A stretch of 64,000 nt of DNA, from NCBI GenBank assembly GCA_029688905.1, contig JARULB010000003.1:124001-188000 (forward strand), given 5' to 3'. Origin of the DNA: Balneolales bacterium ANBcel1. Its GTDB lineage: Bacteria; Bacteroidota; Rhodothermia; Balneolales; Natronogracilivirgulaceae. Both the position numbers and the translations under genes were made by a program. How positions within the stretch are numbered: the stretch's first letter is position 1; every line of letters starts with the position of its first letter. Positions 1 through 64,000 of this stretch are shown here, in pieces. Under the pieces are notes generated by a model. The model did not search any database. It was given only the letters and a program-made list of their open reading frames with translations, and was not told the DNA's origin.

Positions 1-330
1 TGCTGCTGCCAATCCATAAATCAATCCACGCCTTGCCCCCTTATTGCGGTCAATAATTTGGATCTGCGCTACCTCATCAAGGGGTAACTCTTTTGCTTGT
101 TCGGTGTCCATCTCGTTCCAACGAACAGTGTCCTTTCTGATCGATAGATCTGTACCCATGAACAGAGTTCTGTCTGTCTTTCTAATCCGGGCTTCACGGG
201 TTTGTGACAATTCATTGATTTCATCAATAGCGCTTGCCGGTGAGTCTCGGTGCACCGTATTCGTAGTACTGCAACCTGTGATTAACCAAAGGAGAAGGAA
301 AAAAGCTATGCAATTCAAGTTCTTAAACAT
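1..330 (-). CDS. Lipoprotein, C-terminus cut by window edge
   Basis: An open frame of 110 codons runs from an ATG at 330 down to base 1 with no stop, so the gene continues outside the window. Residues 1-20 form a hydrophobic signal peptide ending in a lipobox (LITGC, lipidated Cys at residue 20), so the product should be a lipid-anchored envelope protein. The mature part is charged and Ser/Thr/Asp rich, and its visible end has a small Gly/Ala-rich stretch (GLIYGLAAA) that may begin a hydrophobic or glycine-zipper segment. I do not recognise a family. The start is the only ATG before the signal peptide. Confidence 0.75.
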   Translation of the reverse strand, partial: MFKNLNCIAFFLLLWLITGCSTTNTVHRDSPASAIDEINELSQTREARIRKTDRTLFMGTDLSIRKDTVRWNEMDTEQAKELPLDEVAQIQIIDRNKGARRGLIYGLAAA

Positions 331-932
331 GTTTTTGAGATTTTTTGAATAACAGTTTAGGGCCTTTCCCGGACTTTGTAATACTACTGACTATTATCGC
401 TTTATAAATAACGATCTATGTATTGTTTGCACTAGTCACTAACCAGGTATAACTATGGCTATGATTGACAAAGAATAGTACGTTCGTTCCGAAAATCTAC
501 CAGGAGCAGAGCTCAGCCAAAATTGCTGATAATGAAAGTTTTGAGATTTTCCTTTTTGGTGTTGATGAATCAGAAGAATTAAAGAACCCTTGTAAGTAAG
601 AGATTTTTACTACCGGATTGTTACAGCAGATTTTGAGTTATTAGGCAAACTTTATTATTGTAACGGTATGGTTTGGCTCCCGCCATAACCACGCTATGAC
701 AGGCTATTGGCGCACAATCAGTTCGGTTGATAGTTAACACCCAAAACCCATGATATGTTACCGGGGTTCAGGTCATTTAACAAGAGTCATGGCTCGACTT
801 CCGAAGCCGACCTCTCGGGTAGTAACGCTCGTTGAGTATCACTTACTTACCATCAATACGTTTCACCATTACCAAGGCACTTCCTGTGCGTTTAAGGATT
901 GCGTATGGCCCGACAATGCGACAACAAGTATG
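331..932. other. Gene-poor AT-rich stretch
   Basis: No convincing complete gene lies here. Plus-strand positions 465-599 hold a 44-codon open frame with only a TTG start (ending ...ELKNPCK) that could be the 3' end of a lost gene. The minus strand at about 640-900 has protein-like runs broken by several stops. The promoter of the lipoprotein at 330 must lie in the first part. No terminator, tRNA or clean repeat was seen. Together with the broken genes on its right, this reads as a decaying variable region. Confidence 0.5.
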
Positions 933-1215
933 TTATACTCCGGGAAACGGGTATTCTAGCAAGTTTAAATCAGGAAGAAATTGGTAATGCTTTTGATTCT
1001 TACTGATAAGTTTTGTTTCTAAAGAAAAAGCAGTGGCCGCGATGAGCATATCATTGATTTCCACTCAATGGCTAGATCGGAATTGCTTCATCCACTCAAA
1101 GGCTTTTTGATGAAAAGAATGTCATATCTGGAGAGAAGGTTGTCAACATGCTTTAAATCCTTTTTGCATCGGCAGGTAATTCCTGGAACTGTTTTATGAG
1201 CCCTTTTTCGGACAT
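933..1215 (-). pseudogene. Degenerate vapBC-type toxin-antitoxin remnant (DUF2281-like antitoxin start plus PIN-domain toxin end)
   Basis: On the minus strand, an ATG at 1215 opens a 20-residue peptide beginning MSEKGLIKQFQELPADAKR, which resembles the N-terminus of DUF2281-type antitoxins, and stops at 1153. Right after it, a different frame ending with TAA at 933-935 encodes the C-terminal part of a PIN-domain toxin. It has the typical DMLIAATA segment, including the Asp that lines the PIN active site, followed by a TKLISKNQKHYQFLPDL-like tail. The toxin part has an in-frame TGA near 1067 and a frameshift near the A-run at about 1105. Most of the antitoxin and the toxin N-terminus are deleted. 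No functional product is expected. The PIN identification is firmer than the antitoxin one. Confidence 0.7.
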
Positions 1216-1407
1216 AGAAACAAGTCACTTAATCTGTATCAATTTAAAACGACTTAATAGAAACCGGAGTATTATCATATTCTTGTCCTCAAGTGTTACG
1301 TAAACGTTTTAACGAATAAAGCTTGCCTGTGCCGCACGGGTTTCGCCAAGGCTATCAAGATACATGCCCATTGTTATCGGGTCTTTCCGGGTGTTTCTTG
1401 TAAGGAT
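1216..1407. other. Short gap with an orphan coding fragment
   Basis: The minus-strand frame of the neighbouring ORF continues past its TAG stop for about 32 codons to a TAA at 1309-1311. It encodes a peptide that looks protein-like (containing DPITMGMYLDSLGETRAAQ). I do not recognise it. Either the TAG is a mutation within a longer gene or the fragment belongs to another lost gene. Confidence 0.3.
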
Positions 1408-1839
1408 CTAATTATACCAGTTGAGGTCTGAACCGGGATTGAAGTTACTGTATTCCAAGTTATTGGCTATGACTATGCTGTCAATCACAGCTTTTTCAAG
1501 GTCGATTTCAAACGCAGTCATGACCACATTGATGGGGGTGATTTGTGAATCATTACCGGTTAGGAAAATGGGATGGGCAAACGCGATAAAACTACTGTCG
1601 CTTGACGATTCACGATAGTTCTCTGCTCCCCAATAACTTGTAAAGACTTCATTGATCGCGTATATAGGTATGATATGCGAGCTTCGTTTTCCATGCACTA
1701 TAGAAACATACTGGGTGAGATCCTTACAGAAGGAATTGGTACCATTTTGTACTATCTCACAATAGTCTCCATAAAAGTGATTTTCTGAATAACAGAGGAC
1801 AAATAGTAATAGAAAAACAACCCGATTTTTTTTATCCCA
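1408..1839 (-). pseudogene. Lipoprotein-like gene without a usable start codon
   Basis: The minus-strand frame is open from just after tandem TAA stops at 1840-1845 down to a TAG at 1408-1410. Its first codons encode KKNRVVFLLLFVLC, a typical lipoprotein signal with a lipobox-like end. The signal is preceded by TGG GAT, not ATG, GTG or TTG, and the nearby ATG at 1840 is out of frame and stops after two codons. The first standard start in frame is a GTG at 1698, which would remove the signal peptide. I therefore read it as a gene whose start has been lost, next to an A8 run. The body (about 140 residues) matches no family I recognise. It lies between tRNA-Pro and other broken genes. Confidence 0.4.
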
Positions 1840-1941
1840 TTATTATCCCAATTCCATGTACAACTATACCCAGATATGACTTTTTCACATGCTCTCCATA
1901 AAAAAATAGCCTTCATATTCGTCATATGAAGGCCATTCTCG

Positions 1942-2015
1942 TCGGGGCGACAGGATTTGAACCTGCGACCCCTTGCACCCCATGCAAGTGCGCTACCGGA
2001 CTGCGCCACGCCCCG
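1942..2015 (-). tRNA. tRNA-Pro (anticodon GGG)
   Basis: The 74-nt minus-strand sequence folds as a complete cloverleaf. The acceptor stem CGGGGCG pairs with CGCCCCG and is followed by A73. There is a D-arm around GGCGCAGTCCGGTAGCGC, an anticodon stem CTTGC/GCAAG with loop ATGGGGT giving anticodon GGG, and a T-arm with the GGTTCAAATCC core. CCA is not encoded. The first base C with discriminator A fits tRNA-Pro. The region on its 3' side (below 1942) contains broken genes, as often seen at tRNA integration sites, but I found no duplicated 3' end. Confidence 0.95.
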
Positions 2016-2154
2016 AACATCGGATCACGATGGATCCGATCTTTTTAACCAAAAAGTCCCACCGGTGCGTCAAAGATCAAAACGTAAACCGGCTTCGAGC
2101 ATGCGAATGTTTCGCATCCCCAAATATACGAATTCGCAAACCGGCACACAATTT

Positions 2155-3330
2155 TCAATTCCCGGCCTGTTGCGCCGGATAGCAACCCAGAATTTTGAAA
2201 TGTGCCGCCTTGTCCTCGATTTTTTTGAGGGCTGCGCGCATATTGGACTCCTCCCGATTGCCCTCGAGGTCAACGTAGAACAGATACTGCCAGGGCTTGC
2301 CCAGGCGGGGACGCGACTCGAGCTTGGTCATATTGATTCCGTGCTTCTCGAGCACCTTCAGGCATTTGAGCAGGGCGCCTTTTTCGTGGACGGTTGCCAG
2401 CAGCAATGATGTCTTGGCCGGAATCTGAGGATCACACACGATCGGATCCCGCGATACAATGACAAAACGGGTATAGTTTCCCGGCTGATTGGCCATGTCT
2501 TTGGCAATGATATACAGCTCGTAGAGCTCGGCGGCGTAGGAACTGGCGATCGCTGCCTGGGCGGGATCCGCATCCTCTTTGACCTTTTTTGCGGCCATGG
2601 CGGTATCGGTATAGGGATCGACCCGGCAGTGGGTCAGTTCGGCCAGAAACCGGCTGCATTGGGAGATGGCCTGCGGGTGTGAGATAATGCGTTTAACATC
2701 GGATATCTCCACCGGCCTGGTGGTCATCAGGCAGTGATTTACTTTCAGCACCTCCTCCCCGATGATATGCAGCTCCTTTTCGGCAAGTACATCGTAGGTA
2801 TCGTTGATGGAGCCGGCGGTGGTATTCTCAATCGGCAGTATGGCCACATCCGTTTCGCCCTCTTCCACGGCCGCCGCCGCCTGGTGAAATGTCTTGAACC
2901 CGATGCAGCGGATGTCGTCGTAGCGTTCGGAAAAATGGCGCATGGCGGCCTGATGGCTGTATGCGCCCCGGGTTCCCTGGTAGGAGACCGAGATGGATCT
3001 CACATCCAGTTTGTTGTTCTGATGATCCAGCAGGGAATGGCTCTGAAAGCGGACCGACTGATAGATGATATCACGGAAAAGCTGTTCGGCAAAGTAGGGG
3101 TCCACTCCGGCATTTATGGCCATTTCACGTACTTTCTTCAGCAGGGCTTCCTCACGGTCGGCATCGCGAATCAGTGAACTGTCCGACAGCTTTTTGGAAA
3201 ACACTTCCCTGACTACCTCCTGCCGCTGCGCCAGGGTTCGGATCAGCTGTTGGTCGAGTTGATCGATCTGCTCCCTGAACTTCAGCAGTTGTTCTTTTTT
3301 GACATCTTCCGCCATTTTTTTATCCGCCAT
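2155..3330 (-). CDS. pheA: Bifunctional chorismate mutase / prephenate dehydratase (P-protein)
   Basis: The enzyme converts chorismate to prephenate and then to phenylpyruvate, committing flux to phenylalanine. Residues about 15-100 form the helical AroQ-type mutase domain (FREQIDQLDQQLIRTLAQR). Residues about 112-290 form the dehydratase domain, with the catalytic TRF motif in NYTRFVIVS. Residues about 300-390 form the ACT regulatory domain with the Phe-binding ESRP motif. At 391 residues it has the normal length for a P-protein, and the N-terminal Lys-rich start is the only ATG before the mutase domain. Feedback inhibition by phenylalanine is expected because the ACT motifs are intact. It lies downstream of tamB on the same strand with a 223-base gap, so it probably has its own promoter. 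Confidence 0.96.
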   Translation of the reverse strand: MADKKMAEDVKKEQLLKFREQIDQLDQQLIRTLAQRQEVVREVFSKKLSDSSLIRDADREEALLKKVREMAINAGVDPYFAEQLFRDIIYQSVRFQSHSLLDHQNNKLDVRSISVSYQGTRGAYSHQAAMRHFSERYDDIRCIGFKTFHQAAAAVEEGETDVAILPIENTTAGSINDTYDVLAEKELHIIGEEVLKVNHCLMTTRPVEISDVKRIISHPQAISQCSRFLAELTHCRVDPYTDTAMAAKKVKEDADPAQAAIASSYAAELYELYIIAKDMANQPGNYTRFVIVSRDPIVCDPQIPAKTSLLLATVHEKGALLKCLKVLEKHGINMTKLESRPRLGKPWQYLFYVDLEGNREESNMRAALKKIEDKAAHFKILGCYPAQQAGN

Positions 3331-3553
3331 ACGTTACCCGGCCCGTTTGTTTCCTTTTGGATGCCGCCACTGCCGGTTCCTGCGGCAGCCGGCCTGAATT
3401 TCGAAAAACTCCAGGGTAAAAGATACTGAAAATACGGCCCCTAATCCTATCCCCGCATACAGCCTCACCGGTTGGCGTTCCGGCTCTGGCCGGGTCGACA
3501 CCGGACTCCCTTCGCGTTCGATTTCCCATAGAGCAGCGGTGCATGCCGGGGTT

Positions 3554-6500
3554 TCAGTAATCAAACCGCCACATGAGATCCACGCCACTGCGGAAGTCAT
3601 CACTTGCGGTGAATATGAGCTCGAGGTTACGGGTAATCAGGTACTCCACCAGAACCTGGCGCCCGGCTTCGGTGCCTCCCAGTTCCTGAAGAAACGCAAC
3701 AAACAGCCGGTCGGACACAAACTTGCCCGCCTTGATACTGGTGCCGCTTTCGCCACCTCTTCTGGTATTCTCTATTTCGATCACGTCAATGCCAAGCCGG
3801 TCGGCGGCAAGAGTTTCAATCCGGTCGATCAGAATATCCACAGCGATGTTGGTAGCCATGCTTCCGTCTGACCGGCCCGACACGGTCTGCTCCCACCCGG
3901 CAAGCGCATGAAACGGGCGTCCGAACAGGGTATAGCTGATGATGTCCTGCAGCTCCATTTCCGGTTCACTTTCGTACTCGAACTCGGGGTCGGAGATCGT
4001 ACCGGTAATCAGATAATAGATCCGGATGGTTTCATACTGCTGCCTCGGTTCGTAAAGCGTCCGTATATTCAGGGCGGGGTTCGTCGGGTCCCCGCTGAAG
4101 GTAATATCACCACGTTCCAGGCGAAAACGCTTGTTGAAGGTGGTAACGTGGCCCGATGCGACCCCCATATCGCCGAACACTTCAATCTCTTCGAACGGCT
4201 GTTTCAGCAGATCGAGTTCGCCACGCAGTGCCAGGTTTACTTCCGGATCGCGGCGATTCCTGACAAACGCGTTTCGGTCCACAGAAAACCGGAGTTCCAT
4301 TTCGAGGCGTTCAAAAAAGTCGGGGCCGTCGGGCAGGCCCTCTTCTTCCTCTTCCAGGATCACTTCCTCCACCTCCCTTTCGCCGAAGTCATCAAGAAAA
4401 ATCGCACCGCGTTCCCATTGAACACGGCCGGCCAGTTTCGGCTCATCCAGGGATCCGGTCAGTTGAATATTCAGCCCCGTAAAAATATCCAGGTCACGTG
4501 TGTTAAATGCCCGGAAGTTCGAGGCGCTGAAAGCGAGGTCGAGTTCGTCCGGGGCAAACCGGTTCAGCGCGATGGTTCCCGAGCCTGTCAATGAGCCGCT
4601 GCTCTGCACTCTGAGGCGGCGAATTTCGATGATCCCCGGCTCGAGGTCCACGTCCAGGGCCATTCGCTGCAAAGTGATATTATTGGGCACCAGGCGAACT
4701 TCCCCTCCGGAAAAACGGATGGATCCTTCCATAACGGGATCTTCCAGGCTACCGCTTATCTCCACATCGGCGTCGAGCCTTCCCCGGAGGTTGCGCAGCA
4801 ATTCGGGATCGAGGAAATCATTCAGTGCTGCCAGATCAAACTCTGAAGTGGTAACAGAGACATCCAGCGGATCATCGGGACGGGGACCATCGAAAGTGAA
4901 GTTGGGTATGTCAATATGGAGCGGAACGGTGCCATTAACATCCGCGGCCAGCTGGCCAAGGGAATAGACTCTGGAAAGGAGCTGGATATCATTGCGGGCG
5001 TGGTCATAATCCCAGCTTACAAAAAGTGTGTCCATGGCTACGCCGGAGAGAGAACCGCTTTGCAGACGAAGTTCTCCGATCAGTTCGGGTTCACCCGCCT
5101 CTCCGGACAACTCCGTATGGAATGAAAACAACCCGTCCATACCTTCCAGGCCAAGTTCTGCAAGCATTTCCTCAAACAGGGAAAGATCGATTTCATCGAC
5201 AGTCACATGACCGCTGATCTCTTCCTTAAAAAAGTGTTGAGGCTGATTATCAAATCGATAGGGGTCGAACGGGAGAGAGAACTCCGACCATAGCAGCTCG
5301 TCACCTTCGTGCCAGATACGGGACCTGGTCGCAAGCCTCCGGTCCGCTACCTGGAATCCGAGGTGAATGGAATCCAGGGAGACGGAGTTGTAGACAAGCG
5401 CGTTGAAATCCGCAAATGCATCCACTTCAAGGACATCCTCATCCGCGATAAAATCGATCCTGCCGGTTAATACGGTTTCGAAAAACGGTTCCTCCAGAAA
5501 AACCAGCTGCAATTGTCCCAGGTCGGTATTGCGAATATCCAGAAAACCGGTCCATGGTGTTTCGGGAGTTTTATCCAGGCATAGCGAGACAATGGATTCG
5601 TTATCTGATGTAAGTGTCAACGTATCCACCCGCACGACACCCTCTGCCAGGGTGACATCAAACGGCCTTTTAAGCCGGTATTGGCCGGCGGGGTCGGTGA
5701 GATCGAGTTCTGTGGTGTGGATGCGGATGGTATCCGAAACGGCATAATCTGACCGCATCCGTAACCCGCTCTCGTTTTGGACATTGAGGGAAAAATCGAA
5801 CTGGCCTTCGGGCCCGGTTTCGGTGATGCGCCCCTCGGTCAGCAGGTCGATATCCCTGATGGAATAAGGTCCGGCGGACGGCTCACGGATATCCAGGTCG
5901 GCGTTGTAGGAGATTTCCTCGGTGAGATGGACGGTCATATGCCCTGTCAGTTTCCGGACACGGAGGGTATCGTACCTGACCTGCTCCAGGTCAATGCCCG
6001 AATCAAACACCAGAATGCCGTCGGCATCGGGACGGATGTTGCCGTTGAGCCGGCCCAGGGCCTGAAGTGTATCCACTCCTGCAAGATTGGCGAAGCCTTG
6101 CAAGTCGAGCAGTTCCAGGTCAAAATCCAGCCGATTGTCAGGATCCCGGAAATCAAAAATATTCTGGATGAGGGAGAGGTTTGCTCTGGCCGGTTTTCCT
6201 GCGAGCAGGGCGTCATCCACCCGGAGAGTTCCGTCTGCCAGTGCAAGATCCATTTGCACGGTATCAAACACCTGTCCGTTGATATTCGAGTCATCAAACA
6301 GCAGGGAGGCGTTGAGATGCATGGTTTCGGGATCCAGTCCGGCGCCGTGTACCCTGACGAGGCCGTTGATCTCGGTTTCAACCTGCTCCAGGCCGGGATA
6401 TTCCGCGGCATTAAATGTCGCCAGTCGGATCTCCAGATCATATTCGGGCATTTCCGGGCTCCAGGCGTACTTGCCGGTGGTTTCGAGCCGTGCATCACCC

Positions 6501-8140
6501 GCATTGCCGTCAAACGAAAAGGCGAGGCTGTCGGATGCCACTTCGGCCAGCAGCCTGCCGTTGAAAGCGGGATATCCGGTCAGTTTTACCTGCTGGAAAT
6601 CGATATTCATCAACCAGCGACCGGGGCCGTAGGGGTCCCGGCCTGTGCCGCTTACAGTCCCATCGGATACAAACGCCCCTTCGAGCTGTTCCAGCCCCGA
6701 CCATTTGGCGGGATTGATGCCGTCGGTCCGGTATGACAGCATCCATTCGACATCCTCGGTCCACCATTGCGCGGCTTCCAGGTTCAGGGAGAGGGCCTCC
6801 TCCCCTTTCCTCAGTGTGATATCGGAGCGGGCGTTTCCGTTCTGCGCCTGCAAAGCGACGGCCAGCTCATCGAGCGAATAGGCATCATAGCGAATATTAT
6901 GGAGAGCCAGGGAGCCGTCGATCCTGAGCCGGTCCCACTGCGGCAGGGGGACGGTGCCGTCGATGGCAAGCTGCATGGGCCCGGTCCGGGCGTTGAGGGT
7001 GTCGTTGGCCGTGAGCGCTCCCAGGTCGAGCCGATCGAACGAGGCGGAGAGCGCGGTGATCACCGGTTCCTGGAGAATGCGGGAATGAACATCCAGCTGA
7101 AAGTTTTCCAGGCCCGGAGCCGACATGGAGATTCCGGTGTGAAGGTCCTGACGGGAGCCGCCGACTTGCAGCCTCATGGTGAGGTCCTGCCTCAGCGGGT
7201 ATTCCTCCAGATAGGCGGCCACCTCCTGCCATGCCAGGGGATCCAGCGCAAGGCCGGCATCCGTGGCGGTGGTGACGGTGTCGTAGCTGCCGGAGATATC
7301 CAGCAGGGAAAAGGCACCTGCGATGATGAGCTTGTCGAGGGTGATTCGGCGGCCGTCCCAGGATGCCTGCGATGTCAGCGTAACGGGCGCCTCGAGCCGT
7401 GACTCGTGCAGGGAGAGATCGAGGCGGGAGATATCCGCAAAGAAACCCTTATCGTCGAGGCCGGCGCGGGTATGGAGTTCGAGGTCACGAACGGCCAGCG
7501 GTTCCCCGGGCAGGAGCTCCTGCGCATTGATCACTATTTCGGGAGCGTTCAGCCTGAAATCCTCCACGGTAAAGAGGAAGGGGGAGGAGTCCGGATCGGT
7601 TTCCGGGTCCTCTTCGGGCTCAGCTGCGGTTTTTTTCGCCTCCAGCAGTGTGAGCAGGTTCCATTCGCCTGCAGGATCCTGTTTAAGATCTGCCCGCACT
7701 CCGTCCACATGCACACTATGGATGCTCAGCGGCCGTCGGAACAGCAGGTCAGCCAACGAGTAGGAGACATGGATCGAATCGATGGCTGCGACCGGCTGGC
7801 CGGTTGCGTGGGCCGGCTGGCCGGTTGCGTGGTTTGCCATCTCGGCGGTGCCGGTATCTTCGGCATCGGATTGCCTTTGGTTAGTGTCACTGGGGTGTGG
7901 CTCATAAAGTCGGACATCCATGATATTCAGATGTGACCAGAGGTCGCCTTGCAGCCGGCCGATCTGCAGTTCGCCCTTGAGCTGTTCGTTGGCCCGCGTT
8001 TCCACTTCGGCGCGGATGAGGTCCAGTACCAGGTCGGATCGCATCGCCAGGCGCAGTCCACCCAGTAACATGGCGATCACCAGGAGGGTGATCCATGGCC
8101 ACAGCCTTCGTTTTCGCCCGTTGGATTCCTTCGTGTTCAT
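3554..8140 (-). CDS. tamB: TamB-family inner-membrane/periplasmic bridge protein
   Basis: This 1528-residue protein has one N-terminal membrane helix (about residues 13-32, WPWITLLVIAMLLGGL), a long periplasmic region of repeated beta-strand-rich AsmA/TamB-like segments, and a C-terminal TamB (DUF490) domain with typical signatures (RLERGDITFSGDPTNP; an ISYTLFGRPF segment; a final LMWRFDY). TamB partners TamA across the periplasm; proposed roles are outer-membrane protein assembly and phospholipid transport. Supporting this, the Omp85 gene lies just upstream on the same strand (145-base gap). The length suits the family. An in-frame 21-base tandem duplication encodes HATGQPA twice near residue 110. 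Confidence 0.92.
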   Translation of the reverse strand: MNTKESNGRKRRLWPWITLLVIAMLLGGLRLAMRSDLVLDLIRAEVETRANEQLKGELQIGRLQGDLWSHLNIMDVRLYEPHPSDTNQRQSDAEDTGTAEMANHATGQPAHATGQPVAAIDSIHVSYSLADLLFRRPLSIHSVHVDGVRADLKQDPAGEWNLLTLLEAKKTAAEPEEDPETDPDSSPFLFTVEDFRLNAPEIVINAQELLPGEPLAVRDLELHTRAGLDDKGFFADISRLDLSLHESRLEAPVTLTSQASWDGRRITLDKLIIAGAFSLLDISGSYDTVTTATDAGLALDPLAWQEVAAYLEEYPLRQDLTMRLQVGGSRQDLHTGISMSAPGLENFQLDVHSRILQEPVITALSASFDRLDLGALTANDTLNARTGPMQLAIDGTVPLPQWDRLRIDGSLALHNIRYDAYSLDELAVALQAQNGNARSDITLRKGEEALSLNLEAAQWWTEDVEWMLSYRTDGINPAKWSGLEQLEGAFVSDGTVSGTGRDPYGPGRWLMNIDFQQVKLTGYPAFNGRLLAEVASDSLAFSFDGNAGDARLETTGKYAWSPEMPEYDLEIRLATFNAAEYPGLEQVETEINGLVRVHGAGLDPETMHLNASLLFDDSNINGQVFDTVQMDLALADGTLRVDDALLAGKPARANLSLIQNIFDFRDPDNRLDFDLELLDLQGFANLAGVDTLQALGRLNGNIRPDADGILVFDSGIDLEQVRYDTLRVRKLTGHMTVHLTEEISYNADLDIREPSAGPYSIRDIDLLTEGRITETGPEGQFDFSLNVQNESGLRMRSDYAVSDTIRIHTTELDLTDPAGQYRLKRPFDVTLAEGVVRVDTLTLTSDNESIVSLCLDKTPETPWTGFLDIRNTDLGQLQLVFLEEPFFETVLTGRIDFIADEDVLEVDAFADFNALVYNSVSLDSIHLGFQVADRRLATRSRIWHEGDELLWSEFSLPFDPYRFDNQPQHFFKEEISGHVTVDEIDLSLFEEMLAELGLEGMDGLFSFHTELSGEAGEPELIGELRLQSGSLSGVAMDTLFVSWDYDHARNDIQLLSRVYSLGQLAADVNGTVPLHIDIPNFTFDGPRPDDPLDVSVTTSEFDLAALNDFLDPELLRNLRGRLDADVEISGSLEDPVMEGSIRFSGGEVRLVPNNITLQRMALDVDLEPGIIEIRRLRVQSSGSLTGSGTIALNRFAPDELDLAFSASNFRAFNTRDLDIFTGLNIQLTGSLDEPKLAGRVQWERGAIFLDDFGEREVEEVILEEEEEGLPDGPDFFERLEMELRFSVDRNAFVRNRRDPEVNLALRGELDLLKQPFEEIEVFGDMGVASGHVTTFNKRFRLERGDITFSGDPTNPALNIRTLYEPRQQYETIRIYYLITGTISDPEFEYESEPEMELQDIISYTLFGRPFHALAGWEQTVSGRSDGSMATNIAVDILIDRIETLAADRLGIDVIEIENTRRGGESGTSIKAGKFVSDRLFVAFLQELGGTEAGRQVLVEYLITRNLELIFTASDDFRSGVDLMWRFDY
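7792..7832. repeat. 21-base tandem duplication inside tamB
   Basis: The 20 bases at 7792-7811 recur exactly at 7813-7832 (period 21). The repeat keeps the reading frame and doubles a seven-residue linker (HATGQPA). It sits in a low-complexity periplasmic segment after the membrane anchor, so copy number could vary between strains without breaking the gene. Confidence 0.85.
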
Positions 8141-8285
8141 GGCTGATCTGTTGGGGTGGATTCTGTTTTAATATAAATGATCTTGGCTTGCAGCAGTTCC
8201 TGACAGGTGGATGTATATGAACATGGCGTGGTATCTGGCATCAGCGGTATGAGCGAGACTCCAGTATCGGGTGCGCATTGGCGTT

Positions 8286-10373
8286 TTAAAATGCCTGGCC
8301 GATACTGAAATGGATGCCCCACCGGTCAAAGCTGCGGCCGTAATTTTCTCCATTATAGATATTCAGGTCCTCGTCGGTTGGATTCAGTTTGCGTGCCAGG
8401 TCGATGCGAATAGGGCCGAGGGGCGAATTATAGCGCAATCCGCCCCCGAGTCCGAACTGGAGTCCGTCGATATCGACATCCTCAACATCCCCCCAAACCG
8501 CGCCGCCGTCCAGAAAAAAGGCTACGCCGAAGTTGCGAAGCAGGCGATTCAGCTCTTGCCTCAGCTCGACATTGAAGTTATAGAGCGCCTTTCCGCCCAC
8601 CGGCACATATTCGACAAATTCGTCGTTATCATCCAAAATTGCCCGTTTGGGTCCGAGTTGACGGCGCTGCCAGCCACGCACGGAGTTGGTGCCGCCGGTA
8701 TAGAAACGGACATTGGACGGGAGCTCATCCAGGGTAGCGAAAGTCAGCAGTCCGCCTTCGTTTCGCACGGCGAGCTGGGTTGTGGAGCCAATATCGAAAT
8801 AGCGGCGGATATCCAGCATATACCGGTTGTACCGCAGCGAGCCTGTTCCAAAAAAGCCTGAAAATTCGGCATGAGGCCGGATTGCCCAGCCCTGGTACCG
8901 TTCCACCTCGAGCTGGTTGTGATACCCGGAAAGTTTGATGGCGGAGATATTGTAATACTCATCCTCCCGCGGCCGCCGGATATCCGGACTGTCGATCTGC
9001 TCCCGGTTGCGGGTAAACTCGTAGGAGATGGTTCCCGCCGTCTCCCGGCTCAACTGATAGATGAAGCTGTTGTTGATACCGGCACGATGCAACAGATAGC
9101 CGCTCTCGTCAAGGCGCTGACCGAACGGCGAAATATTGATCCTGCTTTTGGGGTTGAACACGTATGGGATGTGATAATCCAGGTTGGCACGCTGCTCGAT
9201 AAACGACATTCGGGTGCTGATGCTGATGTTGTGCGCGTTTCCGAAGGGGTTGCGGTGCTGCCATGACACGCTGAGCCTGACTCGCTCTTCCAGGCCCGCG
9301 CCGGCCTGTACGCGCAGGCTTCGCAGGGCGTGTTCCCGCACACGGATGGTCACATCCACAACCGAATCGCGTGGTTGCGGTGGGGTGTTGATGGTCACGA
9401 AACGGATGAGCGGGTGACCGAATATCTGCTGCTGGGAGCTTCTCATTTTTCTGGAGCTGTACTGTTCGCCGGTACGGATTTCGGCGTGTCTGCGTATCAG
9501 CTGGTCGGGAACGGTCACATTGCCATCAACATGAATCTCTCCGTAGGTGGTAAGCGGACCCGGGTTGAGGGTGATCAGCACATCGGCATATCGGCCGGTG
9601 GTGTCGACATTGGCAGACACAAAGGCGTCGGCATGGGCGAATCCCACGTTACGAAGCACCGATAGGAATCTGCCTTCCACATCACTGTGGTGGATGAGCT
9701 GGTAGCGTCTTCCCACCTGCATCACTTTCTGGTCGCGTGCTCGCTGGAAATCCCGTTGATCTTCCAGGTAGGCGATTGCGGTGGAGTCGGCATCGAACTC
9801 GTAGCGGATAGTGCGGATGGTGGTTGGCTCGCCTTCCTCCACCAGAAACGTGATGCGCCGCACCCAGTCGCGCCGTCCTTCATCAACGCGGGAAGTGACC
9901 CGGGCGTGGGGAAACCCCCGGCGCTGATAGAAGCGCTGAATGCGAATTTCATCCCTCCGCAGCTCGGTGTCATCGAAGTCGAACCCTGACCGGTTCCAGA
10001 AGCGGAATTTTCGAAAAAAGGACGGCGACTCAAGTGCGATAACTCTTCTGATCGACATACCGGAGTAGGTCTCATTCCCTTCGAAATCTATTCCCCACAC
10101 ACGTTCGGGCCGATCGTCCGGGTCTCCCAGGCGCATGGCGGACAACGCGAATCCGGAGCCGGCAGAAGCCGCCGAAGTTACGGTTTGCCGAACCAGAAGA
10201 TGCTCTTGCGGTTCGTATTCCGCTGTTTGTTGTTCCCATTCGGCCGCAGTTGCGGGAAGCGCGATCACCAGACCCGCAATAACCAGTAGCAGAACTCTCG
10301 GATTACGAATCAATGCTATATCACTTGTTGCCACAAAAATCCACATATATATAGTAAATGCAAAACATCGCAT
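8286..10373 (-). CDS. tamA: TamA/BamA-like Omp85 outer-membrane assembly protein
   Basis: The product has an N-terminal signal segment (NPRVLLLVIAGLVIALPATAA), then POTRA-type repeats (RVWGIDFEGNETYSG and YGEIHVDGNVTVPD mark two), and a 16-strand-type Omp85 barrel. The barrel carries the conserved substrate-loop motif NSVRGW, a late LGPIRIDLA strand and a terminal aromatic F typical of barrel proteins. It should insert or assemble proteins in the outer membrane together with TamB. TamA is preferred over BamA because tamB follows directly and the POTRA region is short. The start is uncertain: the ATG at 10373 leaves a long pre-signal stretch, and a TTG just before IRNPRV would give a more normal signal peptide. 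Confidence 0.9.
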   Translation of the reverse strand: MRCFAFTIYMWIFVATSDIALIRNPRVLLLVIAGLVIALPATAAEWEQQTAEYEPQEHLLVRQTVTSAASAGSGFALSAMRLGDPDDRPERVWGIDFEGNETYSGMSIRRVIALESPSFFRKFRFWNRSGFDFDDTELRRDEIRIQRFYQRRGFPHARVTSRVDEGRRDWVRRITFLVEEGEPTTIRTIRYEFDADSTAIAYLEDQRDFQRARDQKVMQVGRRYQLIHHSDVEGRFLSVLRNVGFAHADAFVSANVDTTGRYADVLITLNPGPLTTYGEIHVDGNVTVPDQLIRRHAEIRTGEQYSSRKMRSSQQQIFGHPLIRFVTINTPPQPRDSVVDVTIRVREHALRSLRVQAGAGLEERVRLSVSWQHRNPFGNAHNISISTRMSFIEQRANLDYHIPYVFNPKSRINISPFGQRLDESGYLLHRAGINNSFIYQLSRETAGTISYEFTRNREQIDSPDIRRPREDEYYNISAIKLSGYHNQLEVERYQGWAIRPHAEFSGFFGTGSLRYNRYMLDIRRYFDIGSTTQLAVRNEGGLLTFATLDELPSNVRFYTGGTNSVRGWQRRQLGPKRAILDDNDEFVEYVPVGGKALYNFNVELRQELNRLLRNFGVAFFLDGGAVWGDVEDVDIDGLQFGLGGGLRYNSPLGPIRIDLARKLNPTDEDLNIYNGENYGRSFDRWGIHFSIGQAF

Positions 10374-10597
10374 AAATCGCTGATGCCGTAACCTCTAACT
10401 GTTCATATCATGAAATAGTATAATGATTTCTCCGCTTTGATGAATGCTGTGAACCATTGCTTTGTTGTGGAGTTCCCATATACACAACTAGACCGACTGA
10501 TCCGCAGATGTGGCCTCTATCCGCCCCCCCAGGACTAAAAAATTCATTGGATGGGGCGGTTGCATTCTCGCGGGAAATTCGGGACTCACATACTACC

Positions 10598-11968
10598 ATG
10601 AAATCTGAGAATAAAGCATACGAAAAAAAGATTGTCATTGTCGGAGCCGGCTTTGGAGGGCTTAAAGCAGCACATAAGCTCAAACGATATCCGGTGGATA
10701 TTACCGTGATCGACAAAACCAACCACCACCTGTTTCAGCCGCTGCTCTACCAGGTCGCCACGGCAGCGCTGGCACCGGGCGATATTGCCATTCCGGCTCG
10801 TACCATCTTCAAAAATGACCGAAATGTAAGTGTGTTGATGGGCGAGGTAACAACCGTTGACAAGGAGCGCCGGGTTGTGTGTATCGACGAAAATCGCGAA
10901 TTGCCGTTTGATTACCTGATTCTGGCTCCCGGTGCACGTCACTCCTATTTCGGAAACGAACATTGGGAAGAGAGGGCTCCGGGCCTTAAAACCCTCTCCG
11001 ATGCCCTTGACATCCGGGAGAGTATTTTGCTTTCGTTTGAAAAAGCCGAAAGGGAGCAGGATGCCGAAGAGCGGAAAAAGTTCGAGACTTTCGTTGTGGT
11101 CGGCGGTGGTCCGACCGGGGTGGAAGTAGCCGGAGCCATTGCCGAGATTGCCTCGAGAGCCGTAAGGGAGGATTACAAAAATGCCGACCCTGAGCTTCTG
11201 GAAATCCACCTGATCGAGGGCCAGTCACGGATATTGGGCATGTACGATGACCGGCTCGGAGAGCGTGCGATTCGGGACCTTGAAAAGATGGGCGTGACCG
11301 TCTGGCTGAACAGTATGCTCACGGACATCGATGACGATGGTGTCACCATTCAGATCTCCGGAGAGGAAGAACAGCGGACCATCAGAACGGAAAACGTCAT
11401 ATGGGCGGCGGGCAACGCCGCTTCGCCATTGCTGAGAACACTGGACATCCCCCTTGAAAATGATGGAAGGCTGCACGTTAACCAGGATCTCTCCGTACCC
11501 GGACACGACCGGATTTTCGTAATCGGTGATGCGGCGAAGCATGTGAACGACAACGGCCGCATGACTCCCGCCATCGCTCCGGGTGCCATTCAGCAGGGGG
11601 ACCACGCCGCAGGCAACATCATCCGTGACCTCAAAGGCAAAGCGCGTACCCCATTTTCCTACTTTGACAAGGGCAGTATGGCTACCATCGGAAGAGCCAA
11701 AGCTGTTGCGGAAATCGGCGGCCAGAAGTTCACAGGGTTCTTTGCCTGGCTTCTATGGTCTGTAGTTCACGTGTTTTTCCTCATCGGATTCCGCAATCGT
11801 TTCCGTGTGATGGCCGAGTGGGTCTGGTACTACCTGACTTTCCGCGGCGGATCGCAGCTGATCACGCGAAAAAGAATTTCACCGCCAGAGCGTGAGAGGG
11901 ATGAAAGTGTTGAAAGGAATGGAAGGGACGAGAGGGAGAAACGGACCGAGGAACTTCACCTGAACTGA
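10598..11968 (+). CDS. ndh: Type II NADH dehydrogenase (NDH-2)
   Basis: NDH-2 is a single-subunit, non-proton-pumping FAD enzyme that passes electrons from NADH to quinone at the inner face of the cytoplasmic membrane. The N-terminus has the FAD-binding GAGFGG motif, and the middle has the NADH-binding GGGPTGVE motif. The HHLFQPLLYQVAT segment and the FAD-contact IFVIGDAA are typical of the family. The hydrophobic C-terminal part (FAWLLWSVVHVFFLIGFRNR) is the membrane-association region. I chose the ATG at 10598 because the longer frame upstream adds about 47 residues unlike the family. It is transcribed away from tamA, so 10374-10597 holds both promoters. Confidence 0.93.
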   Translation: MKSENKAYEKKIVIVGAGFGGLKAAHKLKRYPVDITVIDKTNHHLFQPLLYQVATAALAPGDIAIPARTIFKNDRNVSVLMGEVTTVDKERRVVCIDENRELPFDYLILAPGARHSYFGNEHWEERAPGLKTLSDALDIRESILLSFEKAEREQDAEERKKFETFVVVGGGPTGVEVAGAIAEIASRAVREDYKNADPELLEIHLIEGQSRILGMYDDRLGERAIRDLEKMGVTVWLNSMLTDIDDDGVTIQISGEEEQRTIRTENVIWAAGNAASPLLRTLDIPLENDGRLHVNQDLSVPGHDRIFVIGDAAKHVNDNGRMTPAIAPGAIQQGDHAAGNIIRDLKGKARTPFSYFDKGSMATIGRAKAVAEIGGQKFTGFFAWLLWSVVHVFFLIGFRNRFRVMAEWVWYYLTFRGGSQLITRKRISPPERERDESVERNGRDEREKRTEELHLN

Positions 11969-12052
11969 CCGGATTGCTACTGCCGGCCGGCACGACAAGT
12001 CCGTGTGGCTGCGTTTGGCTGCGACGGACGGGCATGAGCCGGCAACAGGTAC

Positions 12053-13474
12053 TCAGGAGTAACCGGAAAGTACGGCAATGGCTATGGCAACGACGGCAAT
12101 CAGATAAAACCACGCCAGGCGCGGGGCAAGCCATGTGGCCCAGGTACTCCACGGGATTTTGGCCATACCCAGCACGGCCATGGTCACACCGGATGTCGGT
12201 ATGATCATGTTGGTGATACCGTCACCCATCTGAAACACCAGCACCACGGTCTGGCGAGTGATGCCGGAAAGATCTCCCAGCGGGGCCATGATCGGAATGG
12301 TGAGTGCCGCCTGGCCGCTTCCGCTGGGAACCACGAAATTGATCATGGATTGCACCACCAGCATGATCTCCGCCGAAACGACCGGATGCCATCCGCTGAT
12401 GGCAGTCGACAGTCCGTAGAGAATCGTATCCACAATCTGCGCATCGGTGATGAGCAGCAGGATGGATCGGGAGAGCGCGATTACCACAACAGCTCCAAGC
12501 ACATCCTTCATCCCGTCAATAAATGCGTTTGCGGCCACTCCGGCCCCGATGCGGCCGATGGCGGCCGAAAGCACACCGATCACCAGAAACAGCGCCGCCA
12601 TCTCGGCAATATACCAGCCGAGGCTGGTTGCGCCGTAAATCAACAACGCAATACCTGCCGCAAATACCAGAAGAATCAATTTCTGGTTCCATGTAAACGG
12701 CTGCAAATCGGATACTTCCGCGCTCATTTCCTCGGGGCGGCCACGGTCCAGTTCGTAAACCGGCGACTTTCGCGGATCTTTGTGGATCTTGCGGGCATAT
12801 CCCCCCACAATGGCTATTGCCGCCAGGGTGGTTATCGCCCAGACCACAGCCCGGAATTCCCAGCCGGATATCAGCGGGATTTCGGCCAGGCCCTGTGCAA
12901 CCTGAACTGTGAACGGGTTGACCACCGCTCCGGCGAAGCCTGCACTGGCACCGACAAAGGGCACCGCTACCCCAACGATCGAGTCATAGCCCAAGGCCAG
13001 TGCCAAAGGCACAAACAGGGGGATAAATATGATCACCTCCTCGGACATCCCGAAGATGCTTCCCATCGCTGAAAAGAGCAGTATGAAAAACGGGATGAAA
13101 TAGGGCCGGAGTTTGTCATTTCGATTGAAAAGTACAGCGGCTCTCTGGATCGCTCCGGTGAAGGCACCCGTTTTCTGGATGACGGCAAACGCACCGGCCA
13201 CGATAAAAATAAAGACGATAATCAGAATGGCAAATGAGTCGGTAAACCCGTTGATCGGGGCCATGATGAGCTCCGTGAAGCCGGCGGGCTCCGATTCCAC
13301 CTGCCGGAAAGAGTCGGGGTCGACAATCTCGCGGCCGTCTTTTTCGATGCGGTCGTAGCTGCCGCCCGGAATAATCCACGTGAGCACGGCAAAAATGCAC
13401 AGCAGTGACAGCATCAGCACGATGGTGTTCGGTGCCTTGAAGCGGGCAAGACGATCTTTGAATCGGTTTTCCAT
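12053..13474 (-). CDS. YfcC-family membrane carrier (DcuC/ArsB-like superfamily)
   Basis: This 473-residue protein has about 11-12 hydrophobic segments and the YfcC pattern: an N-terminal PNTIVLMLSLL helix, a TWIIPGGSY turn, FGMSEEVIIFIPLFVPLALALGYD in the middle, and a C-terminal VPSGSGQAALTIPIMAPLGDL re-entrant-type segment. Members are annotated as predicted C4-dicarboxylate or basic amino acid carriers, but the substrate is unproven, so I leave it open. It is followed convergently by ndh. It lies 45 bases downstream of the nhaC-family gene on the same strand, suggesting co-transcription. Confidence 0.85.
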   Translation of the reverse strand: MENRFKDRLARFKAPNTIVLMLSLLCIFAVLTWIIPGGSYDRIEKDGREIVDPDSFRQVESEPAGFTELIMAPINGFTDSFAILIIVFIFIVAGAFAVIQKTGAFTGAIQRAAVLFNRNDKLRPYFIPFFILLFSAMGSIFGMSEEVIIFIPLFVPLALALGYDSIVGVAVPFVGASAGFAGAVVNPFTVQVAQGLAEIPLISGWEFRAVVWAITTLAAIAIVGGYARKIHKDPRKSPVYELDRGRPEEMSAEVSDLQPFTWNQKLILLVFAAGIALLIYGATSLGWYIAEMAALFLVIGVLSAAIGRIGAGVAANAFIDGMKDVLGAVVVIALSRSILLLITDAQIVDTILYGLSTAISGWHPVVSAEIMLVVQSMINFVVPSGSGQAALTIPIMAPLGDLSGITRQTVVLVFQMGDGITNMIIPTSGVTMAVLGMAKIPWSTWATWLAPRLAWFYLIAVVAIAIAVLSGYS

Positions 13475-13519
13475 GGAGTGAAATCTCGGTTGCGTTTTGC
13501 TTGTTGAGCTGGAACAGGG

Positions 13520-15325
13520 TTACCCGGAAACCTTTTCTGCGGAAGGGTCCGGCGCTTCTTCCGTACTCTTCCCGAATCGGTAAACGATGGCGATCATGGC
13601 AACGATCGATACCGGATAGATCAACCAGAGCGGTATTCCCAGGATGGTGGATGCGATGATGGCGACGATACTGATCCCTCCAACCGTAAGGGCATACGGA
13701 AGCTGGGTATTGACGTGCGAGACATGATCGCAGCGGCAGGCCAGTGAGCTTAAAATGGTGGTGTCGGAAATCGGCGAACAGTGGTCGCCCCATACGGCGC
13801 CGGCAAGAACCGCACTCACACTGGAATACACCAGAAGATGTGTTTCGGGAGATGAGAGGCCGGCTGCACCGCTCAGGGTCCAGGTTAACGGCAGTACCAG
13901 CGGAGTCAAAATCCCCATGGTTCCCCAGCTCGAGCCGGTCGCGAAACTGGTAAAGCCGGCAAGAAGGAAGATGAGCACCGGAATCCAGTAGGGATCCAGG
14001 ACTCCTTGAACAAGCGACACCAGGAATCCGGCGGTATCCAGGTCCTGTGTGACCATCCCCAGCGACCATGCCAGAACCAGAATCACCAGCCCCTCGAACA
14101 TCAGGTGCATCCCCCGGAACATGCCCTTGATCATTTTCTCGGTTGAGATGAGTTTTTGGCTGATGGTGAGGGCGATAGCCAGGAACAGAGAAAAAACGGA
14201 GCCCCAGACCAGAGCAGCATAGGAATCGGATGAGCCGATCACATCCTGGATGGTAGTCCCCTCTCCGGTGATCCAGAGTCCGGCCAGGGTAACCCCTACC
14301 AGGCCGATGATAGGCAGTGCGGCATTGAGCCAGTGGGAAGAGCGATCGCGCTGGTCACGGCCAGATTGAGCGCTGCTTGAGGAGTCGTCGCTTTTCGACG
14401 CTCCACCCTGGTGCTGATCGCGATGGACGTCCGTATTACCGTTTTCATTGTAATGGCCGACATCGGCCGGGGAATTATCCGGATCATCGTCATCATCCGT
14501 TACATCATCCACACGTGAGCCGTCATGCCCCCGCAATGCCTGTAGTTCGGCCCGTCGCATTGGACCAAAATCACGGCCGCTCAGCGCGATTATGGCGACA
14601 AAGATTATGGCCAGAAATGCGTAAAAGTTATATGGAAGGGCGTTTAAGAACACAAAATAGGAGGTGTGCCCGAAGCCGTCGATGGCCGATGCGGCTTCAC
14701 TGATATAGCCGATTACGGCTCCAATCCATGTAGAAATGATGGCGATGATGGCAACGGGGGCGGCCGTAGAATCGACCAGATAGGCAAGTTTGGCTCGGGA
14801 AATCCTGAGACGGTCGGTGAGCGGCCTCATGGTGCTTCCGACCACCATGGTGTTGGCGTAGTCATCAAAAAAAACGATATAGCCCATCATCGTGGTGGTG
14901 ACCTGGGCCCGGCGCCGGTTGGTTACCAGCCGTGTTATGGCCCTCACAATTCCTTTCGTGCCGCCATTGGCACCGATGATTCCGACCATCCCGCCGATAA
15001 ACAGGCTGAAGATGAGGATGCTCACATGCCCGGGAACGGCCACGGACGGCACAATATATTCGGTGGCGGTGGCAAAAAACGAGGTGGCAATACCGGTCAG
15101 TGTCGCTCCACCTGCCAGCCATGCGCCCATCCATACGCCTGCAAACAGGGCGAACAGGACCTGCCGGAACACAAGGGCAATGGCAATCGCCGCGAACGGC
15201 GGAAGTATGCTCCACCAGGGTGCCGACCCGGCGCTGCCCGTTAAGGCCAGAACGAGCAGTACTCCCAACAGCAAAAACATCAACCCTTTCAGGACTTTAT
15301 GGAGGATGGAACGCTCGGAGCTCAT
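13520..15325 (-). CDS. NhaC-family Na+/H+ antiporter with acidic cytoplasmic insert
   Basis: The product probably exchanges Na+ for H+ across the cytoplasmic membrane to control salt and pH. It has about 12 membrane segments and NhaC-type motifs: a GFTSFATGSSWGTMGILTP stretch and GAVWGDHCSPISDTTILSS near the C-terminus, plus FFDDYANTMVVGSTMRP in the N-terminal half. At 601 residues it is longer than usual. The extra length is mainly a hydrophilic Asp/Ser/His/Gln-rich loop (about residues 265-335) between two membrane halves, possibly an ion or pH sensor. It leads a likely two-gene unit with the YfcC-like gene. A proton-amino-acid exchange role is possible for some NhaC relatives. Confidence 0.88.
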   Translation of the reverse strand: MSSERSILHKVLKGLMFLLLGVLLVLALTGSAGSAPWWSILPPFAAIAIALVFRQVLFALFAGVWMGAWLAGGATLTGIATSFFATATEYIVPSVAVPGHVSILIFSLFIGGMVGIIGANGGTKGIVRAITRLVTNRRRAQVTTTMMGYIVFFDDYANTMVVGSTMRPLTDRLRISRAKLAYLVDSTAAPVAIIAIISTWIGAVIGYISEAASAIDGFGHTSYFVFLNALPYNFYAFLAIIFVAIIALSGRDFGPMRRAELQALRGHDGSRVDDVTDDDDDPDNSPADVGHYNENGNTDVHRDQHQGGASKSDDSSSSAQSGRDQRDRSSHWLNAALPIIGLVGVTLAGLWITGEGTTIQDVIGSSDSYAALVWGSVFSLFLAIALTISQKLISTEKMIKGMFRGMHLMFEGLVILVLAWSLGMVTQDLDTAGFLVSLVQGVLDPYWIPVLIFLLAGFTSFATGSSWGTMGILTPLVLPLTWTLSGAAGLSSPETHLLVYSSVSAVLAGAVWGDHCSPISDTTILSSLACRCDHVSHVNTQLPYALTVGGISIVAIIASTILGIPLWLIYPVSIVAMIAIVYRFGKSTEEAPDPSAEKVSG

Positions 15326-15556
15326 TAATCAAAAGCAGATGGCGGTGGAGATATACATGGTACCGGTGAAATAAACCGGCACCCGTTTGCAATGGCGCAA
15401 GATATAAAAAACATCCGTGACAAACCGCTGAGCTATCCCCTCAATAAAGCCAATACGCACTAATTATTATCAATAAAAGAAACTTTGAAACCTGTACACA
15501 GTATGATAACGATAGCATTAATTGCACAATAGCTGGATAGTTTTTAAAGAACGTTT

Positions 15557-17251
15557 TTAATGTGATGTTTTGCCAAGATTCTGTATAGCAAAGTTCAATC
15601 GCTTAATAATCTCTTCACGGCCGATAAGTTCCAGCGACTCAAACAGGTCTGGTCCCGATCCTGAGCCTGTAACTGCTACTCTAAGCGGCAGCATCAGTTT
15701 TCCGAAACCAACACCTTCCTCCTCTACAAGGTCTGATAATTCTTTTTTCAACCTGGCCGCTGAGAATGACTGATCGTCCAGATCCCGAATCTTGTCCATA
15801 TACTTCTCCACGAGTTGAGATGTACCTTGTTTCCAGGCTTTCTTGACAGCTTTTTTGTCATATTCTTTCGGTGCTTCAAAGAAAAACCTTCCAGAACTAA
15901 TAAACTCGGGAATCAATGAAACACGTTCTTTAAGAAGCCGAACGATTCCTGTCATGTAACGCATGTCTGAAACCAGTGAACGCTGTTCATCATTCAACGA
16001 TTTCCAGCCTGACTCATCGGACTCAGTTTGTACTTTTGAAACTGAATCAGTGCTTTTCTCAAAAGTCTCCTTTGGGAAACCGGACTCTTTAATCAACCTT
16101 ATTAATTGCGCAGCAATATCTTCATCCGTTCTTTTTCTAAGGTAATGTTCGTTAAACCAGATGAGTTTGTCATAATCGAATATCGCGCCACTTTTACCAA
16201 CTCTCTCCAGTGAAAACTCTTTCTGCATCTCATGAAGGGTCAATGTCTCGCGGTCATCACCCGGACTCCAGCCCAGCAATCCCAAAAAATTGACAAGGCC
16301 ATCACGCTCATAGTACCCAGAACGATAATCTCTGACATTTACGGGAATCCCTTCTTCTTCCGCTTTTCGTTTTGAAAGCTTCCCGCCACCTGGGGACATA
16401 ATCAATGGAAGATGAGCCATTTTTGGAACATCCCACCCCAGATACTTGTACAAAAGAATATGTTTAGGAGTTGAGCTGAGCCACTCTTCTCCGCGTATTA
16501 CGTGGGTGATGTCCATCTCATGGTCATCCACCACATTTGCAAGATGGTATGTTGGCATTCCATCCGCTTTTATCAAAACCTGGTCATCCAGCCCATCTGT
16601 TTCAAAAGAAACCGCGCCCCTGACCAAATCCTCAAAATGTACAGACTCACCTTTCGGAATTTTCAGGCGTATAATAGTTTCTGCACCATCACTTAACAAC
16701 TTGTTGACTTCATCTTCATCCAGAGTCAAACTGTTCCTCATCTGCATACGAGTCTGACCGTCGTATTTTGGCGCCGGATTTTCCGAAGTTTTAAGACTCT
16801 CACGCATGCTTTCAATTTCTTCAACGGTATCAAATGCATAATAGGCGTATCCCCTGCTTACCAGTTGCTCTGCATACTTCCTGTATTGCTGCTTTCTGGC
16901 ACTTTGGTGGTAAGGACCGAATGAACCCCTGTAGTTATTGAGTGATTTTTCATAACCAGATAATGCACTATCTGCCGGTGAATTCCCTTCTGATGAAATG
17001 TTTCTTTCAGTGTGCATGACCGGGCCTTCATCAGGATTCAACCCGGCCCATGCGAGGCTTTCCAGTATGTCCAGTTCGGCTTCTTCTACATACCTGGTTC
17101 TGTCGGTATCTTCTATTCTAAGGACGAATGTACCGCCATGTCGGCGTGCATATAGATAATTGTAAAGTGCAGTTCGAAGACCCCCGATATGAAGCAAACC
17201 TGTTGGTGATGGGGCAAAACGCACCCTTACTCGTTTATGATGATCAGCCAT
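15557..17251 (-). CDS. gltX: Glutamyl-tRNA synthetase
   Basis: This class I synthetase charges tRNA with glutamate. The catalytic domain has the HIGH-type motif in FAPSPTGLLHIGG, the RIEDTDRTRYVEE strand and the KMSKS-type motif KLSKR. The C-terminal half is the helical anticodon-binding region. At 564 residues it is longer than most homologues because of small hydrophilic insertions around residues 95-120 and 390-410. I prefer the ATG at 17251 over the GTG four codons upstream because a purine-rich ribosome site (AGTGAG) lies at proper distance. Its composition is AT-richer than the nhaC-family gene next to it (one 60-base sample, 16141-16200, has 23 G/C; 14941-15000 has 34). Confidence 0.96.
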   Translation of the reverse strand: MADHHKRVRVRFAPSPTGLLHIGGLRTALYNYLYARRHGGTFVLRIEDTDRTRYVEEAELDILESLAWAGLNPDEGPVMHTERNISSEGNSPADSALSGYEKSLNNYRGSFGPYHQSARKQQYRKYAEQLVSRGYAYYAFDTVEEIESMRESLKTSENPAPKYDGQTRMQMRNSLTLDEDEVNKLLSDGAETIIRLKIPKGESVHFEDLVRGAVSFETDGLDDQVLIKADGMPTYHLANVVDDHEMDITHVIRGEEWLSSTPKHILLYKYLGWDVPKMAHLPLIMSPGGGKLSKRKAEEEGIPVNVRDYRSGYYERDGLVNFLGLLGWSPGDDRETLTLHEMQKEFSLERVGKSGAIFDYDKLIWFNEHYLRKRTDEDIAAQLIRLIKESGFPKETFEKSTDSVSKVQTESDESGWKSLNDEQRSLVSDMRYMTGIVRLLKERVSLIPEFISSGRFFFEAPKEYDKKAVKKAWKQGTSQLVEKYMDKIRDLDDQSFSAARLKKELSDLVEEEGVGFGKLMLPLRVAVTGSGSGPDLFESLELIGREEIIKRLNFAIQNLGKTSH

Positions 17252-17386
17252 TTGATATCTCACTAATTAATCAAGTAGTTTGTAACTGAATTGAGACTGA
17301 CAAAATAGAGACTATGTGGTTTTGTACAAATATTGACTTTTTAATAAACGAGCAGCAGCATTTTTTAATAATTTTCTTGAGCCGAT

Positions 17387-18205
17387 CTATTTAATAAAGG
17401 TCATTATATCTGTTGTCCTGCTTTTAGCTCCATATTCATTGATAGCTATTATTTCAGTAATGAATAATCCACTGTTTAGACCTGATGCATTCCAGGGTAT
17501 TGAATAAGTGCCAGCAGATTGGGTTTCATTTATCAACGTGCTCACAAGTTGACCTGCTGAATTATATATTCTAATAAGGACATGAGCCTGATTTTCGACA
17601 TGATATGTAATAGTAGTATGGGGATTAAAAGGATTTGGGTAATTACCTTTGTGGTAAACCAGCTTATTCTGTTTATTCTCATTTTGTACTGATTCATTTA
17701 CTATTGAGCTGTTTGTTCCCACTACTACAGGGATATTATGGGGAGTTTGAGGAGAAATTACATACCTACCCGGTTCCCCAATATCAAGTCTATTAATCGT
17801 CATGCCTTGAGGATTCACACCTGTCGCAATTAATGTTGCATCAATTCTAAACAGCACACCATCACCCTTCAATTTGTTTACTGAAGCATATGAAAGTTTA
17901 ATTCTATGGTCTTCAGTAATATTCTTAAAAATTGACCCACTTTGAATAACGGGACCATCTGTCACCTGATGCACATCGATTAATTCTGGATCAAACGCTA
18001 TGTGAATATCAAAATTTCGAACTTCCAAGTCTTCGAGATCACTTATAGTAAATTCAATAGTAATTACTTGACCTGCTTCCCCCTTTATTTCTTCTAGTAG
18101 TTCAAGATATATATCCTGTGACCTAACTGATTTTAGTCCAATAATCACCATAACAAACAAAGTTAGGCATAGACTTTTTGATATTATATGTGTGTTCATG
18201 GACAA
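17387..18205 (-). CDS. Secreted cohesin-like domain protein with type IX sorting domain
   Basis: The 272-residue protein has a signal peptide (about residues 1-29). A cohesin-like beta-sandwich follows (about 30-165), with the pattern [32 protein letters not shown] and GDGVLFRIDATL. A type A type IX secretion sorting domain (about 185-272) contains NYPNPFNP. It is predicted to be exported through the type IX system. The cohesin-like part is clearly homologous to the first domain of the next gene, including DLEVRNFDI, a GVLF strand and LGEPG/DIGEPG, so the two are a duplication. The gene is strongly AT-rich (17881-17940 has 18 G/C of 60). It lies downstream of a strong terminator and probably has its own promoter. 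Confidence 0.8.
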   Translation of the reverse strand: MSMNTHIISKSLCLTLFVMVIIGLKSVRSQDIYLELLEEIKGEAGQVITIEFTISDLEDLEVRNFDIHIAFDPELIDVHQVTDGPVIQSGSIFKNITEDHRIKLSYASVNKLKGDGVLFRIDATLIATGVNPQGMTINRLDIGEPGRYVISPQTPHNIPVVVGTNSSIVNESVQNENKQNKLVYHKGNYPNPFNPHTTITYHVENQAHVLIRIYNSAGQLVSTLINETQSAGTYSIPWNASGLNSGLFITEIIAINEYGAKSRTTDIMTFIK

Positions 18206-18281
18206 TTGACTATATACCTGATTTGATTGTTTTAATAATTTTATAGGGCTAAGAGAATTGAATTCTTAAATAAAAATATAC

Positions 18282-18315
18282 AAAAAAAAAGCCGCCCACT
18301 TATTAGTGGGCGGCT
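18282..18315 (-). terminator. Rho-independent terminator after the 1174-residue protein gene
   Basis: On the minus strand, an 11-bp perfect stem (arms 18290-18300 and 18305-18315, loop of 4) is GC-rich and is followed directly by a run of nine U. It lies 33 bases beyond the stop codon at 18348 and should end that transcript before the cohesin-like gene at 18205. Confidence 0.93.
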
Positions 18316-18347
18316 CAAGAAAGAACTATTTCTTTTAATCTTATTTG

Positions 18348-21300
18348 TTATTTCACCAGCATCATTTTTCTGGTTTGAACAAAGCTGCCAGCTTGCATGC
18401 GATAAATATACATACCAGAAGACAGGTTAGAAGCATCGAAATTAACCGAGTGTACTCCAGCCGACTGCTCGGTATTTACCAGAGTAGCAACATGCTGACC
18501 CACAACGTTATAAACGTCGACAGTTACATGTGCTGCTTCCGGAATCTCATAGGAGATTGTAGTAGTCGGGTTAAAAGGGTTCGGGTAATTCTGATTGAGC
18601 TGGTATACATGAGGCTGGAGCGGCTCTTCTTCACCTGAAGTAGGCTCAACGATCCTTACTTCAAGATGATCCACATGAATGATAGCACCATCGTTTCTCT
18701 CCATGTTCAGAGCGACAGCGTAGCGCATTCCATGTTCCTCATCATCGGCATTTGCTGTATGGCGATAAGTATACTCGGTCCATTCGTCAGACAGATCCAC
18801 TTCAACGCCTGGATGTCCCGGGTAACGAGCCCAGCCACCACTCTCAGGAAGTCCGAGGTACAGGTTTGCTCCCCGATCGTTATTGTCAGCCTTTATCCAA
18901 ATGGATACTTCAATCTCATCACCTTCCAGTACGTAGAACGGCTCATTAACCAATTCTACTTCCCAGTCGTTGGTGGTTCCGTTCCAGACACCAAAGTCAA
19001 CTTTCATTGCCTGATCTGCGTCGTAGACTTGATCAGTAACAATTTCGAAAGTGGCATCACCAGGATTAAGGGTCCAGGCCAGTACATCACCTTGCCCTAC
19101 TTCGCCGGGTTCGTCCATTTCAAAACCACCGTTAAAGTTGATCAAGTCACCGAAGGCATGCGGCGGTTGCGGGATAGGTACCACAACTTCAACCTGAGCA
19201 TGGTCAATGTAGATTTCGGCACCGTCATTCGCTGAATGGTTAAGGGCCAAACCTAGTCTCATACCATGTTCTTCATCATCAGCACTTGCTTCATGCAGAA
19301 GTTCATACTGTGTCCATTCTTCTGACAGTTGCATCATCCTGCCACCACCTCCGGTTGCATCAGCATCACCGGGATAGCGAGCCCAGTTACCACTTGCTGG
19401 CAGTCCAAGGAACATATTGGCAATACGCTCATCAGAGTCTGCTCTCATCCAGATACTAGCTCTGATCATGTCACCTTCCTGCACATGGAACGGCTCATTA
19501 ACTGTTTCAACATGCCAGTCATCTGATGTACCACTCCATTCACCGAAGTCAATGAACAAGGCACGATCACCTTGGTAGGCATCTTCAACGATTTCCATTG
19601 TGGCATTGCCTGCCTGGTTGTTAAAGCTCCAATACGGAACATCAACATCATTAACATTGCCGAGGTCAGTGAATTCAAAACCACCATTCACGTTAATGAT
19701 ATCACCAAACGCATGTGGTGGCTCAGGTGGATCCGGAACAACTACTGCTGGAACAATCAGATCGTAGTGGGCAGCATAAAGCTGAGGATTACCCTGAAAT
19801 TCAGCGATAATACCTGTTACATTATGGGGACCTTGAGGAATAGGCTCACCAATCACATCCGAGTCACCAAGATGAGTACGGAATGTAACTGGCTCTTCAA
19901 CAGTGGCATCAAGAATAGAGTAATTTGTTGAAGCGGCAAATTCGCCTTCTTCCTGAAACTCAACTGCTGATACTTTTACCAGACGAGGTTCTCCCACATA
20001 TTCAAGATCTGCAAGTGTTGACTCCCAGTATGGAAGATCGTTATCGGAAGAACTGGGTTCGATATTTTCCAAGGGAAGCAACTGGGCAGCATCACGGAAT
20101 TCACTATACTCAAAAGAAAAACCAGTGATTCCATCTCCACGCTCAAGTCCGGAAAGAATATCGCCGGTATCATCTACAAGAACAGCGCCGGTATTGTCGG
20201 AGAGATAGTGCTGGTTTCTGAAGTTAGGTGCTACAAAGGTAACAATTACTTCATTTGTCAAAATTGCAAAGTCACCAATTTCAGCGTTTTCCAACATATC
20301 TGCAATGGAATCAAATTCTACGAAGTCGATGAAAACATCTCCTCTTTCGAATGTAATGGCGAAAGGTTCATCAGCCCATCTTTCCAATCCATTGGCGGCT
20401 GCCTTTACGGTCCAGAACAAATCAATCTCATCACCTACTTCCAGTCCGGCATCAGCAAGAACATTATCCAGGTCCTGAAGCGTAACTGTAAGCATTTCAT
20501 CAAGTCCGTCATTATTGGAAGCAAGTTCCAAAATAACTTCATCGGAGAAATCATCTGTGGCGTTGAGATACCATGTGTAAGTGACATCATGGTCTGCAAC
20601 TTCAGCTGCTTCCCAAGTGATATCAACTTCCGTATCGGTTGGACCTTCTACAAGTACCGATGCACCATCTTCCGGGCTCAGCAGAGCAAATGCCGAAATC
20701 GGATTAACAAAATTGACAGTAACTTCAGCAGAAGTTTCTGTTACGAAAATGCCATCCGTAACGGAAACGGAAATGGTATAAGGACTATCTTCCGATGTTC
20801 CGAAATCAGCAAACCAGCTGAATTCACCGGTTTCAGCATCAATTTCAGCACCTTCCGGAGCTTCAACAATCGCAAATTCCAGATCTCCGCCATCAGGATC
20901 TTCGGCTTCGTATGTGAATTCCAGCGTCGTATTCTCATCTATGGTTACATCTTCAAGAACAGAAGTAAATTCTGGTGGAGCTGCATCCATAACAGTAACA
21001 GAACCGTTCAGTCCTATGATAGGTACTGCTGTACCGGTATTGTCATAGAATTGAACACTTGTAAAAGTAAGCGGACTGTTATCCACTTCTTCCAAAAGTG
21101 TACCGGTCAAATGAAGCAGTTCATCTCCAGCGCCAAGTGGTGAAGTAAATGCAGCGGAGATTTTTGCCACACCATCTTGAGGCACATTAAATTCCACAAG
21201 GCCACCTTCAGACAATGTTCCAGCTTGTGAAACACCGTCAAACGTTACTACACTTTCATCAAAGTGGAACTCAAGGTCATAGGATACAATATTAAGTTCC

Positions 21301-21872
21301 GAAAGATCATCGGAGTCAATAGCACCTTGAAAACTGTCATTGATATATCCTTCTACATGAGGAAGTTGAATGGCTACCTCAGCTGATTGTACGAAAATAT
21401 CAAACGGTGCAGCTGGGGCGATATCATAAAGGCCGGGTTCTCCCAGATCATTACGGGTAACTTTAAGTCCTTCCGGATTGGCACCCGGAGGTCCAAGTTC
21501 ACCGGTGAAACTGAAGAGAACTCCTTCACCTTCTATAATATTCGAAGAAGCAAAGCTAACTCGGATGGTGTTGTCAGCCGTGATGTTGGATTGAAATAGT
21601 CCACCGGAAGCCAGAGGCCCGGCAACTATGTCATCTGTTTCAAAGGTTAGAAGATCAGCATCAAATTCGATGGCAATATCAAAGTTTCTAACCTCCAGAT
21701 CGCTTAGATCGCTGGTGGTTACATGTACGGTCACCTCGTCACCTGGGCGGCCGGAAATGTCACCTCCAAAATCTATCTCGATATCCTGAGTAACACCGGT
21801 ACTAACGCCCATAAGCATTAAACCTGTCACAAGCAGGATAGAAGTTCGTATTGATTGAAGTAGTTTCTTCAT
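18348..21872 (-). CDS. Large multidomain surface protein: two cohesin-like domains, OB-like and two carbohydrate-binding-like modules, type IX sorting domain
   Basis: The domain order in 1174 residues is: signal peptide (1-28); cohesin-like 1 (about 29-150); cohesin-like 2 (about 165-295); a cadherin/Ig-like repeat (about 300-390, [18 protein letters not shown]); and an FN3-like segment (about 395-500). Then comes a likely OB-fold domain (about 505-690, [17 protein letters not shown]). Two tandem modules of about 160-175 residues (about 715-875 and 890-1065) resemble family 4/9 carbohydrate-binding modules, each opening with FNGGFE or VNGGFE and ending in an aspartate-containing strand. Last is the NYPNPFNP sorting domain (about 1090-1174). 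I saw no catalytic domain and no cysteine. It probably binds polysaccharide or partner proteins at the cell surface. Confidence 0.85.
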
Positions 21873-21919
21873 AATGGAGAGTTCCCTTTAAGTTGTGAAA
21901 TTCATCTGCATTTAAGAGT

Positions 21920-21954
21920 AAAAAAGGTGAGCGTACGCAATTGTACGCTCACCT
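21920..21954 (-). terminator. Rho-independent terminator after the 2335-residue protein gene
   Basis: A perfect 12-bp stem (arms 21925-21936 and 21943-21954, loop of 6) is followed on the minus strand by six U. It lies 11 bases past the stop codon at 21965 and separates this gene from the next one starting at 21872. Confidence 0.92.
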
Positions 21955-21964
21955 GTAATTAATC

Positions 21965-24900
21965 TTACTTGATCAGGGTCATCTTTCTTGTTGTGGAGAA
22001 TGTCTCATTTTCAGATTGAGCAACAATTCTGTAAATGTACATTCCACTTGAGAGGTTAGACAAATCAGCATTGACTGTATGAGTACCGGCATTCATGTTC
22101 TGATCTACCAGTGTGAGTACTCTCTGGCCAATTGAGTTGTAAACTTCAATGGTTACGTCTGCGGCTGCCGGCAACTGATACGTGATGTTAGTTGTCGGGT
22201 TGAACGGGTTCGGGTAGTTCTGGTTGAGAGCAAACTCATCCGGAATTTCCACGATTTCCATTTTTTCCAGTTCGTAACGGCTTTCGTTTACAAAACCTCT
22301 GGCCTGAATACCTGCTGAACTGCTTGCATCTTCCAACTTGAAGACAACAGTTGCGATCTGACCGTTTCTTGCTGGTGTGGCACCGGCAAGGGCAAGTCTG
22401 AACTCACCATCTTCAATGTCGGAACGTGCTGTGATCCATCCTTCGGGAAGTTCAGCAAATTCGACTCTTTCGATGGAAGCCTGATTCAGGTCATAAATAC
22501 CCTGAATATCCAGCGAGTATACGCCAGCTCCTTCGGAGGAAAGCATAAGCGGTACGCTGACAGTTCCTTCTTCTTCGTTGCGGGTCATGTCACCCCATGC
22601 AAGCGAACCGGAACCAATAGACTTGGCTGATGCATCGAACGGAATGGTTACGCCTTCCATTCTTGCAGCATACTGAAGAATGATAGCAGCGTCAAAGCTG
22701 GATACATCACCAGATTGCTTGACATTTGCTACATACTCCTGTACTGCATTGAATTCCACATCACCAACGTTGAATCTCAGAATCTGGGTAGCGTCAAAGG
22801 ACGAGACCAGACCGTCAGCATTTACGTCACCGTAAGCAGGAACTGCAGTGACATCAAATACTTGGGTCACTACTGCCCCAATCTCATCAGTACCAGTAAC
22901 CGTCACAGTTACTGCCTCAGGCTCAATACTGCTTGACAGTACTGTTACCGTGAGAATGTTGTCATCATCAATACTTGCATGAACAACATCTTCATCGGCT
23001 GCAGAAACTTCAAATGCAGCTTCACCGGAACCACCATCAAAGAAGTCAGCCAGGTCGATTTCGACATATTCTGCATCTTGCTGATAATCATCACCGGCTC
23101 TCAGTGTTTCATCATCGATGGTACCAACTGCAACGAAGGTAGCATTTACAGTTACATCAAATTCAACCGTCTCACTTGCTCCGGTCTGATCTGTTCCTGT
23201 AACACTTACTGTTGCTGTACCGACTCCTGTTGTAGTCAGTTCAACATCCATTCCGTCGATATCAGCAGTTACAACATCGGTATCATCGGAAGCTACAACG
23301 ATGTCAATCGGAGATGCACCGCCTGTAAACAGACCTGTTACATCAACGACATATGTATCTGTGAGATTCAATGTCACATCATCAAGTTCACCGGCCATGA
23401 GGGCAGGCTCTACTGTAATGTTGACAATGGTTGCTTCAGTGTCGTTAAGCGCATCGGTCACACCAATGTTGAATGTGGTAGTACCGGGGCTTACGGCATG
23501 GATGGTCAGTGTATCAGCATCGATCGAGTACGTTGCGACATCGTCGTCATAACCAGAGATATCATAGGTATATGTACCTGTTCCACCTTTGAATACACCA
23601 TCGGTGTGAAGCAGTGAGTGGCGAAGTACGACATCTCTTTCCTGACCGGCATTGGCTACAATGTCAGCCGGCTGAGTAGCTTCAAGGTTGGACTTCAGAG
23701 CATAGGTAAAGATGGTTCCATTACCGGCACGAATACCACCCTGTACACTCTGGACGATAACTGTCGGGTGGATATCCGGGAATGTACCGGACTGATAGCT
23801 CTGCAGATACTCATCCGCATCACCTTGAAGTCTCCAGGGGTTATCAACATGGTCTGCGGAGCGACGGATAATTCTCATATCCTCAACATCGGCGGTAACA
23901 CCGGTAGTGGTGTATTCGCTGTAGTTTTCACGCTCGAGTTCCATGTCATATACAAGCGACGGAGACAACGGGCTGGATGTTTTTACATTCCACTTGAAAC
24001 GATCAGGGTAGCGGGCCAGGTCTACACCAGGCTCAACACCATCGGGAACAGGGAAACCATTGGATCCCAACTCAGCAAGGGCGTTGTCCGGATCTACTTC
24101 GCTGTGAGTCGCCGTCATTGTAATTCCACTAGGAATTGCAGAAGGCTGATTGAAAGTAAATGAAACCGGTGCATATGCACTTGCGCCATTTTCAAATTCA
24201 CCTCCAACAGGAAACTCAACACGGTTGGATGCAGTACCAGTACTCGGGAGAGTCTTGGTCACTTTACCAACTACATAGCTGTCTCCAGAGCGTGTAAATC
24301 CTTGATTGGATGTACTTGTATGCGTAAGAACAAGCTGATTATCACCGGTTCTCAGCAAACCATCAACAAAGTGGAAGTTGGAATTGTTTACAGTAAGGTT
24401 ACCACCTGTCAGTTCAGCACCGGCCGGGTTATCCAACGTGACATCCACACCAAGTGTGAGTCCATCAGATGGTACGGCAATTGCCTGCAATTCGGTACCG
24501 GCAAACGACAGGTTTCCAGTTCCGGCTGTACCAACGATTACGCCTGCACTTGTAGCTGTGAAGTCTCCTACAAATGTAAGGGTGTAATCATCGATATCAA
24601 GAACATCACCATCGGCTACTTCAAGATTGGCGAATGTGTAGTCTGCATCAAGAGTGACGGTAATTGATCCCGCAGGAACACCGTTCACCTCTACAGATAC
24701 ATTTCCGCTGACAAGCTCGATATCAGTAGTATAAACTTGCTGATAAACAACTTCGTATTCATCAGCACTGAAAGAACCAGCTCCGACAGCCAGGTTACCG
24801 CCATTCATGATAACTTTACCGCCGTCAGCGACAGAAAGTGCTTCGTCGACAATGTCCAGGTCTCCTACAAGTGTCAGAGTACCATTCACGATGATGTCAT

Positions 24901-27900
24901 CATCCATGGTCACATCAACCTGTACATTAACATCCTGAACAATGTCCGTTGCAGGCACTTCAGGCCCGGTAGTAATACCAGCAGTGGTCGTGTATACCAG
25001 ATGAACAGCATCACCAAAGTGCGGAGCTGTGTTCAACACGGCAGCATTGTTTTGCCTTTCAATGGTAACACCATCGCCGATATGGAGCCTTGAAGCATCG
25101 GCTGCACCGCTGTTGTCGATGTCAAATGTTCCTGATTTAAGTATGAGATTACTTGTTACAGTTACCTCATCATCATCACCAGCAGCTGTAGCAATTTCAG
25201 AACCGTTGACAATCCTGAGGTTGGCGATTTCAAGGTTGTTGTCATCGGTGTCAATGGTTGCATTATCAAGCCAGACATAACCATCGGTCATGGCCAGTGT
25301 GCCCTCTACGTAAACAAGATTGTCGTTAATGTAGAGATTGTTGTCGGCAAGATAGAACGTACCATCTGTGTGGATATAATCCGAACCTGCTGCAACGGTA
25401 AGAATTCTTGTCGTACCATCGTTAGCGAGAGTTACGGTTCCATCCGAGTCTACCTGAAGGTTACCAGTAACGATACGATTGGCATCTCCAAGATCGATGG
25501 TAGCGTCATCACCGGTAAGGTCGACATCATTCGTAACATCCGCGAACAAGTCGGCATCGCCAGAAATGGTAAGCAGTTGGCCACCCGTAAGGTTGGCTTC
25601 TGCAATCAGTTTTCCGCTAACTTCAAGATCGCTAACAAGTACTGATGCGGCTTCAAGCTTTACATAGGGAACATCAGCACCGTCTGCATCAATATTTCCT
25701 CCGGATTCAGCTACCAGGTAGCCACCGTTGGAAGCATAGGATGCATCTGCATGACCCGTCAGCACTGTAGCATTATCTACATTCAGATCAAAGGTATCAA
25801 AGTAAACAGAACCATCTGCACCAACGGTAATCGCTCCGCCGGTAACATCTACATCCGATGCCAGCACTAATGTTGCATCACCACCACCAGCATTGTCTAC
25901 AACGATACCACCTGTTACAAGACCCGTAGAAATTGCTGGATCTGTGTCATCACGATCAATCAAGGCAAGTGTAAGCGAAGCATCTGAGGCATCGTCAATG
26001 GTCACAGCCTGCTGGATCTCCTGGATACCAGAAATGGACACATCAGCACCGCCTACTGCAACAGCGGCATTGATAATATTATTGGAGGCAACAAAAGAGC
26101 CGGATCCACTAACCGTCAGGTTGTCACCTGAAAGCTCGAGGACTACACCTGCGCCTGTGTCGTCAATAAGGCCGTATACCTCGTGATCCACATCATCTTC
26201 TTCAAGCTTGATGGTCAGAGCCGCGCCGCCATCAATAAGAATAGCTCCTTCCTTAACAAGAAGTGATCCTTCAACTTCCAGATCCTGAGCTGCACCGTCA
26301 CCTACCAGAGTTGCACCATCGTTGATAGTCAGGTTACCCTTGATAGTTACCGGGCTGACATTGGGAAGGTTCAGAACATCATCCGTCGTGGAAACGGTTA
26401 CGTTGACCACTTCCGGAGTCAATTCGCTGCCAATAGTCTCGGCACCTGCCAATGCACCTCTGTACTCGAGGTCATAGTTGTTGTTCAGACCGTTAAATGT
26501 ACCACCGGCCACTTCGTCAACTCCATCAGTTGATGCAGGGTAGACTACTACTACGGCATCATCACCGACAGGCGACAGGTCGGAAGCATAATTTGTACCA
26601 TCCACATTCAATGTTCCTGAGATAAGAACAAGCTGATCGGTGAATGTAAGCGCAGTTACCGCATTCAGTCCAACGGTCGGGGTGTTACCGGATCCCGCTG
26701 CAATAAAGAGGTTTCCGAATTCACCGTCACCGGTGATATCAAAACTAGTCGGCAATGCATCACCACCCTGTACTACCTTGTTGAGTGCACCGTCAACACC
26801 ACCGATATACACACCACCAGTAGTTGTATTGGTATAGTCGCCATTAATAGCAAGGCTGCCACCATCGCCATTCATAATCAGGTTAAAGCCCTGGAAATCA
26901 ACGGAGGTTCCCGCCGTAATTTCAGCATCTCCCTCGGAACGAATGGAGCGGTTAACAGTAATGATTCCACCGTTGTTGTCAAATGTGACATTTGCCACCT
27001 GGAAGTTGTCACCTACACTGATACTCTGAGGTGCAGCACCGTTGAAAGCCAGTTCGGAACCAGCATCAGCCGTAAATGTTCCTGCGGTACGGGTGAAGTC
27101 TGATTCAATATTCAGAACAGCAGTAGCATCAAGGTCAGCAGCACCGGATGAAAGCACAAAGTCACCTTCTGCAGTAAATGCAACACCGTCAATATCAAGA
27201 GTTCCACCGGAAACGGTAGTTGCTCCTTCAGCAGTAGTTGCGATAATCACGTTCAGTGTACCCGCGGTGACTTCAATATTATTAACATCAATAGCGGCAT
27301 TCTCAAATGTGGTAGTATTATCAGCATTATTCACCTCAACATTACCGAGGGTACCGCCATTAAAGCTGTTATTTCCACCTGTGACATAAAGCTTGCCACT
27401 TCCCTTGATTTCACCACCGTCTGTCACGTGTGCGTTAGCGCCGTCAAGAGTCAGGGTATTGGATCCAAGAAGAATACCATCACCAGCACCTGTACCAGCG
27501 TTGGTCAGCACACCCTCCACGGTAAGATCCGCAGTGAGTGTCAATGTAGAAGAAACATTATCATTGGAGACATTTCCTTCAAAGGTAGCGGCACCAATGG
27601 TAAACTCTCCGCCACCATTGTTTACAAGGTTTCTAAACACACCGGAGGAAGCAACAAACTCACCGGCAGCGCCATTCACCAGGTCTACCTCAAACTCCAT
27701 GGTAAAGTTTCCAGCTGCATCCTGTACATCATCGGCTGTAACAGCTCCAATCTCAACAAGACCGCCAGCACCATTGGAAACAAAAATAACCGACGTCACA
27801 TCGGCAGTCACATCATTGGAGGTCAATACCAAGTCACCGATCTTGAGATCACCACCAGCAGCATTTCCGATAAAGGGAGTGCCAGCTAAATAAGTCTGAG

Positions 27901-28972
27901 CTACATCGTCTGCGTCCAGTGTTACAGTGCCTTCAACTGTCAAGCTTCCAGCTGCTGCCAGAGTAATTTCTGATCCGTTAGTGGCATGCAGATCTCCGGT
28001 TACCAGAACATCGCCGGTGTTGTTGTTGATAAAGTCGGATCCACCATTAAGAGTGACGTTGCCGTTTACTGTCAGATCACCATCTGCTACGACGTAGTCG
28101 GCATCCACCTCAAGAGCACCGACTTCCACATCACCATCAGCGTGCGTGTTGTCACCGGTAGTAGTCAGTTTCCCGCTGACAGTCAGGTCATCTGTTGTAT
28201 TAGTAAATTCGCCAACAGAAAGATCTCCGCTCAGAGTAACATCCCCTGCGGTTTTTACGAAAGCACCTGTCGTGGTGATACTTGCAGGAAAATCAATAGA
28301 TGCACCGGCTCCGGAAAGATTCACCGTTATCGATCCACTTCCATAATCGCCGTACTCAGCTTCAGGTCCGGCGGCAGCATCAGCGTCTGTATAGACCAAG
28401 GAAAGATTGGCAGCTTTTTGAGGAGCCGCACCAGTGAACGCGCCATCTTCCTTGATGGAGATGGTAGTATTGTCTGCCAGTCTCCAGGAGCTTTCAGCAT
28501 CAATATTGACATTACCGGATGTCAGGGTCAGAGACGTACTTTCTTGCTGCAGATAGGTTCCGTCCGCTGAGAGGAATGTCAATTCACCATCGATATCAAC
28601 TTCAACGGTCGCATCTTGCAGCGTGACTATTGACTGAACGCCTGTCTCCAACTGGATCGTCAATGACTCCAGGTCATTGTCCGCATTAGAGGACGCCTGG
28701 ACAGTCAGGTTACCACCATCACCATCGGCGCCATTGTAAGCACTGCCAAGAATAATGAGCGTACCGCCATCATCCAGCAGTTCCAGACCCTTGTTGATTG
28801 TAGCAACAGGAAGAGTCTCGGAACCATCATTTATGTTCGAGCCGTTCGTGGCGTCGACATAAATGGTATTCTGAGCCAGCGCCGTTCCTGCGCCGATCGC
28901 CACGGTAAACACAAACGCAACGAACGCGTAAGCAAATGACCGTAGCCACCTGTTTGGTATTAAAGTTTTCAT
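21965..28972 (-). CDS. Giant beta-helix surface protein with dockerin-like, cohesin-like and type IX sorting domains
   Basis: At 2335 residues this is the largest gene. A signal peptide (1-34, ending GTALA) is followed by an [10 protein letters not shown] opening typical of pectate-lyase-like right-handed beta-helix proteins. About 1800 residues of Val/Asp/Thr/Gly/Asn-rich solenoid repeats come next, then two or three Ig/BIG-like domains (about 1840-2045). A dockerin-like module follows (about 2046-2117): a complete calcium loop [12 protein letters not shown] and a second, degenerate copy with the same VSSFDA core. A cohesin-like sandwich (about 2118-2241) and the NYPNPFNP sorting domain (2242-2335) end the protein. 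I saw no catalytic domain and no cysteine. The ATG at 28972, with GAGA upstream, is preferred over the one 25 codons earlier. Confidence 0.88.
22622..22837 (-). other. Dockerin-like calcium-loop region within the giant surface protein
   Basis: This segment encodes two copies of a 12-residue loop of the dockerin/EF-hand type, joined by a helical linker. Copy 1 has Asp, Asn, Asp, Gly and Asp at loop positions 1, 3, 5, 6 and 12, as needed to bind calcium. Copy 2 has Asn, Lys and Ser at positions 1, 3 and 5 and keeps Gly6 and Asp12, so it probably binds calcium poorly or not at all. Both share VSSFDA and a following hydrophobic helix. In known dockerins the same two-copy arrangement docks onto cohesins. 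It directly precedes a cohesin-like domain in the same chain. Confidence 0.75.
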
Positions 28973-29761
28973 ATGTATCTCTTTAAATGATTGATTTTTG
29001 AAACGTGTCTTTCCCACGTCGTTGGTTTTTGAAGCTGTTAGCATCATGGATGTACTTTTTGGTTGTTGTTTTGCTCGAAAGGCCTGTATTCCATATTACC
29101 ATAATGAATCGTATGAGACACCCCAGGCGCCCATTGCGAATCCGTTAGCATGTATGACCATGATTATCAATGAGTTCAGTTAATTATGCCAATGCGCCCA
29201 AAATCACTATTTACGATTCACATTAAAAGAATTTCGTGTCAATTTAAACAGTAATCACGTACTGCACAAGGCAAAACTCAATTTTTTCTAATTTACCAGC
29301 AACAGTAAACATAGCAAAAAAAACGGGAAATAAAACTTTTTTATCCGTCGTATCCCTTTTTTCTGAGTCAGTCAGGCAAGCATTTTGCTTTTTTGCCTTT
29401 TCCCCCGATCTCTGTTTATCCATTGCAAGATTGTGCAAAAAAAACATCGAATGCGTCAAGTTATCTTTCCTTTTCTTCAGACGCAATACATTCGTGAAAT
29501 TGAAACAATGCATCTTTTTAGTCCAAAATTCGAAATGCGTCCAGCCTTTGAGTTTTTTACATTTCCGTACAGTCTTCGAGATTTGTCCTTTGCTTATCGG
29601 GTAATTCACTCATTTCTTAACAGATATTTTTTTGTATTTAATTGATGATACGCGAAGTTTGAGCCTGTTCCGTCCAATTTTTCTGCAACATCCTCCGAAC
29701 ACCGTTTAATGGTTTTCTCATTTATTGCCGGTGTTGCGGGCTCACTTATAAACCGCTAACC
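28973..29761. other. Long AT-rich divergent intergenic region
   Basis: These 789 bases separate the giant surface protein (minus) from the FAD/Fe-S oxidase (plus), so both promoters should lie here. A minus-strand frame at 29244-29609 (121 codons) and a plus-strand frame at 29385-29645 (86 codons) overlap each other. Both have odd composition, and I judge neither to be a gene. The element ATGCGTC occurs at 29451-29457 and 29535-29541. Together with GACGC at 29480, the first copy forms an imperfect inverted pair. The long A and T tracts could bend the DNA. I see no tRNA, riboswitch or terminator. Confidence 0.5.
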
Positions 29762-32665
29762 ATGTCCCGGCCCGCATCCGATCCCGCTTTTATGGATTTC
29801 AGCCCGTTTACCCGACGGCTGTACGCATCCGACGCCTCTATTTATGAGGAGCGTCCTCTGGCCGTTGCGTTTCCTCGCAATGCCGAAGATGTTCGCCTGT
29901 TAGCCTCTTACGCACGGACACACAACCTGCCCGTTACCATGCGGGCCGGCGGCACCAGCCTGGCCGGCCAAACCACCGGCAGCGGAATCATCGCCGACAT
30001 ATCCCGGCATATGAACCGGGTACTCGAAATTGATCCGCAAAGGCGCATCGCGCGGGTTCAGCCGGGCGTAATCCGGGACCAGCTCAATCGCGAGGCCGCC
30101 GCGCACGGCCTCCTGTTCGGTCCCGACACCTCCACCACCAACCGATGCATGCTTGGCGGCATGATCGGCAACAACTCCTGCGGCTCCTACTCCATCATGT
30201 ACGGAACCACCCGGGAGCATGTTGAGGAGCTGCACGTGATACTGAGTGACGGCTCGCCTGTCCATTTTCGCCCGTTGTCGGAACAGGAGCTCTCCGACAA
30301 AGTAAACCTGCCCACCCTTGAAGGCCGCATCTACCGGGAGATGCTTTCCCTGCTGAAAACGAATCGCGATCTTATCCTCAGGAACTATCCCCATCCGGAC
30401 ATCCCGCGGAGAAATACCGGCTACGCGCTGGACCGTCTCTGTGAAATGCACCCCGTCACACCGGGCGGCCGCCCCTTCAACCTTAGCGAACTCCTGTGCG
30501 GCAGCGAAGGCACCCTGGCGCTGGTCACCGAAGCGGTTGTAAGGCTCGAACCCATCCAAAAACACCGGCTGCTGCTCATCCCTCATTTTACATCGCTGCG
30601 CGAAGCGCTGGAAAGCACGGTGGATGCCGTGGCGTTTGATCCCGCGGCCGTCGAGCTGGCCGACAGACACATCCTCGACGCCACCAAAGGCAACCTGGAA
30701 CAGAACCGGAACCGTTTTTTTCTGCAGGGCGAACCGGAGGCCCTGCTCATGATCGAGTTTCAGGGCAACAATTATGATGACATTCGCTCCAGAGCTCTCG
30801 AGCTCACTTCCCTGCTGCAGCAAAAAAAGCACGGTTACGCCTGGCCGCTGATGGAGGATCCCTCCGAAATGGCGCGCGTCTGGAATCTGCGCAAAGCCGG
30901 GCTCGGCCTGCTCATGGGACACCTTTCCGACTCCAGCTCACCGGAGTTTGTCGACGATACGGCTGTGAGAGTAGCCGACCTGCCGGACTATATCGCCGAC
31001 TTTGAAAAAATCATGGAGCGCCATCACACACAAAGCGTCTATTACGCACACGCCTCCGTCGGTGAACTGCACCTGCGTCCCATCATTGATATAAAAACGG
31101 AGGAAGGGCTCGAGAAACTCAAAGCCATCGCGGTAGAAGTGGCCGATCTGGTCAAATCCTACCGGGGCTCCCTCTCCGGCGAACACGGCGACGGACGAAT
31201 CCGCTCGCACCTTATTGAACGAATGGTCGGACCGGAGGTGATGAAGCTGCTCCGCCGGGTCAAGGAGCTCTGGGACCCGGAGTTTCTGCTCAACCGGGGA
31301 AAGATCATCGATCCGGAGCCCATGGATCGGCACCTGCGTTATTCGCCCCAATGGCGCGACATCCATGTGGATACCGTTTTTCACTGGCGTGCCGAAGGAG
31401 GGTTCGGCAATGCGCTGGAGCTGTGCAACGGCGCCGGAGTGTGCCGAAAGAAAGCGGAAAGCGGCGGCACCATGTGCCCCTCCTATATGGCCACCCTCGA
31501 GGAGAAGGACAGCACACGGGGACGTGCCAACATGTTTCGCCAGATTTTTGCGGAACGCCGCCAGGACGGGTTTACCTCCGACGAGATCCATGATGCGCTG
31601 GCGCTCTGCCTGAGTTGCAAGGCGTGCAAAACCGAGTGCCCCGCCAATGTCGATATGGCAAAGATGAAAGCGGAGTTTCAGCACGGGCGCCACCTGTCCC
31701 GTGGCACCTCCCGGGCCGACCGCTTTTTCGGCAACCCGGAACGGCTCTATCCCCTCGCCGGTGCCATGGCCCCTCTTGTCAATTTTGCCGCCGGCCTGCC
31801 TCCGGTCAGAGGCCTTTTTGAATATCTATATAATATACACCCCAAACGGAACCTTCCGGCCTTTCACCGGACCCCGTTCACCGCCCCTCTGAAAAAGTCC
31901 ACGCCGACTGCCGGCAACGGGTCGGACGGGCAGGGCCCGAAGGTGCTGCTTGTCGTGGACTGGTTCACCGACTATCACGACCCACAAGTGGCCGAAGCGG
32001 CTTTCGGCATTCTGGAGCGCCTGGGTTGCCGCGTCACCGTAATGGGTCCGCTTGCCAGCGGCCGAACCCAGATTTCGCGCGGACTGCTGGATCAGGCCAG
32101 GGCCATCTGTGAAACGAACATCCGGAAACTCTCGAAATATGCCGAAGCCGGGTTTGCGCTGGTAGGCCTCGAGCCCAGTGAAATACTCACCTTCCGGGAC
32201 GAGTACCCGGATCTGTGCGGCACCGAGCTGCAAACGAATTCCCGCAAGGTGGCGGAGGCGACGTACCTGCTTGAAGAGTTTCTCTGTGATGTGATTCCCG
32301 CCTCGGACATAAAAATGCATTTCAGCGGCGGCGGAGAAACGGTGCATGTACACGGGCATTGCCATGCCAAGGCGCTGACCGGCATGGCTCCCGTAATCAA
32401 TGTCCTGACGCTGGCGGATTATCGTCCTTTCGCCATGGAAACCGGATGCTGCGGCATGGCCGGCAGTTTCGGATACGACAAGGACAACTTCGAAGTCTCC
32501 TTACAAATCGGCGAACTGGCGTTGTTCCCGGCGGTACGACAATTGGGTAACCGGGACCTGCTCTGCGCACACGGTTTCTCGTGCCGGCATCAGATTGCCG
32601 ACGGAACCGGAAGGGAGAGCTTCCACACAGCGCAAATCATCTGGAACGGGAGAAGGCGGGGGTAA
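29762..32665 (+). CDS. FAD-linked oxidase/iron-sulfur fusion, YdiJ/D-lactate or 2-hydroxyglutarate dehydrogenase type
   Basis: The 967-residue protein oxidises a D-2-hydroxy acid and passes electrons through Fe-S clusters to the respiratory chain. It has an FAD-binding (VAO/PCMH) domain (about 30-250, with RAGGTSLAGQTTGSG and MIGNNSCGSYS) and an FAD-oxidase C-terminal domain (about 260-530, HASVGELHLRPI and GEHGDGRIRS). A two-cluster ferredoxin part follows (about 540-650), with CNGAGVC and CLSCKACKTECP. The C-terminal heterodisulfide-reductase-like half has CCG-type motifs (ETGCCGMAGSFG). This order matches the YdiJ family. The substrate cannot be read from sequence: D-lactate and D-2-hydroxyglutarate are both known for relatives. 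No neighbour points to a pathway. Confidence 0.88.
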   Translation: MSRPASDPAFMDFSPFTRRLYASDASIYEERPLAVAFPRNAEDVRLLASYARTHNLPVTMRAGGTSLAGQTTGSGIIADISRHMNRVLEIDPQRRIARVQPGVIRDQLNREAAAHGLLFGPDTSTTNRCMLGGMIGNNSCGSYSIMYGTTREHVEELHVILSDGSPVHFRPLSEQELSDKVNLPTLEGRIYREMLSLLKTNRDLILRNYPHPDIPRRNTGYALDRLCEMHPVTPGGRPFNLSELLCGSEGTLALVTEAVVRLEPIQKHRLLLIPHFTSLREALESTVDAVAFDPAAVELADRHILDATKGNLEQNRNRFFLQGEPEALLMIEFQGNNYDDIRSRALELTSLLQQKKHGYAWPLMEDPSEMARVWNLRKAGLGLLMGHLSDSSSPEFVDDTAVRVADLPDYIADFEKIMERHHTQSVYYAHASVGELHLRPIIDIKTEEGLEKLKAIAVEVADLVKSYRGSLSGEHGDGRIRSHLIERMVGPEVMKLLRRVKELWDPEFLLNRGKIIDPEPMDRHLRYSPQWRDIHVDTVFHWRAEGGFGNALELCNGAGVCRKKAESGGTMCPSYMATLEEKDSTRGRANMFRQIFAERRQDGFTSDEIHDALALCLSCKACKTECPANVDMAKMKAEFQHGRHLSRGTSRADRFFGNPERLYPLAGAMAPLVNFAAGLPPVRGLFEYLYNIHPKRNLPAFHRTPFTAPLKKSTPTAGNGSDGQGPKVLLVVDWFTDYHDPQVAEAAFGILERLGCRVTVMGPLASGRTQISRGLLDQARAICETNIRKLSKYAEAGFALVGLEPSEILTFRDEYPDLCGTELQTNSRKVAEATYLLEEFLCDVIPASDIKMHFSGGGETVHVHGHCHAKALTGMAPVINVLTLADYRPFAMETGCCGMAGSFGYDKDNFEVSLQIGELALFPAVRQLGNRDLLCAHGFSCRHQIADGTGRESFHTAQIIWNGRRRG

Positions 32666-32721
32666 TTCGCAAGGGCATCAAACGACAAGGAACAAGTTGC
32701 CGCTGCCCGGCGAGAGGCCGC

Positions 32722-33969
32722 TTACTGTTCCTCATGAATTAAAACTACCGCTCCCTTGACATCAAACGTCTGGATATCAACCGGTTTGGCATAATCCATA
32801 ATGGGCATGACCTCACCGCTCTTGCCTACAATACGGTACTCGGAGCACTGCGATCGTCCCTCACTTACTTTCTGAAGGTGGCCAATGGCTTTTTCCCGGT
32901 CATCCGGGTGCACAAGCTTTTTCCAGCCCTCATGGCCTTCGCACTCCTCCTGGGTGTAACCGGTCACCTTCAATATCTCTTCCGATACCCAGCGGAAGGC
33001 GGGCTTTTGATCGCCGTTGAAACTGATGCCGTACTTAAAATCACTTTTTGTGTTGAAGATGCGGTTGAAGTCCTGGTTTCTCTGATAGAGCGTCTTGAGC
33101 ACTTTTTTGCGCAATGAGATATTGCTGATCTCCATGCGCATCACCTTTTCTGTTTTCAGCTCAAGCGGTTTGACTCCCACCTCCACCTGGACCGGCAGGC
33201 CGCTCTTGTGCTGCAGAATAAAGCGATAGTCGGGTTGGCCGGAAAAGTCTTCTTTCCAAAGATCATCAAACCGATCCTTCAGGATGTCACCGTGTTTTTT
33301 GGGCATAACTTCCCAGACCTTCATTTTCTGCAGCTCCTCTTTCTCGTAACCGACCAGTTCCTGCAGCGACTTGTTGGCAAAACGGATGGATCCGTCTTCG
33401 GCAACATCCAGTACGGTACGTTTGGATGTTTCGTAGAAATCATCCATTTCGATCTTGCTGTCGACCAGCGACTGTTCCACGCGCTTTCGCTCCGTGATAT
33501 CGTGCTGGTAGGAGACCCAATGGGTAATCTTGCCGTCATGGTCAACAAGCGGATGGATATCCCACTGGTTGACAAATTCTGAGCCGTCCTTTCTGTAGTT
33601 GATGGTTTGACCGAAAAACGCCTTTCCTTCCACAAGCGATTCGCGAAGCCGGTCGAGGGTTGCACGGTCGGTTTTGGGTCCCTGGAGGATACGAGGGGTT
33701 TTCCCGATCACTTCTTCTTTCTTGTAGCCGGTCATCTTTTCGAACCCGTCGTTGACATATACAATGCGGGGGCCCGGCTCTTCCAGTGTAAGTTCGGTAA
33801 TAATAATCGAGTCGTAGTCGTTTCGGATAGCCGCCTCAAGGAGCTTGAGTTCTTTTTCGGTACGATCCTTGTCTTCAATAATTTTTTCGACCATCTCTCC
33901 CAGTGCACTGGCCGAAGCTTCGTCCTTTGCATGTTTCCGGACGAGCTGCATCGCTTCCATGATATCCAT
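32722..33969 (-). CDS. PAS-repeat sensory protein without an output domain
   Basis: The 415-residue protein has a short N-terminal helix (about 1-45) and three PAS domains (about 48-160, 170-285 and 295-410), each with a PAC-type end such as HWVSYQHDITERK. The first PAS resembles LOV domains, but the photoactive Cys is replaced: the motif reads GKTPRILQG where LOV domains have GxNCRFLQG. Blue-light adduct formation is therefore not expected. There is no histidine kinase, GGDEF, HTH or methyl-accepting domain. It may work by binding a partner, perhaps one of the receiver proteins encoded nearby (unproven). It converges with the oxidase gene, 56 bases apart. Confidence 0.85.
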   Translation of the reverse strand: MDIMEAMQLVRKHAKDEASASALGEMVEKIIEDKDRTEKELKLLEAAIRNDYDSIIITELTLEEPGPRIVYVNDGFEKMTGYKKEEVIGKTPRILQGPKTDRATLDRLRESLVEGKAFFGQTINYRKDGSEFVNQWDIHPLVDHDGKITHWVSYQHDITERKRVEQSLVDSKIEMDDFYETSKRTVLDVAEDGSIRFANKSLQELVGYEKEELQKMKVWEVMPKKHGDILKDRFDDLWKEDFSGQPDYRFILQHKSGLPVQVEVGVKPLELKTEKVMRMEISNISLRKKVLKTLYQRNQDFNRIFNTKSDFKYGISFNGDQKPAFRWVSEEILKVTGYTQEECEGHEGWKKLVHPDDREKAIGHLQKVSEGRSQCSEYRIVGKSGEVMPIMDYAKPVDIQTFDVKGAVVLIHEEQ

Positions 33970-34320
33970 AATATATTGCCGTTTAAAAGTAGCTACAGTA
34001 TTATTCGCCGGTTATTTTGACATCCTTGATAAATCAAGACTGATTCACGCCGGCAATCGGGTAATTGACAAACTCTATCCTTGCAATAATGCCCAGCGAT
34101 CATAAAAAGTTCCCGGGGTTTCTGTTTTTTTGAAACGAAGCAAATGCAGTGGGAAAGAAAGGCGGGATGGGGTGAGAAAAGCCCTGTGCAGGGCAGCGGC
34201 GGTCTTCCGGGTTTCGTGTGTATGGCAGGTTAGATGGCGGAAGCTTTTTGAGTGATTTCAGGATCGGATTCACGCCTGCCTTGCTGATATCAATGCAGTG
34301 CCGAAGATGGGCTGCAGCTG
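33970..34320. other. Intergenic stretch with no recognised feature
   Basis: These 351 bases lie between the PAS protein gene and cdaA, both on the minus strand. I find no open frame, tRNA or Rho-independent terminator. A short hairpin (GCCCTGTGCAGGGC, about 34183-34196) has no U-tract. The part next to 33970 should carry the PAS gene promoter. Confidence 0.5.
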
Positions 34321-35142
34321 TCAGCCGGCTTCCAATTCGGACTGCCTGAAGCTGGACGCTTCCGATTCTCCCTTCTTCTCTTCCCCAAGGTGCTTTTGCA
34401 TTTCAAAACGAAGCTTTTGAATCGTCATGCCGCTGGTGAGGGAGCCGTTTTGCGCTACCGAGATCCTGCCGGTCTCTTCGGAGACTACCACCACCAGCAC
34501 GTCATTCACTTCGCTGATGCCCAGCGCTGCCCTGTGCCGTGTTCCGAATACGGTGGATATGTTCGGATTCTGGCTGATGGGCAGATAGGCGCTCGCCGCC
34601 ACAATTTTGTTATGCCGGATGATGACGGCCCCGTCATGCAGCGGAGTATCGTTGTTAAATATGGTCAGGAGCAATTCGCTGCTCACATCCGCATCGATGG
34701 CCACACCTTTATCCACCAGGTCGTTCAGGGTGGCACCCTTCGCAAAAACGATAAGTGCGCCGGTTTTCGAACGGGAAAGTGACTTCACGGCATCAATCAC
34801 CTCATCAATAACCGAAAAAGAACCGCCGCGATCGAAAAACCGGTAGAGGCTTGTGTTTTCTCCAATATTATAGAGCAGCTTCCGGATTTCCGGCTGGAAG
34901 ATAATGATCACGGCCAGAATCCCGACATCCAGCAGCCTTCGCAGTACAAAATTTATGGTGGTGAGGTCGAACATGCTCACAATGGCGTTCACACCGAAAA
35001 CGATGATCAGGCCAATGACGACAGGCACGGCGAAAGAACCCCGAATCCAGCGATAGAGCAAAACAATAACGGCCGCTATTATCAGCGTTTCGATCAGGTC
35101 CTTTAAGCCAAATTCTAAAAATCCGATTGGCAAGATTACCAC
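34321..35142 (-). CDS. cdaA: Diadenylate cyclase (CdaA family)
   Basis: CdaA makes the second messenger c-di-AMP from two ATP, controlling potassium and osmolyte balance and wall homeostasis. Three N-terminal membrane helices (about 13-30, 38-58, 70-85) precede a coiled region and the DAC domain, which keeps both key motifs: DGA (residues 170-172) and RHR (202-204, in GTRHRAAL). At 273 residues it has normal length. The start is a GTG. The gene follows folP by 79 bases on the same strand, an arrangement I know from the Bacteroidota lineage. c-di-AMP fits the salt-adapted lifestyle suggested by the antiporter. No gdpP-type phosphodiesterase is visible in this window. Confidence 0.95.
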   Translation of the reverse strand: MVILPIGFLEFGLKDLIETLIIAAVIVLLYRWIRGSFAVPVVIGLIIVFGVNAIVSMFDLTTINFVLRRLLDVGILAVIIIFQPEIRKLLYNIGENTSLYRFFDRGGSFSVIDEVIDAVKSLSRSKTGALIVFAKGATLNDLVDKGVAIDADVSSELLLTIFNNDTPLHDGAVIIRHNKIVAASAYLPISQNPNISTVFGTRHRAALGISEVNDVLVVVVSEETGRISVAQNGSLTSGMTIQKLRFEMQKHLGEEKKGESEASSFRQSELEAG

Positions 35143-35221
35143 CGTGTTTGTTATGTGCTTCGGAATTCGGTGTACCTCCGGGATTCACACGCCGGAAAGT
35201 GTTGATGCGGACGGTTCTTTG

Positions 35222-36097
35222 TCAGGACAAAGCCAGGAAAACATCCAGTACATCCCTGGCTTCGCGGACATCATGCACCCGGCAAATCGTTGCTCCCAGT
35301 GTAAGTGCATGATACTGAAGCGCAAGCGACCCGGCAAGCCTGTTATCGACCGGCCTGGGCCCGTCTTTACCGGCAAGAAGCTGTCCGATCAAGGATTTCC
35401 TGGATGCGCCTACAAGCACCGGGCAACCCGTACGGCTAAAGGTATGCAAATGCCGCATTATTTGCAGGTTTTGCTCCAGGGTTTTTCCAAAGCCGATTCC
35501 GGGATCAACGACGATCGACTCAACGCCCCGGCTTCGGGCGTATGCCACCTTTTGCTCAAGGAATTCGAGTATTTCACCGACCACATCCTGGTAGCCTGTT
35601 TGCTGCTGCATGGTTTTGGGCGTTCCCCGGCTGTGCATGATCACCAGCGCGGCACGGTGCTCGGCGCACAAATCGGCCAGTTCGGGCGCCGCCCGGAGTC
35701 CGCTTACGTCATTGACCATATGGGCCCCGCACTCCAGTGCCCGGCGGGCCACTTCAGGCTTGGTCGTATCCACCGAAAACATAACGCCGGGGAATTCCGG
35801 CACGGCACGCTCCAGCACCGGTATCACCCGCGCGAGCTCCTCTGCTTCCGGAACCGGATCGGAACCGGGACGTGTGGACTCCCCTCCCACATCCACAATG
35901 GCCGCACCTTCCTCAACCATCTGCCGGATTCGCTGCAGGGCAGGTTCGGTGCCGGCGTAATGGCCGCCGTCCGAAAACGAGTCCGGCGTCACATTCAAAA
36001 TCCCCATCACACAGGGGGTTGAAACAGCAAGCGCCTTGCCCGCAAGGACAAAGCGCTTGTGTATAGAATCTTCAGAATCAGGACTTCGATCGGGCAC
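35222..36097 (-). CDS. folP: Dihydropteroate synthase
   Basis: The enzyme joins p-aminobenzoate to dihydropterin pyrophosphate in folate synthesis and is the target of sulfonamides. It is a TIM barrel with the family signatures MGILNVTPDSFSDGG (pterin loop), DVGGESTRPGS, the VNDVSGL strand, the DPGIGFGKT loop and VGASRKSLIG. At 291 residues it has usual length. The start is a GTG, and the first 20 residues are an extra hydrophilic lead. It lies 36 bases below fdxA and 79 bases above cdaA, all on the minus strand, consistent with one transcript. Confidence 0.97.
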   Translation of the reverse strand: MPDRSPDSEDSIHKRFVLAGKALAVSTPCVMGILNVTPDSFSDGGHYAGTEPALQRIRQMVEEGAAIVDVGGESTRPGSDPVPEAEELARVIPVLERAVPEFPGVMFSVDTTKPEVARRALECGAHMVNDVSGLRAAPELADLCAEHRAALVIMHSRGTPKTMQQQTGYQDVVGEILEFLEQKVAYARSRGVESIVVDPGIGFGKTLEQNLQIMRHLHTFSRTGCPVLVGASRKSLIGQLLAGKDGPRPVDNRLAGSLALQYHALTLGATICRVHDVREARDVLDVFLALS

Positions 36098-36133
36098 GTG
36101 TAACCTCTGTAGGTTGAGTTGCAGCGAAACCCG

Positions 36134-36463
36134 TTATTCTTTAATCATATCTTCCGATTTCTCCTTTTCCGCCCATTCGTCGGCATCCGGGAGAGGATCT
36201 TTCTGTTCGTTGATGACCTTGTCATCCCACAGCTCGGCAAGCCGTTCGTTCAGTTCAATATAGTGTTCCCATTTTTCAGGCACTTCATCGTCCGGAAAAA
36301 TTGCTTCGACAGGACACTCGGCAACACAGGCGTCGCAATCAATACAATCGTCAGGATGGATCGTCAGGAAATTGGGCCCTTCGCGAAATGCGTCAACCGG
36401 GCACACTGAAACACAGTCTGTGTATTTACAGTTAATGCAGGGTTCGGCTACTACGTACGTCAT
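36134..36463 (-). CDS. fdxA: FdxA-type ferredoxin (3Fe-4S/4Fe-4S)
   Basis: This small electron carrier has eight cysteines in its first 55 residues: C9, C12, C17 and C21, then C40, C43, C46 and C50. They fall in the FdxA pattern ([18 protein letters not shown] and [12 protein letters not shown]), so it should hold one 3Fe-4S and one 4Fe-4S cluster or two 4Fe-4S clusters. The acidic C-terminal tail (Asp/Glu/Lys) is family-typical. It is encoded upstream of folP with 36 bases between, but I know no functional link to folate. The partner redox enzymes cannot be named. Confidence 0.95.
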
Positions 36464-36600
36464 TCTGATTACCTTGCTTGGTTTCTATTTTGTAATTGCA
36501 ATAAAAGCTGAATATCTGTTGCATAAGTACTGACCTATGCCGACAAAGTCAAACATATTGCTAGAAAAAGTCAGATTCAATCCAAATAACCGATGTCCCG

Positions 36601-37809
36601 TCACTCTGCGAGCATGTGACGAACTGCCTCCAGGGAGCCGTCGTTTTCCGCAGGGTCAAGCCCCAGAATGTGACAGATCATCTCGTAAATATGAATCAGT
36701 TCAAACGCTTCCACCTGCATCCCTGATTTGAAATCCGGTCCGTCCGCCAGGAAAAACGTGCGCATTTCCGGCTCACGGTGGTCCCAGCCGTGATTTCCGG
36801 CAAGTAATCCGCGCCTTTCGAAAAACGAGCGGCTGGTAATAGACCAGGGGAGCTCGGCGACCATGATAATTTCCGGGGTGCGTCGATGATTTCCGATGCG
36901 GTACTCATCGGGGAGCTCGTCCCGGTAATAGACGCGGTAGTGCGACTCTGCCTCTTTAAGGAGGCGGTACACCTCTTCCGTTTTACCCTCATCCGGACGA
37001 ATCATGGAGACGGGTCCCCAGCCGATGACCCTCACATCATCCAGGTCGATGATCTCATCCAGAAAAATTACTTTATCATCGGATGTGGCGGCCATACCAT
37101 GGTCCGATACGATGACGATGTTGGTGGTCTCGCGGAGGCCGCTGCGTTCCAGCTCCGCAATCAGATAGCCCATGTCATCATCCATGTCGGCTATGGCTTC
37201 GGTCACTTCGATACTATGCGGACCATGACTGTGACCCCGGGAATCCAGGCGGCTGAAATAGAGAGTGATGAAATCAGGACGGCTCTCATCTTCGAGGGTC
37301 AGCCAGGTGATAACCGAATCTATCCGCTGCTGATGGGGCAAGGAGCTGTCGTAGCTGTTCCACCGGGTTGGCCGCACTCCAGCAATTTCGGCTTCGCTTC
37401 CCACCCAAAACATGGATGCGGTCCGCATTCCCTGATTTTCCGCAGTAACCCAGAGCGGCTCTCCCTCATACCAGCGCCCTTTTACGATTTCGTCCCGGTT
37501 GCCGAGACTGAACGTGGCTTCCCATTCCGGATCGTACATGCTGTTGGAAAGGATTCCGTGATTTTCGGGATAAAGGCCGGTAACGATGGAATAGTGATTG
37601 GTGAAGGTCAGTGTTGGGAAAACCGGAATAAGATAATCCGCAAGCACTCCGCTGCCGGCCAATGCGTCAAAGTTGGGGGTTTCTGTGCGCTCCAGATACT
37701 CCGGCATGAAACCGTCGACAGAAATTAGAATGACCGGGTTGGTTTCCGCGTGTACGGGAATATAGCTGATCAGAATGGCGAGCGCCGCCGCGAGTACTCT
37801 TTTTTTCAT
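36601..37809 (-). CDS. Ectonucleotide pyrophosphatase/phosphodiesterase-like alkaline-phosphatase family protein
   Basis: The mature enzyme belongs to the type I phosphodiesterase/nucleotide pyrophosphatase family. After a signal peptide (about residues 1-20, ending VHA) it has the metal and nucleophile region VILISVDGFMPEYL and FPTLTFTNHYSIVTGLYPENHGI (nucleophile Thr in PTLTFTN). It also has the second metal sites in SDHGMAATSDD and NHGWDH. It should act in the periplasm or outside the cell, hydrolysing nucleotides or other phosphodiesters. The substrate is not defined by sequence. The ATG at 37809 is chosen because the longer frame adds about 107 residues without family character before the signal peptide. 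Confidence 0.9.
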   Translation of the reverse strand: MKKRVLAAALAILISYIPVHAETNPVILISVDGFMPEYLERTETPNFDALAGSGVLADYLIPVFPTLTFTNHYSIVTGLYPENHGILSNSMYDPEWEATFSLGNRDEIVKGRWYEGEPLWVTAENQGMRTASMFWVGSEAEIAGVRPTRWNSYDSSLPHQQRIDSVITWLTLEDESRPDFITLYFSRLDSRGHSHGPHSIEVTEAIADMDDDMGYLIAELERSGLRETTNIVIVSDHGMAATSDDKVIFLDEIIDLDDVRVIGWGPVSMIRPDEGKTEEVYRLLKEAESHYRVYYRDELPDEYRIGNHRRTPEIIMVAELPWSITSRSFFERRGLLAGNHGWDHREPEMRTFFLADGPDFKSGMQVEAFELIHIYEMICHILGLDPAENDGSLEAVRHMLAE

Positions 37810-38005
37810 TGGATCCGGGTGCCTGGATGGAGGGGTGTTTAGTGAAGTATGAAAATATCTGTTTTCGAAACAAAAGACACCCGCTGCCGGTGATTTCGGC
37901 TTGTCCGGCGCCAACTGCTCGTAACGCACCGCCGAAACCGGTTTGTTGCCGCTCGTTACGAACGAATTCGACCCTTTCAGCCGAATAGAGCCGGTCAATG
38001 AGGGA

Positions 38006-39250
38006 TCAGCCGGGCAGCCGGAAGGTGTATCCCTCTCTGGCCAGTTCGGCGTGAATACCGGTACCAACAACGGCTTTTTCGAGCCTGTCGGAGACGTTGT
38101 CCAGGTACTGATCGTCGGAATCGGGGTCAAAGTGTATGAGCATCAAGTGCTTGACCCTGTTTTTTGTGGCTCTCTCAAGAGCGATTTCCCAGGCGGAATG
38201 GCCCCAGTTTTTTTTCTTTTCATACTCTTCGAGACTATACTGGGCATCGTGTATCAGCACATCGGCATCCGCCACAAACCGGTCGAACTGCTTCAGGAAC
38301 GGGTCCTCCCGCTCGTTGGAATCTACATTGATTGCACTCAGCTCGTTATCCGGACAGAAGACGATCACTTTTTTCCCGATTCGGACTTTGTAGATGGCTG
38401 TTTCCACCGGATGGTTGGCGGACATATACTGGATGCTGTAGCCGTCATAGTGCTGTACCGGGTGCGACTGCGTATGATACTCCAGCCGCGCCTGCAACAT
38501 TTGGGATGTCACCGGGAAATAGGTATAGGACATCTGGTCCAGCAGCACCTCCTTGGTATTTCCAGCCATTTGCGGCGGCATGTGGATATCGAAACGGTTA
38601 TCCGGTGAAAAAAGCGGTTTGAAGAAGGGAAAGCCCTGGATATGATCCCAATGGGCATGAGTAAAGAATATCCGTCCGCTCATGGGCTCGCTGGACTTTG
38701 CCAGTTCGTTGCCAAGAGAGCGGATACCGGAGCCTGCATCAAAAATGAGGAGCTTTTTTTGTCCCGGTATGATGATTTGCACACACATGGTGTTCCCGCC
38801 GTAGTTCACAAACTTGTTTCCGGCGCAGGGTGTAGATCCACGCACCCCCCAGAACCGGATATCGATGGAATCCCCCAGAATCTCATCGATTTTGTCGGCG
38901 AACAAACCGTAGTCCATTGGCTTGTGGAAGAAATCGGTGACGCCTGATGCCATGGCGATCTCCTTTTCCACGGGATAGTCCCTGGTGGTAAGCACCAGTA
39001 TCGGAATTCCGTTCAGGTCTTCGGTATTCTTGAGGAGCTTGCAAAGATGGAGTCCGTTGCCGTCGGGGAAATGGAGGTCCATGACGATAAGGTCCGGCAT
39101 AACCTCCCTGACTTTGTCAAGCGCCCCCTCGTAGCTGTTGTGATGATGGAACGTATACCCTTTTTTCATGAGAAAAGACCCGATCAGCTCACAGAGCGTG
39201 ATGTCGTCTTCAATCATGAGAATGGTAATATTCTTATAGGGATCTTCCAT
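38006..39250 (-). CDS. Response regulator receiver fused to a metallo-beta-lactamase-fold hydrolase
   Basis: Residues about 8-125 form a CheY-type receiver with phospho-acceptor D58 (in LIVMDLHFPDG), the acidic pair in MIEDD, and conserved K110. Residues about 130-414 form a metallo-beta-lactamase-fold domain that opens with IRFWGVRGSTP. It includes YGGNTMCVQI, DAGSGIRSLG and the zinc motif THAHWDH (197-203), then IHDAQY and a late HFDP. Relatives of this MBL type include PhnP-like and class II cyclic-nucleotide phosphodiesterase-like hydrolases, so a nucleotide substrate is possible but not shown. It follows the DUF349 gene on the same strand after an 86-base gap. No histidine kinase is adjacent. 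The ATG at 39250 is preferred over the TTG one codon earlier. Confidence 0.88.
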   Translation of the reverse strand: MEDPYKNITILMIEDDITLCELIGSFLMKKGYTFHHHNSYEGALDKVREVMPDLIVMDLHFPDGNGLHLCKLLKNTEDLNGIPILVLTTRDYPVEKEIAMASGVTDFFHKPMDYGLFADKIDEILGDSIDIRFWGVRGSTPCAGNKFVNYGGNTMCVQIIIPGQKKLLIFDAGSGIRSLGNELAKSSEPMSGRIFFTHAHWDHIQGFPFFKPLFSPDNRFDIHMPPQMAGNTKEVLLDQMSYTYFPVTSQMLQARLEYHTQSHPVQHYDGYSIQYMSANHPVETAIYKVRIGKKVIVFCPDNELSAINVDSNEREDPFLKQFDRFVADADVLIHDAQYSLEEYEKKKNWGHSAWEIALERATKNRVKHLMLIHFDPDSDDQYLDNVSDRLEKAVVGTGIHAELAREGYTFRLPG

Positions 39251-39336
39251 CAATACTGTTTCTCTCTGGCTCGATTACGTAAAGCCGGGCTAATCCGTCC
39301 AGTTCGATGATCTGTCTGCCGGAGGCCGCGCAGAGA

Positions 39337-41553
39337 CTACTCCTCCATTTTTTGCCTCAAATCCTCGAGTTTCTCCAGCTTCGCATTCAGCTTGTTCTGT
39401 TCTTTGTCAATTTTTTTCTGGATGTCGTCAATCAGTGCATTTCCTTTTCCACCGGGGTTGATAAAGGTCATGGTATCCTTGTATCGCATGATTTCCTCAT
39501 GCATTTTATCACACTCTTTCTTCAGCTTAAAGTACTCGTCACGCGCGCCTTTGCCGGCCCGGCCTGAAACCGGCTCTTTGCCGGTTGATTCCGAACGGCC
39601 CCGGGTGGTGGCACGGAGTTTGTCGTAAAACGTGTCACATGCGGCCTTGTAATCCGAATCGAGTCTGGATTTCTTCTTTATCGGCACAAAGCCGATTTTT
39701 TTAAACTGTTCCTGCAGTTCCTTCACCTGTTCCAGGGCCTCTTCGACATTCTCCTGCCCGGCCAGCTTTTCGATTTCAGAGACAATTCCCCGCTTCTTCT
39801 CGTAATTGGCCTTCTGATCTTCACGGACGACCCGGTAGTGCTTGCGTCTGTTGTCATAAAACGCATCCATCGCCTTCTTGAACCGGCTCCAGAGCTTGTT
39901 GGATTTCCGGCGCGATACCGGACCGGTCTCCTTCCATTGCTTCATCAGGTTCTCAAGCTCGGCTGAGGTCTCATTCCAATTGGTGCTCTCTTTCAGCTCT
40001 TCCGCTTTTTCGCACAAGGCTACCTTTTGTGCAAGGTTTTCCTGCTCCTGACGGCGGATTACATCCTGATTCTCACTTTTGATCTTGTTGAACTTCCGGG
40101 TAGCCTCGTTAAACCGCTCCCAGAGCTCATCGTTTTTTTCCTTGGGTACGGCTCCCGTATTTTTCCAGTTCTTATGGAGGTTGTTCATTTCCCGCACAGC
40201 CAGGGCGAGGTCTTTTTCCTCCGCCAGTGCCTCCGCTTTCTCGCACATCCGGATTTTTTTCTGGATGTTCTTTTTGGTCTGTTTCCGGAACTTTTCGTTG
40301 TGCTCGTATTTCCTGTTGAAAAACTCGTCACGAACGGATTTGAACTGCTCCCAGACCCCTTCGGATTGCTCCATGGGAACATGCCCGATTTTTTTCCACT
40401 GTTTCGAGAGCAGTTCCATTTCGGCATCTCTCTGGTCCCAGTTCTCGGTATCCGGTCCGAGCGCCGCCACAAGCTGCTTCATTTTGTCCAGTACGGCCAG
40501 CTTGCCTGCAAGATTCGCCTCCTCCTTTTCGGCTTTTTTGACGAGGAAAGCGACTTTGTTCTCATTAAACTGTTGCAGCAGATCGGCAAACCTCTTCTCC
40601 TGGGCTGAGGCCTCGTCCCCGCCGGGAAGGTCTTTGATCTCCTCCCATCGGCTGCTTATGGAATTGACCTGCTTGATGGCCTGCCATTTCTTTTTGTTGA
40701 TAACCTCCTGCAACTGTTCCAGAAGCCTTTCCCGCTTTTCCAGGTTGGCCTTTTTCCGTTCCTTCTTTTTCTGATGCCAGGCTTCCTTTCTTTCGGTGAA
40801 CTGCTTTCTGGCATCATCCCGCTCTTTCAGCAAATCGGCATATCCCGGTTCGGAAGCCAGTGATTCATCCGCCGCCACAATATCCTGCCATTTTTCCTGA
40901 ATCTGTTCGAAGCCGGCCTGTCCGTGCATCCAGTCGTTCTGTCTTGCCAGGTCACGGGCATGAGAGGCAAGAGCAGCCAACGGGGCAAGGCTCTCAGGCA
41001 AGTCTTCACGTCTCTTCTCTTGCGGCTCCGTCCCGGAGCTTTCCGCCGGTTCTTCCGCGCTTTCGGGTTTTCCGTCAGCACTCGCAGCCGGGGCCTCCGC
41101 ACTTTCCGAAACCTCAGCAGTACTCTCCTCCGGCTCTGAAGTAACTTCAGATGCCTTCGAGTCATTCTCTACCGGCGCGTCAGCGTTTTCCGTCAATTCT
41201 GCAGGTTTTTCGGATGTCTCTTCCGGCTCGGACTTCTCCTGATCCGGCTGCGATGCAAGCCCCTCAACTTTCCCAAGCAATGCCTCAAAATCTCCAATGG
41301 CCTTCGCCGACAGGATCTCTTCGCGCAGCTGTGCCAGACTGGCCTTTAAATCGTCATTTATCGTCACCTGCTTCAACCGAAGCAATTCGGTATTCACATA
41401 CTTCTCAAGTTCCGTAAAACGATTTTCAAAGTAAGTAACAGCCTCATCAGCAGCATCCGGTTCAACACGAGCGAGTTCCCTGCCCGAAAAATTTGCACCA
41501 TCCTTCTGTCGGATGCGTCCGTCGTCTGTCACCGTCACATGTTCTCTTTCCAT
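39337..41553 (-). CDS. Large DUF349 coiled-coil protein
   Basis: About 738 residues, mostly alpha-helical and very rich in Lys, Glu and Gln. A short N-terminal region is followed by an acidic, low-complexity linker (about 105-190, rich in Glu, Ser, Ala and Pro). Then come at least five DUF349 repeats of about 70-75 residues (about 255-680), each with a W-x-x-x-G/I-x-x-x/VP pattern such as SKQWKKIGHVPM and MKQWKETGPVSR. A C-terminal coiled coil ends the protein. The function of DUF349 proteins is not settled. It is likely a cytoplasmic structural or nucleic-acid-associated protein. The start used is the ATG four codons in, as the frame otherwise begins with GTG. Confidence 0.88.
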   Translation of the reverse strand: MEREHVTVTDDGRIRQKDGANFSGRELARVEPDAADEAVTYFENRFTELEKYVNTELLRLKQVTINDDLKASLAQLREEILSAKAIGDFEALLGKVEGLASQPDQEKSEPEETSEKPAELTENADAPVENDSKASEVTSEPEESTAEVSESAEAPAASADGKPESAEEPAESSGTEPQEKRREDLPESLAPLAALASHARDLARQNDWMHGQAGFEQIQEKWQDIVAADESLASEPGYADLLKERDDARKQFTERKEAWHQKKKERKKANLEKRERLLEQLQEVINKKKWQAIKQVNSISSRWEEIKDLPGGDEASAQEKRFADLLQQFNENKVAFLVKKAEKEEANLAGKLAVLDKMKQLVAALGPDTENWDQRDAEMELLSKQWKKIGHVPMEQSEGVWEQFKSVRDEFFNRKYEHNEKFRKQTKKNIQKKIRMCEKAEALAEEKDLALAVREMNNLHKNWKNTGAVPKEKNDELWERFNEATRKFNKIKSENQDVIRRQEQENLAQKVALCEKAEELKESTNWNETSAELENLMKQWKETGPVSRRKSNKLWSRFKKAMDAFYDNRRKHYRVVREDQKANYEKKRGIVSEIEKLAGQENVEEALEQVKELQEQFKKIGFVPIKKKSRLDSDYKAACDTFYDKLRATTRGRSESTGKEPVSGRAGKGARDEYFKLKKECDKMHEEIMRYKDTMTFINPGGKGNALIDDIQKKIDKEQNKLNAKLEKLEDLRQKMEE

Positions 41554-41777
41554 CAAAATCACTACTTAAACTGGTTTAAATATTTATCAGATTGCTTTAT
41601 ATAACGAAATAACTGCAATAATATCACTTGCAAATCCAGCAAATTGTCATGCGAACCGGATTAAGAACTCTGCCTATAAAACAAAACCATCCACAAGCCT
41701 GCAAATTATAGAGCGTAATAGAATAATAAAAATCACAGCGATAACAAACAGGATGGACGGCAATAGAGTGATATAAA

Positions 41778-42563
41778 CTACTTTTTCATGGCCAATTCAC
41801 CGATCATTAGTCCGATTTTTATGGGAATCCATTTACTGAGCAGCAAGGGAATTCGTAGAAGGGGTCTTGAGAGAGTCATGCCCTGATCCGCGGCTAGGCC
41901 TTTCAGACCTCTGAGGGCAACCTCGTCAGCCTGCTGCAGTCCCCTGAAAGCTGACTTCGCCTTGTCAACTCCGGCCACATCCATAAACTCGGTGTTCACC
42001 GGTCCGGGGCAGAGTACGCTTACACGCACACCGGTGTGCTTCAGCTCATGCCACAGGCTCCAGGATAAATTGATTACGAACTGCTTTGTCGCAGAATAGA
42101 CACCAAAATAGGGGATCGGCAGAAAACCGGCCATGGATGCGACATTCAGTACACCGCCGTGGTTGCGCTCCAGCATGCCGGGAAGCAGGGTGCGGGTCAG
42201 TGTCACCAGCGAGTTCATATTCACCTGCATCATTTGCTCATAGGTTTCCAGCGGAGCATCCTCAAATCGGCCGTTATACCCGAAACCGGCATTATTGATG
42301 AGGATGTCAACGGAGATCCCCTTTTTGTCGAGCTGGTCACTTAGTAACCGGGCACCGTCGGGGTCGGAGAGATCAGCCGCAATCACGGTTACCTCTGCGT
42401 CATGCTCCTCACGCAACTCGGCCGCGAGCTGCTCCAGGCGATCCTTGCGGCGGGAAGTGATGATCAGTTCGGCACCCCAGATGGACAGATACCGGGCGAA
42501 AGCAACACCGATACCCGAGGAGGCACCGGTTACAAGAACCTTTTTGCTTTTAAAATAATCCAT
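41778..42563 (-). CDS. Classical short-chain dehydrogenase/reductase
   Basis: The product is a Rossmann-fold NAD(P)-dependent oxidoreductase. It carries the cofactor motif TGASSGIG near the N-terminus, NNAGFGYNGRF, the catalytic Ser region (VASMAGFLP) and the YSATK catalytic Tyr-Lys pair, followed by the PG segment (CPGPVNTEF). Basic residues after beta-2 (TSRRKDRL) suggest NADP preference. At 261 residues it has usual length. The C-terminal LLLSKWIPIKIGLMIG is hydrophobic and may touch membrane or lipid, as in relatives acting on fatty-acyl or retinal-like substrates. The substrate is unknown. The frame also has a GTG three codons upstream. Confidence 0.9.
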   Translation of the reverse strand: MDYFKSKKVLVTGASSGIGVAFARYLSIWGAELIITSRRKDRLEQLAAELREEHDAEVTVIAADLSDPDGARLLSDQLDKKGISVDILINNAGFGYNGRFEDAPLETYEQMMQVNMNSLVTLTRTLLPGMLERNHGGVLNVASMAGFLPIPYFGVYSATKQFVINLSWSLWHELKHTGVRVSVLCPGPVNTEFMDVAGVDKAKSAFRGLQQADEVALRGLKGLAADQGMTLSRPLLRIPLLLSKWIPIKIGLMIGELAMKK

Positions 42564-42725
42564 ATCTTTCACGTGAAGAGTAAAGGAATTGTCTGTTTTG
42601 GGTTTCCCGAAAAGTAACCTTTTTTGTTTCCATTCAGTTCAAATTATTGTAAGATAGGCCGGCATTTGATTTTATTCGCAGTTTCTTCCGCAATGTATTA
42701 CCGGATCATCATCCGATACCTTTAA

Positions 42726-43889
42726 ATGAGCACGCATCACCGAGAATTTACCATCCTTGTAGTAGAAAGCAACCAACTGAACCTGGAGTTGCTGCTCACC
42801 TTCTTCATGCAGAGCGAGTATCGGATCGCGGCTGCAACAACGGGTATCAAAGCGTTGAAGATTTGCGAGGAAATCACACCCGACCTGATCTTGATGGATG
42901 TCCAGATGCCTGAAATGGACGGGTTTCAAACGGCGGGAAAACTGCTCAAGAATCCCAAAACCCAGGATATTCCCATCATCTTCACCTCTACGCTCACCGA
43001 CAGCAATATCATTCTTAAATGCTTTGAAAGCGGAGGGATCGACTACATCAGTAAGCCGTTTAAGAAAGCGGAGCTGCTTGCCAGGATACATACGCACCTC
43101 TCTCTGAAAATTCTGCGGGAACAGCTGCAGACCGACCGCGATCACCTGACCGCGATTTTGCACAATATGCTTCCAATGGGGCTGATTAAAAGTCTGAGGA
43201 ACGGCGAATTCCCAAAACCGGTATCGGTGGACACTGCCGCCACCCTGTTTACCGACTTCAAGAACTTCAGCAGTATTACACAAAAGCTGGGTTCGAAGAG
43301 AAGCGTTGATCACCTCAACCAGATCTATTACGCCTTCGACGAGATTGTGGAAGCATTCGGTATGGAGCGGATAAAAACCATTGGTGATGCGTACTTCGCC
43401 GTTGGCGGAATCAATACCCATCCTTCCAACATATACCTCTACCCGATTCTGGCCGGACTGAAGTTCAAGGAGTTTGTGGCCTACTACACTGAGCATAAAA
43501 CCGATGCCGACTGGCAGCTTCGTATCGGCTTTGCCGTCGGACCCGTGACCTCCGGTGTGATCGGCTACCAGAAGATCGCCTATGATGTCTGGGGCGATAC
43601 GGTGAACCTGGCAAACCATCTGGAACATGTGGGCCGGCCGGGCTATGTCGTTATACCGGAATTTATCTATGACAAGGTCCGGGATTTTGTGACCGTGTCG
43701 TTCATGGACACCATCCACTCCAACCCCTGGGGAGAGTTGAACATCTACTTCTGCTCCGGGGTCACCGACAATCTGCCGGAACCACTAAAAGATATCATGC
43801 AGGAAATGGATCCCGAGAAACTCTTCAAAAAATCCTCCAGCAAGAAGAGCCTGCTTAAAAAGATCTTCGAGATTCCGGGCTCATCCTGA
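42726..43889 (+). CDS. Response regulator receiver fused to a class III nucleotide cyclase
   Basis: The 387-residue protein has a receiver domain (about 8-125; phospho-acceptor D58 in LILMDVQMPEMDG, K110 in SKPF; only one acidic residue, E14, where receivers usually have two). A coiled linker leads to a class III adenylate/guanylate cyclase domain (about 165-345). Metal Asp residues are present (D177 in LFTDFKNFS and D221 in KTIGDAYF), as are the substrate-selecting K217 and Asp in YDVWGDTVN, which favour ATP, and Asn294. The transition-state Arg expected in VNxAxR is replaced: the segment is VNLANH (His298). Activity may therefore be weak or altered. It stands divergent from the SDR gene and converges with mscS. 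Confidence 0.9.
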   Translation: MSTHHREFTILVVESNQLNLELLLTFFMQSEYRIAAATTGIKALKICEEITPDLILMDVQMPEMDGFQTAGKLLKNPKTQDIPIIFTSTLTDSNIILKCFESGGIDYISKPFKKAELLARIHTHLSLKILREQLQTDRDHLTAILHNMLPMGLIKSLRNGEFPKPVSVDTAATLFTDFKNFSSITQKLGSKRSVDHLNQIYYAFDEIVEAFGMERIKTIGDAYFAVGGINTHPSNIYLYPILAGLKFKEFVAYYTEHKTDADWQLRIGFAVGPVTSGVIGYQKIAYDVWGDTVNLANHLEHVGRPGYVVIPEFIYDKVRDFVTVSFMDTIHSNPWGELNIYFCSGVTDNLPEPLKDIMQEMDPEKLFKKSSSKKSLLKKIFEIPGSS

Positions 43890-43901
43890 ACAACCAGCCA
43901 G

Positions 43902-44750
43902 TCATGACATTTTTTCCGCCAATGATGAATTGTGCAGATGGACATCCCGCTGCGGAAACGGTATGGTAATACCCTCCTTGTCAAACCGCTGCTTGACAAG
44001 TTTGGTCAGGTCCAGCATGGTCATCCAGAAATCGGAGGTTTTTGTCCAGGGCCTGACCAGCAGGTCCACGGAGTTGTCTCCAAGTTTGCCGACAGCAATG
44101 AGTGGTTCCGGGGTTTTCAGTACTCGTGGCTCCTCATCAAGGACTTCCTTGACCACCTTCATGGCCTTGTCGATGTCATCACGGTAGCTGATGCTGAAAA
44201 CCATGTCCACCCTCCTGGTTTCATTCCTGGAGTAGTTCATGATCTCGGAGCCCCAGATTCGGGAGTTGGGCAGGATGACAAATATATTGTCGAGAGTGTG
44301 CATTTTGGTCATGAACAGCCCAATTTCATCCACAATACCGATCGATCCCCCGATATTCACGAAATCTCCGTTTTCAAAGGGGCGGAACGAGAGAAGCATC
44401 ACCCCCGATGCCACATTGCTCAGGGTCCCCTGCATGGCCAGGCCGATGGTCAGGCCGGCCGCACCCAGCAACGCTACCAGACTGGTCGTCTCGAATCCGA
44501 ATTGAGCCAGCACTGCAATAAGCGTGGCGAACAGAATCACCATCTTCGCCGTTTTCGCGATGAGCGGGGCGAGGGTGTCATCCACTCTTGGGGATGTTTC
44601 ACACACTCTGCCCAGACGTTTGCCGACCCATCCGGCAACCAGCCATCCGATGATCAGAATGGCGATGGCTCCCAGTACATTCAAACCATATGGAATTACC
44701 TGTTCGGCAATAATTTCGTTGATTTCACCTGCCTGTAAATCGTAGTTCAT
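43902..44750 (-). CDS. mscS: Small-conductance mechanosensitive channel (MscS family)
   Basis: This 282-residue inner-membrane channel releases solutes on osmotic down-shock. Three membrane helices (about 20-45, 65-85, 90-125) are followed by the beta and alpha/beta cytoplasmic domains. The pore helix region reads SLVALLGAAGLTIGLAMQGTLSNVASGVMLL, with the Gly/Ala packing of MscS, and the following FRPFENGDFVNIGGSIGIVDEI is the family beta-domain. Its length matches the E. coli-type channel. It is convergent with the receiver-cyclase gene (12 bases apart). Osmotic control fits the NhaC antiporter and CdaA found in this window. Confidence 0.95.
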   Translation of the reverse strand: MNYDLQAGEINEIIAEQVIPYGLNVLGAIAILIIGWLVAGWVGKRLGRVCETSPRVDDTLAPLIAKTAKMVILFATLIAVLAQFGFETTSLVALLGAAGLTIGLAMQGTLSNVASGVMLLSFRPFENGDFVNIGGSIGIVDEIGLFMTKMHTLDNIFVILPNSRIWGSEIMNYSRNETRRVDMVFSISYRDDIDKAMKVVKEVLDEEPRVLKTPEPLIAVGKLGDNSVDLLVRPWTKTSDFWMTMLDLTKLVKQRFDKEGITIPFPQRDVHLHNSSLAEKMS

Positions 44751-44832
44751 GTCGGATAGGGTTTAACGGTAGTACAATGTGACAGATATGAATGGAGCAA
44801 CCGGTTACAATTTACGGCAGTCCGTAAAAACT

Positions 44833-44863
44833 AAAAAAAAAGCAGCCGGAACGTACCGGCTGC
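44833..44863 (-). terminator. Rho-independent terminator after dps
   Basis: An 8-bp GC-rich stem (arms 44842-44849 and 44856-44863, loop of 6) is followed on the minus strand by nine U. It lies 35 bases after the dps stop and should end that transcript before mscS. Confidence 0.9.
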
Positions 44864-44897
44864 CTTTATAATAGCTGATTGATGCACCTGCTTTATG

Positions 44898-45392
44898 CTA
44901 TTGCAAATGGCTTCGGAGCATCCATGCAACTTTTGAGTGGTTTCTCAGGCGCTCGGTGACAATGTCAAGTGACGCCTCATCCTCGCCGTCTTCACATGCG
45001 GGGAGGGCCTTTCTCGCGGTACGGATGACCGTCTCGTTGGCCTCCTGGAGGCGCTTAACCATTGTTCGTTCATCCGGCACCCCTTCCTCCTCGGTGATAC
45101 TGGTGAGTTTGGAGTACTCCTTGAACGAACCCGGAGCAAAATGTCCCAATGTCCGGATCTGCTCGGCAATATCATCAATGGCTGTGGCCAGCTCGGTATA
45201 TTGTTCTTCGAACATTTCATGAAGCGGCTGGAAGTTCATTCCCGTAACATTCCAGTGGTAGTTGTGCGTCTTCAGGTAGAGCATATAGGTATCCGCCAGC
45301 AGATGGCTTAACGCTATTGCGATACGTTCACGCTTTTCATCCGGAATTCCGATGTCAATATTGGCATCTGTTTTTTCAATTACGCTGTCCAT
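44898..45392 (-). CDS. dps: Dps-family ferritin-like DNA-protection protein
   Basis: The 164-residue four-helix protein stores iron and protects DNA under oxidative or starvation stress as a 12-mer. The dodecamer-interface ferroxidase residues are visible: His in HNYHWNVTG, Asp/Glu in PLHEMFEEQY and the downstream DDIAEQIRTLG. The LADTYMLYLKTHNYHWNV start is the classic Dps helix A/B. It is encoded by itself, with its own terminator at 44833-44863. The upstream region to 45446 should hold its promoter, perhaps under OxyR/PerR-type control, but I see no clear operator. Confidence 0.96.
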   Translation of the reverse strand: MDSVIEKTDANIDIGIPDEKRERIAIALSHLLADTYMLYLKTHNYHWNVTGMNFQPLHEMFEEQYTELATAIDDIAEQIRTLGHFAPGSFKEYSKLTSITEEEGVPDERTMVKRLQEANETVIRTARKALPACEDGEDEASLDIVTERLRNHSKVAWMLRSHLQ

Positions 45393-45446
45393 AATAGTTT
45401 CCTCCTGCAGTTTTGCTTTATTAATGTTCTATCGAACGTTTTTCTT

Positions 45447-45662
45447 TTACACTACGCTCAACGAAACTGAGCGGTAATTCGTTCTGTTTCCCGGCATGCG
45501 GCACACGTTGCCGTCGTACCTGGGAGAACAGCGGTCACTCTCACGGACAATCCCGGTACCCGTACAATGCGAACACGTCTGAGTCCGGGTTTTTTGTTGC
45601 CTGGAAAGCGGTACCCAGGGATTCGCGCAATATGCGTCAGTTGCGGTTTCGATGATACACAA
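45447..45662 (-). pseudogene. Possible small zinc-ribbon ORF, perhaps frameshifted
   Basis: The frame encodes 71 residues and overlaps the 3' end of the pseudouridine synthase gene. It has a CSHCTGTGIVRE motif like DnaJ- or ribbon-type CxxCxGxG knuckles, but its tail lacks a second clear CxxC. In a different frame the DNA from about 45553 to 45460 encodes PGTTATCAACRETERITAQF, which would supply the missing CxxC. So a one- or two-base frameshift near 45550 may have broken a two-knuckle protein. No function is assigned. It may also be chance. Confidence 0.3.
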
Positions 45663-46356
45663 GCAGCCGCTTGAAATCTTTCGGGACCTGCGCTTCGAGT
45701 CCCACGACGGTGTCGGTTACGGGATGGATAAACTCCAGGCGCGAGGCATGCAGTGCCTGCCGGTCGATCAGTTTCTCCTCCTGTTCGTCTACGGAGTAGT
45801 GCCGATCGCCAACCGTGGGATGACCGATTTCCGCCAGTTGCACCCGGATCTGGTTTTTCAGGCCGGTCTCCAGCGCCACTTCCAGCAGACTCGAGTCCCG
45901 AAAGCTTTCAATAACCCGAAAGTGGAGAGACGCACGGGTGCCGTCCGGATCTTTTTCAGATACCACGACATTCCGAAATCCCTCTTTCACCCGTTTCATA
46001 TAGTGAACCAGCTCGCCTTCCGGCGGATCGGGTATTCCTCGCACCAGTGCCAGATAAATCCGCGCCGGCTCATGATTGCGAAACTGCTCAATCAGCCGGC
46101 CGCAAGCCCTCCTGCTTTTCGCGAAGAGTACTACGCCACTTGTAAAACGATCGATCCGGTGTACCGTGTGGGCGCTTTTCTTCTCTTTTTCCAGGTAGTC
46201 GTCCAGGCGCTCCTGAAGATTGGCGGATTTCATTCCGGGGATGGGAACCGTCAAAATTCCTGCCGGCTTGTTGACCGCAATCAGGTGCTTGTCCTCATAT
46301 AATATCTCCGCCCGAACACGGGGGGTCAGCCGCACGTAGCCTTTCTGTTTTTTCAT
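45637..46356 (-). CDS. RluA-type RNA pseudouridine synthase
   Basis: The 239-residue enzyme converts uridine to pseudouridine in rRNA or tRNA. It carries the RluA-family core: an opening NKPAGILT strand, the catalytic motif HRIDRFTSGVVLFAKS (catalytic Asp after HRI), a GLKNQIRVQLAEIGHPTVGD segment and the LHASRLEFIHP end. There is no S4 domain. The N-terminal 15 residues are Lys/Arg rich. The RNA target cannot be read from sequence. It is the last gene of a minus-strand group whose upstream neighbours have unknown function. Confidence 0.93.
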   Translation of the reverse strand: MKKQKGYVRLTPRVRAEILYEDKHLIAVNKPAGILTVPIPGMKSANLQERLDDYLEKEKKSAHTVHRIDRFTSGVVLFAKSRRACGRLIEQFRNHEPARIYLALVRGIPDPPEGELVHYMKRVKEGFRNVVVSEKDPDGTRASLHFRVIESFRDSSLLEVALETGLKNQIRVQLAEIGHPTVGDRHYSVDEQEEKLIDRQALHASRLEFIHPVTDTVVGLEAQVPKDFKRLLVYHRNRN

Positions 46357-46397
46357 CGGTACAGGTGATTCGTCTGGTTAATAGTCCGGCAGGGAGG

Positions 46398-46949
46398 TTA
46401 CCGGTGTCCGGCCGCTTCGAGCTTATCAAGGAAAACCCGGCTCTCCTGGTCGTCCGGAAAACGGGCAATACAATTGAACATAACGATTTTGGCTTCGTTC
46501 AGCTTTTTCTGATGAACCAAAACCGCCGCATAATTACGCAGGATGAGCGGTGTTTCGCCGCCGTGGCGGATACTGGAACGTATCACCTCTTCGGCCTCAC
46601 CATATTTCTTCCGGGCAACAAGGGCATCGAAAAGTTCATTGAGGATGCCTACGTGGTCTGGCCAGTGCGCCAAAGCGGACCGGTACGACTCTTCCGCGCG
46701 TTGCCAGAACCCCAGCAGGCTGCAGACCGAGCCCATCATGAAGTGTGAAAACGCAAGGTCGTCTCCGGAAGCCCGGCTGAGGTAGTCCACCAGCTCGTCA
46801 CCAATGGCGCGCAGGCTTCTAACCGACGATTGCAATGTGCGTTCGTCTTCATTCTCATCCGCACGGTCCATCTCATCCGACAGATCCACAATTTGTTCGG
46901 AGAGCTGCAGAAGCCGGTCTTTCAGTGATGACGGTTCGTTGTTCACCAT
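46398..46949 (-). CDS. TPR-like protein of unknown function
   Basis: A 183-residue alpha-helical protein. The first 60 residues form an acidic coiled coil. The rest resembles two to three tetratricopeptide repeats, including AEESYRSALAHWPDHVGILNELFDALVARKKYGEAEEVI. It is probably a cytoplasmic interaction protein. No signal peptide or catalytic motif is present. It sits between the pseudouridine synthase and a small unknown gene, all on the minus strand. Confidence 0.7.
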   Translation of the reverse strand: MVNNEPSSLKDRLLQLSEQIVDLSDEMDRADENEDERTLQSSVRSLRAIGDELVDYLSRASGDDLAFSHFMMGSVCSLLGFWQRAEESYRSALAHWPDHVGILNELFDALVARKKYGEAEEVIRSSIRHGGETPLILRNYAAVLVHQKKLNEAKIVMFNCIARFPDDQESRVFLDKLEAAGHR

Positions 46950-46991
46950 GGATGCGACGATTGCCGGGCCCGGCGGGCACGGATGAGCGGC

Positions 46992-47348
46992 CTAAATGCT
47001 CAGATCGACATCGTGTACATTTCTGAGAATTTCCGCGGCGTTCTTGTCATTTTGCTGCATGACCCGGTGCTCGAGGTTGGTAATCAGGCCGGGTCGGGCC
47101 TCATCGTAGGCCTCTGATTTGGCCTGGTCGGAAGTTGTTGTTCGAATCAGGACATAGATGTCGTCTGCCCGGACAACGCTGTAGAGCCCGTCTTCATTAA
47201 ACGCGTGGGACCGCAGCTCTTCATATTTTTTGAACAGTTCGGAGAACGCCCGTGAATTTGCCGCCCGTTCGATAATCTCAACATCATCCGGCCCTTCGGC
47301 ACTCAGCGGAATGTGGCACAGGTAATAAAACTTGTCCTGATAAAGCAT
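46992..47348 (-). CDS. Conserved-looking protein of unknown function
   Basis: The 118-residue protein starts MLYQDKFYYLCHIPL and has no signal peptide, membrane segment or motif I recognise. It is acidic, with a mixed alpha/beta pattern, and its reading frame and ATG look good. It is placed 42 bases upstream of the TPR-like gene on the same strand, so the two may be co-transcribed. No function is assigned. Confidence 0.6.
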   Translation of the reverse strand: MLYQDKFYYLCHIPLSAEGPDDVEIIERAANSRAFSELFKKYEELRSHAFNEDGLYSVVRADDIYVLIRTTTSDQAKSEAYDEARPGLITNLEHRVMQQNDKNAAEILRNVHDVDLSI

Positions 47349-47426
47349 GGAATTTTCTTAAATCGCAGGTTTAATAATCGGGTAATTGATAATGCGGTAA
47401 TGTACAAAAATATGTGACAAATTCCG

Positions 47427-48275
47427 TCATCCCCTCTTCTCGAGAAAACGGGTCAATATGCCATGCGCCCGCTCGATATCTTCCGTAAACACCGATTCAT
47501 CTCTTGTGTGATAGGGGTGGATGGCCGGCTCAATGGCCACCGAAGGAATACCGTGCCCGTGGTTTTTGTTGAACTCCACTCCGTAGTGAAGATAATCGTT
47601 GGTATTGTTGGAAAGCATGATGCCGGGATCCAGGGCGAGCAGCTCATCCCGCAGCCGGACGGTCTCCACCTTCTCTTTTTCCCCCGGTTTGATCCCCGTG
47701 AATTTCCAGTGTTCGCTGTACAGGGCCACACCCCGGTCGCCCCTGAAAAGCGGCGTGGTGTCTATCGTGATGACGCACTCCGGCAGCTGCCCCGTCTCAA
47801 TCAGGTGCCTGGCAATCCTCTCGGCCCCGATCCCGTGGTGCAGTCCGGCGCCTCCTTCTCTCAGCAGATGTGGATGGTGTTTAAGGCCGTAACTCTCCTC
47901 CATTTCCGAAAAGAGCAATATTAGCGGAGGAAAGTTCCGTACTGCCGACTCCCCGGCAAGCGCCATGGCAAGGGCCAGGCCCACGGAATTATCCATCTGG
48001 CCGGTAACGCGGTCATCATCCACCGTAAAAGGGAGTGTCTCCGGCGGCGACTCCCCGAAATGATTAATTTTGTCGAGATGGGCCGCAAGCGCAACCGGTT
48101 GTCGGTCAGGCTGACCGGGAATCAGCGCCACAAGGTTGTTGTCAGGCACATGGACAATCTCCGCTCCTTTGACTGCCGACAGATTTTTTTTAACTACCGG
48201 ATGGAGAAGGTTTTCGTACGATGAAAAGGACGGGACGACGGCGACATCCCTGAGGATGGACAAGAGGCTGTTCAT
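47427..48275 (-). CDS. M20/M28/M42-like zinc aminopeptidase or deacylase
   Basis: The roughly 282-residue protein has the co-catalytic metallohydrolase pattern: VALAAHLDKINHFG (first zinc His and Asp), TGQMDNSVGLALAMAL (bridging Asp), FSEMEESYG (catalytic and zinc Glu pair), VITIDTTPLF, and a late HPYHTRDE His. It is probably an intracellular peptidase, but the substrate is unknown. I use the ATG at 48275 because the frame otherwise begins with a TTG and a short unlikely lead. It is transcribed away from the gene at 48542, so their promoters share 48276-48541. Confidence 0.8.
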   Translation of the reverse strand: MNSLLSILRDVAVVPSFSSYENLLHPVVKKNLSAVKGAEIVHVPDNNLVALIPGQPDRQPVALAAHLDKINHFGESPPETLPFTVDDDRVTGQMDNSVGLALAMALAGESAVRNFPPLILLFSEMEESYGLKHHPHLLREGGAGLHHGIGAERIARHLIETGQLPECVITIDTTPLFRGDRGVALYSEHWKFTGIKPGEKEKVETVRLRDELLALDPGIMLSNNTNDYLHYGVEFNKNHGHGIPSVAIEPAIHPYHTRDESVFTEDIERAHGILTRFLEKRG

Positions 48276-48405
48276 GGAGTATGAGGTTTTTTGTGCAGTC
48301 AATTTGGCCGGAGCGCCGCAACGCCACCAGTACCGACGGATAATATCGTTTTCTCCAAAGAGTGGGTACCAAAAAGGCGATATCGCAAATCCGGTTCAGA
48401 ATTCG

Positions 48406-48459
48406 GCAACAATACACCCGTCCGGATAGCGTTTCTCAGCTGGCGCAATGTATTGTTGC
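48406..48459. promoter_or_regulatory. Inverted repeat in the divergent promoter region
   Basis: The 11 bases GCAACAATACA (48406-48416) recur as a perfect inverted copy TGTATTGTTGC (48449-48459), 32 bases apart, between the divergent peptidase and membrane-protein genes. It could bind a dimeric regulator or form a hairpin. The right arm overlaps a possible promoter (see the next entry). Confidence 0.45.
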
Positions 48460-48486
48460 ATATCTTAGCTACCGAACGTATTTTCG
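48456..48486 (+). promoter_or_regulatory. Candidate Bacteroidota-type promoter
   Basis: TTG at 48456-48458 is followed after 20 bases by TATTTTCG (48479-48486), close to the TTG / TAnnTTTG pattern of this lineage. It lies 56 bases before the ATG at 48542 and overlaps the right arm of the inverted repeat. This is a pattern match only. Confidence 0.35.
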
Positions 48487-48541
48487 TGTTTCGAGCGTGT
48501 GGCTTGCACCGACTTACTTAAAATTTTTCAGTACCTACAAC

Positions 48542-49006
48542 ATGGATATCGATACCCGAAACAGGATAATCAGCGGCGTCCTGGCAGTTATTATTATCGG
48601 CCTGGCGTGGCTGCTTTATGATTCTATTACCGGACCTTACGAAAAAATCGAGCGGCAGCGCGAAATCACCGAACAGGTTCGCCACAGAATGATGGTAGCG
48701 AGGGACGCTCTTGTTGAACACCAACGCAGGGAAGGGGGTTTCCCCGAAACGCTGGATGAACTGGTTGAGTGGTTGAAAACCAATGATGAGATGGTTCAAA
48801 AGGGAGATTCTCTTTTTGCTTTCCGTCCCCCGTCACAATATCATCCGGATTCCGTAATTTACTCTCCGAGAACCGGGCAGCGTTTTCAGTATGCATTAAA
48901 CGACACCATCCGGCCTAATATTTATCTGCTTGAAGACCCGGATACCGATGACAGAATCGGCTCCCTGGAACGTACCAACCTGCTGAACGCTACCAACTGG
49001 AACTAA
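48542..49006 (+). CDS. Single-span membrane protein of unknown function
   Basis: The 154-residue protein has one N-terminal membrane helix (about residues 8-27, IISGVLAVIIIGLAWLLY) and a soluble, likely periplasmic, coiled-coil plus beta part (REITEQVRHRMMVARDALVEHQRREGGFP). The layout recalls small pseudopilin-like or periplasmic anchored proteins, but I do not recognise a family. The ATG at 48542 is used because the longer frame adds about 60 residues before a good membrane helix. The next gene begins 10 bases after its stop, so the two are probably translated together, and this may be a partner of the DUF3822-like protein. Confidence 0.7.
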   Translation: MDIDTRNRIISGVLAVIIIGLAWLLYDSITGPYEKIERQREITEQVRHRMMVARDALVEHQRREGGFPETLDELVEWLKTNDEMVQKGDSLFAFRPPSQYHPDSVIYSPRTGQRFQYALNDTIRPNIYLLEDPDTDDRIGSLERTNLLNATNWN

Positions 49007-49016
49007 CCGCACCGTC

Positions 49017-49874
49017 ATGCCGGCTATGGATGCGCAACTTGGGATTAATTTCGATTCCAACAAATTATTTTACGCGGTATCCCGTCCGGCAAAAACCGGT
49101 GTAGTTGAGCATATCGGATGTATCGATTTCTCATTCGACCTGATCCATTCCGTCAGCACGCGTGATCCGGAAACTTTCCCCGGCGTATGTGATACTCTTC
49201 ACAACTTGATGAAGGATCACAACACCGCTCGATCGTTCGCCGTTTCCCCCCCTTCTTTTGAGTTGTGGAGCATTATTCCCAAGACGGTTTTTGACGAAAA
49301 CCAGGAACGCGAGGCTCATCTGAACATACTGATGCAGGGGATGGATTCCGGTCAGGCCGACCTGCAGTGGCACTCGCTGAGCAATCGGGATTTCAAATTG
49401 CTCTCTGCCAGGCGCAAAGACGATATCCTCACCTTCACCTCCCTGCTTGGAAACGCCGGTCAGGATCACCTCTTTTCGGACTTCCAGATCGGCCAGCAAT
49501 GGCTCCGGCACAGTCAGTTTCGCGGCTCATTCCTGTCGGTATCCTCCTACAAAGGCCGCTTGAGTATCTCTTCCTATCTTCTCGGCAAGCTCAGGGCCGC
49601 CACGTTTTTCTCCTATGATGACATCCGGGACCTGCCTTATCACTGGCTTCAGCATGCCTCCCATCTTTCATGGATCCAGGGCCTTCATGAATATGTGATG
49701 GTTTTTGGCGAGCATTCGGGAGAGATCGTTGAAACGCTCAGCACGTACTGGGACGACTCCTCCGACATCCTGGTCATGGACAGCCTGAAGAAAATGCAGG
49801 TCACTTCCGAAGAAGAGACTTTCAGCTTCCCACTGGAACGTGCCTTCCCGGCCGTGCTTCTGTCGGTATCATAA
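49017..49874 (+). CDS. DUF3822-like protein
   Basis: In the Bacteroidota lineage a DUF3822 gene commonly stands next to rsmD and coaD, as here; that position, plus overall length and layout (285 residues, ASKHA-like alternating beta strands at the start, LGINFDSNKLFYAVS), supports the call. I cannot confirm the family by sequence alone. It should be cytoplasmic, with an actin-like fold if this is right, and no catalytic residue is obvious. It is not an ordinary type IV pilus gene because no pil genes are near. Its function is unknown. rsmD starts 7 bases after its stop. Confidence 0.6.
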   Translation: MPAMDAQLGINFDSNKLFYAVSRPAKTGVVEHIGCIDFSFDLIHSVSTRDPETFPGVCDTLHNLMKDHNTARSFAVSPPSFELWSIIPKTVFDENQEREAHLNILMQGMDSGQADLQWHSLSNRDFKLLSARRKDDILTFTSLLGNAGQDHLFSDFQIGQQWLRHSQFRGSFLSVSSYKGRLSISSYLLGKLRAATFFSYDDIRDLPYHWLQHASHLSWIQGLHEYVMVFGEHSGEIVETLSTYWDDSSDILVMDSLKKMQVTSEEETFSFPLERAFPAVLLSVS

Positions 49875-49881
49875 ACCCGCT

Positions 49882-50436
49882 ATGAGAATCATTACCGGAA
49901 CACTTAAGGGTCGCCGTTTTGCCGCTCCGAAAAATGTCGAGATAAGGCCTACATCCGACCGGACAAAAGAGAGCATGTTCGCGGTTATTGAAGTCCGGAA
50001 GCATATTGCCGGCAGCGATGTCCTGGACCTTTTCGCCGGAACGGGCAATCTTGGCTTTGAAGCAATTTCCAGGGGAGCGGAGCGGGTCTGCGCTGTGGAA
50101 GCTTCCCCAAAAGCCGTCGAAAACCTGGAAAAACAGGCTTCCCGGTTCGGAATCGACAAGAAGGTGCAAAGTGTCTGTTCAACCGTAGAGGCGTGGCTCA
50201 GAAATCCCGGCCAGCCGTATGACCTTGTTTTTGCAGATCCTCCGTACGATTATGCACACATGGTTGATTTGCCGGAAATCATTATCCATAACGGATGGTT
50301 AAAAGAAGACGGCTGGTTCCTTCTGGAGCACGACAAACGCCATAATTTCGTGGATCATCCACATTGTGCGTTTTCCAAACCCTATGGCCGAACCATCGTC
50401 ACCATTTTCACCAGAGACCCGGTCTCCAAAACGTGA
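49882..50436 (+). CDS. rsmD: 16S rRNA m2G966 methyltransferase
   Basis: RsmD methylates guanine 966 of 16S rRNA in the small subunit using S-adenosylmethionine. The 184-residue Rossmann-type methyltransferase has the SAM-binding FAGTGNLGFEAISRGA, the catalytic DPPYDYA motif, and the N-terminal RIITGTLKGRRF signature of the family. The ATG at 49882 gives family length; an upstream in-frame ATG at 49840 would overlap the previous gene. It is between the DUF3822-like gene and coaD on the plus strand. Confidence 0.94.
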   Translation: MRIITGTLKGRRFAAPKNVEIRPTSDRTKESMFAVIEVRKHIAGSDVLDLFAGTGNLGFEAISRGAERVCAVEASPKAVENLEKQASRFGIDKKVQSVCSTVEAWLRNPGQPYDLVFADPPYDYAHMVDLPEIIIHNGWLKEDGWFLLEHDKRHNFVDHPHCAFSKPYGRTIVTIFTRDPVSKT

Positions 50437-50572
50437 CCCGGGCCCGTCCCGGCTCACAGGGATTCACATGATGCCGGAAAGCGCCACCGGCAGGAGTACC
50501 GGCAGTGGGAAGCGACCGACGTCTGCTTCACCGGAAAAACAACCGATATCCCGGACTAAACCGAAACCTAAT

Positions 50573-50586
50573 AGGAGGGCATCGTG
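50573..50586 (+). promoter_or_regulatory. Strong ribosome binding site deciding the coaD GTG start
   Basis: AGGAGGG at 50573-50579 lies four bases before the GTG at 50584, in frame with the coaD family N-terminus. It supports GTG as the start. Confidence 0.75.
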
Positions 50587-51066
50587 AATGTAATCTACCC
50601 AGGCTCCTTCGACCCAATCACTTACGGGCACCTCGATATTCTTGAAAGGGCGACCAACCTGTTCGACCGGGTCTACATCACCATCGCCGTGAATACACGC
50701 AAAAACTCCATCTTCACTCCGGAAGAGCGACAGCATCTCATTCGGGAGAGCATCGATACCAAACCCTGGGGAAACAAGGTGGAAATCCACCAGTTCACCG
50801 GTCTGCTGGTCGATTTTGCCCGCTCAATGAATGTCAAGACACTGATCCGGGGTGTGCGACAGTTTTCCGATTACGAGTATGAGTTCCGTATGGCGCTCAT
50901 GAACCGCAAGCTCGATAATGACATCGACACCATATTCCTGATGCCTCGCGAGGAGCTTACTTTTGTTTCCGGCTCACTCGTGAGAGAGATTGCCCATTGG
51001 GGAGGCGATCTGAGCCACTTCGTCCCGGAAAATGTAGCCGAAGCTCTGAACAGGAAGTACCGGTAA
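50584..51066 (+). CDS. coaD: Phosphopantetheine adenylyltransferase
   Basis: CoaD transfers AMP from ATP to 4'-phosphopantetheine, the fourth step of coenzyme A synthesis. The 160-residue protein has the nucleotidyltransferase motif GSFDPITYGHLDI, the GVRQFSDYEYE region, and FVSGSLVREIAHWGGDL. The start is a GTG with a strong AGGAGGG site. It follows rsmD by 147 bases and has a weak hairpin plus T-tract beyond its stop. Confidence 0.96.
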   Translation: MNVIYPGSFDPITYGHLDILERATNLFDRVYITIAVNTRKNSIFTPEERQHLIRESIDTKPWGNKVEIHQFTGLLVDFARSMNVKTLIRGVRQFSDYEYEFRMALMNRKLDNDIDTIFLMPREELTFVSGSLVREIAHWGGDLSHFVPENVAEALNRKYR

Positions 51067-51092
51067 ACCCCTGTTTACTTTTCGTTTTTTTG
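51063..51092 (+). terminator. Possible weak terminator after coaD
   Basis: A 6-bp stem GTAAAC/GTTTAC (51063-51068 and 51073-51078, loop of 4) overlaps the coaD stop codon and is followed by a T-rich tract ending in seven T. The stem is short, so termination may be partial. Confidence 0.45.
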
Positions 51093-51208
51093 AATTCCGG
51101 AATTGAATAACCGTAGCGAATACCACACGGGTTTTGTATATTTACGTGCTTTTGGAGTAGAAGCGTATTATTAGTGACTGTAAACCCCCAACCTCACCAG
51201 ATACTATT

Positions 51209-52408
51209 ATGATCGCACAACGAGTGCAGGCTATAGCACCTTCAGAAACCATGAAAATTTCCGGCCGCGCCAAAGAGCTTCAGCGGGAAGGAAAATCCGT
51301 CATCTCATTAAGCCAGGGCGAACCCGATTTTAAAACTCCGGAGCACATATGTGAAGCGGGCATACAGGCTATCCGTGACGGACATCACGGATATACGGTT
51401 AATGCCGGCACCCCGGAGCTTCGTGAAGCGATCTGCGCCAAGCTTAAAGAAGAAAACGGACTCTCCTACACTCCGGATCAGATCCTTTTGTCCAACGGCG
51501 CGAAACAGTCGATCGGCTTCTCTTTGTTTGCAACCATCGACAAGGGTGATGAGGTCATCATTCCCGCGCCTTACTGGGTCTCCTATCCCGAGATGGTCAA
51601 AATTGCCGACGGCACACCGGTAGTTGTTGCCACGGAATTTGATAACGACTATAAAATGACGGCCGACCAGCTCCGCCAGGCAATTACTCCCAAAACCAAA
51701 ATGTTGATCCTCTGCTCGCCTTCCAATCCCACCGGAAGTTGCTACACCAAAGAGGAACTTGCCTCGCTTGCCGATGTACTGCGCGAATATCCCGGCATTA
51801 TGGTGCTCTCCGATGAGATCTACGAATATATCGTATTTGACGGCGAGCATGTGAGCATTGCCCAGGCGGCTCCCGATCTGATGGATCGCATTCTGCTGAT
51901 TAACGGTTTTTCCAAAGGATTTGCCATGACCGGCTGGCGGCTGGGTTATCTTGCCGGACCCGCACAGGTCGTCAAGGCGGTGTCAAAAATCCAGAGCCAG
52001 GAAACCTCTGCACCATCCACCATATCCCAGAAAGCGGCCGAGGCGGCCTATAACAGTCCGCGCGACTCTGTTAAGGAGATGGTCAAGGCTTTTCGCGAAC
52101 GCCGCGACTACATGATCAAGGCACTCAATGAAATCGATGGGGTCAACTGCTTTAATCCCGGCGGTGCGTTCTACGCTTTTCCCGACATATCCACCTATCT
52201 GAACTCCGTGACGCCCTCAGGACAAAAGATTGCCAACAGCACCGATCTATGCATGTTCCTGCTTGAAGAGCGCGGACTCGCAGCTGTGCCTGGCGACGCC
52301 TTCGGCGAGCCAAACGGCATCCGCCTCTCTTACGCGGCTTCCATGGAGCATCTGCAGGAAGCGATCAAACGGCTGCGCGAAGGCCTTGCTGCCCTCAAAA
52401 AGCAATAA
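51209..52408 (+). CDS. Class I pyridoxal-phosphate aminotransferase (aspartate aminotransferase type)
   Basis: The 399-residue enzyme probably converts aspartate and 2-oxoglutarate to oxaloacetate and glutamate. It has the PLP-binding lysine motif NGFSKGFAMTGWRLGY, the cofactor Asp region VLSDEIYEYI, the CSPSNPTG motif, and the C-terminal IRLSYA with the substrate-carboxylate Arg. The short subgroup I-gamma form (about 390-400 residues) is common in bacteria. Some members use prephenate or aromatic substrates, so the exact specificity is open. A promoter probably lies in 51067-51208. Confidence 0.93.
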   Translation: MIAQRVQAIAPSETMKISGRAKELQREGKSVISLSQGEPDFKTPEHICEAGIQAIRDGHHGYTVNAGTPELREAICAKLKEENGLSYTPDQILLSNGAKQSIGFSLFATIDKGDEVIIPAPYWVSYPEMVKIADGTPVVVATEFDNDYKMTADQLRQAITPKTKMLILCSPSNPTGSCYTKEELASLADVLREYPGIMVLSDEIYEYIVFDGEHVSIAQAAPDLMDRILLINGFSKGFAMTGWRLGYLAGPAQVVKAVSKIQSQETSAPSTISQKAAEAAYNSPRDSVKEMVKAFRERRDYMIKALNEIDGVNCFNPGGAFYAFPDISTYLNSVTPSGQKIANSTDLCMFLLEERGLAAVPGDAFGEPNGIRLSYAASMEHLQEAIKRLREGLAALKKQ

Positions 52409-52476
52409 ACTTTTTCCTTACAGGCGGTGTTTACCACAACGATAAAAAGAAACCGTTACCATAAGCTGTAGTAGAA

Positions 52477-52770
52477 ATGCCAACGTATCAGTACAAAAGG
52501 GAAGACGGAAGCACGTTTGAGATCATCCAGAAAATGTCGGATGAAGCGTTGAAAACCTGTCCGAAAACCGGCCAGAAGGTCAAACGAATCATCTCGGGCG
52601 GCGGCGGCGTGGTGTACAAAGGCAACGGATGGTATGTGACCGATTACAAGAACAAGTCGAACGACAGCAGCAAGGATTCCGGCAAGAAACAAGGCGCCGG
52701 AGGCGCGTCTTCATCCGGGAACGGCGCCGAAAGCAAACAGCCCGCCAAAAGCAGGGAAGTGGCTTCCTGA
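52477..52770 (+). CDS. FmdB-like small protein that has lost zinc-ribbon cysteines
   Basis: The 97-residue product resembles the FmdB/zinc-ribbon family: MPTYQYK... opening, FEIIQKMSDEALKTCP, VKRIISGGGGVVYKGNGWYVTDY. FmdB members normally have four zinc Cys in two CxxC knuckles. Here the first knuckle is gone (YKREDGS where a C..C is usual) and only one Cys remains in the second (CPKTG). The fold is probably kept but zinc binding is not expected. The C-terminus is a Ser/Gly/Lys-rich, probably disordered tail. Its role in this lineage is unknown. Confidence 0.8.
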   Translation: MPTYQYKREDGSTFEIIQKMSDEALKTCPKTGQKVKRIISGGGGVVYKGNGWYVTDYKNKSNDSSKDSGKKQGAGGASSSGNGAESKQPAKSREVAS

Positions 52771-52865
52771 GGCGGTTTCTTCTTTTCGAACTAACACCTC
52801 CGAAACCTCGGATCTACAAACCCGGATTCACTTAAACCAACCGGCTGTTCCGGCCGGATCAGCAT

Positions 52866-53228
52866 ATGAACCATGTCGATTTGGGTAAAGCCGGAGAAGA
52901 CAGAGCGGTAGCGTTTCTGGAGTCCAGGAACATGACAATCCTGGACAGAAACTACCGTTTTATGCGGGCCGAGGTGGATATCGTTGCGGCAACCGACCGG
53001 GAGATTGTATTTGTCGAGGTCAAAACCCGCCGAAGCCGCACCTTCGGGGAACCTGAGGAGAGTGTCGACAAAAAGAAAAAGCAACAGCTGTTCAAAGTGG
53101 CGGAAGCCTGGATGCACGAACGACGGATGGAGGGGGCACCAGTCCGGTTCGATGTGGTCACCATCATGAATCCCGGCAGAAAAGGGGAAGAGATAAATCA
53201 CATCGAGGGCGCCTTCTGGTATGTGTAG
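52866..53228 (+). CDS. yraN: YraN/UPF0102 nuclease-like protein
   Basis: The 120-residue protein belongs to UPF0102, whose fold is of the restriction endonuclease type. It shows the family motifs: GKAGEDRAVAFLESRNMTIL, AEVDIVAATDREIVFVEVKTRRS, with a central Asp and a Glu-x-Lys pair like nuclease active sites. The C-terminal segment FDVVTI... also fits. It follows the FmdB-like gene by 95 bases. The physiological role is not known. Confidence 0.9.
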   Translation: MNHVDLGKAGEDRAVAFLESRNMTILDRNYRFMRAEVDIVAATDREIVFVEVKTRRSRTFGEPEESVDKKKKQQLFKVAEAWMHERRMEGAPVRFDVVTIMNPGRKGEEINHIEGAFWYV

Positions 53229-53404
53229 ACCGTTGAGTTTCACAGCCAGGTAAAACGCCGCCCGCCGGGAGCGGGCATCTCACCATTTCCAAAACGGGCA
53301 TTTCCTCTGATTTCCATAGCGGGATATCTTTATTCCGTTATGGATGCGTTGTATCGTAAAATGGGTTATTTTAGGAAAATGTAATCCTGAAAATAGCCGG
53401 TCTC

Positions 53405-53704
53405 ATGAATTTCCGCTTTCTAAATCCCCTCCGTTGGCGCCGCTCACTGCTTTTATCGGTGCTTCTGCTGCTGCTTATCCTCTGGTTTGGTTTCCTCGAT
53501 ACATACAGTGTCCGGACACGGGTTCAGCTGAACATGGAAAAGGAGGAGCTTATTTTGGAAACCGAACGTCTCCAGTCAGAGACCGCAAAAATCCAGGAGA
53601 TGCTGGATGAACTGGACTCCAACCCCGAGATGCTGGAGCGCATTGCCCGGGAGGAGTACGGCATGAGAAAACCCGGTGAAACCATTTATCGCATTCAGGA
53701 ATAG
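53405..53704 (+). CDS. FtsB/DivIC-like septum formation protein
   Basis: The 99-residue protein has a short cytoplasmic start, one membrane helix (about 15-31, LLLSVLLLLLILWFGFL), a coiled coil (about 40-72) and the conserved C-terminal segment with LERIAREEYGMRKPGET. That layout and end motif are typical of FtsB/DivIC, which helps activate division-septum synthesis by FtsQLB/FtsWI. It is transcribed together with neighbouring plus-strand genes, about 176 bases after yraN. The FtsB/DivIC naming cannot be settled from sequence alone. Confidence 0.88.
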   Translation: MNFRFLNPLRWRRSLLLSVLLLLLILWFGFLDTYSVRTRVQLNMEKEELILETERLQSETAKIQEMLDELDSNPEMLERIAREEYGMRKPGETIYRIQE

Positions 53705-53793
53705 ACGGCCGGCAAACCGGCACACGGTCCATCCAGCAGTTTCATACCCTGCAGGCTTCGCAGTTAACTTCTACCAGTATTCAAATATATCTC

Positions 53794-54753
53794 ATGATCT
53801 CCATTGGTATTGACCTTGGCGGAACCAATATAAAATCGGCCCTGATTCACCAGGATGAGGGACTTCTGTCCCGGCACTCCGTTCCAACCAACGCCGACAG
53901 CGGACCCGAAACCGTGCTTGACCGAATCGCGGAAGCCGTTATCAAGGCAAGGGACGATGCCCCTGACGCACCGGTTGGCGTCGGCATCGGTTCACCCGGC
54001 ATCATATCCATGGACCGCACCTCCGTATCCAGCCCACCCAACTTCCCCGGCTGGGATACCATCAACCTGAACACCGAAATTAAAAAGCGCACCGGCCTGC
54101 CCGCCGTGGTTGAAAACGATGCAAACCTGATGGCGCTCGGCTGCTCTCGCTTCGGCGTGGGAAGGGAAATGGAGAGCCTTATCATGCTCACGCTGGGTAC
54201 CGGTGTCGGCGGCGGTATCATCTACAACAGGGAACTGTTCCGTGGGACAACCGGTGGTGCCGCCGAACTCGGCCATGTGATTATCGATTACAACGGACCG
54301 GAATCCAACAGCAATGCCAAAGGCGGAGTTGAAGCCTACCTCGGACAACGATTCATGATCCGAAATGCACTGCCGCTGATCAAGGACCATCCGGAGAACC
54401 CCCTTTGCCGCAATTTCATCGACAACCCCGACCGGCTGGAACCGCGACACCTCAGCGAAGAAGCGGATAAAGGCAATCCGCTGGCCATTGAAATCCTGGC
54501 CAACGCCGGCCGCATGCTGGGTTTTGCCATTGTAAACTACGTGCATACGCTTGATATTCGAAACATCGTCGTTAGCGGCGGTGTCGCAAAAGCCGGCGAC
54601 CGGATTCTCGAACCGGCCCGCAAAGCCGCCAGGGAACGTCTCATGCCTCCCTTTCTGGAAGGATTTGAAATCCGCTATGAGACGCTCGGAAATGATGCCG
54701 CCCTTCTGGGTGCCGGAAGCCTGGCCTTCGAGCACATTGCACCTCACCGCTAA
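53794..54753 (+). CDS. ROK-family sugar kinase without the zinc motif
   Basis: The 319-residue ROK protein has the ATP phosphate motif (IDLGGTNIK), the catalytic VENDANLMALG and the GTGVGGGII loops, so it should phosphorylate glucose or a related hexose. The ROK zinc-binding CxCGxxGCxE motif is replaced by a Ser/Asn-rich stretch (SNSNAKGGVEAY), so the three Cys are lost although the following Glu is kept. Sequence does not settle whether activity is kept. Glucokinase is the most likely activity. It lies about 90 bases downstream of the ftsB-like gene. Confidence 0.9.
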   Translation: MISIGIDLGGTNIKSALIHQDEGLLSRHSVPTNADSGPETVLDRIAEAVIKARDDAPDAPVGVGIGSPGIISMDRTSVSSPPNFPGWDTINLNTEIKKRTGLPAVVENDANLMALGCSRFGVGREMESLIMLTLGTGVGGGIIYNRELFRGTTGGAAELGHVIIDYNGPESNSNAKGGVEAYLGQRFMIRNALPLIKDHPENPLCRNFIDNPDRLEPRHLSEEADKGNPLAIEILANAGRMLGFAIVNYVHTLDIRNIVVSGGVAKAGDRILEPARKAARERLMPPFLEGFEIRYETLGNDAALLGAGSLAFEHIAPHR

Positions 54754-54764
54754 GCATTCCCCCT

Positions 54765-57359
54765 GTGCCTTCAGCACGTTTCTGTATCCTGACTTTTCTG
54801 CTTCCGGTTCTTTCGGGGATGATGCTGGTCTCCCTTGAGGCTCAAACCGTGCAGGCTGTGGAGCCTTCTCACGACCCCGTGAGATTCTCCTCCCGGGATT
54901 CCCTCATTTTTTCCACCCGCGATGAACGTATCGCCACTCTGTACGGCAATGCACGGGTCGGAAACGTTCAGGGAGAACTTACCGCGGGAACGGTATTGCT
55001 CAATCTGGATAAGAACGAGATGAGCGCACGGGCCGCCGAAGACGCCGACACCCTCTCCCAACCGGTATTGCAGCGGGGCGAGGATCGGGTCAGAAGCAGG
55101 AGAATCTCTTATAATTACGAAACCGACAAGGGAAAATTCGAGGTGGCCCGCATGGCTATGGACCAGGGGAACGTCATCGGAACACAGGTCAAGAGAACCG
55201 CTCCCCATGTGGTTTTTGTGGAGGACGGTTTGTACTCGACCTGCGATCTTGACCATCCCCATTTCTATATCCGTGCCGCCCGCATGAAAGTGGTAGACGA
55301 AGAGGAAATCTTTTTCACCAGGGCCCGGCTCTATATTCTGGATATTCCCTACCCGCTGGTATTCCCGTTCGGCTACGTCCCCTCCAGCATCACACGGCGA
55401 CAATCCGGCATTCTGGAACCCTCCTTTACCTATCAGGATCAACAGCGCAGGGGACTCGGACTCCAAAATCTCGGCTGGTTCCAATATTTCAGTGACTACG
55501 TGACCGGCCAGGTTTCCATGGATGTGTTCACCTCCGGAACCTATTACCTCAACTCCACCGTCAATTACCGCAGAACCGACCGGTATAACGGTAGTATCCA
55601 GCTGGGCTACTCCCGAGACCAGGGGATGGAGCCGACCGATCCCGATTTCAGCAGAAATATCCAGCGCAGGATTGCCGTCAATCACAGACAGACCATCAAT
55701 CCGTACTCTTCCGTCAGTGCCAATATCAATCTCCGAACCGCCGATTTCCACAATCGTAACTCCTATGACGTGGATGAGCGTGCCGAGGTGAGCACCCAGT
55801 CGAATATGTCCTACAACTTCAATCACCCCGACGGTATTTACACCTTCAGCGCATCCGGAGCCCATTCCCTGAATTTTGCCACCAACGCTACAAGCCTTAC
55901 CGGTCCCAACACCAGCTTTTCCCTGCGACGCCTGACACCCTTTCAGCGGTCCGGGCCCGGATCCGGTGAATCGTGGTACGAATCCATCTCTTTCCAGTAC
56001 CGGAACACCGTCAACTCACGCTTTAACTTTACCCCTTCGGATGACTCCGACGTCGGCTTTCTGGAGGCCCTCTTCCACCCGTCGAGACATCGTGAAGCCA
56101 CCGGCGACTTTCGGCATATCAATATCGGTATGCGGCACAACGCCTCCGCCAATGCCCAACTGCTCAGCAACCAGTTTGCAAACCTGACATCCAGCATCAC
56201 TTTCACGGAATACTGGTATCCGGAAACCCTGCGCCGGGAATGGGATCCCGATCAGGAGCGGGTCGTCTCACGCATGGAAAGCGGATTTGCGGCCGGAAGA
56301 GATTTTTCGACCAGCCTAAGCGCTAACACCACTATCTACGGCACCAGTCAGGCCCGCATAGGACGTTTCGAAGGATTTCGTCACACCATGCGTCCGTCCC
56401 TTAGTTTCAGCTACAGCCCGGATTTCAGTGATTCCTTTTGGGGATACTACCGGGATGTTCAGTCCACCGCCGATGGAGACACCCAGCGCTACTCCATCTT
56501 TCAGGGTGGAATTGTAGGCGGACCCGCAGCCGGTGAACAACGCACACTGAGCTTGAGCATCAACAACGTTCTGGAAACCAAAGAGGTGAGACGGGACACT
56601 ACCGGGGAGCGCAGGGAGAATACCGTCAGATTGATCGACCAGCTTAATGCAAGCGTAAGTTATAACTTTGCTGCTGAGAGCTTTAATCTCTCTGACCTGA
56701 GAACTTCTTTCAGGACATCCTTCATCCAGAATATCAATCTTTCCGCGAATGCCACTTTCAGTTTTTACGACACCGATGAGGATGGCAGGCGAATTGACCG
56801 GTACCTGTGGCAGGAGTCAAACCGCTTTATGCGCATGACCAACTTCTCCATGACGGCCAGCACGCAATTCAGCAGCGGGGGCGCCCGGCGGCCGGAGCAA
56901 ACCACCTGGTATTATCCCGAGCACTACGACCCGCTGGATCAATCCCGCTTTCATCCGGTAGACCGGGCCATCATGGAGGGTCGTGTTTACCGGACCGACC
57001 TCCCCTGGTCGTTCAACGTCAATTTCAACTATCGCTGGAACCGAACCGCAACCGGCGCCTCGCAAAAGAGCGCTCAGATTGAAGCAACCAACATCCAGAT
57101 GCGTCTCACTCCGGAGTGGCAGTTCAGTACCCGCATCGGCTACGACCTCATCCAGAAACAACTGACCCCGGCGCGCTTCAATATCACAAGGAATCTGCAT
57201 TGCTGGGATCTCTCTTTTCAGTGGAATCCGTTCGACGATATGAAGTTCTTCCTGTTCCGGCTGACGGTGCGCGACACCCGTATTCAGGGCCTGATCCAGA
57301 AACTACCCGGCCTGAATAATCTTGAGCGTCAGCAGAGTCCGATCAACCGGTTCCGCTGA
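54765..57359 (+). CDS. lptD: LPS-assembly outer-membrane protein LptD
   Basis: The 864-residue protein inserts lipopolysaccharide into the outer leaflet. It has a signal peptide, an OstA/LptA-like N-terminal domain (about 45-150, LYGNARVGNVQGELTAGTVLL and SRRISYNYETDKGKF), a segment with YILDIPYPLVFPFGYVPS, and a long barrel rich in alternating aromatic/hydrophilic strands, ending RFR. The start is a GTG. Cysteines used for disulfide maturation in enteric LptD are largely missing here (only a few), so folding may differ. It begins 11 bases after the ROK gene stop, and it converges with ribE. Confidence 0.9.
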   Translation: MPSARFCILTFLLPVLSGMMLVSLEAQTVQAVEPSHDPVRFSSRDSLIFSTRDERIATLYGNARVGNVQGELTAGTVLLNLDKNEMSARAAEDADTLSQPVLQRGEDRVRSRRISYNYETDKGKFEVARMAMDQGNVIGTQVKRTAPHVVFVEDGLYSTCDLDHPHFYIRAARMKVVDEEEIFFTRARLYILDIPYPLVFPFGYVPSSITRRQSGILEPSFTYQDQQRRGLGLQNLGWFQYFSDYVTGQVSMDVFTSGTYYLNSTVNYRRTDRYNGSIQLGYSRDQGMEPTDPDFSRNIQRRIAVNHRQTINPYSSVSANINLRTADFHNRNSYDVDERAEVSTQSNMSYNFNHPDGIYTFSASGAHSLNFATNATSLTGPNTSFSLRRLTPFQRSGPGSGESWYESISFQYRNTVNSRFNFTPSDDSDVGFLEALFHPSRHREATGDFRHINIGMRHNASANAQLLSNQFANLTSSITFTEYWYPETLRREWDPDQERVVSRMESGFAAGRDFSTSLSANTTIYGTSQARIGRFEGFRHTMRPSLSFSYSPDFSDSFWGYYRDVQSTADGDTQRYSIFQGGIVGGPAAGEQRTLSLSINNVLETKEVRRDTTGERRENTVRLIDQLNASVSYNFAAESFNLSDLRTSFRTSFIQNINLSANATFSFYDTDEDGRRIDRYLWQESNRFMRMTNFSMTASTQFSSGGARRPEQTTWYYPEHYDPLDQSRFHPVDRAIMEGRVYRTDLPWSFNVNFNYRWNRTATGASQKSAQIEATNIQMRLTPEWQFSTRIGYDLIQKQLTPARFNITRNLHCWDLSFQWNPFDDMKFFLFRLTVRDTRIQGLIQKLPGLNNLERQQSPINRFR

Positions 57360-57392
57360 CAGCGGGATTCGCCTGACGGATCCAAGCGCAGG

Positions 57393-58211
57393 TTAGTCAG
57401 TAAATCCGGAATCCCGAAGTTTCTTTTCCGTGAGTCCCTCGCCGCCAGAACCGCCCCCTCTTTTGTCCTGGCCGGCACCCATGCCAAAAAAGTCCATCTT
57501 CGGCGTGTTTGAAGCGGATCGGGGGCCGGAAGAGGCCGGCTGGCCCGATCCGGGGGAAAAACCGGAACCGGCACCTGTTCCTGATGTCTGACCGCCCTCA
57601 TCATAACCGGAGGTGTGTTCGCCGGCACGATTTTGCATGAACCGAAGCACATATTTGCCAAGAATGTCAAACTCCAGGTTCACGCGATCCCCTCTCTTGC
57701 GATCGCTGATCACCGTATGCTCCCAGGTGTAGGGGATGATGGCCACGGTGAAATCCTGCGCCGTCTCCCGCGCTATGGTCAGGCTGATTCCGTCTATCGC
57801 AATACTGCCCCGCCCGACGACAAGGTCTCTCCACTCGGGGTCAAACGTTATGGTGACCAGCCAGTTGGTTCCTTCCTTGCGAACATCGGCTACAACGCCG
57901 GTGGTATCGACATGCCCCTGAACGATATGGCCGTCAATGCGCTGCGCCAGCGACAGAGACCGCTCCAGGTTAACCCTGGAGCCGGCTTTCAAACTGCCCA
58001 ATGCGGTTTTTCGCAGTGTCTCTTCAACGACCTGTACCGACACCGAGTTTTTATCCTGCCGGACCACCGTCTGGCAGACACCATTAACACACAAACTGTT
58101 GTCCACCTCGAGGGAATCGGCCAGTTCACAGGAAATGGTCAGCTCCTTTCCGCCTCCGATGTCACGGACCGATTTCACGGTACCCAGCTCTTCAATAATT
58201 CCATTAAACAT
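57393..58211 (-). CDS. ribE: Riboflavin synthase alpha chain with a Gly/Ser-rich C-terminal tail
   Basis: The enzyme makes riboflavin from two lumazines. Two repeated barrel halves are seen: MFNGIIEELG at the start and GHIVQGHVDTTG in the second half, with SIAIDGISLTI and a C-terminal LEFDILGKYV. The core ends near residue 200. The last 70 residues (about 203-272) are a Gly/Ser/Pro-rich, probably disordered extension with a short end (LTEKKLRDSGF), not found in usual homologues. It is downstream of ribD by about 116 bases on the minus strand. Confidence 0.93.
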   Translation of the reverse strand: MFNGIIEELGTVKSVRDIGGGKELTISCELADSLEVDNSLCVNGVCQTVVRQDKNSVSVQVVEETLRKTALGSLKAGSRVNLERSLSLAQRIDGHIVQGHVDTTGVVADVRKEGTNWLVTITFDPEWRDLVVGRGSIAIDGISLTIARETAQDFTVAIIPYTWEHTVISDRKRGDRVNLEFDILGKYVLRFMQNRAGEHTSGYDEGGQTSGTGAGSGFSPGSGQPASSGPRSASNTPKMDFFGMGAGQDKRGGGSGGEGLTEKKLRDSGFTD

Positions 58212-58327
58212 AACTCGTTCACCTCCGGTAAACTTAAAATGTGAATATGCGACCTCCCATCTGTCTGACGAACCCCGTTTTCCGGGATATCATTCGGACA
58301 GGCAGTGTCAACACCATCCCGAAATTT

Positions 58328-59449
58328 CTAAAAATAGCCGGTAAACAGCATGTCGTCACCTGTTTTTTTCCATTCGCCAGAGCGGAACTCAAGAATTTCA
58401 CTCATTCGGTCGATGCCAAGGCCGAGGAAGCTCCGCGTTCCGCCTCCCAGCATTTTGGGCGCGATGAACAGGTGGAGCTTGTCCACGAGATTTTGCCGGA
58501 CCAGGGCGGAGGCCAAATGGTTTCCGGCTTCCACCAGGATGGATGTGATTCCAAGTGCACCCGCCTCACTGATCACCTGTTCCAGATTGGCATGGCCTTC
58601 CAGTTCGGTCACGTTCAACGTTTTGCCGCGAAATGTATCCGGCTGAAGTAGGCTTAGCGCCGGATCCTTTTCGAACCCGGACGGGCGGTTGCCGCAGGTC
58701 ACTCTTATGGTTTTCTCTTCGTGGATATCGCTGAAAAGGTGCAGGTCGTCCGGCAGAGTACCCGGGCCGTCAATCACAATTCTGCGCGGTTGCCTGCCGC
58801 TGACATGCCTGACCGTGAGCCGGGGGTTGTCCATCAATGCCGTGTTCCTGCCTATGAGGACCGCATCGTACTCGCTGCGCCACTGGTGAACCATCTTCCG
58901 GGCCGACGTGCCGGTGATCCACCGGGAGTCGCCGTCCGGAGCCGCTATATACCCGTCCAGTGTCTGTGCCACCTTGAGAATCACGTAGGGTTTGCCGAAC
59001 CGGATATTGAACAGGAACGTCTCGTTAAGGCGCATTGCTTCATCCTCAAGAAGGCCGGTCTCGACGGCGATGCCCTTTTCCCTCATAATTCGCAACCCAT
59101 CTCCGTTCACTTTCGGATTGGGATCTCTCATGGCAACCACCACCCGCTTCAACGGGTATCTGGCAAGCTCAAGGGCACAGGGCGGGGTTTTTCCGTGATG
59201 AGAGCAGGGTTCGAGGGTGACATATACGGTGGCGTCGATCAAATCGGAGCGGTCACGTATGCTGTTCAGTGCATTGATTTCGGCGTGCTCCTTGCCGTAG
59301 CGTTCGTGATATCCTTCCCCAATCAGATCACCGTCTCTTGAATAGATAGTACAGCCAACCAACGGATTGGGAGCTACATATCCCTTCCCTTTGCCGGCGA
59401 GCCTGAGAGCCCGCTTCATCCGTTTTTTGTCTGTCGAGGAGAACCCCAT
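58328..59449 (-). CDS. ribD: Bifunctional riboflavin pyrimidine deaminase/reductase
   Basis: RibD performs the second and third steps from GTP to riboflavin. The deaminase half (about 1-150) has the zinc motifs HAEINAL and PCSHHGKTPPC. The reductase half (about 155-370) has KVAQTLDGYIA, the IGRNTALMDNP region and VEAGNHLASAL. It is 373 residues, normal length. The ATG MGFSSTDKKRM follows ppiD by only 39 bases, so the two probably share a transcript. I see no FMN riboswitch in front of it. Confidence 0.95.
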   Translation of the reverse strand: MGFSSTDKKRMKRALRLAGKGKGYVAPNPLVGCTIYSRDGDLIGEGYHERYGKEHAEINALNSIRDRSDLIDATVYVTLEPCSHHGKTPPCALELARYPLKRVVVAMRDPNPKVNGDGLRIMREKGIAVETGLLEDEAMRLNETFLFNIRFGKPYVILKVAQTLDGYIAAPDGDSRWITGTSARKMVHQWRSEYDAVLIGRNTALMDNPRLTVRHVSGRQPRRIVIDGPGTLPDDLHLFSDIHEEKTIRVTCGNRPSGFEKDPALSLLQPDTFRGKTLNVTELEGHANLEQVISEAGALGITSILVEAGNHLASALVRQNLVDKLHLFIAPKMLGGGTRSFLGLGIDRMSEILEFRSGEWKKTGDDMLFTGYF

Positions 59450-59488
59450 AACCGGGTGGGCTGCTCAAGCGGCAGCCCCTTGCGATAA

Positions 59489-61585
59489 TTACATCGGAGC
59501 CTGCGGCTGCATCATTCTCTGCTGTACGCGGAAGTCGCGAATATCGGCGCCTGCCTTCACGCGATCCACCCATACCTCTGTAAAGGCCTGGTTTTTCCGC
59601 TGCTGAAGTGTATTGCGGATTTCACGGCGATCACTGCTCGAAATTGCCGAGGGATCCGCCATGGTACGCTCGTCGACTACCATCACAAAAGCCGCATTAT
59701 TGCCATCAATCACAGGCGAAAGACGGCCTTCCGGAAGTGAAAAAGCCGCGCCTACCAGTTTTGGTTCCCGTCCGGCACCGGACACGGTAGATGCGCTCAG
59801 GCGAACACTTTCGACAGTCCGCACCTGTTTGCCATGCTGCTCGGCAAATGCTTCAAGCGACTGATGGCCCTCGAGCATCTCGTTGACCCGCCGGGTCATG
59901 AGCTCTTTTCTTTTCTGGTCACGCACCAGGGACTCAACCTGCGACCGGACCTCTTCCAGAGGACGCGGGCCTTCAGGAATCACTTCATCCACCCGGAACA
60001 CGATAAATCGCTCTTCGGTTTCGATCACATCCGAAATATCCCCACGGCGCATGTGGGCCAATTCGTTGAGCAGAAGACGGCTCTGACCCAGCCCCGCAAT
60101 AAACGGGCTGCCTTCGGTGGCAACGGCCTCCTCTACGACAAAACCACTGCGCTCGGCTTCGTCGACAAATCCGTCAGCCTCTGCGAAATACTGGAAATCT
60201 TCAGCTTCATTTGCCAGACGCTGAATGGTCTCAAAAGGATCGGCTTCAATATCACGGCTCAGATCCGCAAAGCGTACTTCGCGGTTTGTTCTGTCTACCA
60301 GCTCCAACAGAGAAATATTGTCTTCTCCCTGGATGGGGCCTGCAATTTGTCCGACAGCGGTATTCGATACCACATTGGCCAGAACATCCTCCGACCATCC
60401 TCCGCGTGAGACATATCCAAGTTCACCGCCCCGTTCAGCCGATGCACTGTGACGCGAATACGAACGGGCAAGCTCTGCAAAAGATTCTCCCCTGTTCAAT
60501 CGCTCCATCAGCTCATATGCCAGGGCCCGGTCCTGATCGTTATTTCTGAGCCTGATCTGACGCACCCGCTCGTAGGTCTGGTCGGAGGAACGCTCTTCCA
60601 GCAACCGGAGCATGTGTGCCCTGTTGTTGTAGATATAGGGTTCGGTCACATCATCTACATCGAGTTCAAACACGCGAAGATGCTCCCGGCGAACTTCATT
60701 CGGACTCAGGAAGCTGTCGAAGTAGCTGGTTTCCGAAAAATTATTGCGCAGAAACTGTTCCGCGTTTTCGGCCTGGCGGAAGTCTTCGCGCAGATCGGCC
60801 AGCTGATTCAGTACTCTGGCAGTATCTTCCGGGGTCGGTTCAATGGAGAACGTGACGTAGGAGAAGCGCCATGACTTGTTTCTGTGGAACCTCTGCTTGT
60901 TGTTATTATAAAATGCCTGGATGTCGGAGTCCGCGATTTCAATTTCATCCGAGGAGATGTCGGAATAGGGAAAACGGACATACCGGAGGCTTGCACGGCT
61001 GTTCTGCTCCTTATAATGCTGTTGAATTTCAAAATCGCTAACCCGCAACGAGGCTTCAAGGTACTGGTTGAGCTTTTGCTGGCGGCGCTGCTCGCGAAGC
61101 TGCTGCTCGATCATGATCCAGATTTCCCTGTTCTCCGGTGATTCGATGGCATTCTGCAGGGCAATACGATCGATGGTGCCGTCTTCGCGGGTAAACTGCT
61201 GACGGATAAAGGGATCGGGGTTGTCGCCGGTGACCATTTCAACCAGTTCGCGGTCGGTAACCGTTATGCCAAGATCCCGCATCCTCTGCTGCAAGATTCT
61301 GTCAACCACCAGCTGCTCCCATGCCATCTCCTCGTACTGGGCACGCACTTCGGTATCGGGACTGGCGCCCGTCTGCTCACGATGCTGCTCAGTAAAAAGA
61401 TTGACACGCTGGTTGAACTCGGCATAGGAAATGGGCTCCCGGTTCACTTCGCCCATATTTCTGGGACCGGCCATCATGGCATCGAATACCTGGGTATCCG
61501 CCAGTACCCAGAGAAGACCGAAAGAGAGGATGAGAATCCAAATGATATATTTGGTGCCGGATCTAAGTTTTTGCATCAAACCCAT
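59489..61585 (-). CDS. PpiD/SurA-type periplasmic peptidyl-prolyl isomerase and chaperone
   Basis: The 698-residue protein has an N-terminal membrane helix (about 13-30, YIIWILILSFGLLWVLA) and a SurA-N-like helical region (about 40-190). A parvulin-type isomerase domain follows (about 345-430) with LNRGESFAELARSYSRHSASAERGGELGYVSRGG. The long C-terminal part is helical and beta-rich. This is the PpiD layout: an inner-membrane-anchored periplasmic chaperone for exported proteins. It is upstream of ribD with 39 bases between. Confidence 0.9.
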   Translation of the reverse strand: MGLMQKLRSGTKYIIWILILSFGLLWVLADTQVFDAMMAGPRNMGEVNREPISYAEFNQRVNLFTEQHREQTGASPDTEVRAQYEEMAWEQLVVDRILQQRMRDLGITVTDRELVEMVTGDNPDPFIRQQFTREDGTIDRIALQNAIESPENREIWIMIEQQLREQRRQQKLNQYLEASLRVSDFEIQQHYKEQNSRASLRYVRFPYSDISSDEIEIADSDIQAFYNNNKQRFHRNKSWRFSYVTFSIEPTPEDTARVLNQLADLREDFRQAENAEQFLRNNFSETSYFDSFLSPNEVRREHLRVFELDVDDVTEPYIYNNRAHMLRLLEERSSDQTYERVRQIRLRNNDQDRALAYELMERLNRGESFAELARSYSRHSASAERGGELGYVSRGGWSEDVLANVVSNTAVGQIAGPIQGEDNISLLELVDRTNREVRFADLSRDIEADPFETIQRLANEAEDFQYFAEADGFVDEAERSGFVVEEAVATEGSPFIAGLGQSRLLLNELAHMRRGDISDVIETEERFIVFRVDEVIPEGPRPLEEVRSQVESLVRDQKRKELMTRRVNEMLEGHQSLEAFAEQHGKQVRTVESVRLSASTVSGAGREPKLVGAAFSLPEGRLSPVIDGNNAAFVMVVDERTMADPSAISSSDRREIRNTLQQRKNQAFTEVWVDRVKAGADIRDFRVQQRMMQPQAPM

Positions 61586-61818
61586 AGAAAAACCTCAGGA
61601 ACGAAATTTAAATAGATATATCTGGTGGTATAAAAGCTGTTAAGATAGCTTGAAAATATACGGCAAATACCGCGAATTACAAAGTCCATAAGGACAACGT
61701 CCGGGTGCCGGTTTTCTTGCCGCACGCAGGCTGTATCACATGAATAATCCGGATTTCAAACGGACCGGCCCTCCGTCCCGAACCCAACGGCACGATACCC
61801 GGGTATCATACTTCAATA

Positions 61819-62751
61819 CTAAAAAATATCCACCAGACGCATATGTTTGAGAAAGTGGCCGGGATCCTCCTTGAGTATTCGGGTAGCCTCTTTCAGGTTC
61901 ACACTCAGGCTATCCAGGTTTTCGTACAGGGACGGATCCTGGATCAGTCTTCCCAGTGTTCCCTCTCCGCTGTTGATCTGCTGCATCATCTGGTTCAGTT
62001 CGGAACTGACGCCGCCCAGCTCTCTGGATATGGTACCCAGCTCCATGCTCGTCGTCTCAAGGTTTTCAAGGATACGTTCCAGATCTGATTCCCGTCCGGA
62101 GCTCAGGGTATCCAGGTTGGCCGTAAAACGACTTAGACTCTTCAGGGAGCGGTCCAGGTCGGAACTGCGCCGCCGAATCAGTTCGTCAACTTCCCGCGAA
62201 GTGCTCCTGAGGGCTGCAAGCGTTTGCTGCAAATCATCTTTCCCGCTCTCTTTGAGCAGTCCCTCAAACTGTTCCAGCACCTCTGCAAGGCTACCGGCCG
62301 ACCGCTCTACATCGGGCCTGATTCCCTCGGCAAACTCTTCCAACTGGGCAAGAGTACCGTAATCATACTCCCCCTGGATATACCCTCCATCAGGGATCAT
62401 CTCCTCCCTGCCGGAGTGAATGATCCGGATGTGCTTTCCGCCGATGAGATCTGACGGCATAATAATCGCCCTGGAACCCACCGGTATCCCCTCGGCATAC
62501 GACAGGTTAAGAACAACTTCGACGCTGTCGGGACCGGCGATTGAAACTCTGTTCACGGAGCCTATCTTCACCCCCGACATGTAGATAGAGCTGCCCGGCG
62601 TGATGCCGTCCACCCGTTCGAAAGCGGTATACAGCTGCAAGCTGGGCCGAAACAGGGGAACATCCTGCATCAGACGGAAACCGATGACCGCTATCAACAT
62701 TGCAACCACAATGGTTAATCCAATTTTGATCTCATTATGAACTTTTTTCAA
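61819..62751 (-). CDS. mlaD: MCE/MlaD-type substrate-binding protein of a lipid transporter
   Basis: The 310-residue protein has an N-terminal membrane helix (about 8-27), the MCE domain (about 38-115, YMSGVKIGSVNRVSI and MPSDLIGGKHIRI), then a long helical coiled coil typical of MlaD-like proteins in this lineage. It binds or channels lipid across the periplasm with MlaE and MlaF. The start codon is a TTG (annotated as Met). It follows mlaF with an 18-base gap. Confidence 0.9.
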   Translation of the reverse strand: MKKVHNEIKIGLTIVVAMLIAVIGFRLMQDVPLFRPSLQLYTAFERVDGITPGSSIYMSGVKIGSVNRVSIAGPDSVEVVLNLSYAEGIPVGSRAIIMPSDLIGGKHIRIIHSGREEMIPDGGYIQGEYDYGTLAQLEEFAEGIRPDVERSAGSLAEVLEQFEGLLKESGKDDLQQTLAALRSTSREVDELIRRRSSDLDRSLKSLSRFTANLDTLSSGRESDLERILENLETTSMELGTISRELGGVSSELNQMMQQINSGEGTLGRLIQDPSLYENLDSLSVNLKEATRILKEDPGHFLKHMRLVDIF

Positions 62752-62769
62752 ACCGGGCTCCGCTTATGG

Positions 62770-63504
62770 TTAAATGGAATATTCGCTTGCTTTGATAAAG
62801 GAATTCAGAGCTTTATGATCGCTGGACTTGAGCTGGTCAAGGGTTCCGTACCAGCTCAGCTTCTGTTCATCCAGAAATGCCACTTTATCGGCCACTCGAA
62901 GCACACTGTGCATATCGTGTGTAATGACAACGGAGGTAATGTCCAGTGTGTCGGCCATCCTGATGATCAGGTCATTGATTTCATCCGATGTTTGAGGGTC
63001 AAGGCCGGATGTCGGCTCATCATACAAAAGATAATCGGGATTGAGGACAATTGCCCGTGCGAGCCCCACTCTTTTCCTCATGCCGCCGGAGAGCTCGGCC
63101 GGTGACTTTTTGCCGATGTCGTTAAGATGAACCAGTTCCAGCGACTCCATCACACGTTTGTGGATGTCGTTGTCTTTCAGTTCGGTGAAGTAACGCAGCG
63201 GAAATGCAACGTTTTCGTATGCCGTGATCGAGTCGAACAGTGCCGCGCCCTGAAACAACACGCCAAAACGCTGCCGCAGCCTCCGAAGGCGTGCATAACG
63301 CATTTCGAAAACATTGAGGCCGTCAATGGTCACCGTTCCGGAGTCGGGATAAAGCAGAACGTTCAAATGCTTCATCAAAACGGACTTCCCCGAACCCGAC
63401 TTGCCGATTACCGCCAGGGTCTCTCCTTCCTCAATAGAGAGGCTTACATCACTCCAGACAAGATTATTGCCAAAGCTTTTTGTAAGATTTTTAATTTCAA
63501 TCAT
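62770..63504 (-). CDS. mlaF: ABC transporter ATP-binding protein (MlaF type)
   Basis: The ATPase of the phospholipid transport complex has a Walker A (GKSGSGKS), a signature LSGGMRKRVGLARA, a Walker B (YLLYDEPTSGLD) and a switch His in VVITHDM. The ATG at 63504 gives 244 residues; the frame's earlier start adds 13 residues unlike the family. It starts 13 bases after the mlaE stop. Confidence 0.95.
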   Translation of the reverse strand: MIEIKNLTKSFGNNLVWSDVSLSIEEGETLAVIGKSGSGKSVLMKHLNVLLYPDSGTVTIDGLNVFEMRYARLRRLRQRFGVLFQGAALFDSITAYENVAFPLRYFTELKDNDIHKRVMESLELVHLNDIGKKSPAELSGGMRKRVGLARAIVLNPDYLLYDEPTSGLDPQTSDEINDLIIRMADTLDITSVVITHDMHSVLRVADKVAFLDEQKLSWYGTLDQLKSSDHKALNSFIKASEYSI

Positions 63505-63517
63505 ATAAAAACAGTAT

Positions 63518-64000
63518 CTATAAGAGCACGAAGGCGAGAACAAAATCAGCCAGCAGAATGTAAATACAGCTCAACACCGTTGCCTGCGTGGTTGCCGTAC
63601 CCACACCTTCAGCGCCACCGGAGGCGAAATACCCCTTGAAACAGGAGATTGAGGTTATGATATAACCGAAAACAAAGGATTTTATGACACCGAAACTTAC
63701 ATCCGCCGGTGAAAACACCTGACGGGCGCCCAGCATGAAGTCGGCAATCGGAACGGCGCCGGTCATGATTCCCCCCAGCAACCCACCGATCATTCCGGAT
63801 ATAACCGCCGCCACATAGATGACCGGAAACATGAATATCCCAGCGAGTACACGCGGCATCACCAGGAAGGTTACCGAGTTGAAGCCCATCGACTCCAGGG
63901 CATCGATCTGCTCGCTCACCGCCATCGTTCCAAGTTCTGTGGCGATACGCGCGCCAACGCGCCCGGCAAGCACAAGCGCACTGATGACGGCCGCAAGCTC
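63518..64000 (-). CDS. mlaE: MlaE-type permease, N-terminus cut by window edge
   Basis: The frame is open to base 64000, so the gene continues beyond. The visible 160 residues contain the family signature VLAGRVGARIATELGTMAVSEQIDAL...LVMPRVLAG and several membrane segments with a Gly-rich middle (ISGMIGGLLGGIMTG). It is the membrane subunit of the Mla/MCE lipid transporter and the first gene of mlaE-mlaF-mlaD. The internal GTG at 63973 is not a true start. Confidence 0.92.
   Translation of the reverse strand, partial: ELAAVISALVLAGRVGARIATELGTMAVSEQIDALESMGFNSVTFLVMPRVLAGIFMFPVIYVAAVISGMIGGLLGGIMTGAVPIADFMLGARQVFSPADVSFGVIKSFVFGYIITSISCFKGYFASGGAEGVGTATTQATVLSCIYILLADFVLAFVLL

Follow-up and report, generated by a model that had tools for sequence, protein, structure and literature searches.

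The proteins closest to the one described here share its parts in different combinations. The atypical class II cAMP phosphodiesterases, Rv1339, CpdA of C. glutamicum and YhfI of B. subtilis, have in common with it the PF12706 domain, the [T/S]HxHxDH motif and a YhfI-like fold. PF12706 together with [T/S]HXHXDH is given as the mark of this class in the paper on Rv1339 (PMC9293780), and YhfI is described as having a strong preference for cAMP and cGMP over cCMP and cUMP (PMC9117128). Unlike these proteins, the enzyme studied here is fused to a response-regulator receiver, shows about 18% identity to YhfI in a structural alignment, and has an activity that is predicted. A Lactamase_B domain is also described as acting as a cAMP phosphodiesterase in PdeE (PMC4758236).

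In Dictyostelium, RegA carries a receiver on a cAMP phosphodiesterase and ACB carries one on a cyclase (PMC11988041). This control logic resembles that of the two genes discussed below, but the catalytic domain of RegA is of class I and not of the metallo-beta-lactamase (MBL) type, and the organism is a eukaryote. The same source presents Dictyostelium GbpA and GbpB as MBL-type (class IIb) cyclic mononucleotide (cNMP) phosphodiesterases with cNMP-binding domains (PMC11988041). Their combination of parts resembles the cNMP-binding genes found near some relatives of our gene (family f17 and genome G044); the likeness is one of description only, and no receiver is reported for them. PorX is a response regulator with a zinc phosphodiesterase as its output, reported to hydrolyse oligoadenylates (PMC11320123), but that output belongs to the alkaline phosphatase superfamily and not to the MBL fold.

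We analysed a 64-kb stretch of the genome of Balneolales bacterium ANBcel1, called the window here, which encodes a receiver fused to an MBL-fold hydrolase (REC-MBL). Judged from its sequence, the gene is best read as a receiver-controlled cNMP phosphodiesterase, a reading to which we assign a probability of about 50%.

The REC-MBL gene and its domains

The host genome measures 3.3 Mb, and REC-MBL lies on its contig C3. Its coding sequence gives 414 residues from an ATG, which agrees with the starts of several homologues; the in-frame TTG one codon upstream would give 415, and residue numbers are counted from this TTG. The initial annotation had proposed a receiver fused to an MBL hydrolase, and both domains are indeed found above their Pfam cut-offs with intact motifs (Table 1). 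Response_reg covers residues 11-116, and Lactamase_B_2 (PF12706) covers residues 171-375 with 43.7 bits against a cut-off of 27. The receiver retains the acidic residues at positions 15-17, Asp59, Thr89 and Lys111-Pro. The features that define the receiver class are all present: the fold, the acidic pair, the phospho-acceptor Asp, the Thr/Ser and the Lys. The MBL domain retains H199, H201, D203, H204, H281, D302, H352 and H374.

With orthologues at E values up to 1e-40 in 90 of the 128 genomes examined from the order, REC-MBL is not a chance open reading frame. The closest named relatives among the matches listed are mostly Balneolales metagenome-assembled genomes (MAGs) labelled CSSed. A second REC-MBL in the host genome was sought and not found, the other 14 protein-search matches covering the receiver part only. 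The output had also been called rare, which is partly right. A literature search aimed at such proteins returned none presented in a title or abstract, and the portions available of PMC3411652, PMC8304167, PMC4758236, PMC4618731 and PMC5847659 show no REC-MBL protein; in sequence records, however, the architecture occurs in at least six phyla.

Table 1. Features at and around the REC-MBL locus (positions in the window)
Feature	Position	Strand	Basis or remark
REC-MBL coding sequence	38006..39250	-	ATG; in-frame TTG at 39253 (38006-39253)
Receiver domain, residues 11-116	38906..39223	-	Pfam PF00072 E 1e-17, motif residues, KdpE-like fold
Phospho-acceptor Asp59 codon	39077-39079	-	receiver motif
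MBL-fold hydrolase domain, about residues 129-415	38009..38869	-	PF12706 E 3e-11, fold matches
HAHWDH motif of the MBL domain	38642-38659	-	conserved ligands
DUF349-repeat protein, directly upstream of REC-MBL	39337..41562	-	five PF03993 stretches
Short-chain dehydrogenase (SDR), between REC-MBL and cyclase	41778..42572	-	Pfam; conserved block
REC-class III nucleotide cyclase	42726..43889	+	Pfam; adjoins the SDR gene in six family genomes
Type I phosphodiesterase/nucleotide pyrophosphatase family (PDE1), downstream	36601..37809	-	Pfam; conserved block
CdaA-type diadenylate cyclase (c-di-AMP synthase family), no partnership claimed	34321..35142	-	Pfam; conserved block

Fold of the MBL domain

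An AlphaFold2 model of REC-MBL, built on an alignment of 36 related sequences, had a mean pLDDT of 88.8 and a pTM of 0.72. The model was compared with known structures by VIA-align and also with Foldseek. In VIA-align, residues 7-128 matched the KdpE receiver (Z 20.9, rmsd 1.2, 119 residues aligned). The MBL part, residues 129-415 approximately, matched RNase Z best (2cbn; Z 28.9, rmsd 2.4, 250 aligned), ahead by 1.7 Z units of YhfI (6kns; Z 27.2, rmsd 2.3, 236 aligned), and then PhnP (3g1p; Z 24.1, rmsd 2.8, 236 aligned). A PhnP-family diphosphatase (6b9v) gave a Z of about 24 and Apyc1 (7u2s) a Z of 20.5; the Pfam lists hold no Apyc1 model. The domain had been likened earlier to PhnP and class II phosphodiesterases. 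A phosphodiesterase-type fold is supported by these matches, but PhnP is not the nearest of them.

RNase Z is the closest fold and shares with the window MBL the metal-site pattern and a GHS motif, and RNase Z (TIGR02651) is also the top NCBIfam model for REC-MBL. The score of 70.2 bits is nevertheless far under the cut-off of 292.95. REC-MBL and five relatives were aligned with the RNase Z of the host, minus the N-terminal part of the latter. All six lacked the tRNA exosite arm, an insert of about 49 residues between the His of the third motif and the bridging Asp, the motifs being named as is usual for RNase Z. The host enzyme is encoded elsewhere (C2:466116-466994) and scores 320.7 bits. 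Identity with RNase Z was therefore ruled out on the score, the missing tRNA-binding arm and the separate RNase Z gene.

Typical class II phosphodiesterases (PDEase_II, PF02112) gave no listed match up to E 10 for four family members in a search in which weak matches were mostly filtered. Both sequence marks of the atypical class are present in the window MBL, namely PF12706 and the motif THAHWDH. On fold and motif alone, cNMP phosphodiesterases are not distinguishable from the other enzymes with a PF12706 domain.

The DUF349 neighbour and a possible role in RNA metabolism

REC-MBL is part of a block, CdaA-FolP-ferredoxin-PDE1-MBL-DUF349-SDR-MscS-Dps-RluD-TPR, that recurs whole or in part across the order. 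Two of the loci, L030 and L034, are truncated at the ends of their contigs. In 21 of the 23 order loci fetched, at least the DUF349 gene adjoins the MBL gene; it does not at L050, and L060 stops at a contig end. In a larger set of distinct order loci, limited to those with 300 bases or more upstream, 63 of 64 have DUF349 upstream of the MBL gene and no more than 448 bases away from its frame; L050 is the exception. The presence of DUF349 there is independent of whether a receiver or a cyclase is present. No neighbour of the MBL gene is more constant in the order than the DUF349-repeat protein, and the two have no known joint function. Elsewhere in the window, a 2360-residue open reading frame (21965-29047) adjoins one of 1174 residues (18348-21872).

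This constancy bears on the weightiest rival explanation, in which the enzyme would be a receiver-gated nuclease or oligonucleotide phosphodiesterase that acts with the DUF349 protein on RNA, in connection with ribosomes or mRNA, and the cyclase would be incidental. The DUF349 protein MSMEG_2731 of M. smegmatis is described as binding RNA, DNA and ribosomal protein S1 (PMC3348880). The closeness of the RNase Z fold with its GHS motif and the oligoadenylate hydrolysis reported for PorX also favor an RNA substrate. On the other hand, the tRNA-binding arm is missing, and some relatives outside the DUF349 context are accompanied by cyclases and cNMP-binding proteins, as described below. DUF349 was also found upstream in none of the 35 REC-MBL loci of other phyla that had room for it among the matches listed. 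On balance we consider the RNA role unlikely, and the co-conserved DUF349 partner makes it directly testable.

A linked receiver-cyclase

The initial annotation had placed a receiver-cyclase about 3.5 kb away, and a REC-class III cyclase is encoded at that distance, counted from position 39250. The same linkage, 3.4-3.7 kb from the MBL gene and beside SDR, was found in six genomes (G000, G001, G004, G006, G007 and G008). In the first four of these, the REC-cyclase stands reversed in the interval from SDR to MscS and is the only PF00211 match of the genome; a cyclase that close would occur by chance with P of about 0.003 to 0.004 per genome, the four cases probably going back to a single event. 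G008 has the REC-cyclase likewise between SDR and MscS, although its contig holds only a short end of MscS, and in G007 it is beside SDR with MscS not detected. For these two genomes, which have more cyclases, P is 0.011-0.019. The SDR-MscS interval contains no REC-cyclase in G005, G009, G012, G014 and G017.

Across the 128 genomes of the order, the REC-cyclase was found at E values up to 1e-60 in 11; the match in one of them, G082, contains an in-frame stop. Every one of these 11 also contains the MBL gene, against a base rate of 90/128. The MBL gene does not depend on the cyclase: 79 genomes of the order have its orthologue and lack this REC-cyclase. The two genes are on different contigs in G023, G026, G031 and G082. 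In G020, REC-MBL starts 2.05 kb into its contig, behind DUF349, and the cyclase lies less than 200 bases from the end of another contig, in orientations that fit linkage of the two.

Any class III cyclase match (PF00211) is absent from 9 of the 19 genomes with an intact REC-MBL, which comprise G020 and 18 of f1, the family of the window organism. The nine are G002, G005, G009, G011, G012, G013, G014, G015 and G017. Most are incomplete MAGs, but with G005 at 97% completeness, gaps in the assemblies are unlikely to account for all of these absences. As possible class IV substitutes, CYTH proteins were sought in eight of the nine (all but G015) and, among the f1 genomes with a class III match, in G000 only; they were found in six of the eight and not in G000. 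When five of the eight CYTH proteins were scanned, two matched the class IV cyclase model TIGR00318 below its cut-off and three gave no match.

One position is occupied by Arg, a residue with a role in class III cyclases, in 10 of 12 aligned sequences, but by His in the window cyclase. G001 has Glu at this position, and G004 and G006 keep the Arg. The receiver of the window cyclase has an eroded acidic pair (ESN). From these two changes, the cyclase of Balneolales bacterium ANBcel1 may be weak. The linked cyclase of G008 has Asn at the phospho-acceptor position of its receiver. The two-sided cyclic-nucleotide circuit suggested in the initial annotation is plausible.

Cyclases and cNMP-binding genes beside relatives in other Rhodothermia families

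The MBL of L050 was used to search 244 genomes of the class, and relatives were found in 131. Outside the order there were 43 matches in 41 genomes, of which 40 matches from 38 genomes were taken further (G200, G210 and G222 were left out). Together with four f4 loci they made a neighbour census of 44 loci (553 kb) in 11 contexts. The census of cyclases was prompted by the context of G028 and G022, of which L050 in G028 was noticed during neighbour counting. At L050, a CHASE2-class III cyclase has its stop at 7516, and the MBL gene, which encodes no receiver, runs from 7534 to 8406 on the same strand. The CHASE2-cyclase is the only PF00211 match in G028 and in G022. The pairs span L050:5204-8406 (G028) and L203:5460-8626 (G022).

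In family f14, the MBL gene of G161 shares 4 bases with an overlapping REC-cyclase gene, and in G162 and G163 a cyclase lies directly beside the MBL gene. A receiver-less relative that overlaps a REC-cyclase gene spans L218:7522-8394. In family f17, 9 of 10 loci have a cNMP-binding gene within 1.3 kb of the MBL gene, and 5 of 10 have a cyclase within 6.3 kb. One f17 locus, L221, has the order REC-cyclase, 1147-residue open reading frame, cNMP-binding protein, AI-2E-type permease and MBL. Genome G044 of family f4 has a cNMP-binding protein, a permease and the MBL, with the cNMP-binding gene at 1.3 kb. Clusters of cNMP-binding protein, AI-2E-type permease and MBL are seen at L221:2-8390, at other f17 loci and at L204:6175-8856, the Pfam assignments being for L221 and L204 only.

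Cyclases were present in 10 of the 44 loci against 0.35 expected from genome densities, and in 3 of the 11 contexts (P 0.003); without the G028/G022 context that had prompted the census, P is 0.038. The cyclase and cNMP-binding models were seeded from the same loci (E <1e-4), and the expected numbers come from Pfam counts at E up to 0.001. cNMP-binding genes were present in 12 of the 44 loci against 0.56 expected, again in 3 of the 11 contexts; because they were first seen in the contexts that scored, the P of 0.014 is descriptive only. Within the census, contexts f9, f10, f11, f13, f18, f19 and G036 contained neither kind of gene, G044 contained no cyclase, and G028/G022 contained no cNMP-binding gene.

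With cyclases and cNMP-binding proteins as neighbours in several related lineages, a 3',5'-cNMP is the likeliest candidate substrate. These neighbours also bear on a second rival, that the enzyme cleaves another small phosphodiester or pyrophosphate (such as one like that of PhnP, a 2',3'-cyclic phosphate or a compound derived from c-di-AMP) and that the proximity of the cyclase is a coincidence of gene order. PF12706-type folds serve varied substrates, as the matches to 6b9v and 3g1p illustrate, the conserved block itself includes a CdaA-type diadenylate cyclase, and REC-MBL is retained even where the genome has no match to a class III cyclase. Yet four cyclase-linked arrangements (f1, G028/G022, f14 and part of f17) are hard to put down to chance, and we regard such a substrate as somewhat less probable than the RNA role.

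Proposed mechanism

A receiver-controlled cNMP phosphodiesterase could work as follows. A histidine kinase encoded at an unlinked site would phosphorylate Asp59 and so alter the activity of the hydrolase; a simple motif scan of the 64-kb window saw no histidine-kinase-like open reading frame. Phosphorylation would probably act through a receiver-driven rearrangement of a dimer. The output would be an MBL phosphodiesterase with a binuclear metal site, probably zinc. It would belong to the RNase Z/YhfI type but lack the tRNA-binding arm, and its two metals would cleave the phosphodiester. The substrate is most likely a 3',5'-cyclic mononucleotide, cAMP or cGMP. In the six genomes with the adjoining REC-cyclase, cyclase and hydrolase would set the level of the messenger from opposite sides. 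What we observe are the domains, their intact motifs, the fold of the model, the conservation of the neighbourhood and the cyclases and cNMP-binding proteins beside some relatives; we infer the metal, the substrate, the direction of control, the kinase and the physiological pairing.

If this is true, an MBL-type cNMP phosphodiesterase joins the known outputs of two-component regulators, and a bacterial system would exist in which both the making and the breaking of a messenger are receiver-controlled.

REC-MBL proteins in other phyla

A scan of named records listed the best 80 of 403 relatives. Among these matches, at least 37 loci outside Balneolota encode a REC-MBL of similar length, in Rhodospirillales and other Proteobacteria, Desulfobacterales, Neomarinimicrobiota, Nitrospirota and Nitrospinota. 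Asp59 is kept in 35 of the 37 listed proteins and Lys-Pro in all 37. The phospho-acceptor Asp is replaced by Glu in L110 and by Asn in L139, both alphaproteobacterial.

A cyclase beside REC-MBL as a general rule was rejected. A first tblastn count of cyclases at these loci gave 0, and the final count was one among the 37 listed loci (459 kb) against 1.3 expected from the cyclase density of 23 of the 37 genomes, each with cyclases of its own. The cyclase link is therefore a Rhodothermia pattern and not a general one. The single case is L119 of Rhodospirillaceae, where a class III cyclase (minus strand, upstream of 5262) is divergent from and adjoins REC-MBL; this adjacency may be due to chance, the genome having 15 cyclase matches. 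At L128, a cNMP-binding gene is 1.7 kb upstream of REC-MBL.

Fate of the receiver in the order

The 107 distinct proteins compared include 76 of fused length and 31 without a receiver. The fused-length proteins have 20 intact receivers and 19 decayed ones, and the remaining 37 are the other-phylum proteins among the matches listed. HxHxDH, H281 and D302 of the MBL domain are kept in all 76. The intact receivers, from f1, f2 and one G110 contig, have Asp59, Thr89 and Lys-Pro in 20 of 20 and the acidic pair in 19 of the 19 in which that stretch was sequenced. In the decayed receivers, Lys-Pro and the two acids at positions 15-17 are kept in none of the 19, and Asp59 is kept in 15. The loci with decayed receivers are L084-L089, L097, L103, L153-L159 and L161-L171, some of which are copies of each other.

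In the MBL tree, 18 of the 19 proteins with decayed receivers fall in one clade, which is sister to 26 receiver-less rows; the other is from G036. The listed other-phylum proteins form one clade. Long branches (G028 and G036) make the deeper order unsure. In a tree of REC domains, the receivers of the Balneolota and other-phylum MBL proteins group together against 24 other receivers with an SH-aLRT of 83, which is suggestive of one old fusion. Helped by this weak cross-phylum grouping, the simpler view is that an ancestral fusion lost its receiver; a gain in f1 and f2 would be the alternative. In either direction, the order offers a natural series for the gain or loss of phospho-control, with intact, decayed and absent receivers on the same orthologous enzyme.

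A passive receiver on its way to loss, on a constitutive hydrolase, would agree with the 19 decayed and 31 receiver-less proteins, but the complete conservation of the phosphorylation residues in f1, f2 and the G110 contig makes it very improbable. The receiver-controlled cNMP phosphodiesterase can also be placed in a wider scheme, in which a bacterial pair like ACB and RegA sets one cNMP from both ends, the MBL is one of an uncharacterised Rhodothermia family associated with cyclases and with proteins that bind cNMPs, and the receiver was lost stepwise in sister lineages. This whole scheme is tentative, and we hold it to be somewhat unlikely in all its parts together.

The MAG G110 contains both an intact-receiver copy (L160, G110:C251) and a decayed copy (L159, G110:C94), each on a short contig; this double copy is possibly a result of contamination.
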